NCBI GenBank assembly: GCA_947627455.1
Contig: CANQWC010000008.1
Span: 1-64,000 of the forward strand
Direction: 5' to 3'
DNA: 64,000 nt
From: an uncultured Clostridia bacterium
GTDB lineage: Bacteria; Bacillota; Clostridia; Oscillospirales; Ruminococcaceae
In this document: piece after piece, positions 1-64,000 of the stretch
Numbering within the stretch: position 1 is the first letter of the stretch
How the letters are laid out: each line of letters starts with the position of its first letter
The notes under the pieces: generated by a model
The model's database searches: none
What the model was told of the DNA's origin: nothing
The model's input: the letters and a program-made list of their open reading frames with translations, nothing else
Translations under genes and position numbers: made by a program

Positions 1-48
1 AACCCGCGGGTTTTCTGATAAATATTTTATTTGAAAGGAAGATTTTTT

Positions 49-498
49 ATGAAAAAGCTTAACAAAAAGGGCTTTACCCTTGCGGAACTCCTTATCGTTA
101 TTGCTATCATCGCAATACTTATCGCTATCGCAATTCCTGCGTTCGGCACTGCTCTCGACAATGCCCGTCTCCAGACCGACCATGCGAACATGCGTTCTTG
201 CTATGCCATGATGCAGGTTGGAAGCTTACAGGGTTACATTGAGACATCAGCAGCCGCAACACCTACCGTTAAGCTTGAGGCTACCAACAAGGGCAAGTAT
301 TACTTTAATGCTGACGGTTCTTTAAGCGGAAAGGACGATAGTAGTAAAGCTTATAAGACAGCTGCAAAGGGCGATGCTGAAAAGTGCAAGTCTTCTGCTT
401 TCTGCCAGAAGGTCACTGTAGCAAATCACCAGAAAGCAAAGGGCTTTGGTGTTCAGATTACTGACACTGGCGATATTCAGCTCTTCATCGATACCTGA
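49..498 (+). CDS. Type IV major pilin-like prepilin (class III signal KKGFTLAELLIVIAIIAIL)
   Basis: ORF 31..498; ATG at 49 follows GAAAGGAAG RBS; prepilin cleavage motif G|FTLAE plus hydrophobic helix. Confidence 0.9.
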   Translation: MKKLNKKGFTLAELLIVIAIIAILIAIAIPAFGTALDNARLQTDHANMRSCYAMMQVGSLQGYIETSAAATPTVKLEATNKGKYYFNADGSLSGKDDSSKAYKTAAKGDAEKCKSSAFCQKVTVANHQKAKGFGVQITDTGDIQLFIDT

Positions 499-545
499 TA
501 TTCCTAAAACTTTATAACGTGCACGTTTAATTAAACCCAAATTTT

Positions 546-597
546 AACCCCGGGCCTCGTTGGGTTGCGGCTCGGGGTTCCCCGCAGAGGCGGGGGC
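546..597 (+). terminator. Two consecutive GC-rich hairpins after the pilin gene (partial terminator/attenuator or mRNA stabiliser)
   Basis: AACCCCG...CGGGGTT followed by CCCCGC-agag-GCGGGG; no clear T-run. Confidence 0.5.
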
Positions 598-599
598 GA

Positions 600-725
600 A
601 TAGAAGATAGATGATTAGATGAACAGAAGATAGAAGAGGGGCTAACGGCTTTTGATAAAAGCTTCACTTTGTTAAGCTTTGAACCTCTATCCTCTAACTT
701 CTAACCACTAACCTTCTACTCGCCC
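600..725. repeat. Heptad-like low-complexity inverted repeat (TAGAAGA../..CCTCTATCCTCTAACTTCTAACCACTAACC)
   Basis: Roughly 7-nt periodic purine-rich left arm and pyrimidine-rich right arm; similar element at 61381-61527. Confidence 0.7.
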
Positions 726-755
726 CTGCTCCTGAATGAACATTGTGAGGAAAAT

Positions 756-1556
756 ATGTCAATCTTTCTGTTTAATCCGCTCTTGGCGGGCTATATGCTT
801 TTAATCGCGTTTTTGGTCGGCGCCTGCGCGGGCAGCCTTGTTAATTGCCTCGAGCTTCGGCTTGATAATAAATCGGGCTCGGTCTTTGGGCGCTCGGCCT
901 GTCCCAACTGCGGCCATCGGCTTGGCGTTTTTGACCTCTTCCCCGTTTTAAGCTTCGTTTTTTTGCGGGGCAGGTGCCGCTATTGCAAACAAAAAATCTC
1001 TCCCCGCTATCTTTTTGTCGAGGTCTTGTTCGGCATCGTTTATGCGGGGCTTCTGGCTCGGTTCGGGCTTTCGTGGCTAACCCTTGAATATATTCTTTTA
1101 TTCACTGTTCTGGGGGCGGCTTCGCTCTGCGATATAACAACAATGTCTGTTCCCGATTGGCTTGAAATCCTCGGCGCAGTGGTTTTCGCCCTGTTTTTAT
1201 TCACCCACCCCGAGCCGCTTATCCGCCTTCGCAACGGCGCAATTGCGCTTGTGTTGTTTGGCGGTGGGCTTTTGGCGCTCTCACTTATCGCCGACAAAAT
1301 TTATAAAAAAGATACTCTTGGCGGCGCCGATATCAAGATCTTCGGGCTTTTGGGGCTTTTCTTCGGGCCCGCAAAAACTCTTCTGCTCTTGATTTTAAGC
1401 TGCGTTTTCGGGCTTGTTCTTGCGCTTATCGCAAAGGTCGGCCTCGGAAAAGAGTTCCCCTTTATCCCCGCGATAACCCTTGCGGCTTATTTCTGCGCGC
1501 TCTTCGCCGACCCGATTTTAAACTGGTATATCGGCTTGTTCAGCTTTATGCACTGA
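756..1556 (+). CDS. Prepilin peptidase (A24 family, PilD-like)
   Basis: Polytopic membrane protein with CPNC...CRYC N-terminal motif and GGADIKIFGLLG (GxGD-like) motif. Confidence 0.92.
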   Translation: MSIFLFNPLLAGYMLLIAFLVGACAGSLVNCLELRLDNKSGSVFGRSACPNCGHRLGVFDLFPVLSFVFLRGRCRYCKQKISPRYLFVEVLFGIVYAGLLARFGLSWLTLEYILLFTVLGAASLCDITTMSVPDWLEILGAVVFALFLFTHPEPLIRLRNGAIALVLFGGGLLALSLIADKIYKKDTLGGADIKIFGLLGLFFGPAKTLLLLILSCVFGLVLALIAKVGLGKEFPFIPAITLAAYFCALFADPILNWYIGLFSFMH

Positions 1557-1572
1557 TTTTAGGAGGAAAATT

Positions 1573-2547
1573 ATGGGAAAGAGAACCGGTGGTTTTGATA
1601 TAGGCGGCCACGCGCTTCATATAGCCGTCGCGACGAAAAAGGGCGTTAAAAAGGTTTATACCGAACCTTTGCCCGAGGGCTCGGTTCGCGACGGAAGAAT
1701 TGTTTCTTATGAAGCCATGGGCGATTTTATCAAACAAACCTGCAAAAAGCGGAAAATCCGCTTTGACGACGGCGCGGTAGTGCTGCCGTCGGGGCTTTGT
1801 TTCTGCCGAAGAATGTCTGTCCCCGTGATGACTCACGAACAGCTGATGGTAAACCTGCCCTATGAATTCCGCGACTTTATAACCTCCGAAAAAGAAGCGT
1901 ATTTTTACGACTATGCGGTTTTGCGCGTCCTCCGCGACGCTGACGAAGAGCCCGCCGAGCTTGACATAATGGCGGCTGCTGCCCTTAAAACGACCATCGC
2001 CGATTATCGCTCGATGTTTCGCCGCGCGGGAATAAAGCTTCACACCGCAATTCCGACGGAAATGTCCTTCGCGAATCTTCTTGCCCGCTGCCAAGAGGGC
2101 CACTGCCACTGTATAATCGACGTCGGCCACACCTCGGTAAGGCTTTATATGTATAACGGCAACAGGTTTGAATCTTCGCATATTATAGATTACGGCTGCG
2201 AAGCGCTCGACAACGCGATATCCGAGGCGCTTCACATCGACCCGTTCATCGCGGCCTCATATCGCGAGGCCAACCACGACGGCTGCCAGACCATTCCCGA
2301 GTGCGAGTCTATTTATCAGAGCCTCGCGGTCGAGATTCAGCGCGCCGTTCACTTCTTCCGCTATAACAACCCCGACATCGAGCTCGAGCATATTCACCTC
2401 ATCGGCGGCGGCGCGCTTATGGAGCCCCTCCGCGAGGCCCTCGAGAATACCCTGTCGGTGCCGATATACAACGCTTCCGAGCTTTTGGACGTCGACGGCG
2501 TTGAGACCGAGTTCGGTCTTGTTGCCGCGGGCGCAGCGTTACAGTAA
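1573..2547 (+). CDS. PilM-like type IV pilus assembly ATPase (actin-like fold)
   Basis: FDIGGHALHIAVA, IIDVGHTSVRLYMY and HLIGGGALMEPL motifs; position in pil operon. Confidence 0.85.
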   Translation: MGKRTGGFDIGGHALHIAVATKKGVKKVYTEPLPEGSVRDGRIVSYEAMGDFIKQTCKKRKIRFDDGAVVLPSGLCFCRRMSVPVMTHEQLMVNLPYEFRDFITSEKEAYFYDYAVLRVLRDADEEPAELDIMAAAALKTTIADYRSMFRRAGIKLHTAIPTEMSFANLLARCQEGHCHCIIDVGHTSVRLYMYNGNRFESSHIIDYGCEALDNAISEALHIDPFIAASYREANHDGCQTIPECESIYQSLAVEIQRAVHFFRYNNPDIELEHIHLIGGGALMEPLREALENTLSVPIYNASELLDVDGVETEFGLVAAGAALQ

Positions 2548-2559
2548 GGGGGCGTGGAA

Positions 2560-3327
2560 ATGAGCAAAAGCAAAGAAAAGCAGAAAAAACCTCTTAAAAA
2601 GCTGCCGTCAAAGACGACGCTAAACTTGGTCGTCAAGGTCAAAACCCTTGCCCACCCGACCCGCCTGATACCCATACTGCTTCTCATATTCGTCGGCGCG
2701 GCGCTTTTTGCGCAGTTCGCGGTCATTCGCAGGCTGAATCAGGTCAAACAGGCCGAGGCCGAGCTCGCTCAGATGCAGGAGCTTCTTGAGATGACTCAGA
2801 ACGCCTATGCCGACTATGACGCGGTTGAGGAGGAGTACAACAAGTATACCTACGACAACTTCGACCGCTCGCTCTTCGACCGAATGGATATTCTTGATCT
2901 TATACGCCGCAGGCTCTTCCCCGCGTGCACCGTTCAGAGCCTGAGCATCAGCCACAACACAAGCACGAGCAACGATATTCTTTCGCTGACCGTTACGGGC
3001 CCGACGCTCGAGGAGACATATGCGCTTGTCTCGGGGCTTTTGTCTGAGCCGATGGTCGAGGACGTGAACATCGCCTCATATGTCGACAACAGCGAGAACG
3101 CGAGCGCAGATCAGCCGAAGAGCACCGTCACGATGACGATAACGCTCATCGACGCGACAACCCTTGATGAAAAGCTTGCGGCTATCGAAGAGGCTCAGGC
3201 TATGCTCGACGGCAACACCGCCGCTGAGCCCGTTGAGCCGCCGACTACGCCTGTTGTCCTGCCCGAGAACGCTGCCGTCGGCGCTGATGACGCGGGCGCA
3301 GAAACAGATAACGGAGGCGAGGAATAA
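2560..3327 (+). CDS. PilN-like type IV pilus assembly protein
   Basis: Single N-terminal TM plus coiled coil, between PilM-like and PilO-like ORFs; alternative GTG start at 2554. Confidence 0.7.
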   Translation: MSKSKEKQKKPLKKLPSKTTLNLVVKVKTLAHPTRLIPILLLIFVGAALFAQFAVIRRLNQVKQAEAELAQMQELLEMTQNAYADYDAVEEEYNKYTYDNFDRSLFDRMDILDLIRRRLFPACTVQSLSISHNTSTSNDILSLTVTGPTLEETYALVSGLLSEPMVEDVNIASYVDNSENASADQPKSTVTMTITLIDATTLDEKLAAIEEAQAMLDGNTAAEPVEPPTTPVVLPENAAVGADDAGAETDNGGEE

Positions 3328-3329
3328 CT

Positions 3330-3875
3330 ATGTTGATGAGAAGCTTTACAAAGCGCGAAAAGATAGTTATGCTCGTCCTTGCGCTTGCCCTGATTGTCGG
3401 TTTCTATTTTCTCGCGATACACTACCCCGTCAAAACCCGCCTCGAAGAGATCGAGCTTGAAAAGGCGGAGGTCGACGAGCAGACGATGATCGCCTCGGCG
3501 ATGCTCGCGAACTATAACAAGATGAAGACCGAGCTCGAAGAAATTTTTGCCGAGCAGAACGAAAACCTTACGGTTATGCCCGAATATGACAATAAGCAGA
3601 CGCTTATCTACTACTTCAACAGCGTTTTTGCCGAGACTGCCCCGAACCTTCAGTTTTCTCAGGCGAGGATAGAGGGCAATATCGCATCGCGCTCGATCAG
3701 CTTTAACTTCACCGCGGACAGCTTTGATTCCGCAAGATCTGTCCTCGAGCTTCTGACGGGAACGGGTTTCCGCTGCTCGATGGACAACATCACAATATCA
3801 CCGACAGAGGGAGACATTGAACACGACGAGCTTCGGGTCTCGGGAAACATTGTATTTTATGAGCTTGTAAAATAA
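3330..3875 (+). CDS. PilO-like type IV pilus assembly protein
   Basis: Short bitopic protein, N-terminal TM and coiled coil, operon context. Confidence 0.7.
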   Translation: MLMRSFTKREKIVMLVLALALIVGFYFLAIHYPVKTRLEEIELEKAEVDEQTMIASAMLANYNKMKTELEEIFAEQNENLTVMPEYDNKQTLIYYFNSVFAETAPNLQFSQARIEGNIASRSISFNFTADSFDSARSVLELLTGTGFRCSMDNITISPTEGDIEHDELRVSGNIVFYELVK

Positions 3876-3899
3876 GCATTATGACTGAGGGGTAATTCT

Positions 3900-6800
3900 A
3901 TGAAATTGCTGCAGCGAATGAAATCAAAGAAAGGCTTCACGCTTGTGGAGATGGTGTTGGTCATTGCCATTTTGGCGGTGATCCTTGCATTTGCCGTGCC
4001 CGGGGTTGATTCATACGTCAAGCGCATCAAGCTCATGGAGCTTGACGATTCGGCGCGCTCAATTTTCATGGCTGCCCAGAATAAGCTCATGACCCTTCGC
4101 TCGTCAGGCAAAAGCCTTAATTTTGATGGCGCAAAATTAGTGGAACTTGAAAATGTCCCCGAAGATTTCAGAAAAGATAACGATGGCAATTTGCTTGACT
4201 TTGCGGATTCAAAGAACCCGCCGAAGTTCTCTTATATCTATTTTAATTACAGTGATGTTAAAAATAGCAATCCTGAAAAATTAGTTGATGATTCTAACAT
4301 CATCAACCTCGGCGCGATTGAGGATCAGATTTATACAAACGAATTTGTCATCGAATACGATGCCGCGACGGGCACCGTGTTCGGCGTATTTTATACCGAG
4401 GACGACGGCGCGCTCGAAGACTATGACCCCGAAAACATGGAGCGCGGCTTTGAAGAGCGCCTTGAAGCTGGCGGCACCATCGGCTATTACGGCGGAGGCA
4501 CGCTTGTTGAGGTGCCTGTTGGGGAAGAAATTACCACGCCGATAATTAAGAATGGCGCGATGGAAAAGCTTGTTGTATATGTAGAGTGGCCCGATGGCTT
4601 TGACGAAGCCGAAAAGCTTTATTTCACCCTCTCAATTGTAGGACCTGAAAAGGGTGCTGCAAGTAATATGCAAACTGTTGAAATTATCTCAAAAGATGAT
4701 TCATGTTATATTACTAAAGATAATTACAGCACTATAATTCTTGACTCGTTGGCGCCCGGGCTTAGCTCAGATAATGGACAATGGGATATTCCCAGCGATG
4801 CAGGCGATCACAACCTTTCTTACCCGTTTGTACTTGAGCGTGATTTCAAAGGCTGGGTGCTCAAGAAAAATCTTGTATTTGACTCAGAAAGAGGCGTCTA
4901 TTACCCAAAATATAAAGGCAAAATGTGGCAAGGCGCAGAGATGGAGGGGACAGAGTGGCTCCGAGATGATTACCCCATGGATCCGCAAGATAACGGTTCA
5001 TCTTCTGAGGGTCAGGGTTATCCCGGTTCCAATACAAATTCTAATTACATCATAAACCCTGGAAGCGACATCACTGTTTATGTGACCTTTTATGATAAAT
5101 CAGGCGTATATAAAGATATTCCGACTGTTAAACCGTATCCCGTCAACAGCTATTTTAACGCGCTTGATGGTACTACAGCCAAAATAGCTGCAGGCAGACA
5201 TCTTCAGAATTTATCAAACTATGTTCTGCAAGATACTGTAAGCGATGTATTTATTGAGCATGATATTGATTTCAGTAAAAGTCCCGACTCTGATACTGAT
5301 CCAGAGAAGAAAAATGTCTATTACTATTGGAACGCCGATGAAACTTATAACAGATATTATGATTTCAAGCCCATTGGAAGCCAATTTGTTAAGAATGCTA
5401 CATTCTTAAAAAATTTCGATGGAAATGGATGCACAATTTCTTATCTTAAAATTGACAGTGACGCACACCATTTTCCTGAAAATAGTTCAGGATATGAAAA
5501 TACAGCCTTTATTACGGATTTGCTTGATTCTGGCAGAATGAGTAATATAACATTTTACAGGCCATGGATTATAGGCAAAACGATAAATACTGCCGTGTTC
5601 GTCGGTAAGGCCACTGCGGGAACCAACTTCCACAATATTACCATAATAAATCCGATTGTTGAAGGCGGCGTTGAAGGCGTAGAATCTTATGTAGGAACAC
5701 TATGCGCTGATTATAACTGCAATGGTGGAATTGAAAAGTGCAATGTTGTTATAACGGATTATTCTAACGATTATGACTTTAGTTATGAAGAAGTAGTAGT
5801 AGAGGGCGAAACTTTAAAAGAATACGTCAATGAGTCGGGCAAGCACTATCAGGATTCGCTTGACTGGGGTGACCCAACTAATGACCCGTATAAAAAGTTT
5901 TATATAAAAGGCTTAACAGCCACAACATACGCTGGCGGCCTTTTGGGTAGGTCATCAGGTACTCTAAACGGCACATCATGTTCCATCAGGGTCGAGAGCG
6001 AAGGGATTGCGGGCGGACTTGTTGGTGTTATTGATGGAGGTACTGTCAATAACAATTATGTCGGCGGTCATACTTATAACGGTTCTTATATCGTAAAAAC
6101 TGATGACGGTATTTACAGCCTTATCAACATCGATGGCAAGGTGGCATCAGGCGGTTTTATTGGCGAATTGCGGGGCGGTATCAGTATGACAACTGATAGC
6201 AGCACTGCCTCGGTAGCTTATTCAAACGGCTACGGTGACGGTTTTATCGGAAAAGCCTTAAGTTCGGACAAATTCAATAACTCCTATGCTCTTGGTTGGG
6301 TGATTGATGCTGACAGCAATAAAGTAGTGAGCAAATCCTCAAAGTATGTGGCGGATATTCGAAACGTTAATAATGCTGTAACATCACAAGCTGAGCCTTA
6401 TGACAAATCGCTTGGCAATATTTACCCATATAGTAATGATAATACTTTTCCTGTTCGTGTCGGTGACTGGCCTGTCGACCCGCCGCTCTTCGGGATATTC
6501 TATTGGGAAAAAGACTCCGCAGGCAATTATAATATCGATACCATATATTATAACTGCAAAGATGGCAGCAGCGACCCCTCTATTGAGCCGACGCTGCAAG
6601 ATATTGATATAGCTGAATTCGGCTATGGATACTACTATACCTCGGCTGTCAAATCTGGAAATGAAAGCATGATGGAGGACGTCGGCAGCGCTGTCAGCAA
6701 CGACGACATCACAAAATTAAGCGGTATCATCGAGGAAAAATTAGCTGATAAAAATATTATCATCACCCCGACTGTTGTCGCGAAAAAAACCAGTGGTGAC

Positions 6801-9800
6801 GCCTATACGGCTCCGAACGGCGAGCGCCAGTCGATCACGTTCAGCTATGATGACAAGCAGATAACCTTTACTTATCACCCTGATTTCTATGCGCTTGAGA
6901 TGACCGAGGGCACAAGCACTCTCGGCGAGGTCAAGGGCAACCCGTATAAGGTCCGCTGCCAGAAACAGCTTGAAAATATTTCAAGTACCCCTGACGGCGT
7001 TTTTAAGCAGCACCGAGCGTTTGATCTCAACGAATCATATAAGCCCATTTGCACCGATGGTTACTTTACGGGGATTTATGGCGGCGGAGATTATGAGATT
7101 AGGGCTAATTCAATTTCGCATGCTTCAAATGCAGTAGGTATTTTTGCCAAGACCAGAAGCGCAACAATAGAAAATGTTAATGTTTCATATAGCGGAACAG
7201 TTTCGCTCGGCAAGCAAATTGAAAACGGGCAGAAAGCAGGCGTCGGCGGTATAGTCGGTATCGCAATAGGCGGAGTGTTGAATAATTGCTCTGTTTCAGG
7301 AATGAAGTTTGATTCAACCAGCGCTACTAAGCTTCAAAGCGGTACAAGTCTCGCTGTCGGTGGTATTGTTGGCTACAGCAGTGCTACTATACGTAAATGC
7401 GACGCTCCAAAAGTTCAGTCGGCGAATTCTATTCCGACGAATCCTATTCAATTTAATTTTAGAGCTGATACAACTAATACTTTGATAGCATTTGGAGGAA
7501 TAGCGGGTTCGGCAAGCGGAATAATTGAAAATTGTTCTATTACAAATTTAGAGACAGAATTTGAAGATAATGCCGACAATTCATTACTGATTGCAGGCGG
7601 CATTGTGGGAAATAATGTCGACTACCTTGGAAGAACGACGCTCAGCGTTTCAGGCTGCTATTCAAATGCAAAGCTGACAAGGCCATCGGGTATAAACAGC
7701 GAAGGTAAAACCACTTTTGAGTCCAACGTTCTAATACACCCGATTGCGCCTACTCATATGCATGTGGTAGCCGATGATCCTCAGTATTATTCTAATATAT
7801 CAGATGCAGATGCATATAAAGGCAAAGTTTATGAGTTCAATACGGGAACCGGTTTAAAATCAGAGGGTGGCGAACTTGATGTAACTATTACTGATTGCTC
7901 AGCTATGCAAGGTCAGGGAAGCTACAATTCTTTGGTGTGGGGTAATGAAGCAGTTACGGCATCAAAAGATGGTGAAACCAGTAAAATCCCCTATGACGTT
8001 TATATAGCCGAGCCTCCGAAGAACATACATGCGGTGGTATATGAGAGAAAAGTCCCAACCGTCGGCATTTATGCGCTCTACGAAAAAACCGATGGCGTAA
8101 ACAACTCTGCCTTGGCCGCGAAGATAATCGACAACAGCGTTTACAGCGGAAGCACTACGAATAACCAAACTATCGTAATCAACGAGGATACCAACGTCGA
8201 ATCTAAACTCGACCCGCTGCATAAATACGGCATTTTCGTCGACTTCGGGCGCTTCGAGGAAATAAGCGTTAAGGTTAATGGCGTCCCGCAGACAATCAGC
8301 CTTACTTCGTTGAAAGATATGGACGGAAAAACCCTCCATCGCACTGAAAACGGTCAGTATATTGATATTGATGTATCCTCAGCTCTTAATCTTAACAATG
8401 GCGAGAATACAATCACGATAGTTTATAAAGAGAACGAAACGACAAATAGTGAAATCTGCACATACACTATCAACGTTCCTGCCGAAAGAGAGCCTTACGC
8501 GGGCGTTTACGAGCTCTATCAACAGGGCGATACTACTCATCTTGATGCCATCTATAACGACGGCAAGAATAAAAATCAGACTGTTAAGCACAAAGATGGC
8601 GATATCAAGCTGGGCAAGTGCGGCGTAATGATTGAACATTTCACATCTGTCAACCCGAGGAATGTTGCCTTCACCGCGGAGATCAGCTATACCGAAAACG
8701 GCGAGCAAAAGACCATCAGCAACGCTGATTATGTGCTCGTTGACCCAAGCCATATCGGAAATGACGGGGAGAAAGCTCGCGCGAACGGCAAGTATTTCGA
8801 CTTCTATGAAATCAGCGATGAGGTTTACAGCGCCATTCCCGAGGATACCGACTACACAATCAAGGTGATATACAGCGGCAAGGCCATCGCCGAGGGAACG
8901 TTCCACAAGGACGTGAAAGTGCCGTATCTTGGTATTTACGGCGCGATGCGGGTTCGCAATAAGTATAATATGAATGATGAATCTTTGATTGATGATGTTG
9001 CTACCGCAGTTATTTCAAACAGTTACAAAATATCGAAAACATATAATAATATGTGGTCGGGAAATTACAGCGAAAATTATGACAAGTATTATGGCACGCA
9101 TATAATGGTTGAGAGAGGTGCTGATATTTCAAAAATCGAGCTTACTCTTACGAAGTTAGACAAGTCAACGCAAACGGTTGAAGTCAAACCTGAGTATAAG
9201 GTCGAAAACGCCGCGTATATTTTGGTCGGTGCACCGAACAGCGCCACCGTCAGCTTTTTCGAGGGCTTGATGTTTGACAGCTATAAGCTGCCCGACGATG
9301 TTATTCAAGATGTCGCCGAGATTTCTGCGACATATATTTGCTCTGACGGCAAGACGACCCAGACTGTAAACGCTAAGATTTTGGACGACTTAAAGGGTGA
9401 GATAATCGGCCACGAGCATAAATTTGGCGCGTATGAAAGTGTTGATAATAACACCCACAAGCGCACTTGCGAAGTCTGCGGATTTGTTGAAACAAGCCCG
9501 CACAACTGGGACGATGGCGTTAAATCATCAGAACATGAAGGAAAACTTAAATTCACTTGCGAAATCTGCAAGGCAACAAAGGAAGATGATGATAAGTATA
9601 ACGATAAAATGCTTTGTGTAGGTTTCTACTCCATTTATTATCAGAATTCAGATAGCGCGTCAATTGCATGGTATAACGGTCTTAATGGCAATGATGATTT
9701 TACGGTGGAAAATAAGTATGATGAAAAGTTATCACCAAGGGCCGCGGGCGATGTCGGTATTTTGATAGATTCTCAATATAAAGATTTGATTTCTGTATAT

Positions 9801-10376
9801 GTTGATGGCGAAAAGATTGATACCGCCAAGCTTACCGATAACTGGAACAATAATATAAGTGAGGCGCAGCAAAAGGCCTATAAGAATAAATATGGTGATA
9901 GTTACCCTTCGCTTTCATCTTATAAAATTCCGCTTGAACTAAATGGAGAGCTTTCAGTAACAATTACGGTAAAATACAGTGAATATGAATTATTCACGAA
10001 AGAAGTTGAGGTTCAGTCTCCGCCGACAGTTGGTGTATATAGGATATATGCAACTAACAATGGTTCTTATTATGCCTATGGCAAAAAGAGCGATGATCAA
10101 TTCATTGGAAGTCGTGACAGCGGTTGGATGGTAGCAACAAACACATATGGTCTGGTTATTGAGGAAAGCAAATCCTCAGAGATTAAAAACATGGAAATTC
10201 GTGCGGGGGGGGGTACAATTTCGCTGAGTGAAAGTAATAAGTGTTCCATCTCGAATACATGGCAAATCAATGGTTATAAGCTCATAGAATTCTCAGAAGA
10301 AATTACCGAAGGAACTACCATAGAGATTATTTACAACGGTGAAACATTAATGACCCTGAACAGCAACGATATTTAA
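3900..10376 (+). CDS. Giant prepilin-like protein (2158 aa): prepilin N-terminus, GLUG-like repeat regions, C-terminal Ig-like repeats with an embedded CxxC module
   Basis: MKSKKGFTLVEMVLVIAILAVILAF N-terminus; AGGLLGRSSGTL/AGGLVGVIDGGTVNNN/VGGIVGIAIGGVLNNCSVSG GLUG-like motifs; five xVG[IVF]Y repeats near the C-terminus. Confidence 0.9.
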   Translation: MKLLQRMKSKKGFTLVEMVLVIAILAVILAFAVPGVDSYVKRIKLMELDDSARSIFMAAQNKLMTLRSSGKSLNFDGAKLVELENVPEDFRKDNDGNLLDFADSKNPPKFSYIYFNYSDVKNSNPEKLVDDSNIINLGAIEDQIYTNEFVIEYDAATGTVFGVFYTEDDGALEDYDPENMERGFEERLEAGGTIGYYGGGTLVEVPVGEEITTPIIKNGAMEKLVVYVEWPDGFDEAEKLYFTLSIVGPEKGAASNMQTVEIISKDDSCYITKDNYSTIILDSLAPGLSSDNGQWDIPSDAGDHNLSYPFVLERDFKGWVLKKNLVFDSERGVYYPKYKGKMWQGAEMEGTEWLRDDYPMDPQDNGSSSEGQGYPGSNTNSNYIINPGSDITVYVTFYDKSGVYKDIPTVKPYPVNSYFNALDGTTAKIAAGRHLQNLSNYVLQDTVSDVFIEHDIDFSKSPDSDTDPEKKNVYYYWNADETYNRYYDFKPIGSQFVKNATFLKNFDGNGCTISYLKIDSDAHHFPENSSGYENTAFITDLLDSGRMSNITFYRPWIIGKTINTAVFVGKATAGTNFHNITIINPIVEGGVEGVESYVGTLCADYNCNGGIEKCNVVITDYSNDYDFSYEEVVVEGETLKEYVNESGKHYQDSLDWGDPTNDPYKKFYIKGLTATTYAGGLLGRSSGTLNGTSCSIRVESEGIAGGLVGVIDGGTVNNNYVGGHTYNGSYIVKTDDGIYSLINIDGKVASGGFIGELRGGISMTTDSSTASVAYSNGYGDGFIGKALSSDKFNNSYALGWVIDADSNKVVSKSSKYVADIRNVNNAVTSQAEPYDKSLGNIYPYSNDNTFPVRVGDWPVDPPLFGIFYWEKDSAGNYNIDTIYYNCKDGSSDPSIEPTLQDIDIAEFGYGYYYTSAVKSGNESMMEDVGSAVSNDDITKLSGIIEEKLADKNIIITPTVVAKKTSGDAYTAPNGERQSITFSYDDKQITFTYHPDFYALEMTEGTSTLGEVKGNPYKVRCQKQLENISSTPDGVFKQHRAFDLNESYKPICTDGYFTGIYGGGDYEIRANSISHASNAVGIFAKTRSATIENVNVSYSGTVSLGKQIENGQKAGVGGIVGIAIGGVLNNCSVSGMKFDSTSATKLQSGTSLAVGGIVGYSSATIRKCDAPKVQSANSIPTNPIQFNFRADTTNTLIAFGGIAGSASGIIENCSITNLETEFEDNADNSLLIAGGIVGNNVDYLGRTTLSVSGCYSNAKLTRPSGINSEGKTTFESNVLIHPIAPTHMHVVADDPQYYSNISDADAYKGKVYEFNTGTGLKSEGGELDVTITDCSAMQGQGSYNSLVWGNEAVTASKDGETSKIPYDVYIAEPPKNIHAVVYERKVPTVGIYALYEKTDGVNNSALAAKIIDNSVYSGSTTNNQTIVINEDTNVESKLDPLHKYGIFVDFGRFEEISVKVNGVPQTISLTSLKDMDGKTLHRTENGQYIDIDVSSALNLNNGENTITIVYKENETTNSEICTYTINVPAEREPYAGVYELYQQGDTTHLDAIYNDGKNKNQTVKHKDGDIKLGKCGVMIEHFTSVNPRNVAFTAEISYTENGEQKTISNADYVLVDPSHIGNDGEKARANGKYFDFYEISDEVYSAIPEDTDYTIKVIYSGKAIAEGTFHKDVKVPYLGIYGAMRVRNKYNMNDESLIDDVATAVISNSYKISKTYNNMWSGNYSENYDKYYGTHIMVERGADISKIELTLTKLDKSTQTVEVKPEYKVENAAYILVGAPNSATVSFFEGLMFDSYKLPDDVIQDVAEISATYICSDGKTTQTVNAKILDDLKGEIIGHEHKFGAYESVDNNTHKRTCEVCGFVETSPHNWDDGVKSSEHEGKLKFTCEICKATKEDDDKYNDKMLCVGFYSIYYQNSDSASIAWYNGLNGNDDFTVENKYDEKLSPRAAGDVGILIDSQYKDLISVYVDGEKIDTAKLTDNWNNNISEAQQKAYKNKYGDSYPSLSSYKIPLELNGELSVTITVKYSEYELFTKEVEVQSPPTVGVYRIYATNNGSYYAYGKKSDDQFIGSRDSGWMVATNTYGLVIEESKSSEIKNMEIRAGGGTISLSESNKCSISNTWQINGYKLIEFSEEITEGTTIEIIYNGETLMTLNSNDI
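10205..10213 (+). repeat. Poly-G tract (9 G) inside giant prepilin coding sequence
   Basis: GTGCGGGGGGGGGTACAATT. Confidence 0.95.
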
Positions 10377-10394
10377 CACGAAAGGAGCGTCGGC

Positions 10395-11039
10395 ATGAAC
10401 CGCAAAGTCAAAGAAAAACTTAATAGCAAGCGCGGGGCTTCGGTTGTGCTGGCGCTCTTCCTGCTGTTGGTCTGCACCTTCGCGGGGACCTCGGCGCTGA
10501 CCGCTGCCCGCGCGAACGTCGGCCGTTACTCGACCATGCGCGAAACCCAGCAGGATTACCTTTCGGTCACCTCGGCCGCAAAGCTTATCATCGCTGACCT
10601 TCAAGATAACGACCAAAATGTTAAAGGCACAATTTCTTCTGGCAGCGCTACTGATTACGTGACATATTACGGTGATGAAACCTCTACTTTCTACCATTTT
10701 ATCTTGGACGACATCAAAACGCTTATGCACAATAAGGCCGCCGAAGATGTCAAGAGCAAGGGCGGCGCATGGAGCAGCTTCAAGAGCGAGACCAAAACTT
10801 TTGAAGAGCGGAATTTTACCCTCAAGATTGATGGCAAAGATGAATTCGGTGAGGTCGATGTAAGCTTCAAGATCGATTCGGGCGGCAGCGCCAAGGTGAA
10901 GCTGACCTGCGGCTCATACAGCTACAGCTTTGCGATCGGAATAGGCTTTATAAAAGACGGGGAAATAAGCGATTCCAAGGCGAGTTATATTCTTAACGTG
11001 AGCGGTGAGATTCCCGAGATCAGGCCGGAGGTGTCATGA
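10395..11039 (+). CDS. Minor pilin-like protein lacking Glu+5 (GspK/PilX-like N-terminus), copy 1
   Basis: NSKRGASVVLALFLLLVCTFAGTSALTAARANVGRYSTMRETQQDYLSVTSAAKLII; paralogue of 12051..12749. Confidence 0.75.
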   Translation: MNRKVKEKLNSKRGASVVLALFLLLVCTFAGTSALTAARANVGRYSTMRETQQDYLSVTSAAKLIIADLQDNDQNVKGTISSGSATDYVTYYGDETSTFYHFILDDIKTLMHNKAAEDVKSKGGAWSSFKSETKTFEERNFTLKIDGKDEFGEVDVSFKIDSGGSAKVKLTCGSYSYSFAIGIGFIKDGEISDSKASYILNVSGEIPEIRPEVS

Positions 11040-11362
11040 TGAAGTCAGCAAAAAAATTGCGCTCAACGCGCGGCGAGACAATGGTCGAGATGCTTGTTTC
11101 GATAACGCTGCTGGTTTTGGCGATGTCTATTCTTGGCGCGATGCTTGCCGCGGCATACCATTCAGACGAGGCAGCAAGAGCGATGGACCAAAAACTTGAA
11201 GATGAGCTCAGCCTTGCAGAAAGCCATAGAGACAGTGACCCATCAAAGTCATTAAATGGGTTTGCAGTTATTACTCTCGATGGCGGCGGCTCAGAGGTGA
11301 GAATACCCATTAAAATTCACGGCGAGGACGATGCTTTGAAATCGTATGACAAAGACCGATAA
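11036..11362 (+). CDS. Minor pseudopilin-like protein, copy 1
   Basis: STRGETMVEMLVSITLLVLAMSILGAMLAAAYHSDEAA; ATGA overlap with upstream gene; paralogue of 12746..13039. Confidence 0.75.
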   Translation: MMKSAKKLRSTRGETMVEMLVSITLLVLAMSILGAMLAAAYHSDEAARAMDQKLEDELSLAESHRDSDPSKSLNGFAVITLDGGGSEVRIPIKIHGEDDALKSYDKDR

Positions 11363-11375
11363 GGAGGGGCGGCAT

Positions 11376-11972
11376 ATGCTTAAGAAGCTCAGGAGCAAGG
11401 CGGGCCTGACCATTGTCGAGATGATGGTCACGCTTGTGCTTTTGTCGCTGTTTTCTTCGGCGTGCCTTGTCGGAATCACGTCGGCTTTTGCGTCTCGCCG
11501 CGACCATATCCGCATCGGCGACGCCGACATTCTCAAGTCGACCATCACCGAAATCATCACCCAAGAGCTGAGAATGTGCACAAATGTTGACGTTGAAAAC
11601 AAAGATATGGTTGTCTTGGGTGAAGAAGACGGTAATAAAGTTTACGGCAATATTATTTACAGCGGCGGACTTACCGTCGACGGCAAGCTCAACGAGAAAG
11701 CGAGCCTTTCCCTTAACGACGATGACAGGCTTCAGAAGACCCTTGTAAACATAAAGCTCGACGGTGAGGTTAAGAACTATCCTTATAATGTTCTCAATGA
11801 TTCTGCATACGGCGAGAACGGTTTTTTCAAGATAAAAGACCTTAAATTCAAAGTTACTGAAGCCGAAGGCGTGACGACGATTGAGGTGTCATTCAGAATT
11901 GTTGATGGCGACGATGTTGAGTATACCCAAGCTGATTTTACCGTCGTGCCGCTGAATTGGCATAAATCTTAA
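11376..11972 (+). CDS. Minor pseudopilin-like protein
   Basis: SKAGLTIVEMMVTLVLLSLFSS prepilin motif; ATG at 11376 after AAGGAGGGG RBS. Confidence 0.8.
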   Translation: MLKKLRSKAGLTIVEMMVTLVLLSLFSSACLVGITSAFASRRDHIRIGDADILKSTITEIITQELRMCTNVDVENKDMVVLGEEDGNKVYGNIIYSGGLTVDGKLNEKASLSLNDDDRLQKTLVNIKLDGEVKNYPYNVLNDSAYGENGFFKIKDLKFKVTEAEGVTTIEVSFRIVDGDDVEYTQADFTVVPLNWHKS

Positions 11973-11974
11973 AC

Positions 11975-12003
11975 CGCCGAGTGACTGCTCGGCGATGTTT
12001 TTT
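11975..12003 (+). terminator. Hairpin with T-run between the two minor-pilin modules
   Basis: CGCCGAGtgactgCTCGGCGatgTTTTTT. Confidence 0.6.
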
Positions 12004-12050
12004 AAACTGCCGATGCCCGAGGCGGCTCGGCATTAAAAAGGAGCGCCGAA

Positions 12051-12749
12051 ATGATTCATCGATTTAAAGAAAAGCTTCACGGCAACCGCGGCGCTTCGAC
12101 TGTTTTTGCGATAATTTTGCTACTGATATGTTCATTTGCGGGGTCGGCCGCGCTGGCCTCGGCGAACACGAACATCAGCCGCTTTGATAAACGCGTTGAA
12201 TATCAACAGAGCTATCTGTCGGCCTCGTCTGCGGCAAGGCTGATCATCGACGAAATCAAAAGCTGCGAGCCCATCACCGCGACGGTCGCGAACAAAAACG
12301 GCGAGGCGGATTTTGACTTTGCTTACGGCTCACTTCTTCGCCCGAACGGCGGCCTCTGCCAACTAATCTGGGAGGACATCTGCAAAATCACCGAGAGCGC
12401 GTTTTATGCCGAGGCCGATTTGGTTCGCGAAGATTCTTTCGACGGCAGCGCCTGGCAGGGCATGGCGCTCAGGAGCGTTGACCTGCCCGACGAGCGCGAG
12501 CTTATAATCAGCGCCGACGACGAAAATATCATGGCGGTGACTGCGCGGCTGAGCTATTCTGAGGAGCGCGGCGCTGAAAATTTGCATGTTTCACTGCTCT
12601 GCGGCGAATACGGGCTCGGGTTTGACGTCGGCATTGAGGTCGATATTTCGGGCATCGCGCCGATAAGCCACGAGGCAGCCGCCGAGTTTAAGTTCAATAC
12701 CGACCGAACCGAGATCGTCCGCACCGACGGCGGGGAGGAGAGCCGATGA
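12051..12749 (+). CDS. Minor pilin-like protein lacking Glu+5, copy 2
   Basis: GNRGASTVFAIILLLICSFAGSAALASANTNISRFDKRVEYQQSYLSASSAARLII, clearly similar to 10395..11039. Confidence 0.75.
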   Translation: MIHRFKEKLHGNRGASTVFAIILLLICSFAGSAALASANTNISRFDKRVEYQQSYLSASSAARLIIDEIKSCEPITATVANKNGEADFDFAYGSLLRPNGGLCQLIWEDICKITESAFYAEADLVREDSFDGSAWQGMALRSVDLPDERELIISADDENIMAVTARLSYSEERGAENLHVSLLCGEYGLGFDVGIEVDISGIAPISHEAAAEFKFNTDRTEIVRTDGGEESR

Positions 12750-13039
12750 AAAAGCTTCTTTCAAGCCGAGGCGAGACAATCGTTGAAACGCTCACGTCGA
12801 TAGCGCTTCTTGCCCTCGCGATGGCCATTCTCGCGACGATGCTCACCGCCGCTTACAGGCTCGACAAATCGGCCGAAGAAGAGGAAGAAAGGCTAAGCGC
12901 GGCGCTCAGATCTGCCGAGCTTTTCACAAACACCGTCGGCAGCAAGAATATCACGATAACCTCGGATTCGGGCAGCGTGAGCGTCGGCGTTGAGGCATAT
13001 GGCGAGCCGAACAGCAGTCTCAGGACGTACAAAAAATAA
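12746..13039 (+). CDS. Minor pseudopilin-like protein, copy 2
   Basis: SSRGETIVETLTSIALLALAMAILATMLTAAYRLDKSA, similar to 11036..11362; same ATGA overlap. Confidence 0.75.
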   Translation: MKKLLSSRGETIVETLTSIALLALAMAILATMLTAAYRLDKSAEEEEERLSAALRSAELFTNTVGSKNITITSDSGSVSVGVEAYGEPNSSLRTYKK

Positions 13040-13073
13040 TTTTCTCGGCGGCTTATTTTTTGCAGTTTGCCGA

Positions 13074-13102
13074 TTGACACGGCGCGTTCCCGCTGATATA
13101 CT
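13074..13102 (+). promoter_or_regulatory. Sigma-A-type promoter upstream of the BMP-family gene
   Basis: TTGACA - 17 nt - TATACT. Confidence 0.75.
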
Positions 13103-13182
13103 GTTCTCGTAAAATCAGTCGTGATTTTATACAGAAAAGAAGTAGGATATTTGTAACTTATTCCAAAGAAAGGAACAGCACC

Positions 13183-15105
13183 ATGCCTGAACTTTACTAT
13201 AAAGAAGCCCTGAAGCTTGCTCAGCGAGAGGTGAGGGCCTGCGCCTCGCGGGGCGAGCACCCCTATCTTCCGCTGCTCGACGATTTTGTCCCGAGCGAGC
13301 TCATCAAGGGCGGAATCAACCTCGGAACTCAGTGGATACCCACCGAGCTGATCGTCGGGACGAGAAACGCGGGCCGCGCAAACGCCTTTGCGAGGAACTT
13401 TCTGCCGCTTCTGTCCGAGACGTCGGAATTCGCAAGCAAGTGGAACGCGCTCTGCAACGCCCATATTGAAGAGGGTATTCGCGACCCGATTCTCTGCTAT
13501 GAATACATGAACCGTTTTTACGTCGAGGAGGGCAACAAGCGCGTCAGCGTGCTGAAATTCTTCGACGCGCCGACCATCTATGCGCGGGTGATAAGAATAA
13601 TGCCCGAGCAGAACGGCTCTCGCGAGGTCGAGCTTTACAACGCCTTCCTCGAATTTAACAGGTGCAGCAATATGCATCTGCCCGAGTTTTCAAAGGCCGC
13701 GAGCTACGCAAAGCTTCAGAGGCTTTTGGGCAAGGAGCACGACGAGGTCTGGACCGACGACGAGAGAAAGGACTTCACCGCGGCATACCATTATTTCCGC
13801 GAGGCCTACGCCCCGAACGGCAACAAGGCCGATGCCGAGGTCGGCGACGCGATGCTCGTCTATATCAGCGTATACGGTTATCAGGATCTTCGCGGGAAAA
13901 CCGCTGCGGAGATCAAAAAGGCGGTCGCAAAGGTGAGGGAGGAGATCTCGCTCGACCGAAAAGAAGAGCCTATCGAGATAAAGCTTGACCCGAAGGACGC
14001 TGCTGAAAAGCCGTCGGGAATACTTTCAAAGGTTCTGCCGAAGGCACCGCTCAAGGTCGCGTTTGTGCATGACAAAACGCCGCTGACCTCGGGGTGGACT
14101 TACAGCCACGAAAAGGGCAGAGCGCATATCGAGCGGGTTTTCGGCGATGAGATCGAGACATCGGTTTATTATAACGCTCTCGGCGACGGCGACGCCTCGG
14201 AAGAGCTTGAACACGCGATTTCCGACGGCTGCACCGTTGTATTCACCACTTCGCCGAGGCTTCTTTCGGCGAGCCTGCGCTCGGCCGTCGAGCACCCGAA
14301 GGTCACGGTGCTGAACTGCTCGCTCAACACCTCGCACCGATACATAAGAACCTACTACGCAAGAATGTACGAGGCCAAGTTTATCATCGGCGCGATAGCG
14401 GGCGCGATGGCTCAGTCGAACGACGTCGGCTACATCTGCGACTACCCGATTTTCGGGCAGGTCGCGGGAATCAACGCTTTTGCCCTCGGGGTTCAGATGG
14501 TAAACCCGCTGGTAAAGGTTCGGCTTGAATGGTCGTCGGTCGGCAGCGGGGGAGTAGACGCCGCAACCGCTCGGCTTCGCGAGAGGGGAATAAAGCTCAT
14601 CTCGACGCAGGACACAAAGAGCCTTCGCGAGCTCGGCAAGTCGAGCTTCGGCCTCGCGATAATCAACGAAAACGGCGAGACGCCCCTTGCGATACCCGTC
14701 TGGAACTGGGGCAGATACTACGAGGCGATAATCCGCTCGATTCGCGACGGCTCGTTCAAGACCGACTATGAGGGCAGCAGCCGAGCGCTCAACTACTATT
14801 GGGGGCTCTCGGCGGGCGTCATCGACGTCGAATGTTCAGATGTCATTCCCGAGAGCGTAAGAAGGCTCGCAAACGTGCTTAAAGACAGCATCTGCCGCGG
14901 GGTCGAGCCTTTTCAGGGGCCGCTGTTCGACCACGACGGCAACGAGATAATCGGCGAGGAGCAGACCCTCAGCCTTGAACAGATCATCAAGATGGACTGG
15001 CTTGTTGAAAACGTCGTCGGCGCGATACCGAAGTATGAAGAGCTTGACGACACGGGCAAGGCGACTGCCGATGTCGTCGGCGTTGAGCCCTCGACGAAGG
15101 AATGA
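13183..15105 (+). CDS. BMP/PnrA-family substrate-binding-like protein with ParB-like N-terminal region, no signal peptide
   Basis: C-terminal LKVAFVHDKTPLTSGWTYSHEKGR...FIIGAIAGAMAQSNDVGYI typical of BMP family; N-terminal NRFYVEEGNKRVSVLKFFDAPTIYARVIRI resembles ParB G-x-R core. Confidence 0.75.
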   Translation: MPELYYKEALKLAQREVRACASRGEHPYLPLLDDFVPSELIKGGINLGTQWIPTELIVGTRNAGRANAFARNFLPLLSETSEFASKWNALCNAHIEEGIRDPILCYEYMNRFYVEEGNKRVSVLKFFDAPTIYARVIRIMPEQNGSREVELYNAFLEFNRCSNMHLPEFSKAASYAKLQRLLGKEHDEVWTDDERKDFTAAYHYFREAYAPNGNKADAEVGDAMLVYISVYGYQDLRGKTAAEIKKAVAKVREEISLDRKEEPIEIKLDPKDAAEKPSGILSKVLPKAPLKVAFVHDKTPLTSGWTYSHEKGRAHIERVFGDEIETSVYYNALGDGDASEELEHAISDGCTVVFTTSPRLLSASLRSAVEHPKVTVLNCSLNTSHRYIRTYYARMYEAKFIIGAIAGAMAQSNDVGYICDYPIFGQVAGINAFALGVQMVNPLVKVRLEWSSVGSGGVDAATARLRERGIKLISTQDTKSLRELGKSSFGLAIINENGETPLAIPVWNWGRYYEAIIRSIRDGSFKTDYEGSSRALNYYWGLSAGVIDVECSDVIPESVRRLANVLKDSICRGVEPFQGPLFDHDGNEIIGEEQTLSLEQIIKMDWLVENVVGAIPKYEELDDTGKATADVVGVEPSTKE

Positions 15106-15128
15106 CAGAAGAAAGGTTGTGACGAAAA

Positions 15129-15740
15129 ATGCGGATACTCGCGGTTGCCGATATCGAGTCGAAGTATCTCTACGACTACTATACCCCGGGCAAGCTTGAT
15201 GAGTTTGACCTTATCCTTGCCTGCGGAGATCTCAGCCGCGATTATCTTGAATTTTTGGTCGATGCCTCGCACTGCCCCGTTTTATACGTCAAGGGCAACC
15301 ACGACGACAGCCTTGAAGCCGACCCCCCGGGCGGCTGCGTATGCGTTGACGACAGCGTTTATGTTCACAAGGGCATAAGAATTCTCGGGCTCGGCGGCTC
15401 GAACAAATATCGCGAGGGCGGGTTTATGTTCACCGAGAAGCAGATGAGGCGGAGAATCGCAAAGCTTAAATTCAGGCTTTGGCGGAGCGGCGGGTTCGAC
15501 ATACTTATGACCCACTCGCCCGCGAGGCACCTAAATGACTTCGATTCTATCTCTCACCGAGGTTTTGAATGCTTTAACGAGCTCCTCGAAAAATATCGCC
15601 CGAGGTATTTCGTCCACGGGCATATCCACAAGAACTACGGGAGGAATATCCCCCAGATAACCGAGGTCGACGGGACGACGGTTATAAATGCATATGATTA
15701 TTGTGTTTTCGACTATGAAAAAGGAGATGAATGTCAATGA
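15129..15740 (+). CDS. Metallophosphoesterase
   Basis: LACGDLSRDYLE, VKGNHDD, MTHSPAR, FVHGHIHKN motifs. Confidence 0.85.
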   Translation: MRILAVADIESKYLYDYYTPGKLDEFDLILACGDLSRDYLEFLVDASHCPVLYVKGNHDDSLEADPPGGCVCVDDSVYVHKGIRILGLGGSNKYREGGFMFTEKQMRRRIAKLKFRLWRSGGFDILMTHSPARHLNDFDSISHRGFECFNELLEKYRPRYFVHGHIHKNYGRNIPQITEVDGTTVINAYDYCVFDYEKGDECQ

Positions 15741-16312
15741 TTTCAAGAGATGAAGCACTAAAGCTTCTCAAGGAATTCAACAGCGAGCCGTTTCATATCC
15801 GCCACGCGCTCACCGTTGAGGGCGTGATGAGGTGGTATGCCGAAGAGCTCGGCTATGGCGACGAGGCCGACCTTTGGGCGACCGTCGGGCTTTTGCATGA
15901 CCTTGATTTTGAAAAATACCCCGATCAGCACTGCGTCAAAAGTCAGGAGATAATGAGAGAGCGCGGCATCGACGAGCGTATTATTCGCGCGACCGCAAGC
16001 CACGGCTACGGCCTCGGCGTAGATATCGAGCCCGTTCACGAGATGGAAAAGGTTCTTTACGCGACGGACGAGCTTACGGGGCTGATTTGGGCGGCGGCGC
16101 TGATGAGGCCCTCAAAGAGCGTTTCGGACATGGAACTCAAATCGGTCAAGAAAAAATACAAGACCCCGAATTTTGCGGCGGGCTGCTCGCGAGAGGTGAT
16201 CGAGCGCGGCGCGGAAATGCTCGGCTGGGAGCTTGACGACCTTATCTCGAAGACAATCCTCGCGATGAGAAGCTGCGAAGAAAAGGTCAACGCCGAGACG
16301 CCTAATGAATAA
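15731..16312 (+). CDS. HD-domain hydrolase
   Basis: IRHALTVEGVMRWYAEELG...VGLLHDLDFEKYPDQH. Confidence 0.85.
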   Translation: MSMISRDEALKLLKEFNSEPFHIRHALTVEGVMRWYAEELGYGDEADLWATVGLLHDLDFEKYPDQHCVKSQEIMRERGIDERIIRATASHGYGLGVDIEPVHEMEKVLYATDELTGLIWAAALMRPSKSVSDMELKSVKKKYKTPNFAAGCSREVIERGAEMLGWELDDLISKTILAMRSCEEKVNAETPNE

Positions 16313-16327
16313 AAAGAATAAAAAAAT

Positions 16328-16354
16328 AAACCGCTCTGTAAGAGCGGTTTTTTC
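16328..16354 (+). terminator. Intrinsic terminator
   Basis: CCGCTCTgtaAGAGCGGTTTTTT. Confidence 0.85.
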
Positions 16355-16363
16355 GCAGGTTTA

Positions 16364-16729
16364 TCAGTCTTCAACGATCTCTGCCTCGGGCGCGTTCTTC
16401 TTGACGCTCTCGATGCCGTTCAGGCAGCTCGGCTTTGACTTATAGCCTTCGCTTGTCGCGACGATCTCGCCGTTGCGGGCCTTGAGCCTGAATCTGAACT
16501 CGCCCGCCTTGTCGGTGTAAACCTCAAACTTCGGGTGCTTTAAAACCTCGAAATTCTCAACGGTCTGGTCCTCAACGCCGCCCTCAGAGCACTTGCGAAC
16601 GCTCTCGATGCCGTTTCTGCAAGCGGTATCGGTGGTATAGACCTCGCTTGTGGCGATGACCTCGCCGTTGTTTGCCTTAAGGTCGAACTTAACGCCTGTC
16701 GATGTGGTCTTGATTACAAATTTTCCCAT
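16364..16729 (-). CDS. YegP-like DUF1508 protein (two repeats)
   Basis: GKFVIKTTSTGVKFDLKANNGEVIATSEVYTT...GIESVRK repeated twice. Confidence 0.85.
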   Translation of the reverse strand: MGKFVIKTTSTGVKFDLKANNGEVIATSEVYTTDTACRNGIESVRKCSEGGVEDQTVENFEVLKHPKFEVYTDKAGEFRFRLKARNGEIVATSEGYKSKPSCLNGIESVKKNAPEAEIVED

Positions 16730-16877
16730 TTTAGTTTTCCTCCTGATTTCAAAATTACCGCCAAATTCATTCAGAAAATGCCGCTGATTAAACTATAACA
16801 CATTTATCGGCAAAATACAAGATATTTTTCGACTTTATTGTCAAAAAGTTATACAATATCTCAACTCGGCGAAAAGC

Positions 16878-18014
16878 TCACCAACCCATGACCTCTTTAA
16901 GCTTTTCGGCGAGTTTTTGCGATGCCTTTGTATGAGTCGCCTCGGTCGGGTGCCAATCGGCCGCGATGCCGTCGGCCTCAGACTGGTTGTCAAACTGCAT
17001 GGTATAGATGTTTTCATCGCCCGTTTCGGCCTTGAAATCGGCCACCGCCGCCTCGATGTATGGGTAGAGGTTCGCGCCCATGATTCCGAGCGTGCAGACT
17101 ATCGTCGAGTCGGGGTTGTCCTTTCTGACGGTCTTGAGGAAGGCGGTGTATTCGGTCTGAAATTCGGCGCAGCGCTCAGCCATATTCTTGCAGTAGCTGT
17201 CGTCGTTGGTGCCGAGGTTGATGACCACCGCGTCGGGCTTGCGCTTGAATTTCCAGTCGATTTCGGAGGGCATAAAGCTGCCGTTGGCGCTCCAGCAATA
17301 GCCGAGTTTTTCATAGAATTGCGGCAGCGCCTGCTCTGAGACCTTGCGGGTGCCGTCGCTGTAGCCTGAGATGATGCCGTAGCCGCTGAACGAAACCATC
17401 GACCAATCGGCGTCAAGGGCCTCGGCGGTTTTAAAGGCATATGCCTTTGTGACGTCTTCGGTGGAGGTTACGAAGTGGTGATTTCGGTCCTCGTCGTCGA
17501 CGCCGTAGCCGCAGGTGATGGAATCGCCGATAAATTCAATGAAGCGCTCCTTGTCCTCGGCGGGCTTGATGTCGTGCCCGTTGACGGTTATGTCCGAGAT
17601 CGCGAAGGTAGACATCGGCGACTCGGAGAGCTTGATTATTCTGACGTCGGTTTCCTGCTCGGTGTCGCTTTTGAAGACCTCATAGGTCTCCTCGGCGTTG
17701 TCGATCATGTCGTCGACGACACGCTCGCCGTTGACATAAACCGCGATCCTTGCGCGGTCGTTGACACGGCTTGAATCGGTCGCCGTGACGTCGCCCTTGA
17801 CCGTCACCGAGCACTCGGTGCCGACAAATGTGAACTCAACGCCGCTGCCCGAAAGCGCGCAGTAGATGAGATCATCGTCGTAATACGTCCTGCCGAGCTC
17901 TTTGAAATTCTTTTCTTTAAGGTCGATGCTTTTCACTCCCATACCTCCGTTGTCGGCGGCGCAGGCGGTCAGAACAAGTGCCGCAAGAAGCGCCGCAGCC
18001 TTTTTTATTATCAT
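16878..18014 (-). CDS. SGNH/GDSL esterase lipoprotein, CE2-like acetylesterase
   Basis: Lipobox LVLTACA; FIGDSITCGYGVDDED and DWHPTEATH motifs; start set to MIIKKAAALL with GAAAGGAGTC RBS. Confidence 0.8.
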   Translation of the reverse strand: MIIKKAAALLAALVLTACAADNGGMGVKSIDLKEKNFKELGRTYYDDDLIYCALSGSGVEFTFVGTECSVTVKGDVTATDSSRVNDRARIAVYVNGERVVDDMIDNAEETYEVFKSDTEQETDVRIIKLSESPMSTFAISDITVNGHDIKPAEDKERFIEFIGDSITCGYGVDDEDRNHHFVTSTEDVTKAYAFKTAEALDADWSMVSFSGYGIISGYSDGTRKVSEQALPQFYEKLGYCWSANGSFMPSEIDWKFKRKPDAVVINLGTNDDSYCKNMAERCAEFQTEYTAFLKTVRKDNPDSTIVCTLGIMGANLYPYIEAAVADFKAETGDENIYTMQFDNQSEADGIAADWHPTEATHTKASQKLAEKLKEVMGW

Positions 18015-18060
18015 TTTAAAGACTCCTTTCTGTTCTATTCTGATATTATCACCATGAGGC

Positions 18061-18528
18061 TCAATTGTCAATATGTTTTAATAGTTTTTGCAGAAGCCCC
18101 TCGCAGCCCTCGAGAATATCATCGTAGGTTTTATCAAAATCGCCCGTATACCAAGGGTCGGCGATGTTCTTGTTTGCGCGGTCGGTAAAATCAAGAAGCA
18201 GGTGAATTTTTCCGTCGGGGTCGCCGCCTGTTATCCGAAGAATATCCCTGATGTTTGAACTCTCCATGCCGATGATGTAGTCATAGCGCGAATAGTCGCC
18301 TTTTGTCATCTGTCGGGCCGCTCTCCTCGAAAAAGGAATACCGAGGCTTTTGAGTTTTTCTCTTGTGCCGCGATGAATGTCGTTGCCGATCTCCTCGGGG
18401 CTTGTCGCTGCTGAGGAAACATCAATAAAACCGCTGAGACCGCGTTTATTGATGATATTTCTGAAAACAAATTCCGCCATCGGCGAGCGGCAGATATTGC
18501 CGAGGCATACAAAAAGAATCTTTGTCAT
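18061..18528 (-). CDS. Low-molecular-weight protein tyrosine phosphatase
   Basis: VCLGNICRSPMAEFVF (CX5R) and DPWYTGDFDKTYDDI. Confidence 0.92.
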   Translation of the reverse strand: MTKILFVCLGNICRSPMAEFVFRNIINKRGLSGFIDVSSAATSPEEIGNDIHRGTREKLKSLGIPFSRRAARQMTKGDYSRYDYIIGMESSNIRDILRITGGDPDGKIHLLLDFTDRANKNIADPWYTGDFDKTYDDILEGCEGLLQKLLKHIDN

Positions 18529-18604
18529 AACAGTCTCCGTTCTGCGCCTGTCACCCACATCGCCATCGGAAAATATAATGGATATAGGAGGTGCGAAAGC
18601 GCAA

Positions 18605-19408
18605 ATGAATAATTTTGTGATACCTGCGCTGATTGCCACACTGGGCACTTGGCTTATAACTGCCCTTGGCGCGGCGACGGTAATCTTTTTTAAATCCCCG
18701 AATCAGACGCTCATGAACCTGATGCTCGGGTTTGCGTCGGGCGTGATGATAGCGGCAAGCTTCTGGTCTCTGCTTCAGCCCGCTATCGAACGCGCCGAGG
18801 AGGCGGGCGGGCTTCCCGCATACTTTGTCGCGACTGCGGGCTTTCTCTTCGGGGCGCTGTTTATGTGGGCGTCGGACAAATGTGTAAGCTTCGCGAGAAA
18901 GCGGGCGGGCAACACGCGCGGCATGCCGAACGAGCGGCTCAACCGAATAGTGATGCTTGTGCTGTCGGTGACTCTTCACAACATTCCCGAGGGGCTTGCC
19001 GTCGGCGTGGCTTTCGGGGCGCTCAACGGCGGAGATTATACATTGGAGGGGCTCGCGGGGGCGGTGACCATCGCGGTCGGAATCGGGCTCCAGAATTTTC
19101 CCGAGGGCGCGGCGGTGTCGGTGCCTCTTCGCCGAGAGGGCTACTCGCGAAGAAAAAGTTTTTTCATCGGGCAGGCTTCGGGAATGGTCGAGCCTGTCGC
19201 GGGTGTGATCGGGGCGCTGCTTGTGGTTTATGTCGAGGCGATACTGCCTTATGCGCTGTCGTTTGCGGCGGGCGCGATGATTCTTGTCGCGGTGCACGAG
19301 CTTATCCCCGAGTGTCAGAGCAATCAGAAGGCGCGGCCATATTTCGCGACGATGGGCATTGTCTCGGGCTTCGCGGTGATGATGCTGCTCGACGTGATGC
19401 TCGGATAA
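18605..19408 (+). CDS. ZIP-family metal transporter
   Basis: HNIPEGLAVGVAFG and NFPEGAAVSVPL motifs; start ATG 18605 after GGAGGTG RBS (ORF track start 18377 is too far upstream). Confidence 0.88.
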   Translation: MNNFVIPALIATLGTWLITALGAATVIFFKSPNQTLMNLMLGFASGVMIAASFWSLLQPAIERAEEAGGLPAYFVATAGFLFGALFMWASDKCVSFARKRAGNTRGMPNERLNRIVMLVLSVTLHNIPEGLAVGVAFGALNGGDYTLEGLAGAVTIAVGIGLQNFPEGAAVSVPLRREGYSRRKSFFIGQASGMVEPVAGVIGALLVVYVEAILPYALSFAAGAMILVAVHELIPECQSNQKARPYFATMGIVSGFAVMMLLDVMLG

Positions 19409-19450
19409 TTATATCATAAAGCGGCGGGAGATGCAAGGGTTCAGCCATCA

Positions 19451-19562
19451 CAAGGAATTCGCTTCGCTCATGCTATCTTTAATCACCCCACCCCCTCCCG
19501 AATTCCCTAAAAACTTTAACATTTCATCAGCCCCCTCCCCTCAAAAAGGGGAGGGGGCCCGC
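19451..19562 (+). repeat. Dispersed intergenic repeat, copy 1
   Basis: ATTCGCTTCGCTCATGCTAT...CACCCC...CCCCCTCCCCTCAAAAAGGGGAGGGGG; inverted copy at 52521-52640. Confidence 0.8.
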
Positions 19563-19628
19563 TGTCCTTTTCCTGCTGAGTTTCACACACTTTTCACTTT
19601 TCCTGAGCTTGTTTTTGAGCCAAAAGTA

Positions 19629-19657
19629 TTGACTTTTCAGGCACGATAATGTATAAT
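19629..19657 (+). promoter_or_regulatory. Sigma-A-type promoter of the giant surface protein gene
   Basis: TTGACT - 17 nt - TATAAT. Confidence 0.8.
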
Positions 19658-19662
19658 GTTAG

Positions 19663-19908
19663 CGCGTGTTGATTTAACACGCAAAAGCACAGGAAAAAAT
19701 TAGGAAAGTTATCCTTTCCCGTAGATTTTCAACAGTTGAAATTCGACGGGGGGGGGGGTAAATTTTTTGTTAAAAAATAATATTTTAATTATTACCCTTT
19801 TAAAATTTCTTTTATAAGCTCGGGAAAGGAGAATAGGCGAAAATACGGGTATTTTTATCAACTTTAGACAATTTTATTATATAATTTTATCCGAAGGAGA
19901 GATTTTAA
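19663..19908 (+). promoter_or_regulatory. Long structured 5' leader containing an 11-G tract (19748-19758)
   Basis: GCGTGTTgatttAACACGC hairpin near predicted TSS; 10-bp complement TCCTTTCCCG (19712-19721)/CGGGAAAGGA (19821-19830). Confidence 0.6.
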
Positions 19909-22900
19909 GTGAGAAAAGTTTTTGATAAATTATCATCTAACAGATACATAACTAAATTAGCGAGTGCTGCCACGGCGGTGCGCTTTGCGCGTGCTGCCCT
20001 GACGGCGCTTCTTGCTGTCGGAATAACCCTTGGCGCGACCGTCGCCGTCAGCGCCGAGGGAACGAGGGACCTTTATGAAACGGCAAAAGTAAACTATGAG
20101 GAGGTCAACGCTACCACCAATAACTGGGAGAAGAACAGTTCCCGAATAGTTTTCCGCTTGGAAAAAACCGAGAGCGGCGGCGTTATGGGCCCGCAGAAAT
20201 TTAAATTTTATGCTTATGAAGGCGAAGTCGTCTTCCTCGGTTCAAGCGCAATACCGTCAAGCGGTGCATTAGCTGTAACAATAATTGACCCCAATGAGCA
20301 GAAGACTGAATTTAAATTTGATACTGGGGCAAACGATACTAACATAGGTCAAAATTCAACTTTGACAGGCTTCATTCCCACTCATGATAAAGAAGCCGCA
20401 GGACCGAACGGCGTGTATCTTCCTAAGATGGACTATGCCACGGGTAAGCCTGTCACTACTAAGAGTGCAGGTGATATTGAATACAACGGGCTTATATATC
20501 CGAGCAAGCCTGTCGGCGATGACGGTTATAACCCATGGGAATACCATGTGCAGACAAGCGGTCAGTATACTGTTATTTTCAATGCTCCTCATGCCAATAT
20601 ATCGACAGCAAGTAATCCACATCAGTTGCCGCTTAGTATAACGGATTTTTCTTGGGACAATACAACCAAAGCCAATGGTAAGAACTATATCGATGCATGG
20701 GATATTACTGTCGCAAAAGTGGACGGCGTGGGCGATGATGCAAAATATTATGCTCAGTCAGGCCGTGTCTGGGCGACCGCATTTACGCTGCAGACGCAAA
20801 ACAATGTATATGGTTATTTGTACAACGTCACCCGCGATGGCTATATCTGGCGCCTCGGGCTCAACGGTATTGTCCCTTGGACCACTTCGCTTTATGCCAA
20901 TGCGAGGGGAATGATCGGAACGACCACAAACGCCTCGCTTTATCATTCCATTCACGAGCCGATGTCGAATAAAACGGACACTACAACCTATAAATCTCTT
21001 CGGGATAAAAACGCAAACCCCGACGGAATAAATATTTTGGGTCCTGATAACTACACAACCGCACTTGACAGCCCATACCCGATGTTCTTCAATTATCCCG
21101 ACTCGAATATCCCTGAAAGCACCGTAAAAACTAAGGCCGACCCGCAGGGCACAGCCACCGATATACGTTTTGACGGCCGTGCTGACGGCAGTGATGATAC
21201 AGACGTTGGGGACGCAACAAAGGATAACCACGAAGGCTCAGTTGGTGCAGGCGGATATTTCCAGGTTAAGACCGAGGGCGCAACGTCATATCGTGTTATC
21301 ATCGACATGACCAATATGTTTGCCAAAAACTACCATGTAGCAGGTACACATGGTGGAAACGAAAATGTTCACGATGAGGAAATATGCCTGAGTTCGCCTG
21401 AAAAATGCGGCGCTGATGATAAAGATATAAACTTTGTTGCATATGTAAAAGATTCTGATTTTATTGTAGGTAAGGAAAAGCCTGAATGGTTTAAGGACGC
21501 TGGTTGGTACGGTATTTTTGCTGTCAAAAAAGTGCAAGATAGTGTTAAGTACGAAGATTTATATTACGACAGACACCCGAAAACTGATTCCACAATGAAG
21601 AAAGACGGCAAGTGGGACTTCAGCAGCATTATTGAGATAAAGAAGCTGGAGGGCGATGATCTTCCTGACGAGCTTAATGGTAAAGTCCCCAACGGTGAAG
21701 GCAACGATATCGGCGAATATAAATGCCTCGGCAAAATAATGCTCGGCAACGCCGTTGACAACGAAGACCCCGATGACGACCGAATCTATTGGAACGGCCG
21801 CGACCAGTACGGGCGAATTCTGCCTGTCGGTCAATATTTCGGCAACACGGGTCTCGGCAAGGTTTATGCCGAAGCTAAGAACGGCGAAATCCACTTCCCG
21901 ATCTCTGACGCCGAACAGATTCCCAACGGCCTTTCGATCTGGCTCGAAAACCCGCCTGAAACGGTCACAACTGTTGAAGCGCGTTCAAGCCTTTATTATA
22001 ATAATGTTGATAAAAGCATACTCCGTGACTATACGGTAAATGATATGTCGGGTATTGCCACTATCGGTAAAAATGAAAAGGGCGAAAAGACATTTCCAAC
22101 AACTAAAATGAAGGGAAATAATGCATGGTATTGGAACTTGCCAAGTAACCTGACATGTAACACAGGTGTAAGTGACGTCAAAGATTATGTAAACACATCA
22201 GGGAACCCGGCATTTGATAATAATACCAGTGGACAAATAAGCTACAGCGGACAGGTTACGAAAAATGCTGACAAACGTAATTGGGAATGGAATGTAAAGT
22301 CAGATGGAACAACAAAATATACCGTGTATTCTTCATGGTCTGAGGTGCCTGCTGACAAAAATAAAGAAAAAAATGATGGCACCGGTGATTTTGTAGTATA
22401 CGAAAACCACAGTATTGACGGTGTTGCGAGCTATAGCGGTAGTGAGAGCAGCAAAACGCTGACAAAAATAGCAGGTAAATTCAATCTCAACTGCGGCTCG
22501 GACCACGGCGTTGTTGACTTCTGGACCAACGTTTTAAGTTCAGGCGCAGTAGTCCTTGATGAACCTGTTGTGCTCACCCACGTTGCCGATCAGGTAATCG
22601 TCAGCGGATTTGTATTCCTTGACGAGGAAGTATCATTTAACACGACAGATGAAAAATACGACACTCAAACCAACGACCGCGCTATCGCAAACGCAAAGGT
22701 TCATGCTGAGTATTATTCAGATAACAATAAGGGAGGAACGAAGACCGAATACGATACCCACACCAACACCGACGGTATTTACTCAATTCCTGTTGATGAG
22801 GCTAAATTGGGTCCTGATAAATTGGTTTACATAACCGTTACCTACAATGACCCCGAGGTTTCTGCCAACGTCATAACTCACCGCGTTACAACCGTAGATA

Positions 22901-25900
22901 AATCAAAAAACGATGCAAAGCTTAATCCTACATTAACGGGCGGCGTGGACGGCCATCGCTCAAAGCAGGAGCATGGTTCCGCTATAAACGAGTGCAAGAT
23001 AACCATATCACTCAAACCGATTGGGCAGGACGCTAACGGTAAAGATATAACACAAAAGGTTTTCTATGCCACAAACGTTGGCTATTTTGCCACGCCCTAC
23101 AGCGGCGTTCAGACATCTGATGAAAACGACCCGCTGATGATTCAGAAGAGCTGGGACCCTGCCGATAAAAAGACTTCAAGCCTTAACGCTACCTTTACGA
23201 TTTTAGGCTTTACGACTGACAATCACTTAGATGCTGAAAGCACAACAACAGCTGGCCCAGGTCCTACCGAGACGCAGCCACCTAAATATACTGTCGATGC
23301 AAACGGAAATGTCAAAAATGGCGAAACGGTAGTATCTGCGTATAGCAGTAGTAACCAAACCGGCTATATATTCAAAAGGCAGCATGTTTCTGTAAACGAG
23401 GCAGAAGCGGGCGTCACCAAAATCACCGACCTGCCGATGTACTATTATCCGAATGGAACAACAGATGAAAATCGCAATACAGCAAAGCAGCGAATTTACT
23501 ATATCGTTATTGAAGAGCCCATCGGAGGAAAGGCCGCACAACCGACGGTTAAATATGAGGCCGATTATCATGACGGCACTCAGACAGCACCGTTGTATTA
23601 TTACTGGCATTTCACCAACAAAATTGAAGTTACGTCCTTTAAAGAAACCGTATTCCTTGACAAAGATAATGATGGTGTGTTTGATAAAGGGCTAAACGAT
23701 GATAAAAAAGAGGAGCTTTCAACGGCGTCTCTCAGCATTGCTTTGTCTAACGCTGGCGAGAAGCAGAACATTACCTATACGCCCAGTGATGATGAAGTAA
23801 AGTGGCTAAATGAACATCCTGATAATATGTTTGCTGACAGGTGCAAGGTTAGTGAAGGTTATGATTATGATTATACAACCTTTACCATAACGACTGATGA
23901 TGAGTTTAAACTCGATTTTGATAATCCCAATAACCCATTTGTTGAGGGCGACGGCGTCATTCAGTTTGATGGCCTCCCGCAGGGAACATATATTATAACC
24001 ATAGAATACCCGACCAACGAGGCATATAACAATGCGTTCATTCTCGGCGACGAGAAAGAATATGGCGGCGAAATTAAAAATGTTTATGAAAACATAGAAG
24101 ATGTTGACATTTCTGCCAAGCGCGATGGCAATACCGTTGTGCAAACCGTTAATTTGAAGCCTCTTGAAACAGGCAAGGTCGCCTCGACTATGGTCGGTGT
24201 CGGCAGCTTTAACGAAACAAAAGCCATAGCCGATATTCTCAACGCCCAGGGCATATCAATTCAAAAAACCGTCACCGGCGGCTCGGGCGCCATTCCCTTT
24301 ACCGATGATTTTGAATTCACTCTTGAGTTTAAAGCCGAAGACCCCAAGGTAGAAACAACCGGCTCTGGATCCTTAACAACCCCCTATCGAGCGACTTTTG
24401 AAAACTATCATTATTCAACGGTTAATAGTTCCCCCAAGGCCGATGTTAAAAACTTTGGAGAAGCCGTCGATATTACCGGCTTTGAAACTATCAGTTTCCA
24501 TGCCGCCGGTAAGTTCACCTATACTTTAAGTGAGAATATCCCCACAGACGATCCAATCCCCGGCGTTACATATGATAAGTCCGAGTATGAAATAGTATTC
24601 AAGGCGGTAAATGACACTACCAAGAATACTGCTGAGATTACAGTCGAGGTCAAACAAACCAAGGATAAGGGCGGAACTGTACTTAGCGCATCTGAAACTG
24701 TTGACCCCAAAAATATCACCTTTACCAACGACTATCCCACGGGAAGCGTCAAGGTCACGAACACTATCGAAGGCACGAGTGTGCCCGAAAACAAGGAATT
24801 TGAGTATACCGTCAGTATTCAATATGATGATGGCAGCGGCCTTAAAAATCTTGATGGCACCTTTGCGTTGGTATCTGGCTCTACGAATACTACAATCTCC
24901 AATGGCGGTACGTTTTCGCTGAAAAATGGCGAGAGCTTCACAATCTCAAATCTTCCTGATGGCGCCAAAGTAACCGTCACCCAAACGCCCGATACGATGT
25001 ATGATACCTCCATCACAGTCAATAAAATCGACGCCAGTGACAGCTCTGTTACCATTGGAAATACTGAGCAAGAAATAGGTTTCACAAACAAACACCACGA
25101 GGGCAGCCTCTCAATCAAAAAGGAAGTCAAAGACGACAATTCCAGCAATGATTTTGGGTTCGATTTTACCGTGACGGTTAATGGCATAACTGAGAGCAAA
25201 ACGAATAGAATCGAGTCTGCTAAGCCATACAGTGGCGAGGCCACGTTGAAGATTGATGGGACTTCTAAGCCGAATTTGGAATTTAAAGATGGAATAGCTT
25301 CATTTACAATCAAAAAGAATCAGACCGCGTTAATCAGCGGCCTGCCCGATGGCGCGTCATTCACTGTTACGGAGACTGAAAACAGCTTTTACACACCTGA
25401 TGAAAGAGTATTAAATGGCACTATCGACAAGGGTAACCCCGCCGCGCTCACCGTCACCAACACTTACAAAACTAACAGCATCAAGGTCATCAAGGAAGTC
25501 GAGGGCGCTGACGGCATTACGCTTCCTGATGGTGTGATGAATAAAGAGTTCACGTTTACTCTCACCGTCACCCCGCAGCCTGGCAACAATTGGAATCCAA
25601 AAACACTTGAAACGGTGCCAAATAGTATTAACCTTACAAAAGTTGATACTGCCGATAAGCCAACATGGACTTTTAAGCTCAGTGATAGTAAATCCGTTGA
25701 GATTAAGGGTCTTCCCGTCGGCGCGACCTATACTGTCAAAGAATCTCCCGACGCATACTACAATACGGCGTATTCAATAGAAAATGTTGATACGACGTCG
25801 CAGAAAATTACCGATGATCCTATTGAGCTCACCGTCACCAACACCTATAAAACAGGCAGCCTGATCGTCGGCAAAAAAGTTTCTCATGCACAAGGCGTTA

Positions 25901-28900
25901 CGCTCACTGATTACGCGACAAATCAGGAGTTTGATTTCACGCTTAAATTAACTAATGTCGATCCAGACTGGGATCCTGAAGAACTTACAACAGGCGATAT
26001 CACCGTTACAAAAGATACAAAAAATAACGCATGGAACTTCAGCCTCTCGCATGGTCAATCCGTTGAGATTAAGGGGCTGCCCGCTGGCGCGACCTATACG
26101 ATAGCCGAAAAGGACATTACGGGTGATGCTTTCATTCCCGCGGCGGGCAATCCAACCGGCGGAACAATCGCCGAAAATGAAACCTCTACGGCGACTGGTG
26201 CGATAGCTGCGTTTACCAACACTTACAAACCCGAAGGCAAGTTGGCTCTTCAAGTGAAAAAGACGATTGTCGGCGATGTGTTGCCTGATAGTTACAGCGG
26301 TTATTCGTTTGAGTTTACTCTTGACAATGCCGCAGGCAAAGATAATGAAGGCGCAACGCTCCCGACGCAGACAACTTTGACGATGGACAAGAGCGAATTT
26401 GTTGGTGGCTATACTCAAGCGAAAAGCTTCGGCGACATAACCTTTAACCGCCCGGGCACATATAAATTCACCGTTAAAGAGACTGAGGGTACATACAACT
26501 TTGATTACGACGAAAGCGAGTATACCGTTACAGTAGAGGTCAAGGACAACAACGGCACATTAGAGCCGACTGTCACATATGAAAAAGATGGCGACACGTC
26601 TCCTACCGAAATCGTGTTCACAAACACCTATACGCCGACGCCTGCTACGCTTGCGCTTGATGTCACCAAGAATATTTTCGGCGATGTGAAGCCTGATAAT
26701 TACAGCGGCTATTCGTTTGGGTTTACTCTTGCCAATGCCGCAGATCATGATAATATCGGCGCAGCGCTCCCGTCAACGACAACTTTGACGATGGACAAGG
26801 GCGATTTTGATAGCGGCTATACTCAAACGAAAAGCTTCGACGCAATAACCTTTGACCGTCCTGACACATATGTATTCACCGTTAAAGAGAATAAGGGCGC
26901 ATACAAATTTGATTACGACGAAAGCGAGTATACCGTTACAGTAAAGGTTGTGGACAACAACGGCACGTTAGCAGTGACGAGCACCACATATGAAAAAGAC
27001 GGTGTTCCGACTACCGATGGAATCAAGTTCACAAACACCTATACGCCTACTCCTGCTGAACTCACCATTACGGTCAACAAGACAATTGCGGGCGAAAACG
27101 TTCTGCCAAATTCTTACAACTTCGATTTTGTGCTTAAGAGCACGGATTCTTCCGCAACAACGAGCGAAACCCAAACAATCACTATCAATGAGGACAACAG
27201 GAACGCTAAACATACTGTTGATTTTACAACGCTCACATTCCCTGAAATCGGCAAATATTCCTACACCGTTTCTGAGACTTCCGAATACACAGGCTTCACG
27301 GCTGACCGAAGTATTCAGACTGTTTCGTTTGATGTTAATGAAGACGCCGATGGCAATCTGATAATCGAAAATTGCTCAGTTGCAGGCACGTCGGTTGAGC
27401 CCGTTGGCGGCAAGGTCGCTGTCAATATTACGAACACTTATGACCCTGAAGACGCCAAGTTCACGCTCAACATCAATAAGACGATTATTCAAGAGACCAA
27501 GCTTGACCATGATCACGAGTATAAATTTGAATTTACTCTTGAACCAAAGGGCAATACGCCAACCGCCCCGAAGCCTGAGCCGCTTACGCTTACGTCAACT
27601 AATGGTAACATTGTGCTTGATGGCGCTTTCGATGTGATAACCTATGACAAGGCGGGCACTTATGAGTACACCCTGACCGAGAAAGAGCTTGAGGGCTTTA
27701 CCGCCGATCATAAGGCCTATGATGTTAAGGTTGATGTTGTTGACAACAGCGGAAAGCTTGAAATATCAAGTTATACTATCGTCTCGGCCGACGAGGATGC
27801 TGTTAACACCAGTGGCAGTAGTGCTTCGGGCGAGATAACCTCTGCAGAGGTGACATTTGAGAACACCTACAAGGAAACCCCTGCAGCAATAACCATATCG
27901 GTTGAAAAGAAGTTTGAGGGCCATGTTCTTCCTGAGGAGCCGTTCACCTTTACGTTTAATCTTAAACAGACAGGCGCTCCCGAGGACTTTGAGGGAGATA
28001 CAAGTAAGACAGCCACATTTAAGAGCGACGAAATAGAAAAGGTTAATTCCAAAACTGTAAAATTCCCGCAGATAATCTATGACACTGCGGGTGAGTATAG
28101 GTATACTCTCACCGAGCAGGTCAACTACAAAGACCCGAGCAGCTTAGGCTTTACCCCGAGTGCGACAGAGCATGAGATAATCATTACTGTAAAAGACCAC
28201 GACGACGGCCATCTGTATATTGAGAGCTACGAAGATGTTGTAAACGGAAAACAGGTAGTTTATGACAAGAGCAGTCTAACATCTAAGAAAGAGACTGTAA
28301 AAATCACCAACACCTATGCTCCGACGCCGACGAGTTACACTCTCGGGGTTGCAAAAACCGTCGCAGGCAACGAGCTTCCGCTCAATGCTCTTGGCGAGCC
28401 TTATAAATACAACTTCAAATTCACCCTCTCAAAAGACGGAGTTACGGTTGGTGAGAAAACCGTCACCGCAAGCAGGGGAAATACCGCAATTGACCCGTTT
28501 GACTTTGACGAGTTTGAATTCGAGTCTGTCGGCAGATACACCTATACCCTGACCGAGGAAATCACCTGCGACGGCATAACCGCGGCTAACTGCGGCTTTG
28601 TGGCGCCGGCTGAATATGAGGTTGTCATCGATGTCGTCGACAAAGGCGGATTCCTCGAGATAGAAAGCTGCACCGTCAACGGCACAAACGTCGACAAGGC
28701 AAAGTATCAGATCCCGATAGTGAATACCTATTCGCCGACCGAGATTTCTGTCGATGACGCCAAAGACCCGCACATCGTAACGGTTAAAAAGACCCTCGCG
28801 ACCGAAAAGGGCACGTCTGTCAAATTCCCGCAGCAGTTTGAGTTTGAGGCGACCGTCGAGAGAAACGGCGCGGCCTCGACCGATTCGGGCTGGGCGGGTT

Positions 28901-31900
28901 CGACCTCGACCACACTTAAAACCGATGGCGGTGAGAATGGCGTCGGCAGTGTTTCGGTGACGGGCCTCACATTCAAGGAAGCGGGAGAATTTACCGTCAC
29001 GCTGACAGAAAAGCCCGCTGCGGCGGCTGCCTACGGAACTGTCACGACCGATGCGAGACCGCTTGAAATAACCTATACCGTTGAGGACAAGGGCGGCTAT
29101 CTTGTCATCACCGACGTCAAGTATGAAAAAGATTTTGCGTTTGAGAACGTCTATGTTCCTGCCGAGAAATCTGCCGATGTCAAGCTTGTGAAGCGCCTTA
29201 TCAACACCGTCACGGGCGGCGACAGGCTCGGGCTTGAGACCACCAACCCCAACTATGAAAGGTTCAGAACACTCTACGACGGTCAGTTTGAGTTCACTCT
29301 TACCCCTGCCGAGGCATACCCCGCCGAGGATATCGCCCTTGGCGGCGAAGCGACGGCCGAAATCACCGCGCATAACAGCATGAATTCTGTCGATTTCGGT
29401 GAGCTCACATTCAAGAGAGAGGGCGAGTATGTCTTCACCGTCGACGAGGTGACGCCGACATCGAAGCTCAGGCAGGTGACATATGACAACAAGGCTGCGA
29501 CGCTTACCTATACCGTAACCGTCGACCCGAAGAGCGGCGAGCTTCTCTGCGACAGCGAGTTCAGCTATAAGCTCGGCGAAAACCCGATAGATGTTCCCGC
29601 TTCGCATAAGGTGCCGACCTTCACCAACTACTACGGCCCGCACCCCTGCACCCTCACCATCACCAACATTGTGAACACCGACCCCGAGGGCATCGACGTC
29701 GACCTGAACAAGGAGTTCAAATATCACATTGTTTTAGAGGGCAACTATATTTCGCCGACCGACGCCGAAATCGCGACATATGAATACTTCTATGAAATGT
29801 CGATGACCCTTGCCGCTCTTGATGAGGGCGAAAACGATGTTGAGCGGTTCAGCCTCGACTTCAAGAAGACCGACAACGACAAATACGAGGCCGATATATC
29901 GGTACCTCTCGGCCACAGCGTCGTCATCGAGGGCATACCCCACTACGGAAGCAAGTATACCGTCACCCAAGACCTTGAGGGCGCGGCAGGCTACAGCTTT
30001 GTTGAGGTTCATGAGCTCTATCATTCAAGGGCGATAGCGGACGATACCGAAACCGACACCCCGACTGATAAAACCGATGTAAAGCCCGTCGGCGAAGATC
30101 AGACCAAGGAGAGCGGCAGCTTCATCAGCGAGCTCGACGGCACTGAGATCACCTATATCAACACCTATACCGTCAGCGCGGCGACCGTTGAGGCCCCCGA
30201 AATCACCAAGGTAGTCAGCGGCGAAAGAGCTCTCAACGAAAGCGACAGCTTCAGCTTTGAGGCGGTTCTTTCGGCGGGCGATGCGTTCACCTCACCCGAC
30301 GGCGCAGAGTTTGTCGGCGCAGACGGTTCGGGCCTCGGCTCTTCGGCGAGCGCTTCGACCGAAAACGGCGGCGACACCGCAAAGCTCGGCAGCATTAAAT
30401 TCACAAAACCCGGCGTCTATATCCTTACCGTGAGCGAAACCGCCCCCGAGGGCAGCACCGACAGAAAGCTCAACGGCGTTATCTATGACGATGCGGTTTA
30501 TACCGTGACCTATACCGTTACCGACGAGAACGAAGCCAACGTCAAGGACGGCACGCTTAAGATTTCTTCGGAAATAGCAAGCGGCGGCAAAACGGGCCTT
30601 GAAAAAATAGTCTTCACAAACGTTTATACCGCTGATGACACCGACGCCGTGAAGTTTGACATCACAAAGCTGATTCGGCCCAACGATGCGGCAGCCATGC
30701 CAGCGGGCGAGACCTACAGCTTCAGGATTGAAGACGAAAACGGCCTCGGAAAGGACACCGAAGCTTCGATAACCCTTGAAAAGGGCGAGGCAAGCGGCTC
30801 GGCAGAGGTTAATCTCGGCGCGTTCGGCGATGTCGGCGAATACACCTTTGATGTTTACGAGGTGAGCGGAAACACCCTCGGAATGGTCTATGACGACGCT
30901 CACCACACCGTCACCGTCAAGGTTGAGGATAACCTCTTGGGCAAGCTTATTGCGGCGGTTGAAATCGACGGCAAACCCGTTTCCGACGGCGATTCCGTCC
31001 CGTTCACAAACGATTATCACACGGGCAGCGTGACCGTCAGCAAGACCGTCACGGGAATCAGCGGCGACTTCAAGAAGCCGTTCAAATTCACCGTAACATT
31101 CTTCACCCCGAGCGGCGAAAAGCTTGAGGGCGAGTACCCATACACGGTTGTTTCCTCTGAGGTCGGCATCATGCCGTTGAGCCTGACTAATACCGTTGTC
31201 GAGAGCGGCGGAACGATTGAGCTCACCCACGGGCAGCAGTTTACCGTTACGGGAATTCCCGACGGCGCGAACTTCAGAATTGAAGAGGAGCAGGCCGCGG
31301 GCTATCACACCACGGTGAACGGCAAAGAGGGAAGGCTCTTTGACGGCACTGTAAACCACCTCACCGATATTCATGTTAAATATCAGAACCGCAGCGAAAG
31401 CGCGTTCACCTTTGAAAACATCGGAAGAAAGACTCAGGTCTTCCCGGGCGACGGCGTATCTGTGACTGCGGGCGACGTTCTTGAATATGAGATCGTCTGG
31501 CAGAACCCGAACACGAAAGACGCGGTCATCACCGTGACCGACAAGCTCTGCGACGGCGTTGAATTTGTCGAGGCTTCGGGCGATTATGACTACGACCCCG
31601 AGACCCGCACCGTCACATGGACAGTTTCGGCCCGCGGCCTTGAAAACGGCACACTGAGCCTTAAAGTCTCGGTCAGCGAGGGCGCCTCGGGCGACATCAC
31701 CAACTCGGCAGAAATTTCTGTCGACGGCGGCACCCCGACCGTCGCTGACGGCGCGCCAACGAACCCGATCTTCGCGCTTGAAATTGAAAAGCGCCAGTCG
31801 CTCAACGGCGGCGAAAAGACCGCGTCAGACCTTGCGGTAAGAAGCGGCGACACCGTCACCTATTACCTCACCGCGAGGGTTGTCGGCAAGGATGGGACAG

Positions 31901-34900
31901 TCGCCGAGAATGTAAAACTCAGCGATGAATACCCCGTCGGCCTCGGCCTTGTGGGCGATATTTCGGGCGGCGGAGCATATGACCCTGACAGCGAAACGGT
32001 TAAATGGAATCTCGGCGATCTCACCGTCGGCGACGAGGTAACGCTCAGCTATACCGTGAGCGTGCCCGAGACGGCCGCTTATGCCGAATGGGTCTGCGGC
32101 GCAGAGATATTCTCAGACGCCGAGAACAGAACCCCGCTCGTCTATTCCGAGAAAGTCCGCGATTATACCGTCGGCGACCTCACCGTTTCAAAGGCGGTCG
32201 TCTCTGACGGAGAGATTCCGAACGGCGTCAAGTTTGCGTTCACGATAACCCTTGATACCGACGAGGTTCTGAGTTACACCAAATCCGACGGCACTGTCGG
32301 TGCGCTCAGCGGCGGAAAGCTCACGGTAAACCTCAGCGACGGCGAATCGGTGACGGTGAACGCTATACCGACGGGCACTGCCTATACCGTCAGCGAGAAG
32401 CCTGTCACCAACTATACCTCTGACAAGCCGAACGACACGGCGGCGGGTGCAATCAAGAACACTGCGGAATCGGTGCTCTTCACAAACACATATTCATTTG
32501 TTGAGCGCGAGCTCGGCGGCATCACCGTCACGAAGGTCGTCTTCGGCGATGCTGAGGATATGCTCCGCGATTACCACTTCACCCTCACGCTCAGCGACAG
32601 GACAATAAATCAAAAATTCGGCGATATTGAATTCGTTGACGGCGTTGCGAGCTTCACCCTTAAAAACGGCGAAAGCGTCTCTGCCGAGGGTATACCCTCC
32701 AACCTTGAGTATACTGCCGCGGAGGAAGAAGCCGACATGTTCGGCCTCACTACAAGCTCACTCAACGGCTACGGCCTCATTCCCGTCGGCGAAACGGTCG
32801 ACGTCATCTTCCTCAACGAGCGCGCAGAGGTTCTTACGGGCTCGCTCAAGGTCTCAAAGACGGTCGTCGGCACTGCTGAGGATATGTCAAGAAGCTTCGA
32901 CTTCATTGTCACTCTTGGCGATGCTTCGATAAGCGGCCTCTACGGCGGAATGAGCTTTAACGGCGGCGTAGCGACGCTCAGCCTCAGAAGCGGCGAAAGC
33001 ATTTCTGCCGAGGGCATTCCCGCAGGAACCGCCTACACCGTTGAAGAGCTCGGCGCGGATATGGGCTATACCACCGTCATGAGCGACAGCGGAAACGGCG
33101 TTATCACCGCGAACTCTGCCGCCGAGGTGAACTTCACCAACACAAGAAAAACGGGCGGCCTCACCGTTAGAAAGACGGTTGTCGGCGATGAATCAGCGAT
33201 GCTCATCCCGTACAACTTCACTGTCACCCTCAGCGACGCTTCAATAAGCGGCCTCTACGGCGGAATGAACTTCAACGGCGGCGTCGCGATGTTCAGCCTG
33301 ATGAGCGGCGAGAGCGTCACCGCTGAAAATCTTCCCGCAGGTGTCGGCTACACCGTCACCGAGGCCGAGGCCAATCTCGGCTCGATAACCTCGATGACCG
33401 ACGATTGCCTCGGGGTGATCCCCGAAAACCGAATCGCAAACGTTGCATTCACCAACGCGATTCCCACGCCGAACAGCCTCACCGTTTCAAAAACCGTAAT
33501 CGGCGGCGAGGCGGACATGGCCTATCCGTTCGGCTTCACGGCGATGCTCTATAACCCCGACGGTTCTCCGTTTGCGGGCGAGTCGGGCGGCCTTCTGTTC
33601 GACGGCGTCAACCCCGCTGTATTCACCCTCACAAACGGGCAGAGCATTACATTCAGAGGCATTCCCGACGGCGCACGCTACGAGATCCGCGAGAATGCTT
33701 ACCCCGAATTTATCACCGAGATTTCGGGCGCTGCCGAGGGTCTGATGACCTCTTCGGGCGCGACGGTATCCTTCACCAACACAAGAGTCACAGGCAGCCT
33801 CAGCGTTGTGAACAGCGTTTCGGGCAACGCCGCAGACCCGAATAAAGACTTCACGCTCCATGTTCAGCTCAGCGACCCGAGTATCAGCGGAACATACGGC
33901 GGAATGACGTTTGTCGGCGGATATGCTCAGTTTACACTCAGGCACGGTCAAAGCCTCACCGCTCAGGGCCTGCCCGCGGGCGTCGGCTACATCGTCACCG
34001 AGGACGACGAAACCGCCGACGGCTATGTCACTTCATTCAGCGGCAGCGAATCCGTTATCGCCGCCAATGCCGAGTCGGTCGCAAGGTTTGTCAATACAAA
34101 GAATATCCTCCCGCCCGAGGTCGGCTCACTGACCGTGGTCAACAACATCATCGGCACCACCACCGACGAGGAATTCTTCTTCACCCTGACCTTTGACAGC
34201 CCTGCCGCCGCAAGCGAATTTGCGAATATCTATCTGCCGATGAGCGATACCCCGACAGATGACAGCGAGGTCACATTCGCGCTTCGCCACGGCGAGAGCA
34301 GAACCTTTGACGCCATTCCCGCGGGAACGGTTTACAGCATAAAACAGGCTGAGAATATCTACTACTCAACGACGAGCATGAACGCCGACGGGGTTATCAG
34401 AAACGCCGTAAACACCACTGCGGTATTCAACAACAAGTGGTCGATTGGCGACCTCAGCGTTGCAGTCACCGTTCAGGACGACAGCGGCAAGATTCTTGAC
34501 AGCGACCCCGCAAGCTTCAGATTCAGGGTTACGCTTACCAACCCCGACGGCACACCGCTTCAGGGCTTCGGCTATCCCTCTCACTTTGCGGGCACCGACG
34601 GCAAACCCGACGAGCTTGTCGGCAGCGATGTATTCATGAGCTTCAACGAAAACGGCGTCGTCGAATTCACGCTTGAAAACGGCGGCCGCGCGACTGCGTT
34701 TGATCTTCCCGATGATCTTCTCTATTCTGTTGAGGCCGTCGCCGAAGACGGCAGGTATTACAGCATCGCAAGCGGAAGCACGAGCGAACAGCGAGCGGGT
34801 GTCATCATGACCGATGAAGCCGCAGACGAAGAATTTGTCTATGAGATCGCGACGGGTTCGTTCGAGGTCACAAAGATGCTTATTGGCTATTTCGGCGAGC

Positions 34901-35424
34901 CTTATGCCGACAGCAGTCAGGAATTTACCTTTGATATAAGGTTCATGTCGCCGAACGGCACGCCGCTCACCGCAGCGTATGCCTACAGCGGCAGCAGAAG
35001 CGGCGCAGTCGCCGACGGCGGGTCGTTTGTCCTCGCAAACGGCGATGAGATAACCGTTCTGAATGTTCCTGTCGGCACAAGGTATGAAATCACCGAGCGT
35101 GCGATCAACGGCTATGAGTGCCTTTCGGGCGCGACCGTTGAGGGCGTCGTCTCATCAGACGAGACTCCGATCGTTCGCTATGTGAACAGAGATGTCCGCT
35201 CAACTCCCGTGATCCCGCCGTCAACAGGCGGCTCAGACATACCCGAGCCCACGCCCCCTGACGACAACCCTCCCGACAGCGGCGATGATATCGTCGTTCT
35301 CCCCGCCACCGAGGGCTCGTCCAACAGCTTCAGCGAGGTTTCTCTCGGCGCTTCGGACACGGTTTCACTCCTCCCAAATCTCCTCCTCGCCGCGGCAGCG
35401 CTGCTGTTGAGAACGATAATTTAA
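19909..35424 (+). CDS. Giant secreted multi-domain surface protein (5171 aa) with SdrD B-like, FctA/isopeptide pilin-like, DUF5979-like and DUF11-like modules
   Basis: GTG start with AAGGAGAG RBS; signal peptide ending VAVSAEG; many modules ending (T/E)NTY followed by a new beta-domain; hydrophobic C-terminus LLPNLLLAAAALLLRTII. Confidence 0.9.
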   Translation: MRKVFDKLSSNRYITKLASAATAVRFARAALTALLAVGITLGATVAVSAEGTRDLYETAKVNYEEVNATTNNWEKNSSRIVFRLEKTESGGVMGPQKFKFYAYEGEVVFLGSSAIPSSGALAVTIIDPNEQKTEFKFDTGANDTNIGQNSTLTGFIPTHDKEAAGPNGVYLPKMDYATGKPVTTKSAGDIEYNGLIYPSKPVGDDGYNPWEYHVQTSGQYTVIFNAPHANISTASNPHQLPLSITDFSWDNTTKANGKNYIDAWDITVAKVDGVGDDAKYYAQSGRVWATAFTLQTQNNVYGYLYNVTRDGYIWRLGLNGIVPWTTSLYANARGMIGTTTNASLYHSIHEPMSNKTDTTTYKSLRDKNANPDGINILGPDNYTTALDSPYPMFFNYPDSNIPESTVKTKADPQGTATDIRFDGRADGSDDTDVGDATKDNHEGSVGAGGYFQVKTEGATSYRVIIDMTNMFAKNYHVAGTHGGNENVHDEEICLSSPEKCGADDKDINFVAYVKDSDFIVGKEKPEWFKDAGWYGIFAVKKVQDSVKYEDLYYDRHPKTDSTMKKDGKWDFSSIIEIKKLEGDDLPDELNGKVPNGEGNDIGEYKCLGKIMLGNAVDNEDPDDDRIYWNGRDQYGRILPVGQYFGNTGLGKVYAEAKNGEIHFPISDAEQIPNGLSIWLENPPETVTTVEARSSLYYNNVDKSILRDYTVNDMSGIATIGKNEKGEKTFPTTKMKGNNAWYWNLPSNLTCNTGVSDVKDYVNTSGNPAFDNNTSGQISYSGQVTKNADKRNWEWNVKSDGTTKYTVYSSWSEVPADKNKEKNDGTGDFVVYENHSIDGVASYSGSESSKTLTKIAGKFNLNCGSDHGVVDFWTNVLSSGAVVLDEPVVLTHVADQVIVSGFVFLDEEVSFNTTDEKYDTQTNDRAIANAKVHAEYYSDNNKGGTKTEYDTHTNTDGIYSIPVDEAKLGPDKLVYITVTYNDPEVSANVITHRVTTVDKSKNDAKLNPTLTGGVDGHRSKQEHGSAINECKITISLKPIGQDANGKDITQKVFYATNVGYFATPYSGVQTSDENDPLMIQKSWDPADKKTSSLNATFTILGFTTDNHLDAESTTTAGPGPTETQPPKYTVDANGNVKNGETVVSAYSSSNQTGYIFKRQHVSVNEAEAGVTKITDLPMYYYPNGTTDENRNTAKQRIYYIVIEEPIGGKAAQPTVKYEADYHDGTQTAPLYYYWHFTNKIEVTSFKETVFLDKDNDGVFDKGLNDDKKEELSTASLSIALSNAGEKQNITYTPSDDEVKWLNEHPDNMFADRCKVSEGYDYDYTTFTITTDDEFKLDFDNPNNPFVEGDGVIQFDGLPQGTYIITIEYPTNEAYNNAFILGDEKEYGGEIKNVYENIEDVDISAKRDGNTVVQTVNLKPLETGKVASTMVGVGSFNETKAIADILNAQGISIQKTVTGGSGAIPFTDDFEFTLEFKAEDPKVETTGSGSLTTPYRATFENYHYSTVNSSPKADVKNFGEAVDITGFETISFHAAGKFTYTLSENIPTDDPIPGVTYDKSEYEIVFKAVNDTTKNTAEITVEVKQTKDKGGTVLSASETVDPKNITFTNDYPTGSVKVTNTIEGTSVPENKEFEYTVSIQYDDGSGLKNLDGTFALVSGSTNTTISNGGTFSLKNGESFTISNLPDGAKVTVTQTPDTMYDTSITVNKIDASDSSVTIGNTEQEIGFTNKHHEGSLSIKKEVKDDNSSNDFGFDFTVTVNGITESKTNRIESAKPYSGEATLKIDGTSKPNLEFKDGIASFTIKKNQTALISGLPDGASFTVTETENSFYTPDERVLNGTIDKGNPAALTVTNTYKTNSIKVIKEVEGADGITLPDGVMNKEFTFTLTVTPQPGNNWNPKTLETVPNSINLTKVDTADKPTWTFKLSDSKSVEIKGLPVGATYTVKESPDAYYNTAYSIENVDTTSQKITDDPIELTVTNTYKTGSLIVGKKVSHAQGVTLTDYATNQEFDFTLKLTNVDPDWDPEELTTGDITVTKDTKNNAWNFSLSHGQSVEIKGLPAGATYTIAEKDITGDAFIPAAGNPTGGTIAENETSTATGAIAAFTNTYKPEGKLALQVKKTIVGDVLPDSYSGYSFEFTLDNAAGKDNEGATLPTQTTLTMDKSEFVGGYTQAKSFGDITFNRPGTYKFTVKETEGTYNFDYDESEYTVTVEVKDNNGTLEPTVTYEKDGDTSPTEIVFTNTYTPTPATLALDVTKNIFGDVKPDNYSGYSFGFTLANAADHDNIGAALPSTTTLTMDKGDFDSGYTQTKSFDAITFDRPDTYVFTVKENKGAYKFDYDESEYTVTVKVVDNNGTLAVTSTTYEKDGVPTTDGIKFTNTYTPTPAELTITVNKTIAGENVLPNSYNFDFVLKSTDSSATTSETQTITINEDNRNAKHTVDFTTLTFPEIGKYSYTVSETSEYTGFTADRSIQTVSFDVNEDADGNLIIENCSVAGTSVEPVGGKVAVNITNTYDPEDAKFTLNINKTIIQETKLDHDHEYKFEFTLEPKGNTPTAPKPEPLTLTSTNGNIVLDGAFDVITYDKAGTYEYTLTEKELEGFTADHKAYDVKVDVVDNSGKLEISSYTIVSADEDAVNTSGSSASGEITSAEVTFENTYKETPAAITISVEKKFEGHVLPEEPFTFTFNLKQTGAPEDFEGDTSKTATFKSDEIEKVNSKTVKFPQIIYDTAGEYRYTLTEQVNYKDPSSLGFTPSATEHEIIITVKDHDDGHLYIESYEDVVNGKQVVYDKSSLTSKKETVKITNTYAPTPTSYTLGVAKTVAGNELPLNALGEPYKYNFKFTLSKDGVTVGEKTVTASRGNTAIDPFDFDEFEFESVGRYTYTLTEEITCDGITAANCGFVAPAEYEVVIDVVDKGGFLEIESCTVNGTNVDKAKYQIPIVNTYSPTEISVDDAKDPHIVTVKKTLATEKGTSVKFPQQFEFEATVERNGAASTDSGWAGSTSTTLKTDGGENGVGSVSVTGLTFKEAGEFTVTLTEKPAAAAAYGTVTTDARPLEITYTVEDKGGYLVITDVKYEKDFAFENVYVPAEKSADVKLVKRLINTVTGGDRLGLETTNPNYERFRTLYDGQFEFTLTPAEAYPAEDIALGGEATAEITAHNSMNSVDFGELTFKREGEYVFTVDEVTPTSKLRQVTYDNKAATLTYTVTVDPKSGELLCDSEFSYKLGENPIDVPASHKVPTFTNYYGPHPCTLTITNIVNTDPEGIDVDLNKEFKYHIVLEGNYISPTDAEIATYEYFYEMSMTLAALDEGENDVERFSLDFKKTDNDKYEADISVPLGHSVVIEGIPHYGSKYTVTQDLEGAAGYSFVEVHELYHSRAIADDTETDTPTDKTDVKPVGEDQTKESGSFISELDGTEITYINTYTVSAATVEAPEITKVVSGERALNESDSFSFEAVLSAGDAFTSPDGAEFVGADGSGLGSSASASTENGGDTAKLGSIKFTKPGVYILTVSETAPEGSTDRKLNGVIYDDAVYTVTYTVTDENEANVKDGTLKISSEIASGGKTGLEKIVFTNVYTADDTDAVKFDITKLIRPNDAAAMPAGETYSFRIEDENGLGKDTEASITLEKGEASGSAEVNLGAFGDVGEYTFDVYEVSGNTLGMVYDDAHHTVTVKVEDNLLGKLIAAVEIDGKPVSDGDSVPFTNDYHTGSVTVSKTVTGISGDFKKPFKFTVTFFTPSGEKLEGEYPYTVVSSEVGIMPLSLTNTVVESGGTIELTHGQQFTVTGIPDGANFRIEEEQAAGYHTTVNGKEGRLFDGTVNHLTDIHVKYQNRSESAFTFENIGRKTQVFPGDGVSVTAGDVLEYEIVWQNPNTKDAVITVTDKLCDGVEFVEASGDYDYDPETRTVTWTVSARGLENGTLSLKVSVSEGASGDITNSAEISVDGGTPTVADGAPTNPIFALEIEKRQSLNGGEKTASDLAVRSGDTVTYYLTARVVGKDGTVAENVKLSDEYPVGLGLVGDISGGGAYDPDSETVKWNLGDLTVGDEVTLSYTVSVPETAAYAEWVCGAEIFSDAENRTPLVYSEKVRDYTVGDLTVSKAVVSDGEIPNGVKFAFTITLDTDEVLSYTKSDGTVGALSGGKLTVNLSDGESVTVNAIPTGTAYTVSEKPVTNYTSDKPNDTAAGAIKNTAESVLFTNTYSFVERELGGITVTKVVFGDAEDMLRDYHFTLTLSDRTINQKFGDIEFVDGVASFTLKNGESVSAEGIPSNLEYTAAEEEADMFGLTTSSLNGYGLIPVGETVDVIFLNERAEVLTGSLKVSKTVVGTAEDMSRSFDFIVTLGDASISGLYGGMSFNGGVATLSLRSGESISAEGIPAGTAYTVEELGADMGYTTVMSDSGNGVITANSAAEVNFTNTRKTGGLTVRKTVVGDESAMLIPYNFTVTLSDASISGLYGGMNFNGGVAMFSLMSGESVTAENLPAGVGYTVTEAEANLGSITSMTDDCLGVIPENRIANVAFTNAIPTPNSLTVSKTVIGGEADMAYPFGFTAMLYNPDGSPFAGESGGLLFDGVNPAVFTLTNGQSITFRGIPDGARYEIRENAYPEFITEISGAAEGLMTSSGATVSFTNTRVTGSLSVVNSVSGNAADPNKDFTLHVQLSDPSISGTYGGMTFVGGYAQFTLRHGQSLTAQGLPAGVGYIVTEDDETADGYVTSFSGSESVIAANAESVARFVNTKNILPPEVGSLTVVNNIIGTTTDEEFFFTLTFDSPAAASEFANIYLPMSDTPTDDSEVTFALRHGESRTFDAIPAGTVYSIKQAENIYYSTTSMNADGVIRNAVNTTAVFNNKWSIGDLSVAVTVQDDSGKILDSDPASFRFRVTLTNPDGTPLQGFGYPSHFAGTDGKPDELVGSDVFMSFNENGVVEFTLENGGRATAFDLPDDLLYSVEAVAEDGRYYSIASGSTSEQRAGVIMTDEAADEEFVYEIATGSFEVTKMLIGYFGEPYADSSQEFTFDIRFMSPNGTPLTAAYAYSGSRSGAVADGGSFVLANGDEITVLNVPVGTRYEITERAINGYECLSGATVEGVVSSDETPIVRYVNRDVRSTPVIPPSTGGSDIPEPTPPDDNPPDSGDDIVVLPATEGSSNSFSEVSLGASDTVSLLPNLLLAAAALLLRTII
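26236..27051 (+). repeat. Tandem FctA-like module pair within giant gene (~405 and 411 bp)
   Basis: GDVLPDSYSGYSFEFTLDNAAG... and GDVKPDNYSGYSFGFTLANAAD...; strong DNA and protein similarity. Confidence 0.85.
32836..33465 (+). repeat. Tandem DUF5979-like modules, 2 x 315 bp
   Basis: DASISGLYGGMSFNGGVATLSLRSGES and DASISGLYGGMNFNGGVAMFSLMSGES; both units exactly 315 bp. Confidence 0.85.
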
Positions 35425-35460
35425 AAAACGGCCCCGATCAAAGTCGGGGCCCGATTTTTT
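35423..35460 (+). terminator. Intrinsic terminator of giant gene (bidirectional with nth)
   Basis: AAAAAACGGCCCCGAtcaaagTCGGGGCCCGATTTTTT. Confidence 0.85.
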
Positions 35461-35465
35461 GAGAT

Positions 35466-36122
35466 TTATTTTAAATGTACACTGTTCTGAGCGCTTCTGT
35501 TCTCACACAAATCGCTCAGCGGGCAGCGCTCGCAGCTCGGCTTTCTTGCGGTGCAGACCTCGCGCCCGAAGTGAACCAGCCGATGGCAGAAATCGCTCGC
35601 GCGGTCCATCGGCAGCACCTCTCTGAGCTGTTTTTCGACCTTTGCGGGGTCGGTGCCCTCAGAGAGCCCTAACCGCCCGCAAATTCTTATGCAGTGCGTA
35701 TCGGTCACGACGGCGGGCTGTTTATAAACATCGCCGAGAATAAGGTTCGCGGTCTTTCTGCCGATTCCCGGGAGCGACAAAAGCTCCTCCATGCTGTCGG
35801 GCACCCTGCCGCCGAAGTCGTCGATGAGTTTTTTCGAGAGCTCGACAATGCTCTTCGCCTTTGTCCTGAAAAGGCCGCAGGGCTTGACTATCTCCTCGAC
35901 CTCGGACACGTCGGCGTTCGCGAAGCTTTCAAGCGTAGGAAATTTTTTAAACAGCTCTTTTGTGACGATATTCACTCTCGCGTCGGTGCACTGGGCCGAA
36001 AGCCTCACCGCGATCAAAAGCTCATAGGGCTTTTCATATTCAAGAGAACACTGCGCCTCGGGATAAAATTTTTCAAGCCTGTCGGTGATCTCCTCTGCGC
36101 GGGTTTTAAGCGCTGTTGCCAT
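35466..36122 (-). CDS. nth: Endonuclease III
   Basis: LPGIGRKTANLILGDVYKQPAVVTDTHCIRICGRLGL HhH-GPD and CX6CX2CX5C Fe-S motif. Confidence 0.95.
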   Translation of the reverse strand: MATALKTRAEEITDRLEKFYPEAQCSLEYEKPYELLIAVRLSAQCTDARVNIVTKELFKKFPTLESFANADVSEVEEIVKPCGLFRTKAKSIVELSKKLIDDFGGRVPDSMEELLSLPGIGRKTANLILGDVYKQPAVVTDTHCIRICGRLGLSEGTDPAKVEKQLREVLPMDRASDFCHRLVHFGREVCTARKPSCERCPLSDLCENRSAQNSVHLK

Positions 36123-36238
36123 TCTGACCTGCTCCTTCCATATAATATAGCAGCGGCCGAATCACCGCCGAACTAAGTATATCACAACTCGCCGAAAAAA
36201 ACAATACGCTTAAACAAGAACAAAATGTGCAAAAAATG

Positions 36239-36267
36239 TTGACTTTTTGAGAGCAATATGTTAATAT
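36239..36267 (+). promoter_or_regulatory. Sigma-A-type promoter of GGDEF gene
   Basis: TTGACT - 17 nt - TAATAT. Confidence 0.6.
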
Positions 36268-36301
36268 ATTATTGAAATTGAACAATTTCCGAGGGTTAAT
36301 T

Positions 36302-38068
36302 ATGATTACTGACAAAAACGTTAATTCGGTTGTTCCGTTTGTCGAGGATATTCTTGTCGGAAGCTTTTCAAAAATCCTTTATGCAAACATCGTTACGGGC
36401 GAGTATATAACCTTTAAAAAGGGCGATATGCTTGACGAGGAAGGATTTGACGATCTTCCGAGTATTTTTGATTATGTGAGAAAGCTGGTTGAGGACGGTC
36501 TTATCTATCCCGAGTATGCCGCTGCGTGTTTAAGATACGCCAACCCCGATTATGTCCGCAAAAGGGTATTCTCGGGCGAGCGCCGTATTATTCAGAGCTA
36601 TAAGCGCCATGTCGGCGATTCATACCGCTGGATAACCTTTGCCATGGTGGCGCCCGCAGGCTGTTCACCCGAGAACCCGTGGGTTTTATTCACATGGCGA
36701 GACTCGGACACCGACACCACCTCGATGGTCGATACCCTGTCGACCCTTTCAAACCTCTATTATAAGATTCTGAAAATAAACGTCACGAAGGACACCTTTG
36801 AGCCGATAAAGGTCGAAGACCGCGAGCAGGAGGAGCTTGTTCTAAAGGTCGAGAGTATCTCGGAGTGGTGGAAAATCTATGTCAACTCCGACAGGGTTCA
36901 TCCTGAGGATAAAGAGGTCTACCGCCTCTTCACCGATATCGCCCAGATAAGAGAGCAGTTCAGGGAGGACAGCAGCCAAAGGCTCAGCTGTCAGTACAGG
37001 CGGCTCGGCCCCGACGGCGAATACAGATGGGTTCAGATGGACCTTGTGCCCAGTATCGAATACACCGACTCGAATCAGGTTCTCATCTTCTTCGTGAAGG
37101 ACGTTCACGAGGAGCACATGAAGCAGATGAACGACCGTCAGGAGCTTCTTGAGTATTACAACCGCGACGCGCTCACGCTTCTCTATAACAGGCACAAATT
37201 CAACGACGACCTGAAAATGCTCAACGGCCTCGAGATAACCCGTTTCACCTGCCTTTATGTCGATGTCAACGGTCTGCATGAGATAAACAATCACCTCGGC
37301 CATCAGGCGGGCGACGACATGCTCTGCGCCGTTTCTGACACGCTGAGAAAATATTTTCCCGAAGAGACGCTTTACCGCATCGGCGGCGATGAATTCGTCG
37401 TGATAAGCCTTCACCTCTCAAAGCGCAGCGTCGAGAGGATTGTTGCCGAGATCAAGAGCGACCTTCTTCAGGACAACTATGAGATTGCGGCGGGTGTAGA
37501 CAGCGCAAGCGACGACCCCGAAGCGCTCAGCGTCTATAAGGTCGTCGGCGCGGCCGAGCTTGCGATGCGCACCGATAAAGAGGAATATTATAAGAGCCAT
37601 GCTCACGACCGCAGGCGCAGGGGCCTCAACGAGGAGCTTGAAAAGGTTCTCACCGAAAAGAAGTATGAGGAATACTTCCTTAAGATAATCGCTTCGCATT
37701 TCGCGGGCGTATATTTCGTAGACATGCAGCTTGATTCTGTCCGCCACATCTATATTCCCGACTTCTTCGCCGAGCTTTTACAGAAGTGCGACTACTGTTA
37801 CAGCGCCGCGATAAAGCTCTATGCCGATATATTCGTCAAGCCTCAGTATAACCGCGCGTTCTACAGGCTTTTGGACTATAAATATCTCAGCGAGAGCCTT
37901 AAGCAATACGGCGTTGTGCGGCTTGCCTATGAAAAGGTCGACGGCGCCGAAATGGAGCTTCAGATCCTCAGCATAAACTCGGACAGCGAAAAGAACGAAT
38001 GTGTCTGGATATTCTCAGACATCTCGAAGCAGAACAACTGGCTTGCCACCGAGGAAAAGCCCGACTGA
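36302..38068 (+). CDS. GGDEF-domain protein (putative diguanylate cyclase) with PAS-like N- and C-terminal regions
   Basis: YRIGGDEFVVIS; DVNGLHEINNHLGHQAGDDML; intact GGDEF signature. Confidence 0.88.
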   Translation: MITDKNVNSVVPFVEDILVGSFSKILYANIVTGEYITFKKGDMLDEEGFDDLPSIFDYVRKLVEDGLIYPEYAAACLRYANPDYVRKRVFSGERRIIQSYKRHVGDSYRWITFAMVAPAGCSPENPWVLFTWRDSDTDTTSMVDTLSTLSNLYYKILKINVTKDTFEPIKVEDREQEELVLKVESISEWWKIYVNSDRVHPEDKEVYRLFTDIAQIREQFREDSSQRLSCQYRRLGPDGEYRWVQMDLVPSIEYTDSNQVLIFFVKDVHEEHMKQMNDRQELLEYYNRDALTLLYNRHKFNDDLKMLNGLEITRFTCLYVDVNGLHEINNHLGHQAGDDMLCAVSDTLRKYFPEETLYRIGGDEFVVISLHLSKRSVERIVAEIKSDLLQDNYEIAAGVDSASDDPEALSVYKVVGAAELAMRTDKEEYYKSHAHDRRRRGLNEELEKVLTEKKYEEYFLKIIASHFAGVYFVDMQLDSVRHIYIPDFFAELLQKCDYCYSAAIKLYADIFVKPQYNRAFYRLLDYKYLSESLKQYGVVRLAYEKVDGAEMELQILSINSDSEKNECVWIFSDISKQNNWLATEEKPD

Positions 38069-38083
38069 TCAACCGAATATTTC

Positions 38084-38116
38084 AAAGCCGTCAACGTCAT
38101 CGTCGGCGGCTTTTTT
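38084..38116 (+). terminator. Intrinsic terminator
   Basis: AAAGCCGtcaACGtcatCGTcggCGGCTTTTTT. Confidence 0.7.
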
Positions 38117-38204
38117 CTGCCGATGCTTGCGGCAATATTTACAAATTATTTTCCCGATTTTTGTTCAAATTTCCAAATTTCTTCATAAAGAGAGAAAAAG
38201 AATA

Positions 38205-38219
38205 AAATTTCGACAAAAT
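38205..38219 (-). promoter_or_regulatory. Putative Spo0A box (TTTTGTCGAAATTTT on minus strand)
   Basis: Matches the core TGTCGAA and flanking T/A of the known 0A box; lies 18 nt upstream of TATAAT at 38237-38242. Confidence 0.6.
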
Positions 38220-38272
38220 TCGTTCCCGAAAGGTGATATAATACCAAAAAAGGACCGAAAGGGGAATATTTC

Positions 38273-38656
38273 ATGACGAGCAGTGAGTACGAGCTGTTTC
38301 ATCGCATCTGCGAAACGTTTTTCAGGCTCGGCGTTCCGACGCATATGTCGGGTTTCAGATATCTTGTCAGCGCAGTGACGCTTGTATATTATGACCCCGA
38401 CTACCTGCGAAGCATAACGGGAAGGCTTTATCCCGCCGTTGCCGAAGAGTGCGGCACCGACCCGCGCTGCGTTGAACATTCAATAAGAACCGCCATTGAA
38501 GCGACGTTTCTCAATTCAAGCTCGGGCTATGCCTATTCCTATTTCGGCGATGCCGTCGACCCCGACAAGGGCAAGGTCATCAACAGCGACTTCATCGCGA
38601 CCGTCGCCTTTCGGCTCAGGGCTGAGCTGCCCCTTAAAACCGCGGGAGAAGAATAA
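38273..38656 (+). CDS. Stand-alone Spo0A C-terminal (DNA-binding) domain protein, no receiver domain
   Basis: FRLGVPTHMSGFRYLVSAVTLVYYDPDYLRSITGRLYPAVAEECGTDPRCVEHSIRTAIEATF...FGDAVDPDKGKVINSDFIATVAFRLR aligns by eye with Spo0A effector domain. Confidence 0.85.
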   Translation: MTSSEYELFHRICETFFRLGVPTHMSGFRYLVSAVTLVYYDPDYLRSITGRLYPAVAEECGTDPRCVEHSIRTAIEATFLNSSSGYAYSYFGDAVDPDKGKVINSDFIATVAFRLRAELPLKTAGEE

Positions 38657-38660
38657 TCTT

Positions 38661-38688
38661 AGCACGGCAATTGCCGTGCTTTTTTTAT
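38661..38688 (+). terminator. Intrinsic terminator
   Basis: AGCACGGCAATTGCCGTGCTTTTTTT. Confidence 0.85.
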
Positions 38689-38708
38689 TTAAAATATCGG
38701 GTACCGTC

Positions 38709-38737
38709 TTGACAAATACTCAGATTTCGTTTATACT
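38709..38737 (+). promoter_or_regulatory. Sigma-A-type promoter of GH3 gene
   Basis: TTGACA - 17 nt - TATACT. Confidence 0.75.
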
Positions 38738-38786
38738 GAAATCGCAAAAATCAATAAAAATTTTTAACCGAAAGGCGGAGATTTAT

Positions 38787-41543
38787 ATGAAATATCCTTT
38801 TCAGAACCCCGATCTGAGCCTTGAAGAGCGTCTTGACGACCTCATTTCTCGGCTTACACTTGATGAAAAGATCAATATGCTCACAACCTATCAGCGCGGC
38901 GTTCCCCGCCTCGGTATTGAAGACCGGCACATCGGGGGTGAGGTTGCGCGCGGCTATGTCTCGCGAAATCCCGATGTCACAACCACGGTTCTTCCCCAGC
39001 CGATAGGCATGGCTGGAATGTTCGACCCCGAGCTGATGGAAAAGCTCGGCGAAATCGCGGGCATTGAGGCGAGAATCCTCAACTCCCGTAATCCTCACGG
39101 AAACCTGATGCTCTGGGGTCCGACGGTCGATGCCTGCCGCGACCCGCGTTGGGGCAGAAATGAAGAGAGCTACGGCGAAGACCCGTTTTTGAGCGGAAAG
39201 ATGTCGGCGGCCTATACCCGCGGAATGGCGGGAAGCCACCCGAAGTATATGCGCACCGTCCCGACGCTCAAGCACTTTTACGCCAACAACAACGAGGAGA
39301 AGCGGGCCTCCTGCGACGCAAACATCGACCCGCGCACCAAGAACGAATACTACCACGAATTTTTCAGGCGGCCTATCGAAGAGGGCGGCGCCCGCTCGAT
39401 GATGACCGCGTACAACTGCGTTTCGGGCGTCCCCGCGATAGTCAACCCCGATGTCAGAAACATCGTGAAAAACGAGTGGGGGCTTGATTTTGTCGTGACC
39501 GACGGCGGCGATTTCACCCAGAACGTCACCGCCCACCACTACTCTGATTCGCACGCCGAGACCCTCGCGCTCGCCCTTAAAGTGGGCACCGACATCATGA
39601 CCGACGGTTGGGAGACGGTCGCCGTTGCGGCTCGCGATGCGCTTTCACGCGGGCTCATCACCGAGGCAGACATCGACGGTTCGCTTCGGTGCAGCCTCAG
39701 AGGGCGGTTCAAGCTCGGCGAATTCGACCCGAAGGACAAAAACCCCTTCGCAAACCCCGACCCCGCGCTCATGGACTGCGAGGAGCACCGCAGGCTCAAC
39801 CACCGCGCAGCCCTTGAACAGTTCGTGCTGCTCAAAAACGACGGTTTCCTGCCGCTCAAAAAGGGCGTGAAAATCGCGCTGATAGGCGATCTTGCCGCAA
39901 AGTACCGCATGGACTGGTACACGGGGTATTCAAGCTATGCGATCACCGTTCTTGACGGCCTCAGAGAAAAATTCGGCGAGAAAAACATCGCCTTTGACGA
40001 CGGCTATGACCGCATCGTGATTCGCTCGAAAGAAAACGGCAAATACCTTGTCTGCGCCGACGACGGCACGCTCTATGCCTCTGCCGACAGCGCCGAGAGC
40101 GCTTCGGTCTTCATCAAGGCCGACTGGGGCGGCGAGGTGACATATACCGTTGAGGCGACGGGAAAATTCTTCACCGCCGAGACCCTCAAGGCCGACTCCG
40201 ACACCGCCTACCGCTGGTTCAATCAGGAGATCCTCCGCCCGAAGTATTCTCCCGAGGGCATCACATATGTAACCTACTTTAAGAATAAAGTTCTCGGCAT
40301 TGATGAAAACTCGGCCGTCACCGCGTTCGAGATCAAGACCCCGAAACCCCGCACCCTCTTTGAGGAAACCGTGATTTCAAGCGGCTGCGAGCGGGCGAAG
40401 GCCCTTGCAAAATCCGCCGATGTCGCGATAGTCTGCTGCGGCAACGACCCGATGATAATTGCCCGCGAGTGCTACGACCGCACGACGCTTTCGCTTGCGC
40501 CTCATCAGTCCGATGTTCTCTTCGCGGCCGCGAACGCCAACCCGAACACCCTGCTCACGCTGATTTCAAGCTATCCCTACGCCATCGGGCGCGAGGCAGA
40601 GGCGGTCAGGGCGGTGCTCTATACTTCCCATGCGGGCCCCGAGCTCGGCAGCGCATATGCCGAGGTGGTTTCGGGCGAGTATAACCCCGCGGGCAGGCTC
40701 GCCCAGACTTGGTACCGCTCGGAGGACGAGCTCCCCTCGATAAACGACTACGACATAATCTCTAACGATGTTACATATCTTTACTATCGCGGCAAGCCCC
40801 TTTACCCGTTCGGTTTCGGCCTGAGCTATTCAAAATTTGATTATTCCTCATTTGCGACATCTCGCAAGGACGGCAAAACTTATGTCACGTTCGACGTCAA
40901 AAACCTCTCAGATGTCGACGGCGAAGAGGTCGCTCAGGTCTATTTCAGGTCCGAGGGCTCCCGCGTGAAGCGCCCGCTGAAACAGCTCTGCGGCTTCAAG
41001 AGGGTGTTTATCCCCGCGAAGAAAACCGAGCGCGTGACTGTTGAAGTGCCCGACAGCGAGCTGCGGTTCTACGACGTCACCCGCGATAAATTCTGCGTCG
41101 AGAAGTGCGACGTAAGGTTCATGGCGGGGGCTTCGTGCGAGGATATCCGCCTCGGCGAAACGCTGAAAATCTACGGCGAAAAAATCCCCCCGCGCGACCT
41201 CGGAAAGACGGTCAGGGCGATAAACTACGACCTCAAAAAGGGCTCGCGAATGAAGTTTGCAAAGTACAGGGGCGAGCACTACATGCTCGGCGGCGAGCTT
41301 GAATTCAGAGGTTCAAAGTTCAGCGGCGAGAAGTCACTCCAACTGCTCTATGCCACAACTGGCCGACCCGCTATGCTTCGCGTTTTCTGCGATGGCGAGC
41401 TCATCAGCGAACAGCCCCTCGGCGGCACTGCCGCGGAGACGGATTTCACCTATGCGACGGTTAAAATCTCCCCGAAAAGGGGAGTGCACACCCTCAGACT
41501 TGCCCTCGACGGAATAAGCCTGCTTGAATTTAAATTTGCTTAA
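38787..41543 (+). CDS. Glycoside hydrolase family 3 enzyme (beta-glucosidase/xylosidase-like) with internal fascin-like insertion
   Basis: GPTVDACRDPRWGRNEESYGEDPFLSG, FVVTDGGDFTQN, YPFGFGLSYSKFDY; insert GKYLVCADDGTLYASADSAESASVFI. Confidence 0.9.
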   Translation: MKYPFQNPDLSLEERLDDLISRLTLDEKINMLTTYQRGVPRLGIEDRHIGGEVARGYVSRNPDVTTTVLPQPIGMAGMFDPELMEKLGEIAGIEARILNSRNPHGNLMLWGPTVDACRDPRWGRNEESYGEDPFLSGKMSAAYTRGMAGSHPKYMRTVPTLKHFYANNNEEKRASCDANIDPRTKNEYYHEFFRRPIEEGGARSMMTAYNCVSGVPAIVNPDVRNIVKNEWGLDFVVTDGGDFTQNVTAHHYSDSHAETLALALKVGTDIMTDGWETVAVAARDALSRGLITEADIDGSLRCSLRGRFKLGEFDPKDKNPFANPDPALMDCEEHRRLNHRAALEQFVLLKNDGFLPLKKGVKIALIGDLAAKYRMDWYTGYSSYAITVLDGLREKFGEKNIAFDDGYDRIVIRSKENGKYLVCADDGTLYASADSAESASVFIKADWGGEVTYTVEATGKFFTAETLKADSDTAYRWFNQEILRPKYSPEGITYVTYFKNKVLGIDENSAVTAFEIKTPKPRTLFEETVISSGCERAKALAKSADVAIVCCGNDPMIIARECYDRTTLSLAPHQSDVLFAAANANPNTLLTLISSYPYAIGREAEAVRAVLYTSHAGPELGSAYAEVVSGEYNPAGRLAQTWYRSEDELPSINDYDIISNDVTYLYYRGKPLYPFGFGLSYSKFDYSSFATSRKDGKTYVTFDVKNLSDVDGEEVAQVYFRSEGSRVKRPLKQLCGFKRVFIPAKKTERVTVEVPDSELRFYDVTRDKFCVEKCDVRFMAGASCEDIRLGETLKIYGEKIPPRDLGKTVRAINYDLKKGSRMKFAKYRGEHYMLGGELEFRGSKFSGEKSLQLLYATTGRPAMLRVFCDGELISEQPLGGTAAETDFTYATVKISPKRGVHTLRLALDGISLLEFKFA

Positions 41544-41585
41544 TAAGAATATTCCCTCCCGCTGTAAAAATGTATAATTTAACTA

Positions 41586-41615
41586 TTGACATTTTCGGCG
41601 GGAGTGGGTTATAAT
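41586..41615 (+). promoter_or_regulatory. Sigma-A-type promoter
   Basis: TTGACA - 18 nt - TATAAT. Confidence 0.7.
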
Positions 41616-41719
41616 AACAGTACGCATGGGCGACCTGCGAATACCTAAGAAATCCCTGCTTCCCGCGCTAATATTTTCAACGCGAGAAATTTTTTGTGCA
41701 TAGAATTGGAGGAAAAACT

Positions 41720-44700
41720 ATGATGAAGACTCTCAGAGCCGCGTGTTCGGTGATACTCTGCCTGTCGCTGCTGTTTTCGGGAACATTCACTTCCGTTTAC
41801 GCAGTCGGCGACACCGCGGCAATCGCAACTGAACCCCACGCACATATCCATTCGGCCGACCCCGCCCCGATAGCGGACACAAACACCGTAAGAACGCTTT
41901 ATAGTAAGGACGGTATTACTGTTAAGATCGCTCTTTTAAGCGATCACTTCGGCTCGTCCAACGGCGCTTATGTTTGTGAGACCCCTGACGCTGTTCTTGT
42001 CGAATCTGCCGACGAAGTTATCACGGCTGTTAATTTTTACACCGCCGAGTGGAAGAAAGGCGAGACGGCAACGGATTATAAACTCGCAAAAGATAAAATA
42101 ATCGAGGGCTGCAATGCCGAGGGCCTTAATTCCGCAAGCGTCACCGCGACGATGGCCGAGGGCACCACGGGCAACGTTATCATTGTGATCACCTGCGGAG
42201 GAAAAGAAACCGAGGTTTCGTTTGCGATTTCCCATATGATGGGCGGCCGTGAAGGCGCTTCGTACGGTGCAACCTGCACTCAGAAGCCGAGAAAAGAGAC
42301 CCACTATATTTGCAAAGTATGCGACATAGTATATTCTATCACCGATTCTTATGATAAGAATATTCCTGCTAAGGGTCATACTTTTGAGGATTACACCGTC
42401 ACGTCTACATGTGAGGAAGGCGCAACAATCACATATGAGAAGTGCACAGAGTGCGGTTTTGTACAGCTAAAAGATGGCTCAAACATTAACAATGAGAAGC
42501 ACAGCTTTACTGTTGACGGTTCTAAGGAGCCGACATGCTACACCGACGGCGTCACCTATAAAAAGTGCGAAAACTGTGATGTAATCGACCCTGAATCTGT
42601 CAAGACGGCAGAATCGCTTTCCCATAATTTCCCAAGGCCGAGCGACCCGACAAACGAAGTAATTCCTCCGAGCTGCGAAGAATGGGGAAAGATAATCCGG
42701 AAATGTAAGAACGACGGCTGCGACGCCTATGTAGAGACCCTTAAAGGCTCGCCGAAGGGCCACAAATGGGTGCTTGAGGGCGAATATACCGTCGAGCCAA
42801 CCTGCGGCCGAAACGGCGTCGGCAAGGCAAAGTGTGAAAACTGTGGCGAGATCGACGAGAGCCACGAATTCCCCGCGCCCGCAGGTCATAACTTCAATGT
42901 ATACAAAGAGATTTTAGCGCCTACATGCACCGCAGACGGCTATGCAAACTATGTCTGCGCAAACTGCGGCATTGAGAAAGATGAATCTGAGAGGGTTACC
43001 CTCAAAGCGCTCGGCCACGTTCCCGAGGCTGATGACAACGACTGCACCACGCCTGTCAAGTGCTCAAAGTGCGGTGAAACCGTCACTGAAGGTAAGCAGG
43101 AGCATAAATTTAAGGTCAACTATACCTATGACGGGCGCAGCCACTGGAGAGTCTGCTCAAACAAGGGCTGCAGTCAGACCACTGAGATTGAGCCGCACGT
43201 TCGCCCCGAGAACAAAAAGACCTGCACATTAGACTTTATCTGCAGCGTTTGCAACAAATATATCGCTGGCACTCCGCATAAATACGCTGATACTTATGAA
43301 TCCGACACTCAGCGCCATTCAAAGACCTGCCTCAATTGCGGATTTGTCATGTCGTACCCCCATACCTATGTAAACGATGACAACTGCTCGACGCCTCTTA
43401 TCTGCACGGTTTGCAATCAGGTCATCGCACCTGCGAGGGAGAGCCACCGCCACGATATCTGGATCAACAAGGGCGATTATCACGAGAGTGACTGCTCGAA
43501 CCCTTACTGCACAGTTATTGTAACAGGCGACCATACTTACGGTGAGCCCGAAGTTATCAACGAGATAAAGGCCACCTGCACCACGGCGGGTTCAAAGACG
43601 CTTGTCTATACCTGCACCGCCAACGGCTGCAGCGCAAGAAAAGTTGAAGAAGTAACTTCCGAAGCGACGGGCCACTCTTTGGGCGAGTGGATAGTCGAGG
43701 AGACAACCTGTGAGGACACAAGAAAATATCAGGAATGCGCAAACTGCGGCGAGAAGTTTTACGATACAGATCCTAATGACGGCGTGCACACCTGGTCTGC
43801 GGATTATGTAGTTACAAAGCCTGCTACCTGTCAGAGCGAGGGAAGCGAAGCGATCGTCTGCACTGTCTGCGGAACCGAGCGCGAGAGCCGAGTTGTTCCG
43901 ATGCTCGCGCACTCCTATGATATGACTGCTCCCACTCGCGTAGAGCCTGCCACCTGTGTCGACAGCGGCCTCAATCACTATGCATGCATTTACGGCTGCG
44001 GAACCGAGACTGCCGAACAGATTCTTCCTCTCGGCCATACCTACGGCGAGTATGCCTACAACGGCGACGCCGACTGTCAGAAGGCAGGAACGAAGACCCA
44101 CCGCTGCAGCGTCTGCGGCGCTCAGGAAACTGTCGATGACCCCGAGCACCCGCAGACTGAGCACTCCTTCACGATGTATACCTATCAGAACGATGCGACC
44201 ATCGAACATGACGGAACTGAGGTTGCTTTCTGCGACTACGGCTGCGGCGCCACCGACACACGCACCGCCGCAAATACAAAGCTTCATCAGCACACCTTCA
44301 CCAACTATGTTATAGTCACCGAGGCGACCTGCACCACCAACGCTTTTGAACAGGCCAAGTGCGATATATGCGGCACGCCTTCTGAGATTGTCGAGATTTC
44401 GGACAGCGCTCTCGGCCACGTCGGCGGAGCTCCCGCTGTCGTCACTCCCGCGACCTGCACCGAAGGCGCATTCATGACAATTTCCTGCGAGAGGTGCGGA
44501 GTTGTTCTTGAAAGCGGCGTTGATGAGAACTCCGTTCTCGGCCACAGCTTCACGAATTATGTCTACAACAACGATGCCACTGTCGATATGGACGGCACCG
44601 AAACCGCCGTCTGCGACCGCGGCTGCGGTGCTGTCGATACAAGGACGAAGCCGGGCACGAAGCTTGAGTCTGAGCATGTTTTCACTAACTATGTTTATAA

Positions 44701-46138
44701 CAACGATGCGACCTGCACCAACGGCACCGAGACAGCTTACTGCGACAACGGCTGCGGAACCACTCACACCCGTGAGGCGGTCGGCACCGCTCTCGGTCAC
44801 GCTTACGGCGACCCGATTGTTGTGACTCCCGCGACATGTACCGAAGCAGAAACAGTAAAATATACCTGCACCCGCTGCGGCTCAGAGTCTGAGATCACCG
44901 TCTTGGGGGCTGCTCTCGGCCACGATTATGAATCGGTCGTTGTGTCCCCTGCGACCTGCACCGAGGCAGAAATTGTCAAAACCGTCTGCTCGCGCTGCGG
45001 CGACGCGACCGAACCTGTTAAAAACGGTGAACCTCTCGGGCATGACTACGGCGACCCCGTTGTCACTCCCGCGACCTGCACCGAGGCCGAGACCGTTAAA
45101 ACCGTCTGCTCCCGCTGCGGAGCTGAGACCGAGCCTATTGAAAACGGCGCGCCTCTCGGCCACGATTACGGCGACCCCGTCGTTGTATCGCCCGCAACCT
45201 GTACCGAGGACGAAGTAGTTAAATACGTTTGCTCGCGCTGCGAGGAAGAATATACGGAGACCGTCGAGGGCACTGCCAAGGGCCATGTCTCCGACGACGG
45301 AACCGTCACCAAGGAGCCTACCGAGACTGAGTACGGCGAAAAGACCTATAAGTGCACGGTGTGCGGAGCTGTACTTCGCATCGAGTTTATCGATCCTCTC
45401 GGCCCTGTCGGTGATGTTGACGTCGGCACCGAGTCGGGCGTGGGTGCGCCCGAGGTCTCTGTCGACGGCGAAGCTCTTGCCGATGCCGTTCTCACTCCCG
45501 AGGACGAAGAGGTCATCAGCAACGGCGGCACGATTGACATAGTTCTCACCGTTGATGACGCAAGCGCGACGGTTTCTGAGGGCGATATTGCGCTCACCGC
45601 TTCTGTTTCCGAGGGCTATGACGTCGGAAGATATCTCGACATCAACCTCACGAAATACGTCAACGGCGTTGAAAACAAGATCGAGGAGACCAACAGCGCA
45701 ATCAGAATCGTCATTGAAATTCCCGACGATCTTCTCAGCGAGACCAACCGCGTCTATAAGATCGTGAAGATTCACAACGGCGTGCCCGAGCTTCTTGACG
45801 ACCTCGACGACGTGAGAAACACCATCACGTTTGAGACTTCGGAATTCTCGACCTACGCCATCGTGATGAAGGATTCGACGCCTGCGGTTACTCCGCCGCC
45901 TGTCCACCGCCACGCCTTTGCGGGCTGGTCGTATGACAGCCTCCGCCACTGGATGCAGTGCATGACCTGCGGTATGTCTGTCGGCTATGAGCCTCACACC
46001 TATGTCAACGGCATATGCTCTCGCTGCGGCTTCATCAACTACTCTTACACCGAGCCTATTCCCGAAACCGAAAGCGGCGAGGAAATAATAGTTGTCGACG
46101 AGGCCACCGAAGGCAGCTTCGGCGAGACCGACGACTGA
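41720..46138 (+). CDS. Secreted protein with many Cys/His (zinc-ribbon-like) repeats
   Basis: Signal peptide MMKTLRAACSVILCLSLLFSGTFTSVYA; about 29 CxxC or CxxxC-type pairs by eye; repeated PATCTEAETVKxxCSRCG...LGHDYG. Confidence 0.85.
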   Translation: MMKTLRAACSVILCLSLLFSGTFTSVYAVGDTAAIATEPHAHIHSADPAPIADTNTVRTLYSKDGITVKIALLSDHFGSSNGAYVCETPDAVLVESADEVITAVNFYTAEWKKGETATDYKLAKDKIIEGCNAEGLNSASVTATMAEGTTGNVIIVITCGGKETEVSFAISHMMGGREGASYGATCTQKPRKETHYICKVCDIVYSITDSYDKNIPAKGHTFEDYTVTSTCEEGATITYEKCTECGFVQLKDGSNINNEKHSFTVDGSKEPTCYTDGVTYKKCENCDVIDPESVKTAESLSHNFPRPSDPTNEVIPPSCEEWGKIIRKCKNDGCDAYVETLKGSPKGHKWVLEGEYTVEPTCGRNGVGKAKCENCGEIDESHEFPAPAGHNFNVYKEILAPTCTADGYANYVCANCGIEKDESERVTLKALGHVPEADDNDCTTPVKCSKCGETVTEGKQEHKFKVNYTYDGRSHWRVCSNKGCSQTTEIEPHVRPENKKTCTLDFICSVCNKYIAGTPHKYADTYESDTQRHSKTCLNCGFVMSYPHTYVNDDNCSTPLICTVCNQVIAPARESHRHDIWINKGDYHESDCSNPYCTVIVTGDHTYGEPEVINEIKATCTTAGSKTLVYTCTANGCSARKVEEVTSEATGHSLGEWIVEETTCEDTRKYQECANCGEKFYDTDPNDGVHTWSADYVVTKPATCQSEGSEAIVCTVCGTERESRVVPMLAHSYDMTAPTRVEPATCVDSGLNHYACIYGCGTETAEQILPLGHTYGEYAYNGDADCQKAGTKTHRCSVCGAQETVDDPEHPQTEHSFTMYTYQNDATIEHDGTEVAFCDYGCGATDTRTAANTKLHQHTFTNYVIVTEATCTTNAFEQAKCDICGTPSEIVEISDSALGHVGGAPAVVTPATCTEGAFMTISCERCGVVLESGVDENSVLGHSFTNYVYNNDATVDMDGTETAVCDRGCGAVDTRTKPGTKLESEHVFTNYVYNNDATCTNGTETAYCDNGCGTTHTREAVGTALGHAYGDPIVVTPATCTEAETVKYTCTRCGSESEITVLGAALGHDYESVVVSPATCTEAEIVKTVCSRCGDATEPVKNGEPLGHDYGDPVVTPATCTEAETVKTVCSRCGAETEPIENGAPLGHDYGDPVVVSPATCTEDEVVKYVCSRCEEEYTETVEGTAKGHVSDDGTVTKEPTETEYGEKTYKCTVCGAVLRIEFIDPLGPVGDVDVGTESGVGAPEVSVDGEALADAVLTPEDEEVISNGGTIDIVLTVDDASATVSEGDIALTASVSEGYDVGRYLDINLTKYVNGVENKIEETNSAIRIVIEIPDDLLSETNRVYKIVKIHNGVPELLDDLDDVRNTITFETSEFSTYAIVMKDSTPAVTPPPVHRHAFAGWSYDSLRHWMQCMTCGMSVGYEPHTYVNGICSRCGFINYSYTEPIPETESGEEIIVVDEATEGSFGETDD
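44796..45290 (+). repeat. ~120-bp tandem repeats encoding C-x9-C-x2-C-x14-H modules
   Basis: Four consecutive copies of ...CACGATTACGGCGACCCCGTTGT...GCGACCTGCACCGAGGC... Confidence 0.85.
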
Positions 46139-46157
46139 TAACAGCTTAAATAAAGCG

Positions 46158-46191
46158 ACAGCGCTCAGCAAAATGTTGAGCGCTGTTTTTT
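46158..46191. terminator. Intrinsic terminator between convergent genes
   Basis: ACAGCGCTCAgcaaaatgtTGAGCGCTGTTTTTT. Confidence 0.85.
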
Positions 46192-46771
46192 ACCCCCTCA
46201 TCATCGGTTGAAGCTGAGTTCCGCTCATCGCGGCGGCGAGAGCCTCTTCAAGAAGGCTGAAGTCGGCGACGGCGGACATCGGTTTTTTGACGATGTCGTC
46301 CTGGCGGTAGGGGACGAAGTAGAAATTTCTGTAATTTTGCAGCGCGCCGATATTCTTCGCGGCGGCGGCAAGGGCGTCGTTTGTCGAGATCGCGGTGAGA
46401 ACAGGCCGCGAATTGCGGATATGGCTCTTCACGGCCATCGTGACGGGCGTGTCGTTGACCCCGCTTGAAAGCTTCGCGAGGGTGTTCGAGGTGCATGGCG
46501 CGACGACGAGGATATCAAACATTTTTTTCGGGCCGATCGGCTCGGCGGCCTCGATGGTGTGAATAATTTCTTTTTTCGTGATGCCCGTCAGCCGCTCGCG
46601 GGTCTGCTCGGCAGTTCCGAAGCGGGTCGAGAGGTTATAGGCGTTGAACGAGGCTATCGGCGTGACGTCGTGGCCGAGCGCGCAGAGCCTTTCCATCGCG
46701 CGAAAAGACTCTTCAAAGGTGCAGAACGAGCCCGTCAGCGCATAGCCGATCTTATATTTCGGGCAGTCCAT
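46190..46771 (-). CDS. dpaB: Dipicolinate synthase subunit B
   Basis: IGYALTGSFCTFEESFRAMERL...LVVAPCTSNTLAKLSSGVNDTPVTMAVKSHIRNSRPV flavoprotein family; adjacent to dpaA. Confidence 0.92.
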   Translation of the reverse strand: MDCPKYKIGYALTGSFCTFEESFRAMERLCALGHDVTPIASFNAYNLSTRFGTAEQTRERLTGITKKEIIHTIEAAEPIGPKKMFDILVVAPCTSNTLAKLSSGVNDTPVTMAVKSHIRNSRPVLTAISTNDALAAAAKNIGALQNYRNFYFVPYRQDDIVKKPMSAVADFSLLEEALAAAMSGTQLQPMMRG

Positions 46772-47606
46772 TTTCGACGGCCTCCTCTGTCTCGATTATC
46801 CTTTCCGCGATGAGATATCCCGCCGTCTTCGGGGCGGTTTTCCCGGGCAGCCCCGGGGCGGTGAGCGCCTTGATTCCGAGCTCTTTTGCCGCTTCAAAAT
46901 CAGTGCCGTAGGGCTTTGAGGCGAGGTCAAGAACAAGGCAGTCTTTTTTCATGAGCATTAGCTCATCTCTGCCGAGGATATTCTTCGGGACGGTGTTTAT
47001 AACCGTGTCGGCGGATTTAAGCATATCTTCATCTAAGAATCCGCAGGGGGAATAGCCGAGCTCTCGGGCGGCCTCTCTCGCCGTTTCCGAGCGCGCTGAG
47101 ACCGAAGCCCTTGCGCCGAGAGCAGAGAGCGCCTTTGCGCAGGCTTTGCCGACGCGGCCGAAGCCCAAAATCGCGGCGGACGAGCCGTCGACGGAAATAT
47201 CCGTCTCGCGAAGAATTATTTCGACCGCTCCCTCGGCGGTCAGAAGCGCATTTTTAAGCGTGAGCTCTTCATCGTCAAAAAAGTCGTGAACCTTCGCGCA
47301 GCGCTCGGCGCAGTAGCTGAGAAAGCTCTCTGAAAGCCCGCCGCCGAAGAGCGTTCCGCCGTATTTTAAAAGCTCGAGGACGGAAACATCGGGGATTTTT
47401 TGGCTGAGCTCGGGGGCGTTGAGGTATCCCTCGGAAAATGAGAGATATGGCAGCACAACAATGTCCGCCTGTTTTATTTCCCATATCGGGCGGCTTTTCG
47501 CGAAGCCGTAGGTGTAAACTTCAAATGTGTCGGCGAGCCGCTCTGAGGCATACTCCATTCGGCGGTCTCCGCCCATCACAAGAAGGGTCTTTTTCATGTA
47601 TTTCAC
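46752..47606 (-). CDS. dpaA: Dipicolinate synthase subunit A
   Basis: LVMGGDRRMEYASERLAD; AILGFGRVGKACAKALSALGARASVSARS Rossmann; overlaps dpaB by 20 bp. Confidence 0.9.
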   Translation of the reverse strand: MKYMKKTLLVMGGDRRMEYASERLADTFEVYTYGFAKSRPIWEIKQADIVVLPYLSFSEGYLNAPELSQKIPDVSVLELLKYGGTLFGGGLSESFLSYCAERCAKVHDFFDDEELTLKNALLTAEGAVEIILRETDISVDGSSAAILGFGRVGKACAKALSALGARASVSARSETAREAARELGYSPCGFLDEDMLKSADTVINTVPKNILGRDELMLMKKDCLVLDLASKPYGTDFEAAKELGIKALTAPGLPGKTAPKTAGYLIAERIIETEEAVENGLPEI

Positions 47607-47709
47607 TCCTAACAGGAAGTTATGCTTCAGTCTATGCGCCTCGGCGGTCAGGCGTTACCTTTCGGCAAAATAGATAAAGAATCGGGCGTTTTTTCATCAC
47701 CAAAGGCTA

Positions 47710-47739
47710 TTGAAAGTGTGCGCTCGGGCATGATATAAT
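47710..47739 (+). promoter_or_regulatory. Sigma-A-type promoter of DUF1846 gene
   Basis: TTGAAA - 18 nt - TATAAT. Confidence 0.6.
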
Positions 47740-47768
47740 TATCTAAATATTGCATTTTCGGAGGGAAT

Positions 47769-49253
47769 ATGACAAAGATCGGTTTTGACAACGAAAAATA
47801 TCTTAGCATGCAGTCGCAGCATATAAAGGAGAGGATAAAAAGCTTCGGCGGAAAGCTTTATCTTGAGTTCGGCGGAAAGCTCTTCGACGACTACCACGCC
47901 TCAAGGGTTCTCCCGGGGTTCAAGCCTGACTCGAAGCTTCAGATGCTCTTGCAGCTTAAAGATCACGCCGAGATAGTCGTGGTCATAAGCTCTGAGGACA
48001 TCGCCCAGAATAAGGTCAGGGGAGACATCGGAATCACCTACGACCTTGACGTTCTGCGCCTCATCGACAGCTTTCGGGCATACGGGCTCTACGTCGGAAG
48101 CGTGGTGCTCACAAGATATGAAAGCCAGCCCGCGGCGCTCGCGTTCGCGAACAAGCTTAAAAGCCTCGGCATAACCGTTTACCGCCACTATCCGATTGAG
48201 GGCTATCCCTCTAATCTTGCCCACGTCATCAGCGACGAGGGCTACGGCAAGAACGATTACATCGAGACCACGCGCGAGCTTGTTGTCATCACCGCCCCGG
48301 GCCCGGGCAGCGGAAAGATGGCGACCTGCCTTTCTCAGCTTTATCACGAGCACAAGAGGGGGGTCAAGGCGGGGTATGCAAAGTTTGAGACCTTCCCGAT
48401 CTGGTCGATACCCCTCAACCACCCCGTGAACCTTGCCTATGAGGCCGCGACTGCCGACCTCTCGGACGTAAACATGATCGACCCCTATCACCTTGAGGCC
48501 TACGGAAAGCTCGCGGTCAACTATAACAGGGACATCGAGGTCTTCCCCGTTCTCAACGCGATTTTCAATATGATTCTCGGCGAGTCGCCGTATAAGTCGC
48601 CGACGGATATGGGCGTGAACATGGCGGGGTTCTGCATCGTCGACGATGACGTTTGCGCCGAGGCTTCAAAGCAGGAGATAATCAGGCGTTACTATAAGGC
48701 CCTCGGGCAGAGGAAGCTCGGCAACTCATCGGAAGACGAGGTTCTGCGAATCGAGCTTTTGATGAAAAAGGCGGGGATCACCACCGCCGACAGAAAGCCC
48801 GTCAGCCCCGCCCTCACCAAGGCAGAGCTCACGGGTGCGCCCGCGGCGGCCATCGAGCTTTCAGACGGAAGGATAATCACGGGCAAGACCTCGGAGCTTT
48901 TGGGAGCTTCTTCGGCGATGCTTCTTAACGCGCTGAAAGCCTTAGCGGGGATACCAGATGAAACGCTTCTGATGTCTCCCTCGGTGATCGAGCCTATCCA
49001 GCGGCTCAAGGTGAACCACCTCGGCAACGAGAACCCGAGGCTTCACACCGATGAAATCCTCATCGCGCTGTCGATCTGCGCCTCTCAGGACGAGAACGCA
49101 AGGCTTGCCCTCGATCAGCTCAAAAAGCTTGAGGGCTGCGAGATGCATTCGAGCGTGATACTCTCGTCGGTCGACCTGAAGATTTTCAGGCGCCTGAAAG
49201 TCAACGTTACCTGCGAGCCCGTCTATCAGAAGCAGCGGCTCTATCACAAGTGA
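47769..49253 (+). CDS. DUF1846 family protein
   Basis: [49 protein letters not shown] characteristic of the family. Confidence 0.9.
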
Positions 49254-49257
49254 TATA

Positions 49258-49287
49258 AAAAAAGAGCTCCCCCAAGGAGCTCTTTTC
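49258..49287. terminator. Intrinsic terminator between convergent genes
   Basis: AAAAAGAGCTCCcccaaGGAGCTCTTTTC. Confidence 0.85.
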
Positions 49288-49294
49288 TATGGGT

Positions 49295-49993
49295 TTATTT
49301 CTTTATCTGGCCGTAGTAGGCGTTTGCGCCGTGCTTGCGGAGGTAGTGCTTGTCGAGGAGCTCCTGCTGCATCGGCGGGACGTCGCCGCCGTTGATTATC
49401 TTCGAGTACATCGCCATCTTTGCGCACTCCTCAAGAATCACCGAGTGGTGCACCGAGTCGACGGCGTCCTTGCCCCAAGCGAACGGCCCGTGTGAATGGA
49501 CCAGAACGCAGGGTATCGCGTCGGGGTCGAGGTTTTTAAAGGTCTCGATGATGACCAGCCCCGTGTTTTTTTCATATTCGCCCGCGATCTCCTCGGGGGT
49601 CATTTTTCTTGTGCAGGGCACCGCGCCGTAGAAGTAGTCGCCGTGGGTCGTGCCGAGGGCGGGGATAGGCTTTCCCGCCTGAGCGAAGCTTGTCGCGAAG
49701 GTCGAGTGGGTATGGGTAACTCCGCCGATGTTCGGGAACGCCTTGTAGAATTCGATGTGGGTCGGAGTGTCCGAAGATGGCCTGAGATCGCCCTCGACGA
49801 CCTTTCCGTCAAGGTCGACGACGACCATGTCTTCGGGCTTCATTTCGTCATATTCGACCCCCGAGGGCTTTATCACGACAAGGCCCTTTTCGCGGTCGAT
49901 GCCCGAGACGTTGCCCCAAGTGAATGTGATTAGCCCGTATTTCGGCAGGAGCATATTCGCCTCATAGACTTCGTTTTTCAGTTTTTCAAGCAT
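49295..49993 (-). CDS. araD: L-ribulose-5-phosphate 4-epimerase-like class II aldolase
   Basis: [68 protein letters not shown]; start MLEKLKNEV. Confidence 0.88.
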
Positions 49994-50039
49994 AAATACC
50001 GTCCTTTCATCTTTTCGGGTGAAACTTCCCCGAGGATTT

Positions 50040-50543
50040 TCATATAATGTTTGTAGAGCCCTCCGAGAGGTCGCAGTGGGTGACAAGTATTCCCGATTTA
50101 GTGACGTCGATCACGCAGTATGACGGGCCGAGGCCGTCGCGCGGCTTGCCGAGGCTCCCGGGGTTGATGAAGTATACCCCGTCGATATAGTCGCATCTTC
50201 TCTCGTGAGTGTGGCCGAAGAGGACAGCGGTAGCGCCGTTGTCTTTCGCGAGCTTTTTAAGCCCGCCGAGGCCGAAATTGACATGCTGAACATGCCCGTG
50301 GGTATAGAGAAACCGCTGCCCGTCGGTCTCATAAACGCCGACAGTCGGGTCATATGAGCCGTAGTCGCAGTTCCCCGCGACCTTTAAAATCTGCTTGTCG
50401 GGGCAGAGGACGCTCACGTTGTCAAGGTCGCCCTCGCTGTCGCCCAAAAAGATATAGAGGTCGGTGAAGAGGCGCGTCTGCTCAAAAAAAGCATGAACGT
50501 TTCGGTGACAGCGGTGGGAATCGGAAAAAACTGTTATTCTCAT
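50040..50543 (-). CDS. YfcE/MJ0936-type metallophosphoesterase
   Basis: [56 protein letters not shown]. Confidence 0.92.
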
Positions 50544-50615
50544 ATCCTTTTCCTTTCAAGGCATTTTTACCATAATAACATACATCGCAAAATTTTTCAA
50601 GTGGAGGAATATAAT

Positions 50616-50861
50616 ATGAATCTGAACAAAAATCAGGTCGATTCGCTTGTGGCGATGACTTCAAAAAAGCTCGGCGTTCCCGAGCAGAGCCTCAGAACCG
50701 AGCTTGAAAACGGCACCTTTGATCGGCTTTTGTCAACGCTCCCGAGGGGAGACCAGCAGAAGCTTACGGCGGCGCTTTCAAACCCCGCGACCGCTCAGGC
50801 GGTGCTTTCAAGTCCTCAGGCAAAACAGCTCATGCAGAAGCTCTTCGGAAGCGGAAAATAA
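50616..50861 (+). CDS. Small conserved hypothetical protein
   Basis: ATG at 50616 with GTGGAGG RBS; MNLNKNQVDSLVAMTSKKLGVPEQSLRTELENG. Confidence 0.7.
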   Translation: MNLNKNQVDSLVAMTSKKLGVPEQSLRTELENGTFDRLLSTLPRGDQQKLTAALSNPATAQAVLSSPQAKQLMQKLFGSGK

Positions 50862-50873
50862 GGAGGCATTGAA

Positions 50874-51230
50874 ATGGACGACCTCGCCGAAAGGATTAAC
50901 AGCGTTCTTTCCGACCCCGAATCAGTCAGACAGCTCGGCGAGATCGCTAAAATGCTCGGTTTTCCGCCGCCTGATGAAAATTCCCCGCCGATTCAGGCCG
51001 AAGCCACGCAGGGCGTCAATCCCGCCGCTCTGGCCGAGCTTATGTCAAAGCTCAGAGAGGCGGGTGGGGACGATGACAACATAAATTTTCTCAACGCTTT
51101 GAGGCCGCTTCTGAGCGAAGAAAAACGCCCGCGCATCGACCGCGCGATAAAGCTTCTTAAGCTTATAAATCTTCTGCCCGTTTTAAAGGACAGCGGGCTT
51201 CTGGGAGGCGACCTTCTTGGCATCTTATAG
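50874..51230 (+). CDS. Hypothetical protein
   Basis: Start codon 12 nt downstream of preceding ORF's end, AAGGAGGCATT RBS; overlaps next ORF. Confidence 0.75.
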   Translation: MDDLAERINSVLSDPESVRQLGEIAKMLGFPPPDENSPPIQAEATQGVNPAALAELMSKLREAGGDDDNINFLNALRPLLSEEKRPRIDRAIKLLKLINLLPVLKDSGLLGGDLLGIL

Positions 51231-51513
51231 CGGAGATTTCAATACCATGCAGGAGGAGGCCCTCGCACGGCTTCGGGAGATGCAAAAGCGCTCGCGCACG
51301 GCGGTGAATAAGTCTGAACCCGCGCCGCAACATCAGCAGAACGAAAAGCATCAGCCCGAACCTCGCCGAAACAACACCGACCCGCTCAAAAGCCTTTTGG
51401 GCGACTTCAAGATCGACTCGGAGAAGGCGCTGATACTGCTGATGCTGTTTGTGCTCTACAAAAACAAGGCGGACATAAAGCTGCTCCTTGCGCTGGGGTA
51501 TCTTTTGATTTAG
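51217..51513 (+). CDS. Hypothetical protein with C-terminal hydrophobic segment
   Basis: 14-nt overlap with preceding ORF; EKALILLMLFVLYKNKADIKLLLALGYLLI. Confidence 0.65.
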   Translation: MASYSGDFNTMQEEALARLREMQKRSRTAVNKSEPAPQHQQNEKHQPEPRRNNTDPLKSLLGDFKIDSEKALILLMLFVLYKNKADIKLLLALGYLLI

Positions 51514-51514
51514 C

Positions 51515-51543
51515 TTGACTTTTTTCTCGCGAGAGGGTATATT
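51515..51543 (+). promoter_or_regulatory. Sigma-A-type promoter of FTR-like gene
   Basis: TTGACT - 17 nt - TATATT. Confidence 0.65.
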
Positions 51544-51573
51544 AAAGGTATCAGCTGAGAAAGAGGGGAGCTT

Positions 51574-51771
51574 GTGAAAATCACATTCAATCAGAATAAA
51601 GAGCTTGTCGCGGCGATTCGCGAGGGGCTCAAGCGCAAGGACGGGCATTGCCCATGCCGACGGGAGATCAGCGAGGACACCGTCTGCATGTGCCGTGAAT
51701 TCCGCGAGCAGATAGCCGACCCCGATTTCGAGGGGTATTGCCACTGTATGCTGTATTACAAGGAAAAATAG
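51574..51771 (+). CDS. Short ferredoxin-thioredoxin reductase catalytic-chain-like protein
   Basis: HCPCRREISEDTVCMCREFREQIADPDFEGYCHCMLY: CPC/CMC/CHC motif set; followed by thioredoxin. Confidence 0.82.
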   Translation: MKITFNQNKELVAAIREGLKRKDGHCPCRREISEDTVCMCREFREQIADPDFEGYCHCMLYYKEK

Positions 51772-51803
51772 GCGCATAATAACCGCGAAAGGAAGTTGAA
51801 AAT

Positions 51804-52112
51804 ATGCATGTTGAACTTACATCTGTAAATTTTAATGACGAGGTTTTGAGCTGCGACAAGCCCGTTATCGTCGATTTTTGGGCAGAGTGGTGCGGGCCGT
51901 GCAGAATGCTGTCGCCGATAATCGAAGAGATCGCCGCCGAGCGCGAGGACATCAAGGTCTGTAAGCTGAACGTCGACGACGAGCCCGAGCTCGCGAACAG
52001 CTACGGCGTTTCGGCGATACCGACGGTAATATGCTTCAAAGGCGGCAAGCCCGCGGGCACGTCGCTCGGCTTCAAGCAAAAGGACGAGCTTGTAAAGGCG
52101 CTGGGGATATAA
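51804..52112 (+). CDS. trxA: Thioredoxin
   Basis: VDFWAEWCGPCRMLSPIIEEIA; AIPTVICFKGGK. Confidence 0.95.
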   Translation: MHVELTSVNFNDEVLSCDKPVIVDFWAEWCGPCRMLSPIIEEIAAEREDIKVCKLNVDDEPELANSYGVSAIPTVICFKGGKPAGTSLGFKQKDELVKALGI

Positions 52113-52139
52113 AGGCGCAGCGATGGATTGAGGGAAATT

Positions 52140-52460
52140 AAAAGTTTTCGGTTGAGCCTTTTGCAAAAGGCTCACGGGTTTCCAAAGGGCAGCGCCCTTT
52201 GGTCGCGCTCCGCAGAGCGCGAAATCTCCAAAAAAGAGCACGCGGTTAAGCGTGCTCTTTTTAAAAGCGTAAGCGAAACGCAGGAAGGGGAGCGAAAATC
52301 TGTCCGGTGGACAGTTTTCGCGTGGGGGGGGGAAAAACCTCGTCGGGGGTTCCCCCGATTTTCGAGCGCCAGCGAGAAAATTTCCCCGCCGCCGAGCTTG
52401 CGAGGCGGCCAGTAGCGGAGGGGGTTCGGGGGAAACCCGCAGGGTGCCCCCGACTTTATC
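52140..52460. repeat. Hairpin-rich intergenic island (at least 7 consecutive stem-loops), includes terminator 52231-52263 and a 9-G run 52324-52332
   Basis: GCCTTTTGCAAAAGGC, AAAGGGCAGCGCCCTTT, GCGCTCCGCAGAGCGC, AAAGAGCACGcggttaaGCGTGCTCTTT, CTGTCCGGTGGACAG, CGGGGGTTCCCCCG, CCGCCGAGCTTGCGAGGCGG. Confidence 0.8.
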
Positions 52461-52520
52461 TAATTTGTCGGTGCTCTTGGTCCGTCTTTCACGATTGCTA
52501 AGCCCGATTGGCTGCAAAAA

Positions 52521-52640
52521 CCATGTTCATGCCCCCTCCCCTTGAGGGGAGGGGGCATTGCTATTTTATAGTTTGCGCGAAACCCGAATGGGGGAGGGGT
52601 GGCTAAGAATAGCATGAGCGAAGCGAATACCTTTTTAGGG
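52521..52640 (-). repeat. Dispersed intergenic repeat, copy 2 (inverted relative to 19451-19562)
   Basis: Reverse complement reads ATTCGCTTCGCTCATGCTATTCTTAGCCACCCCTCCC...GCCCCCTCCCCTCAAGGGGAGGGGGC. Confidence 0.8.
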
Positions 52641-52699
52641 GGTGCGGGGGATTTATCCCCCTGCATTTATTTATCCTGTCGGCATATAGTGTCATCTCC

Positions 52700-52859
52700 G
52701 CCGAGCTTTGTCTGCGAGCACGAGTGTTCAATCCCAGACGGCGGCGAAGCGCGATTGGCTGCAAAAACCGTCTTTCTATGAACGTCGGGCTTTGTCTGCG
52801 AGCACGAGTGTTCAATCCCAAACGGACACGAAGTGCGAGCAGCAACAAAACCGACTTTC
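52700..52859 (+). repeat. Two direct ~73-75-bp repeats (offset about 86 bp), with a partial third copy at 52503-52522
   Basis: GCTTTGTCTGCGAGCACGAGTGTTCAATCCCAGACGG...CAAAAACCGTCTTTC and GCTTTGTCTGCGAGCACGAGTGTTCAATCCCAAACGG...CAAAACCGACTTTC. Confidence 0.85.
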
Positions 52860-52860
52860 A

Positions 52861-53262
52861 TTATTTCCCCGCTACCGCGAGCCTGAGCTCGGCTCGTTGA
52901 AGCTTGATCTTTGCAAGCTGCTTCGAGGCATCGTTTTTGGGGTTTTCTATCCTCGAGAGGGCTTTTTCTTTTGCGTGTTTGGCGCGCTCGGGGTCGATGT
53001 CCTCGGCCCATTCAAAGGTCGTCGGCGCAAGAAAAACGCCCTCCTTTGTGACATTCAGAAGACCGCCGCAGCAGGCCGCACGCCTCGGTTCGCCGTCGTC
53101 GGTATAAACTCGGCACTCGCCGATTCCGACAGCGGTCAGATAGGGGATATGCCCCGCAAGAATCGCGACATCGCCGTCAATCGAGCGCAGAGAGAGCTGC
53201 CTTGCCTCGCCGTCGAAGAAAACGCCGTCGGGCGAGACTATCTTCAAATGAAAATCTGCCAA
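52861..53262 (-). CDS. atpC: F-type ATP synthase epsilon subunit
   Basis: FHLKIVSPDGVFFDGEARQLSLRSIDGDVAILAGHIPYLTAVGIG. Confidence 0.93.
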   Translation of the reverse strand: MADFHLKIVSPDGVFFDGEARQLSLRSIDGDVAILAGHIPYLTAVGIGECRVYTDDGEPRRAACCGGLLNVTKEGVFLAPTTFEWAEDIDPERAKHAKEKALSRIENPKNDASKQLAKIKLQRAELRLAVAGK

Positions 53263-53280
53263 AGCGATTCTCCTTTCGGG

Positions 53281-54705
<1,425 letters not shown>

Positions 54706-55557
54706 TTATTGCTCTGCCTGAGCGCCCGAGACGATTTCGGTTATCTGGCGGGTGATGGTGCTCTTTCTCGCCTTGTTATACTTAAGCCGAAGGTCGTCGA
54801 TGATCTCGTCGGCGTTTGAGGTCGCGCTTTCCATCGCGGTTCTTCGCGAGGCAAGCTCTGACGCGAAGCTTTCGCAGACCGCGCCCCAGATAAGCCCCGA
54901 AACGGTGTCGGGTATTATCGAGTTGAAGACCGCGCCCGCCCCGGGCTCAACAAGGGTATACTTTGCCTCGCTGCCGTCGGAAAGAAGCTCTTTGTCGAGC
55001 GGAAGAAGCTTAAGCTGAGCGGGCTCCTGTCCGAGCATCGTCACGAAGTTTGTGTAGATGCACACAAGCTCGTCGATCTCGCCGCCGAGAAACATCTCGC
55101 AAAGAAGCCTCGATATCTCGAAGCAGTCGCCGACGTCGATATCCTCGACGCTTGAATAGTCGTCCGAGACGATATCATAGCCGCGCCGCTCGAAGTGCTC
55201 GATCGAGCGCTTGCCGATCGGAAGAACAAGGGCGTTATTGCCGCCGATGAGCTCCTCGGCAAACTTGAAGACGTTGTTGTTATAGCCCCCCGCGAGGCCC
55301 CTGTCGCCCGCGATGACAACAAAGCAGGTCTTTTTATCGCCCTCGGCCTTTCGGCAGTAGCCCGTGTCGAGCGGCGAGACCGCCGAGGAAACATCGGAAA
55401 GGGCGGAATAAAGCTCGGTGTAAAACGGCCTGATTCGGTCGATTCGCTCCCTCGCCTTTGTAAGCTTTGAGATCGCGACAAGCTCCATCGCCTTGGTGAT
55501 CTGGCGGGTGCCCGAGATTGATTTTATTCTCAGGTTTATTTCTTTCATCGAGGCCAT
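54706..55557 (-). CDS. atpG: F-type ATP synthase gamma subunit
   Basis: INLRIKSISGTRQITKAMELVAISKL; C-terminal SATSNADEIIDDLRLKYNKARKSTITRQITEIVSGAQA. Confidence 0.96.
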   Translation of the reverse strand: MASMKEINLRIKSISGTRQITKAMELVAISKLTKARERIDRIRPFYTELYSALSDVSSAVSPLDTGYCRKAEGDKKTCFVVIAGDRGLAGGYNNNVFKFAEELIGGNNALVLPIGKRSIEHFERRGYDIVSDDYSSVEDIDVGDCFEISRLLCEMFLGGEIDELVCIYTNFVTMLGQEPAQLKLLPLDKELLSDGSEAKYTLVEPGAGAVFNSIIPDTVSGLIWGAVCESFASELASRRTAMESATSNADEIIDDLRLKYNKARKSTITRQITEIVSGAQAEQ

Positions 55558-55579
55558 AGCCGAGCCTCCTTTGTGTTAA

Positions 55580-57085
<1,506 letters not shown>

Positions 57086-57104
57086 AAATTCTCTCCGTTA
57101 AAAA

Positions 57105-57644
57105 TCAGTCCGAATTTTTTATCGAACGCCCGAGGCTCTTAAGCCGCTCCTTAACGCTCGCGTCATATCTCTTTCCGCCGTATTCAAGCCTTATGCCGCC
57201 GATGCATGACGGGTCGGTGCGGCAGGTCAGAAGAATCTCTGCCCCTGTTTTTTTTCTGAGCTTTTCGCAGAGGCGCTGCTTCTGCTCTTCGGAAAGAGGA
57301 ACAGCGGCGGTAGCTGTCACCGAAAGGATATTGTTATCGTCGCAGTAGAGGCGCTTATAGACCTCATAACAGCCCGAGACCGCGTCGCACCTGCGCTTTT
57401 CGGCGAGTATTTTCAGGGCGTTGAGCAGGCTTTTGTCGATCTTTCCCTCAAAAACTTTGCCGACGGTTTCGGCCCTTTCGCTTCGCCCGAGGCGGGGGTT
57501 TGAAAGAAGCCTGATAAAATCGGGGTTTTCTGAAAGAACGCCGCTTACAAGCTCAAGATCTTTAAAAACCTTTTCTGAGGCGTTCTCCTCGACAGCAAGC
57601 TGATAGAGAGCGGTGCCGAACTCGCGTGAAAAATCCCTGTCCAT
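57105..57644 (-). CDS. atpH: F-type ATP synthase delta subunit
   Basis: EFGTALYQLAVEE...SCIGGIRLEYGGKRYDASVKERLKSL; operon position. Confidence 0.92.
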   Translation of the reverse strand: MDRDFSREFGTALYQLAVEENASEKVFKDLELVSGVLSENPDFIRLLSNPRLGRSERAETVGKVFEGKIDKSLLNALKILAEKRRCDAVSGCYEVYKRLYCDDNNILSVTATAAVPLSEEQKQRLCEKLRKKTGAEILLTCRTDPSCIGGIRLEYGGKRYDASVKERLKSLGRSIKNSD

Positions 57645-57648
57645 AGGC

Positions 57649-58158
57649 TCACTCCCCGAGGCTTTCTATCGCGTCGTCGATCAAAGAGGCATGGGCCTTG
57701 GGGTCGAGCTCTTTTTCAACGACCTGCTCGGCGAGCGAGATGACCATATCCGAGATGGAGTCGCGCATCTCCTCTGCCGCCTTTTTCTTTGCAAGCTCAA
57801 TATCCTCATCGGCATTTTTGCGCCTGCGCTCGGCCTCGGCCTTGGCGTTTGAGATTATCTCGGCCGATTCGGCCTTGGCGCGGTCGCTCGCGGTTTTTAT
57901 CATCGAGTCGGCCTCAGACTTCGCGTCAGAAAGCTTTTTGAGGTAGAGCTCTTTTTCGGCCTCAGCCTCAGAAAGCGCCTTGTCGGCGTCGGAATAGGTC
58001 TTTCCGATCTCTTCCTCGCGCTTTTTGAGGATATTCTGCACGGGCTTGAAGAGGAACTTCTTTAAGATCAGCACGAGGATAAGAAGGTTTCCTATCGCCA
58101 TCAGGATATGCCATACGTTTATGGAGAGAAAATCAAGTGTTCCCGCCATTATTACCAT
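57649..58158 (-). CDS. atpF: F-type ATP synthase b subunit
   Basis: N-terminal TM plus long Ala/Glu/Lys coiled coil; operon position. Confidence 0.92.
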   Translation of the reverse strand: MVIMAGTLDFLSINVWHILMAIGNLLILVLILKKFLFKPVQNILKKREEEIGKTYSDADKALSEAEAEKELYLKKLSDAKSEADSMIKTASDRAKAESAEIISNAKAEAERRRKNADEDIELAKKKAAEEMRDSISDMVISLAEQVVEKELDPKAHASLIDDAIESLGE

Positions 58159-58179
58159 AATAAGACTGCCTTTCTTTGA

Positions 58180-58509
<330 letters not shown>

Positions 58510-58534
58510 TCAATTTTCTGCGGTTTTATTATAT

Positions 58535-59278
58535 CTATTCCGTTTCGGCGGCCGAGGCGATATAGAGCATGGTCAGCATGCAGAAGATAAACGCCTGTAA
58601 GACGCCGCTGAAAACGTCAAAATAGAGCGATAGGACGGCGGGGATACCGAGCTGAAGAATCGGAAGCTTCTGCCCCATTTCCCCCAAAACCCCGGGCAGC
58701 CAGCCGAACAAAGCGTTGTTTGCTGCGGCGAGCGCGGCATAGACGAGCGCCGAAACAACGGTGCCCGAGGCGACGTTGCCGAACATACGGAAGGCCATCG
58801 ACATCGGGGTGGCTATTTCGCCGAGAATGTTCATCGGGGTCATCACGAAGATAGGCTCGGTGAGGCTTTTTGCATAGCCGAGAGGGCCGTTTGTCTTGAT
58901 TTTGTAAAACGTTATGAGGATAAAGGTCATTATCGCCCAGCCGAGCGTTGTGTTGAGGTCCGATGTCGGCGGGTACATTCCGAGGAGCGAAATCAGGCTT
59001 GAGAACATCGCGAGGGAGAACAGCGCCGCGATGTAGGGCACGAACCACTTCCACTTTTTGCCCATGTTTGAGGTGACGAAGTTTTCGGCGGTTTTGACGA
59101 TGTATTCGGCGACGATCTGTTTTTTTGAGGTCGGCCGAACCTTAAGCCCGTGCGTCAGCCAGATGCAGACAAGCGCTATGCCGAGCATCACGAGCCACAT
59201 ATTTACCTGAGTTTCGGTTATCGTGATCCCGAACGGGAGCTCCAAGAGTATCTTTGCGCCCGTTACATCTATCTGCAT
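58535..59278 (-). CDS. atpB: F-type ATP synthase a subunit
   Basis: MTPMNILGEIATPMSMAFRMFGNVASGTVVSALV; C-terminal VFSGVLQAFIFCMLTMLYIASA. Confidence 0.95.
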   Translation of the reverse strand: MQIDVTGAKILLELPFGITITETQVNMWLVMLGIALVCIWLTHGLKVRPTSKKQIVAEYIVKTAENFVTSNMGKKWKWFVPYIAALFSLAMFSSLISLLGMYPPTSDLNTTLGWAIMTFILITFYKIKTNGPLGYAKSLTEPIFVMTPMNILGEIATPMSMAFRMFGNVASGTVVSALVYAALAAANNALFGWLPGVLGEMGQKLPILQLGIPAVLSLYFDVFSGVLQAFIFCMLTMLYIASAAETE

Positions 59279-59279
59279 G

Positions 59280-59717
59280 TCATTCACCCTCCTTTTCTGA
59301 ATCGCTATCCGCATTCTTTTTGCGGTTTATGATCTGCCACACCGCGATGGTTATTCGCGGAACGAGCATCGAAATTATTATCGGAAGCCAATGGAAAATT
59401 ATTATCGGGGCGTAGTCGGTCGAGAAGAAAAGCCCGAGGCCCATCAGCGCGATGAGAAGAAACATTCTTAAGCTATGCGCCGCGCGGATTCTCTTCTTCG
59501 CGGTCTCGGGGTCGGCCTCATCGGCAGCTCTGACCGTCGCCCTCGCGAACAGAAAGTAGTAAAGAAGCATCACCGTCGAGCCGTATAAGGCGCCGAGGAA
59601 AATATTCAGCCCGAACCTGCCCGCGATCAGAAAGGCGGCGCAGACAAGAGGAATATAAATTGTCTGGCCTATCGATATCGCGGTCATGAATTCGCGAACG
59701 GCGTTTTTTTCGCTCAC
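59280..59717 (-). CDS. ATP synthase subunit I-like membrane protein
   Basis: First gene of atp operon, four hydrophobic segments. The 59747 ATG lies only ~8 nt from a -10 (TATAAT, minus 59761-59756), so GTG at 59717 preceded by AAGGGGGGC is the likelier start. Confidence 0.65.
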   Translation of the reverse strand: MSEKNAVREFMTAISIGQTIYIPLVCAAFLIAGRFGLNIFLGALYGSTVMLLYYFLFARATVRAADEADPETAKKRIRAAHSLRMFLLIALMGLGLFFSTDYAPIIIFHWLPIIISMLVPRITIAVWQIINRKKNADSDSEKEGE

Positions 59718-59755
59718 GCAGACGCCCCCCTTTTTATTTTTTTTCATTGATACCT

Positions 59756-59784
59756 ATTATATAGGAAGATCTCGGAATTGTAAA
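59756..59784 (-). promoter_or_regulatory. Sigma-A-type promoter of the ATP synthase operon
   Basis: Minus strand TTTACA - 17 nt - TATAAT. Confidence 0.65.
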
Positions 59785-59964
59785 TAGACAAAAGGGGTGT
59801 TTTGTCTGATTCAACAAAAAAATATGCTGATGTGATAAGTTTTTAGCGCATGAATCTGTCAAACTGCACAAAGCAGGCGGGATTATATCGTTTGAAATGC
59901 CACTTCAAAATTTCTGCGAATTGTGATAAAATTATTACAATTATTGATCCACGGAGGTTTTGAG

Positions 59965-61308
59965 ATGAAAAGAATATTATCAGTAATTCTTGCGGCAGTG
60001 ATGCTCTTGGGGCTTGTAAGCTGCGGCGAGACGAGCTATCCCGACTATAAGACCGAGCTCACGAAAGAGGGCTTCACCTATTCTGCCGACGAGCTTGAAG
60101 ACTATGCGGCGATGGACTGCAAGATCGCGGACTATGACCTTCCCGCGCTCTACAAGTATTTTGACGGCATGGTAAGCCTCGGCGTCGCGTTCACATCTAA
60201 CCAGATAAGCTACTTCGGCAACAAGGACATCGACCTCTTGCAGGAGGCGAACGACCTTGACTTCAACATCACGAAGGGAATACTCAAGCACTACAACATG
60301 TACGTCCTCGGCAACGAGCTCAAATCCGACCACTGCAACCCCGCAGAGGGCGTTTATAACTTCGACGACGGCGACAAGCTTGTGGAAATCGGCAAGGCTG
60401 CGGGCGCAGAGCTCAGGGGGCATACCATCGTATGGCACTCTCAGGTCCCGCAGTGGTGGTTCAAGGCCGACCCGAACGACCCCTCGTCGCTTCAGGAATG
60501 CCATCAGAACGGCACCCTCGCGAGCCGCGAGCAGCTCACCGAAAGGCTTGAGACCTACATCACCGAGCTCATGACCCACTTTAAAGACGACATCAAGATC
60601 TGGGACGTCTGCAACGAAGTCCTCAACGGCACTGGCATCAGACAGGTCAGCGACGACTCTTACTGGGCAGAGATAATCGGCGACGCCGACGGCAACGGCT
60701 ATGCCGACGACTATGTTGAAATCGCGTTCAACAAAGCCCGCGAGGTCGGCGGCGAGGATCTTGTCCTCATGATCAACGACTTCAACCTTGAATGGCAGGA
60801 CACAAAGGTCACCGCGATGTATGACATGGTCGAGAGAATGCTCAGAAAGGGTGTCCGCATCGACGGCGTCGGTTTCCAGTCGCACATCGGTCTCGACTGC
60901 GATGTTGAGCACTATCGCAGAAATATCGAGAAGATTGCGAGCCTCTCTGAGGTCTATGACGAGTGCTTCCCCGAGTACAAGGGCAATTTCAGGGTTCAGA
61001 TAACCGAGCTCGACATGAATATGTATGTCGGCGGGCTTTCGGGGCAGTACGGCTTCCACGCATGGACCGACGAGGACTATCAGAAGCAGGCCGATAAGTA
61101 TTTCGAGCTTGTAGACATGTTCCTTGACTTTGCCGATCAGGGCAAGATCGACGCGATAGTCTTCTGGGGCACCGACGACCAGAACTCATGGCTCAACACG
61201 ATGGACGGCAAGCTCAGAAGCAACGCCGCTCTCCTTGCCGACAAGAACCTCGAGCTCAAGCCCGCTTTCTGGGCAGTGGCACGGGCCGCGCTGAAGCATA
61301 GGAAGTAA
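59965..61308 (+). CDS. GH10 endo-1,4-beta-xylanase lipoprotein
   Basis: GHTIVWHSQVPQWW, IWDVCNEVLNG, GVGFQSHIG, VQITELDMNMY; lipobox LGLVSCGE; start after ACGGAGG RBS. Confidence 0.93.
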   Translation: MKRILSVILAAVMLLGLVSCGETSYPDYKTELTKEGFTYSADELEDYAAMDCKIADYDLPALYKYFDGMVSLGVAFTSNQISYFGNKDIDLLQEANDLDFNITKGILKHYNMYVLGNELKSDHCNPAEGVYNFDDGDKLVEIGKAAGAELRGHTIVWHSQVPQWWFKADPNDPSSLQECHQNGTLASREQLTERLETYITELMTHFKDDIKIWDVCNEVLNGTGIRQVSDDSYWAEIIGDADGNGYADDYVEIAFNKAREVGGEDLVLMINDFNLEWQDTKVTAMYDMVERMLRKGVRIDGVGFQSHIGLDCDVEHYRRNIEKIASLSEVYDECFPEYKGNFRVQITELDMNMYVGGLSGQYGFHAWTDEDYQKQADKYFELVDMFLDFADQGKIDAIVFWGTDDQNSWLNTMDGKLRSNAALLADKNLELKPAFWAVARAALKHRK

Positions 61309-61339
61309 ACCCTCACAAAACCTCAGAATATATAAAACC

Positions 61340-61380
61340 AAGGGCTTCGCCGCTTTGAACAAAGATCGGCGAGGCCTTTT
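61340..61380 (+). terminator. Intrinsic terminator after xylanase
   Basis: AAGGGCTTCGCCGctttgaacaaagatCGGCGAGGCCTTTT. Confidence 0.7.
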
Positions 61381-61527
61381 AGATGTTAGAGGGTAGAAGT
61401 TAGAGGATAGAGGATAGAGATATGTTTTTCGGGAGTGTTCATTCCGCACGCATTATCCTCGGCATTTAAAACCATCGCCGCAGGCGACACCTTGAAACTC
61501 TGACATCTAATTTCTAACTTCTGTTTT
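61381..61527. repeat. Heptad inverted repeat element, second copy
   Basis: AGATGTT AGAGGGT AGAAGTT AGAGGAT AGAGGAT AGAGATA left arm; TCTGACA TCTAATT TCTAACT TCTG right arm. Confidence 0.75.
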
Positions 61528-61569
61528 CTTGATGTGGCCGCTTAGGCCACATCTGATTTTCTTTGCCTC

Positions 61570-61598
61570 TTGACAAACCGTCGGGATTGTGCTATATA
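61570..61598 (+). promoter_or_regulatory. Sigma-A-type promoter of dapA-lysA
   Basis: TTGACA - 17 nt - (TGC)TATATA extended -10. Confidence 0.75.
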
Positions 61599-61610
61599 TA
61601 ATGCAATACT

Positions 61611-61770
61611 GATAGAGGCGCGGTTGGCCATCAGTAGGCGAGGCATGAACGGTATGCCGATACCGCTTCGCAGAAAGGGGCCGCCGCCGAGGACATTTCA
61701 CGGCAAAGGAATGATTCGGCGCAACGGATTAAGAGCTCTTGCGCTGTCGCAGTCGATGCGGAGGGCTATC
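61611..61770 (+). promoter_or_regulatory. Lysine riboswitch (L-box) aptamer
   Basis: P1 GATAG/CTATC; GAGGCGCGG, CATCAGTAGG, AGAAAGGGGCCGCCGCCGAGG, GCTGTCGCAG and GCGGAGGGCTATC match the L-box core order; located upstream of dapA. Confidence 0.85.
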
Positions 61771-61795
61771 GCAATAATTTCATTGACATGATTTT

Positions 61796-61833
61796 GCTGC
61801 GGGGTCTGATATCAGTCTCCGCAGTAATTTTTT
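61796..61833 (+). terminator. Riboswitch expression-platform terminator
   Basis: GCTGCGGGGTCTGATATCAGTCTCCGCAGTAATTTTTT. Confidence 0.8.
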
Positions 61834-61850
61834 CGGGAAAGGAATTTTTT

Positions 61851-62741
61851 ATGCACAAGACAGTATTCACGGGCGCGGCAACCGCCATCATCACACCCTT
61901 CAGGAACGGCAAGGTCGACTATGAGGCATTCGGCAGGCTTATCGATTGGCAGATAGATTCGGGCATCAGCGCGATAGTCGCCGCGGGCACAACGGGCGAG
62001 GGCTCGACACTCACCGACAGCGAGCACCGCGAGGTAATAAAGTTCTGCGTTGAAAAAACCGCGGGCAGGGTCCCCGTCATCGCTGGCACGGGCTCGAACG
62101 ACACCGCCTATGCCGTCGACCTCACGAAATTTGCCTGCGATGTCGGCGCCGACGCAATGCTTTTAGTGACGCCCTACTACAACAAGGCCACCCAGAAGGG
62201 CCTTGTCGAGAGCTTTACCGCCGTTGCTGACATCAGCACAAAGCCTGTCATACTCTATAATGTCCCCTCAAGAACGGGCTGCAATATCCTCCCCGCGACG
62301 GCGAAGATTCTTTCTCAGCATGAGAACATCGCGGGAATAAAAGAGGCGAGCGGCAACATCTCTCAGATAGCCGAGACCGCGGCGCTCTGCGGCGATGACC
62401 TTGACATTTACAGCGGCAATGACGACCAGATCGTGCCCGTTCTCTCGCTCGGGGGAAAGGGCGTCATCTCGGTGTTGTCAAATCTTCTGCCGAGCGAAAC
62501 TGACAGGATTTGTCAGGATTATTTCGCGGGGAAAACCGAAGAGGCGCGAAAGGCCCAGCTTAAATATCTCTCGTTGGTGAGCGCCCTGTTTTCCGAGGTC
62601 AACCCGATACCCGTCAAGGCGGCGATGGCTGCGATGGGCTTCGGCGAGAACGAGCTCAGGCTGCCGCTCACGAGGCTTGAAAAGGAACATGAGGAGGTTC
62701 TGTTCGGGCTGATGAGAGAGCAGGGGATAAAACTTTACTGA
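61851..62741 (+). CDS. dapA: 4-hydroxy-tetrahydrodipicolinate synthase
   Basis: GAATAIITPFRNGKVDYEAFGRLIDWQIDSGISAIVAAGTTGEGSTL; VILYNVPSRTGCNI; GIKEASGN. Confidence 0.96.
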   Translation: MHKTVFTGAATAIITPFRNGKVDYEAFGRLIDWQIDSGISAIVAAGTTGEGSTLTDSEHREVIKFCVEKTAGRVPVIAGTGSNDTAYAVDLTKFACDVGADAMLLVTPYYNKATQKGLVESFTAVADISTKPVILYNVPSRTGCNILPATAKILSQHENIAGIKEASGNISQIAETAALCGDDLDIYSGNDDQIVPVLSLGGKGVISVLSNLLPSETDRICQDYFAGKTEEARKAQLKYLSLVSALFSEVNPIPVKAAMAAMGFGENELRLPLTRLEKEHEEVLFGLMREQGIKLY

Positions 62742-62752
62742 GGAGACTTAAA

Positions 62753-64000
62753 ATGCTTTATTCAAACATAGAAATACATGACGGGCGCCTTTTTTTCGCA
62801 GGCGTTGACGCGGCCGGGCTTGCAAAAAAACACGGCACGCCGCTCTATCTTTTCGACGAGCAGAAAATCCGCGAAAATTGCCGAAAATATACCGATGCGC
62901 TGAAAGCCTGCGCCTGCCCGAATTCGGCGGCGGTATATGCCTCAAAGGCTTGCTGCTTCGCGGGGATCTATAAAATCATCGCCGAAGAGGGCCTTTGCGC
63001 CGATCTTGTCTCATCGGGCGAGATATACACCGCGAAAAAGGCGGGCTTCCCGATGGAGCGGGCCTATTTTCAGGGCAACAACAAGACCGATGAGGACATC
63101 AGCTTCGCGATAGACTGCGGGGTCGGGTATTTCGTCTGCGACAATTTTGAAGAGCTTGAAGCGCTCGACGAGATCGCGGGAAAGCGCGGCATCAGGCAGA
63201 AAATTCTTTTAAGAGTGACCCCCGGGATAGACCCGCACACCTATGACGAGGTCGCGACGGGAAAGGTCGACTCGAAGTTCGGCATCGCGATTGAAACGGG
63301 GCAGGCTATCGAGGCGGTAAAGCTTGCGCTCTCAAAGAAAAACCTTGAGCTCGAGGGCGTTCACTGCCACGTCGGGTCGATGGTCTTTGATTCCGACGTT
63401 TTCTTCCGCGCTTCCGATGTGATGCTCGGGTTTATTAAGGAAATAAAAAATATTTGCGGTTTTGAGGCAAAAACACTTGACCTCGGGGGCGGTTACGGAG
63501 TAAAATATTATGAGGGTCAGGGCGAGATTGACATTTCGGCGAATATAAAGGCAGTCGCCGAGCATATCGCCGAAAAATCGGCCGAGCTTGAAATAAAAAC
63601 CCCGTCGCTTCGGCTTGAACCGGGGCGGAGCATCGTCGCCGACGCGGGAATAACGCTTTACACCGTCGGCTCGGTGAAGAAGATAACGGGTTATAAAAAC
63701 TATGTCTCGGTCGACGGCGGAATGACCGACAACCCGAGGTATGCGCTCTACGGCTCGAAATACACCGTTTTGACCGCGAACAAGGCCGATAAAGAGGCGA
63801 GCCTTTCTGCCGATCTTGTCGGGCGGTGCTGCGAGTCGGGCGATATAATTCAGCCCGATGTGAAATTCCCCGCCGATATTCAAAGAGGGGACACGGTGGC
63901 GGTTCTTACGACAGGGGCCTATAACTATTCTATGGCCTCGAATTACAACCGCGTGGCCCGCCCGCCAATCGTCATCATCGACGGCGGAAAAGACAGGGTC
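62753..64000 (+). CDS. lysA: Diaminopimelate decarboxylase (3' truncated by window edge)
   Basis: Read from sequence (absent from ORF track because open-ended): VYASKACC, GVHCHVGSMVFD, LDLGGGYGVKY, LRLEPGRSIVADAG; RBS AGGAGA. Confidence 0.93.
   Translation, partial: MLYSNIEIHDGRLFFAGVDAAGLAKKHGTPLYLFDEQKIRENCRKYTDALKACACPNSAAVYASKACCFAGIYKIIAEEGLCADLVSSGEIYTAKKAGFPMERAYFQGNNKTDEDISFAIDCGVGYFVCDNFEELEALDEIAGKRGIRQKILLRVTPGIDPHTYDEVATGKVDSKFGIAIETGQAIEAVKLALSKKNLELEGVHCHVGSMVFDSDVFFRASDVMLGFIKEIKNICGFEAKTLDLGGGYGVKYYEGQGEIDISANIKAVAEHIAEKSAELEIKTPSLRLEPGRSIVADAGITLYTVGSVKKITGYKNYVSVDGGMTDNPRYALYGSKYTVLTANKADKEASLSADLVGRCCESGDIIQPDVKFPADIQRGDTVAVLTTGAYNYSMASNYNRVARPPIVIIDGGKDRV

What the first reader, a model, noticed from the sequence alone, without database searches (positions are those of the whole stretch)
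3900..10376. Giant 2158-aa protein anchored by a type IV prepilin N-terminus
Typical type IV pilins are 100-200 aa. This ORF keeps a perfect class III leader (KKGFTLVEMVLVIAILAV) but carries about 2100 aa of GLUG-like and Ig-like repeats and sits in an operon with PilD/M/N/O-like genes. It is plausibly a pilus-tip adhesin, filament-anchored by its N-terminal helix. How such a large subunit passes through assembly is unclear.
Basis: partly seen in the sequence, partly recalled or inferred. Interest (0 to 1): 0.7.

Follow-up and report, generated by a model that had tools for sequence, protein, structure and literature searches.

The report
Giant modular pilin of Clostridia pili
This gut Clostridium-like bacterium encodes a 2,158-residue protein that begins exactly like a small pilus building block and continues as a long string of surface modules, and the same odd giant recurs beside the pilus-tip genes of many other Clostridia, which suggests a long sticky head carried on the end of the pilus.

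Summary
The ORF at 3900-10376 (2158 aa) opens with a canonical type IV prepilin leader (PF07963 over cut-off), has only one hydrophobic segment, and sits 24 bp after pilO and 18 bp before a GspK/PilX-like gene. It is a real, conserved gene family: related giants occupy the same slot in 9 of the 14 PilM-positive genomes of the genus. Prepilin-headed giants of 1,118-5,255 aa recur across the class; 23 of the 32 with a readable downstream side are followed directly by a K-like tip pilin. Predicted structure shows a pilin-type helix, then two beta-solenoids that match the beta-helix of M26 IgA1 proteases (Z about 19-25, next unrelated fold about 13) without the catalytic motif, then Ig-like repeats. 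The genomes lack a secretin (0 of 31 and 0 of 15), so no outer-membrane gate limits size. Best reading: a giant modular minor pilin of the tip complex, probably an adhesin. The kind (modular pilin) is known; the size and the recurrent giant-K-I-J gene cassette are the new part. Processing, location and ligand are untested.

The parts
31..498 (+). major-pilin-like prepilin, 155 aa as called
   Evidence: PF07963 E 1.1e-8
756..1556 (+). PilD prepilin peptidase
   Evidence: PF06750 E 1.1e-25 and PF01478 E 2.8e-13
1573..2547 (+). PilM
   Evidence: PF11104 E 1.2e-20
2554..3327 (+). PilN-like, by position and N-terminal membrane segment only
   Evidence: no convincing family hit; same place and length range in relatives
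3330..3875 (+). PilO-like
   Evidence: T2SSM E 2e-4, below cut-off; syntenic in relatives
3900..10376 (+). giant modular pilin, 2158 aa
3900..3935 (+). leader peptide aa 1-12, predicted cut after Gly12
   Evidence: PF07963; Gly12 and Glu17 invariant in 16 of 16
3936..4514 (+). pilin module, aa 13-205: long helix (model 15-68) then strands at 148-154, 160-166, 195-198
   Evidence: model; identity of aa 1-70 is 70-77% to the four closest relatives
4569..4745 (+). beta-sandwich linker domain, aa 224-282
   Evidence: model
5193..6509 (+). solenoid I, aa 432-870, opens with the conserved GRHLQNL motif
   Evidence: VIA Z 23.9 to 3n6z and 22.0 to S. pneumoniae IgA1 protease 6xja
6867..7799 (+). solenoid II, about aa 990-1300
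   Evidence: VIA Z 25.1 to 3n6z and 23.1 to 6xja
8058..10373 (+). Ig-like repeats, aa 1387-2158, five copies marked by [VAL]G[IVF]Y
   Evidence: low-confidence model
9390..9614 (+). Cys/His segment aa 1831-1905 with two CxxC pairs, zinc-ribbon-like
   Evidence: reading of the sequence
10395..11039 (+). K-like (GspK/PilX) minor pilin without Glu5
   Evidence: NF037980 GspK E 0.006, far below its cut-off; Leu at position 5
11036..11362 (+). I-like (PilV) minor pilin
   Evidence: weak TIGR02523 E 0.014; position
11346..11972 (+). J-like (PilW) minor pilin
   Evidence: PF07963 E 9.4e-5; position
11975..11994 (+). terminator-like hairpin followed by a T run, at the end of the J gene
   Evidence: 21 found in the region, 15.3 expected by shuffling, so weak alone
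12051..12749 (+). second K-like minor pilin
   Evidence: same RGAS leader, no Glu5, by eye; no Pfam hit
12746..13039 (+). second I-like minor pilin
   Evidence: ComGE/XpsI-type hits below cut-off

Best explanation
It is a giant modular minor pilin of a monoderm type IV pilus. Steps shown here: prepilin leader with Gly-1 and Glu5; one membrane segment; operon with PilD-M-N-O and K-I-J minor pilins, with PilB, PilT and PilC in the same genome; conserved family in the same slot. Steps inferred: the protein is inserted in the membrane by the general secretory route with its 2,100-residue part outside, cut by PilD, and built into the filament start together with K, I and J. K, which lacks Glu5, would be the apex subunit; the giant, which keeps Glu5, would dock below it. 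Its two solenoids and Ig-like repeats would then project from the growing tip as a long stalk that binds a ligand on host mucus, food particles or other cells, and PilT retraction would pull on it.
For: Leader and single anchor. Gene spacing of 24 bp and 18 bp. Same slot in 9 of 14 PilM-positive genomes of the genus. Of 36 prepilin-headed giants of at least 1000 aa examined, 18 have PilO directly upstream, and of the 32 with a readable downstream side 23 are followed directly by K and 1 by I-J (the K behind L028 is read from L073). Glu5 kept in 16 of 16 aligned giants and missing in 13 of 13 K proteins read; PMC10628169 (passages) states that Glu5 is not needed and is absent in the apex subunit. 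Published modelling puts bulky modular pilins at the tip (passages of PMC8179133, PMC9934059, PMC10628169, PMC6561018). Solenoids match IgA1-protease beta-helices. No secretin. Identity to the four closest relatives falls from 70-77% in aa 1-70 to 36-40% in the solenoids and 22-34% in the Ig-like part, as expected of a fixed anchor under a diversifying head. PilB, PilT-like and PilC found in G000.
Against: No experiment. Three PilM-positive genomes of the genus have no pilin in the slot and two have only 660-683 aa, so the giant is not needed for the machine. Four related giants of the genus lie away from any pil gene in the stretches read, so the operon is not obligatory. The distal half folds with low confidence (mean pLDDT 61). 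The pilin module was not tested against solved pilins by fold: the solenoids filled the match list. Adhesion is inferred from module type alone.
Confidence: 0.75

Rival explanations
1. It is a surface protein that borrows a prepilin leader as a membrane anchor and spans the cell wall on its own, without entering the filament.
For: Four related giants of the genus form one clade away from the pil operon (tree 100/99). Some genomes have the pilus genes without a giant.
Against: The slot between pilO and K is kept across several families of the class, and Glu5, which serves filament packing, is invariant.
Confidence: 0.13
2. The modules are enzymatic: a beta-helix glycan lyase or protease displayed by the pilus, or a secretion-type pseudopilus.
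For: Beta-helix folds include pectate lyases and phage depolymerases (Z about 11-13). The nearest fold is part of a protease. One giant elsewhere scores PF05342, M26 N-terminal region (L047).
Against: No HExxH in the window protein, no enzyme family in Pfam, and the protease match covers the non-catalytic beta-helix only.
Confidence: 0.08
3. It decorates the filament shaft and not the tip.
For: It keeps Glu5 like a major pilin; PMC8179133 does not exclude shaft positions if the linker is flexible (passage).
Against: Published modelling finds bulky modules incompatible with the shaft (passages); gene company is K-I-J.
Confidence: 0.04

Closest known systems
Modular type IV pilins, e.g. Streptococcus sanguinis PilB (vWA) and PilC (lectin); PMC8179133, PMC9934059
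   Same: Prepilin module at the N-terminus, unrelated adhesive-type modules behind it, monoderm host, minor pilin of the tip set.
   Different: PilB and PilC are 50.5 and 52.8 kDa; this is 236 kDa, and others reach 5,255 aa. Modules are two GLUG-type solenoids and Ig-like repeats. PMC8179133 reports over 1,200 modular pilins and 264 architectures and, as its extreme case of multiple added domains, an 860-residue protein; it also mentions pilins with IPR011493 (from memory, the GLUG entry), so GLUG on a pilin is probably not new.
ComZ of Thermus thermophilus (PMC6561018)
   Same: Pilin with a large beta-solenoid, argued to fit only at the tip.
   Different: One solenoid of about 380 residues inserted inside the pilin sheet, diderm host, binds DNA. 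Here the solenoids follow the pilin module and there are two.
HIJK tip complex of T4aP and T2SS
   Same: The giant lies next to K-, I- and J-like genes, where an H-like subunit could sit.
   Different: No H family model fits: TIGR01708 GspH 17.9 bits against a cut-off of 80.
M26 IgA1 protease beta-helix (PMC7695701; PDB 6xja, 3n6z)
   Same: Beta-helix fold, Z about 19-25 for both solenoids.
   Different: No HExxH, so no catalytic centre of that family.
PilC/PilY1 tip adhesin of diderms
   Same: Very large effector carried by minor pilins (PMC9934059 calls PilC/PilY1 extremely large and absent in monoderms; passage).
   Different: PilY1 is not a pilin; the giant has a pilin N-terminus.

Membership tests
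Modular type IV pilin | N-terminal class III signal (PF07963 / TIGR02532) | tested here: met
   27.8 against 21.2 bits; 26.3 against 16.3 bits
Modular type IV pilin | extra C-terminal module not specific to pili | tested here: met
   GLUG in 5 of 12 family members; IgA1-protease-type solenoids by fold. Pfam finds no second domain in the window protein itself
Modular type IV pilin | globular pilin fold behind the helix | tested here: inconclusive
   model has a helix at 15-68 and strands at 148-166 and 195-198; no fold match listed for this part
Modular type IV pilin | processing by PilD and presence in filaments | not testable with these tools
   needs protein work
T4aP machinery in a monoderm | PilB, PilT, PilC, PilD, PilM, PilN, PilO present, secretin absent | tested here: met
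   PilB, PilT-like and PilC at G000:C18:37599-41614, PilD and PilM in the window, PilN/PilO by weak score and synteny only; secretin 0 of 31 with 6 of 14 control genomes positive
GspH/FimU (H subunit) | score over the equivalog cut-off | tested here: not met
   TIGR01708 17.9 against 80 bits
M26 IgA1 protease | HExxH zinc motif | tested here: not met
   none in the protein
M26 IgA1 protease | beta-helix fold | tested here: met
   Z about 19-25
PilC/PilY1 | PF05567 beta-propeller in the giant | tested here: not met
   no hit in the giant. The genome-wide search gave 0 of 31, but its control rang in 0 of 14, so that part shows nothing

The most novel reading that the evidence does not exclude
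Across the class of this organism, monoderm type IV pili commonly carry one giant pilin of about 1,100 to 5,300 residues as a dedicated tip effector, encoded as a giant-K-I-J cassette. It would be the monoderm counterpart of the PilY1 cap, with freely exchangeable IgA1-protease-type solenoids, Ig-like and other modules. Unlinked paralogues in the genus would give a cell alternative tips on one machine.
Probability: 0.45. Interest if true: 0.72.

Novelty: new variant of a known kind. Interest (0 to 1): 0.56.

Why it matters
Type IV pilins are textbook small proteins. A recurrent class of pilins ten to thirty times larger, encoded beside the tip-complex genes, would show that filament subunits can carry very large cargo where there is no outer-membrane pore. 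It would give gut Clostridia a candidate long-reach attachment device, and it offers a clean system for asking what limits subunit size in pilus assembly.

Tried and rejected
Rejected: sequencing or frame artefact (homologues with open frames in many independent genomes). Rejected: IgA1 protease (no HExxH). Rejected: sortase-anchored wall protein (no LPXTG-like motif, one membrane segment). Left open: an H-subunit identity (no family score).

Led nowhere or weak: Pfam on the giant itself finds only the leader. phmmer against PDB sequences finds only pilin N-termini and one chance hit. Fold search of the distal half gives generic Ig folds. The PilY1 genome search had a silent control. The promoter scan gave nothing worth using.

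Selection: the 36 giants were found by similarity to the window protein or by reading long open frames out of lists cut at about 150 rows, so 23 of 32 is not an unbiased rate. Dropped from the 36 before counting downstream genes: L024, L049, L060 and L105, cut by a contig end or by the stretch fetched; the 3' remainder of the L024 gene (L040) was not counted as a separate giant, though it too is followed by K. Against a general rule: among genomes with a PilM match, fetched and read, G143, G194, G216, G130, G183, G066, G043, G068, G116, G061, G093, G135 and G204 show no giant in the slot. Several of these have a K of 555-946 aa instead. Other PilM-matching loci that I read (G054, G185, G119, G170, G070, G102) were too short, rearranged or not clearly a pilus locus, and are left out of both counts.

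Literature: searches of the held open-access library; none listed a pilin over 1,000 residues in what I saw (titles, abstract starts), but subscription journals and supplements were not seen. Papers: PMC8179133, PMC9934059, PMC10191384, PMC10628169, PMC6561018 and PMC7695701 read as passages only; all others as search listings.
Full report
What is there. The window starts inside a type IV pilus operon, at the end of a contig (G000:C8:1). In order: a major-pilin-like gene (31), PilD (756), PilM (1573), PilN-like (2554), PilO-like (3330), the giant (3900-10376), K-like (10395), I-like (11036), J-like (11346), a terminator-like hairpin (11975-11994), then a second K-like and I-like pair (12051, 12746). 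PilB, PilT-like and PilC lie together on another contig of the same genome, C18:37599-41614. In relatives they stand directly upstream in the same operon, so the contig break probably splits one operon.

The giant. 2158 aa; prepilin leader over the Pfam and NCBIfam cut-offs; one hydrophobic segment; no sortase-like motif; mature mass 236 kDa. Alignment of 12 giants of the genus shows invariant Gly12, Glu17 (Glu5 of the mature chain), a conserved helix, a conserved pilin-sheet stretch (around aa 147-165), the motif GRHLQNL at 432-438, and two GGhhG-rich solenoid blocks. GLUG (PF07581) is scored in 5 of 12 of them.

Structure. Model of aa 1-985 (16 sequences, mean pLDDT 68, pTM 0.58): helix 15-68, strands at 148-166 and 195-198, sandwich 224-282, solenoid with block pLDDT up to 94. 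Model of aa 985-2158 (11 sequences, pLDDT 61, pTM 0.46): a second solenoid, then Ig-like sandwiches. Both solenoids match 3n6z (a putative IgA1 protease of Bacteroides ovatus) and the beta-helix of M26 IgA1 proteases at Z about 19-25, while the next beta-helices score about 13. In S. pneumoniae IgA1 protease that beta-helix (residues 781-1070) is a non-catalytic domain that moves to gate substrate access (PMC7695701, passages). The giant has no HExxH.

Distribution in the genus. 14 of 31 genomes have PilM. Nine have a giant in the slot (G000, G015, G017, G010, G021, G007, G004, G018, G019; 1659-2620 aa, G021 cut), two have a 660-683 aa protein there (G011, G005), three have nothing between pilO and K (G003, G016, G028). 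Three genomes carry four further giants away from pil genes (L027, L029, L030, L031); these form one clade (100/99) in a tree of aa 1-440 of 16 giants, so they are one older paralogue line and, except for one pair, not fresh copies.

Distribution beyond. Named MAG records with relatives come mostly from the 'Lapin' isolate series titled Clostridia, Gemmiger, Acetatifactor or Eisenbergiella, plus two other MAGs (17 loci, many of them the same contigs as the G genomes); that Lapin means rabbit gut is my reading. In other families of the order and class, giants of 1,118 to 5,255 aa occur. Of 36 examined, 18 follow PilO directly; of 32 with a readable downstream side, 23 are followed directly by K, 1 by I-J, and 8 stand elsewhere. 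The far ones share the leader and the place but not always the modules: Listeria-Bacteroides repeats (L102, L103), an F5/8 type C domain (L045), the M26 N-terminal region (L047), GLUG (L100). This is what a modular slot would look like.

Mechanism. The K proteins lack Glu5 in 13 of 13 read while the giants keep it in 16 of 16. Glu5 pairs with the N-terminus of the subunit above (PMC10191384, passage) and is dispensable at the apex (PMC10628169, passage). Hence K at the apex and the giant below is the simplest order; this is inference. Pilins polymerise from the membrane with their bulk outside (established knowledge), and these cells have no secretin (0 of 31; 0 of 15 giant-bearing genomes; control 6 of 14 in both), so size is not limited by an outer-membrane pore. 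Identity to the four closest relatives is 70-77% in aa 1-70, 44-48% in the pilin sheet, 36-40% in the solenoids and 22-34% in the Ig-like part (30-38% in the small Cys/His segment, three relatives). A conserved anchor under a diversifying distal part fits a display device whose ligand varies.

Known or new. Modular pilins are established (PMC8179133: over 1,200 proteins, 264 architectures; passages), and a tip pilin with a solenoid is known (ComZ, PMC6561018; passages). New here are the size class and its recurrent cassette with K-I-J. I saw no pilin over 1,000 residues in the eight literature searches named under Tried and rejected, which cover open-access papers only.

Limits. No ligand, no processing, no location was shown. 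The pilin fold itself was not matched. The set of giants was not drawn at random. At least 13 PilM-positive genomes outside the genus that I read have no giant in the slot, so the design is common but not general.

Noticed in passing
window 19909-35424 (+): A 5171-aa surface protein with many FctA (Spy0128-like isopeptide), DUF7601 and DUF5979 repeats, ending in an LPATE-like motif and a hydrophobic tail by eye: a second giant adhesin-like protein about 9.5 kb downstream of the giant pilin gene.
   Followed up: partly
L036:7696-9690 (G000 contig C2): A second, unlinked modular pilin of 664 aa in the same genome, with a prepilin leader and a GLUG motif over the Pfam cut-off.
   Followed up: partly
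L082, L083, L084, L086, L088, L089: Other genera of the same family lack the giant but have a very large K-like protein (780-946 aa) right after pilO, perhaps another way to load the tip.
   Followed up: no
G071 (many contigs): One genome shows 24 prepilin-leader matches, many in scattered open frames of about 470-630 aa: a possible expansion of mid-size modular pilins.
   Followed up: no
window 9390-9614, and L027, L029, L030, L031: Cys/His-rich zinc-ribbon-like units inside the giants, expanded in the unlinked paralogues, where they interrupt solenoid II.
   Followed up: no
window 12051-13039: A second K-like and I-like pair after the terminator-like hairpin; I did not see such a second pair in the other genus loci that I read.
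   Followed up: no
window 41696-46138 (+): A 1480-aa ORF without any Pfam hit.
   Followed up: no

Follow-up and report, generated by a model that had tools for sequence, protein, structure and literature searches.

The run of nine G residues at positions 10205 to 10213 of the window, a 64,000-nucleotide stretch of DNA from an uncultured bacterium of the Ruminococcaceae, is likely to be a slipped-strand contingency locus and one of several loci with poly-G tracts in this group of gut Clostridia. The tract lies near the 3' end of a giant type IV pilin-like gene, and every predicted slip of one or two bases would truncate the product. The proposal, made from sequence, is carried by the reading frames, by the lengths and alleles of similar tracts in genomes of the same genus, and by a sequence context which most of these tracts share.

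The giant pilin gene and its G tract

The gene (3900..10376; this and all other features of the window described here are on the plus strand) encodes a protein of 2158 amino acids. Its N terminus carries a class III signal with a methylation motif (PF07963, E value 1.7e-6), and genes for a prepilin peptidase (756..1556; PF01478 and PF06750) and a PilM-like assembly protein (1573..2547; PF11104, PilM_2) are located upstream. On the basis of this motif and these two genes the protein was classified as type IV pilin-like, albeit of unusual size. It is probably a surface adhesin. Repeat alignment showed that the C-terminal part consists of tandem repeats. The terminal repeat domain (10023..10373) was delimited by this alignment, by a low-confidence fold and by homology to the end of the pilin of a relative, genome G015. 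The next open reading frame of the pilin cluster (10395..11039) starts 19 nt past the pilin stop and is possibly coupled to the pilin gene in translation.

The nine G residues are in frame and belong to codons 2102-2105 (GCG GGG GGG GGT), as an earlier note on this DNA had described. Of the 192 glycine codons in the gene, 12 are GGG, fewer than for any other glycine codon. Among the tract lengths from 7 to 11 G examined in silico, nine G alone kept the frame. Products of 2109, 2108, 2110 and 2109 amino acids were obtained with 7, 8, 10 and 11 G, respectively, with stops at 10225-10229, within about six codons of the tract. The frames with 8 and 10 G were exactly those given in the earlier note, and its estimate of about 50 residues lost, half of the last repeat, agrees with the loss of about 54 of 2158 residues, or half of the terminal domain, found here. 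SSR contingency loci are recognised by a length of about 8 G or more, which this tract reaches, and by an altered product or promoter when the length changes; here each slip of one or two bases would truncate the product. The predicted fold of the last domain is of low confidence (mean pLDDT 66) and usable for rough placement only; in it the GGG is found at a turn between two strands, and five of the ten strands lie at or after it.

In the proposed mechanism, replication slippage would alter the number of G residues in the tract. With nine G the full giant pilin would be produced (ON). Past the tract, the protein aligns with the C terminus of the G015 pilin (E value 1e-7), which indicates that nine G is the full-length state. 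With any of the other four lengths the half domain would be missing, and the distance from the pilin stop to the next gene of the cluster would grow by about 150 nt. A cell could thus switch either the last domain of what is probably a surface adhesin or the function of the whole pilin. That the tract slips, that the pilin acts as an adhesin and what phenotype follows are what we infer from these data. As only a small part of the protein would be lost, the outcome may be switching of the last domain or uncoupling of the next gene and not a full OFF state; the small size of the truncation also counts against a contingency locus.

Relatives of the giant pilin, of about 1600-2600 amino acids, are present in genomes of the same genus. 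Two sister species, G010 and G021, have homologous giant pilins with G9 tracts of their own. In G010 the tract (HKSSGGGTVSE) is about 145 residues before the C terminus, and in G021, where the gene is a fragment, the tract (NWFGGGYTMKK) is about 45 residues before the end. The tract of the window is found in the context EIRAGGGTISL, at a C-terminal position unlike those of the other two. Because the three tracts are at different positions, a G9 tract has probably arisen more than once in this family. The giant pilins of G015 and G017 were also searched for such a tract and had none, which argues against a contingency locus.

It is possible, if rather doubtful, that the tract serves mainly to vary the C terminus or to switch coupling, so that the pilin is made in all states while the last domain changes or the next gene is uncoupled. 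That the tract is 97% of the way through the gene, with the next reading frame beginning shortly after the pilin stop, fits this explanation. Other tracts are likewise found at gene ends, namely in DegT genes and in genes whose shared GGGYSYKLTL tail precedes an AGGAGG-like site, and C-terminal phase variation has been described in Helicobacter canadensis (PMC2823697). The tracts of G010 and G021, however, do not keep a fixed distance from the end, and a relative has kept the terminal domain, so that its loss probably matters. With the contingency-locus reading retained, the tract is a credible case of slipped-strand phase variation of the C-terminal type, in a sequence context that is unexplained.

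Long G tracts in the same genus

Tracts of at least nine G were collected from the source genome (G000) and seven further genomes of the genus. They were fetched by the tract alone, without a flank criterion, which gave 56 tracts. Tract-bearing loci in these genomes include giant pilin genes, promoters and genes for acyltransferases (Acyl_transf_3), DegT aminotransferases, a cytidylyltransferase resembling CMP-sialate synthetase, a bacterial sugar transferase, an SDR protein, a solute-binding lipoprotein and an AAA_31 protein resembling CpsD. One additional gene without a Pfam match probably encodes a glycosyltransferase, judging from its sequence. Many of the tracts are in gene types that are usually found to be phase-variable. 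Some tracts elsewhere in the genus are located in promoter spacers, for example TTGACAAAACTGC-G10-TATAAT.

Coding tracts in the ON, in-frame state were present in the window, twice in L009, in L052 and as the first tract of L069. OFF alleles were found in two acyltransferase genes. In L050 positions 3-149 of the Acyl_transf_3 profile matched to the left of a G11 tract and positions 155-324 to the right in another frame. In L069 positions 3-260 matched to the left of a G10 tract and 268-325 to the right, again in another frame. Surface or envelope genes of the genus carry such tracts with both ON and OFF alleles, as is characteristic of SSR contingency loci. Tract lengths also differed at matched flanks. 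A DegT gene had G10 in G018 and G9 in G003, near-identical paralogous copies within G018 had G11 and G10 or G9 and G7, and an intergenic AAATTCATC site (L099, L104, L291, L292 and L295) had G9 or G10 across five species. Such differences are what slippage would leave. The frames, the same-genus tracts, the ON and OFF relatives, the length differences and the homologous pilins together support the proposal of the earlier note that the tract is a candidate slipped-strand contingency locus.

Several observations were made at individual sites. At the AAATTCATC site the G tract could form a stem with the CCCCCGCCCC upstream of it; the length of this stem would then track the tract length. Different genes end in nearly the same tail downstream of the tract, GGGYSYKLTL.ADLRKEAA followed by AGGAGG (L076 at 1046 and 1813, minus strand), and the same tail occurs in L126, from a genome of another family; it is possibly a transferable 3' cassette. 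A search of 31 genomes for the pre-insertion site of the two coding tracts of L009 in G000 gave no useful DNA homologue, and one match of 50 bp.

The window contains two further long tracts. A G11 tract (19748..19758), with the shared flank in the form AAATTCGAC-G11-TA, occupies part of the spacer in a weak promoter-like sequence (TTGAAA-17-TAAATT, 9/12), 150 bp upstream of the start of a gene (19909..35424) for a giant adhesin-like protein of 5171 amino acids that consists of Spy0128-like isopeptide domains and domains related to them (PF12892, PF24547 and PF19407). This tract is a candidate promoter-type switch. The third tract, a G9 at 52324-52332, is located in non-coding, interspersed-repeat-like sequence and has no shared flank.

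Run lengths and the shared flank

The window contained 254 G/C runs of length 4, 48 of length 5 and 7 of length 6, a decay to about 0.2 per added base (about fivefold). No runs of length 7 or 8 were present, but two of length 9 and one of length 11 followed this gap. The three distinct tracts of at least nine G correspond to five overlapping matches; dinucleotide shuffles gave a mean of 0.36, and five matches were reached in 0 of 100 shuffles. The 2.0-Mb source genome had 32 runs of at least seven, of which 12 were of at least nine G. The shuffle mean of the window scaled to 2.0 Mb is about 11, close to these 12 tracts. The count alone therefore proves little, and the argument is carried by the length distribution and the flanks.

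The consensus around long G tracts in the same-genus genomes was AAAATTNNGC-G9..12-TA. The tract in the pilin gene has the matching form AAATTCGTGC-G9-TA (10195..10215). A C before and TA after the tract were present at 45 of the 56 long tracts, compared with 40 of 1000 runs of G4-6 in the same DNA. When AAA at -12 to -6 was included in addition to the C and TA, the numbers were 38 of 56 and 4 of 1000, while the mirrored flank used as a control was found at 0 of 56 tracts. The flank occurs in coding tracts of different frames, in promoter spacers and upstream of -35. The consensus persisted after promoter-like sites had been removed from a larger set, which includes sites found via the motif.

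Searched as a pattern, the motif was found in 15 of the 31 genomes from the genus and in 20 of 396 from the order, and its reversed form in none; in a sample of the phylum it was rare (6 of 398 genomes). A scan of named genomes gave at least 115 stretches, many from gut Clostridia, Bacteroidota, Gastranaerophilales and Alphaproteobacteria, in which the flank is present by construction since the pattern included it. In seven genomes reached through these loci, 54 of 106 other G9 tracts were followed by TA, so that part of the flank pattern extends beyond the genus.

Several causes of the flank were considered and rejected. A promoter remnant does not account for it, as sites without TTGAC keep AAAATT, C and TA yet show no -35 signal. 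Hairpins of upstream C-runs with the G tract were not enriched (p 0.08-0.25), although individual sites such as the AAATTCATC site could form one. A protein constraint was discarded since the coding tracts are in different reading frames. Nor is the motif confined to tracts above G8: versions with G6-G7 exist, many of them plain TTGACA/TATAAT promoters, and several come from species that have no G9 motif tracts. The loci L135, L137, L138, L140, L142-L146 and L148 hold TTGACA/TATAAT-like promoters whose short spacers (14-16 nt) contain G6-G7. In Campylobacter jejuni, which belongs to an unrelated phylum, slippage in PCR was unaffected by flanking sequence (PMC4965091), whereas the flanks here are strikingly alike; that result, from PCR and not from cells, speaks against a simple effect of the flank on slippage.

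The shared flank of long G tracts is thus unexplained in coding and promoter sites alike. We tentatively suggest that the poly-G tracts of this clade, and more weakly those of other gut bacteria, may be born or kept only in the context AAAATTNNGC-G9..12-TA, whether in genes, in spacers or upstream of -35. Such a restriction would mean either that some sequence-specific factor acts on the tract or that a strong context rule governs its birth and slippage.

The pilin tract is unlikely to be a chance or neutral homopolymer that plays no part in switching. The agreement of the genome-wide G9 number with the shuffle expectation favours this explanation and, taken alone, weighs against a contingency locus; some other G9 tracts, such as the third tract of the window and that of L010, are also in non-coding repeat-like DNA. 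The shared flank, the gap in run lengths, the ON and OFF relatives and the recurrence in homologous pilins are all contrary to it. A role of the tract within an internal promoter whose spacer length it sets (TGGAAA-16-TACAAT) is more improbable still. Other tracts of the genus are clearly within TTGACA/TATAAT spacers and a 9/12 promoter-like match spans the pilin tract, but shuffles of the region yielded 1.3 such matches, so that this match is not above shuffles; non-promoter tract sites had no -35 signal, and the frameshifted relatives point to coding switches. G tracts are error-prone and assemblies may misjudge their length (PMC9187656), which counts against a contingency locus, yet an assembly or sequencing error is highly improbable here, because it is with nine G that the reading frame continues into the homologous C terminus and because the flanks are conserved across separately assembled genomes.

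Comparison with known systems and significance

The closest parallels concern pilins and 3' tracts. The sortase-pilus switch of Bifidobacterium breve, in which slippage was measured by Maximum Depth Sequencing, is also found in a gut commensal, with a G tract in a pilin gene, and there too the frame determines if the pilin is produced in complete form (PMC9187656). There the pili are of the sortase type and the tract lies between the secretion signal and the LPXTG part; here the pilin is type IV-like, the tract is near the end of the gene and slippage is predicted. In H. canadensis long poly-G tracts near gene 3' ends similarly change only the C terminus, but mostly by a few residues and with variation seen in populations (PMC2823697), whereas the larger change here is predicted from one assembly. 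Streptococcus sanguinis PilB and PilC are, like the pilin of the window, type IV pilin-like proteins of a Gram-positive bacterium, and their large C-terminal domains are believed to mediate adhesion; they are of about 50 kDa, far from the 2158 residues of the tract-bearing pilin, and the excerpted text of that source mentions no tract (PMC6497953).

As in C. jejuni, where tens of G tracts per genome are mostly in surface-modification genes (PMC4965091), the tracts of this genus form a set. Similar flanks of unrelated repeats are also known from human microsatellites, where they were attributed to shared mutational bias (PMC509290); that case concerns dinucleotide repeats, in contrast to the fixed positions beside bacterial G tracts seen here.

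A prior report of a poly-G phase-variable set in such uncultured gut Clostridia was not found in the open-licence literature. The present data point to such a set, in which giant type IV pilins recur as targets, and several of its tracts now carry predicted ON and OFF states. The birth and mutability of contingency loci are usually ascribed to tract length alone. Should the shared flank prove to be biologically meaningful, it would be relevant to what governs both.
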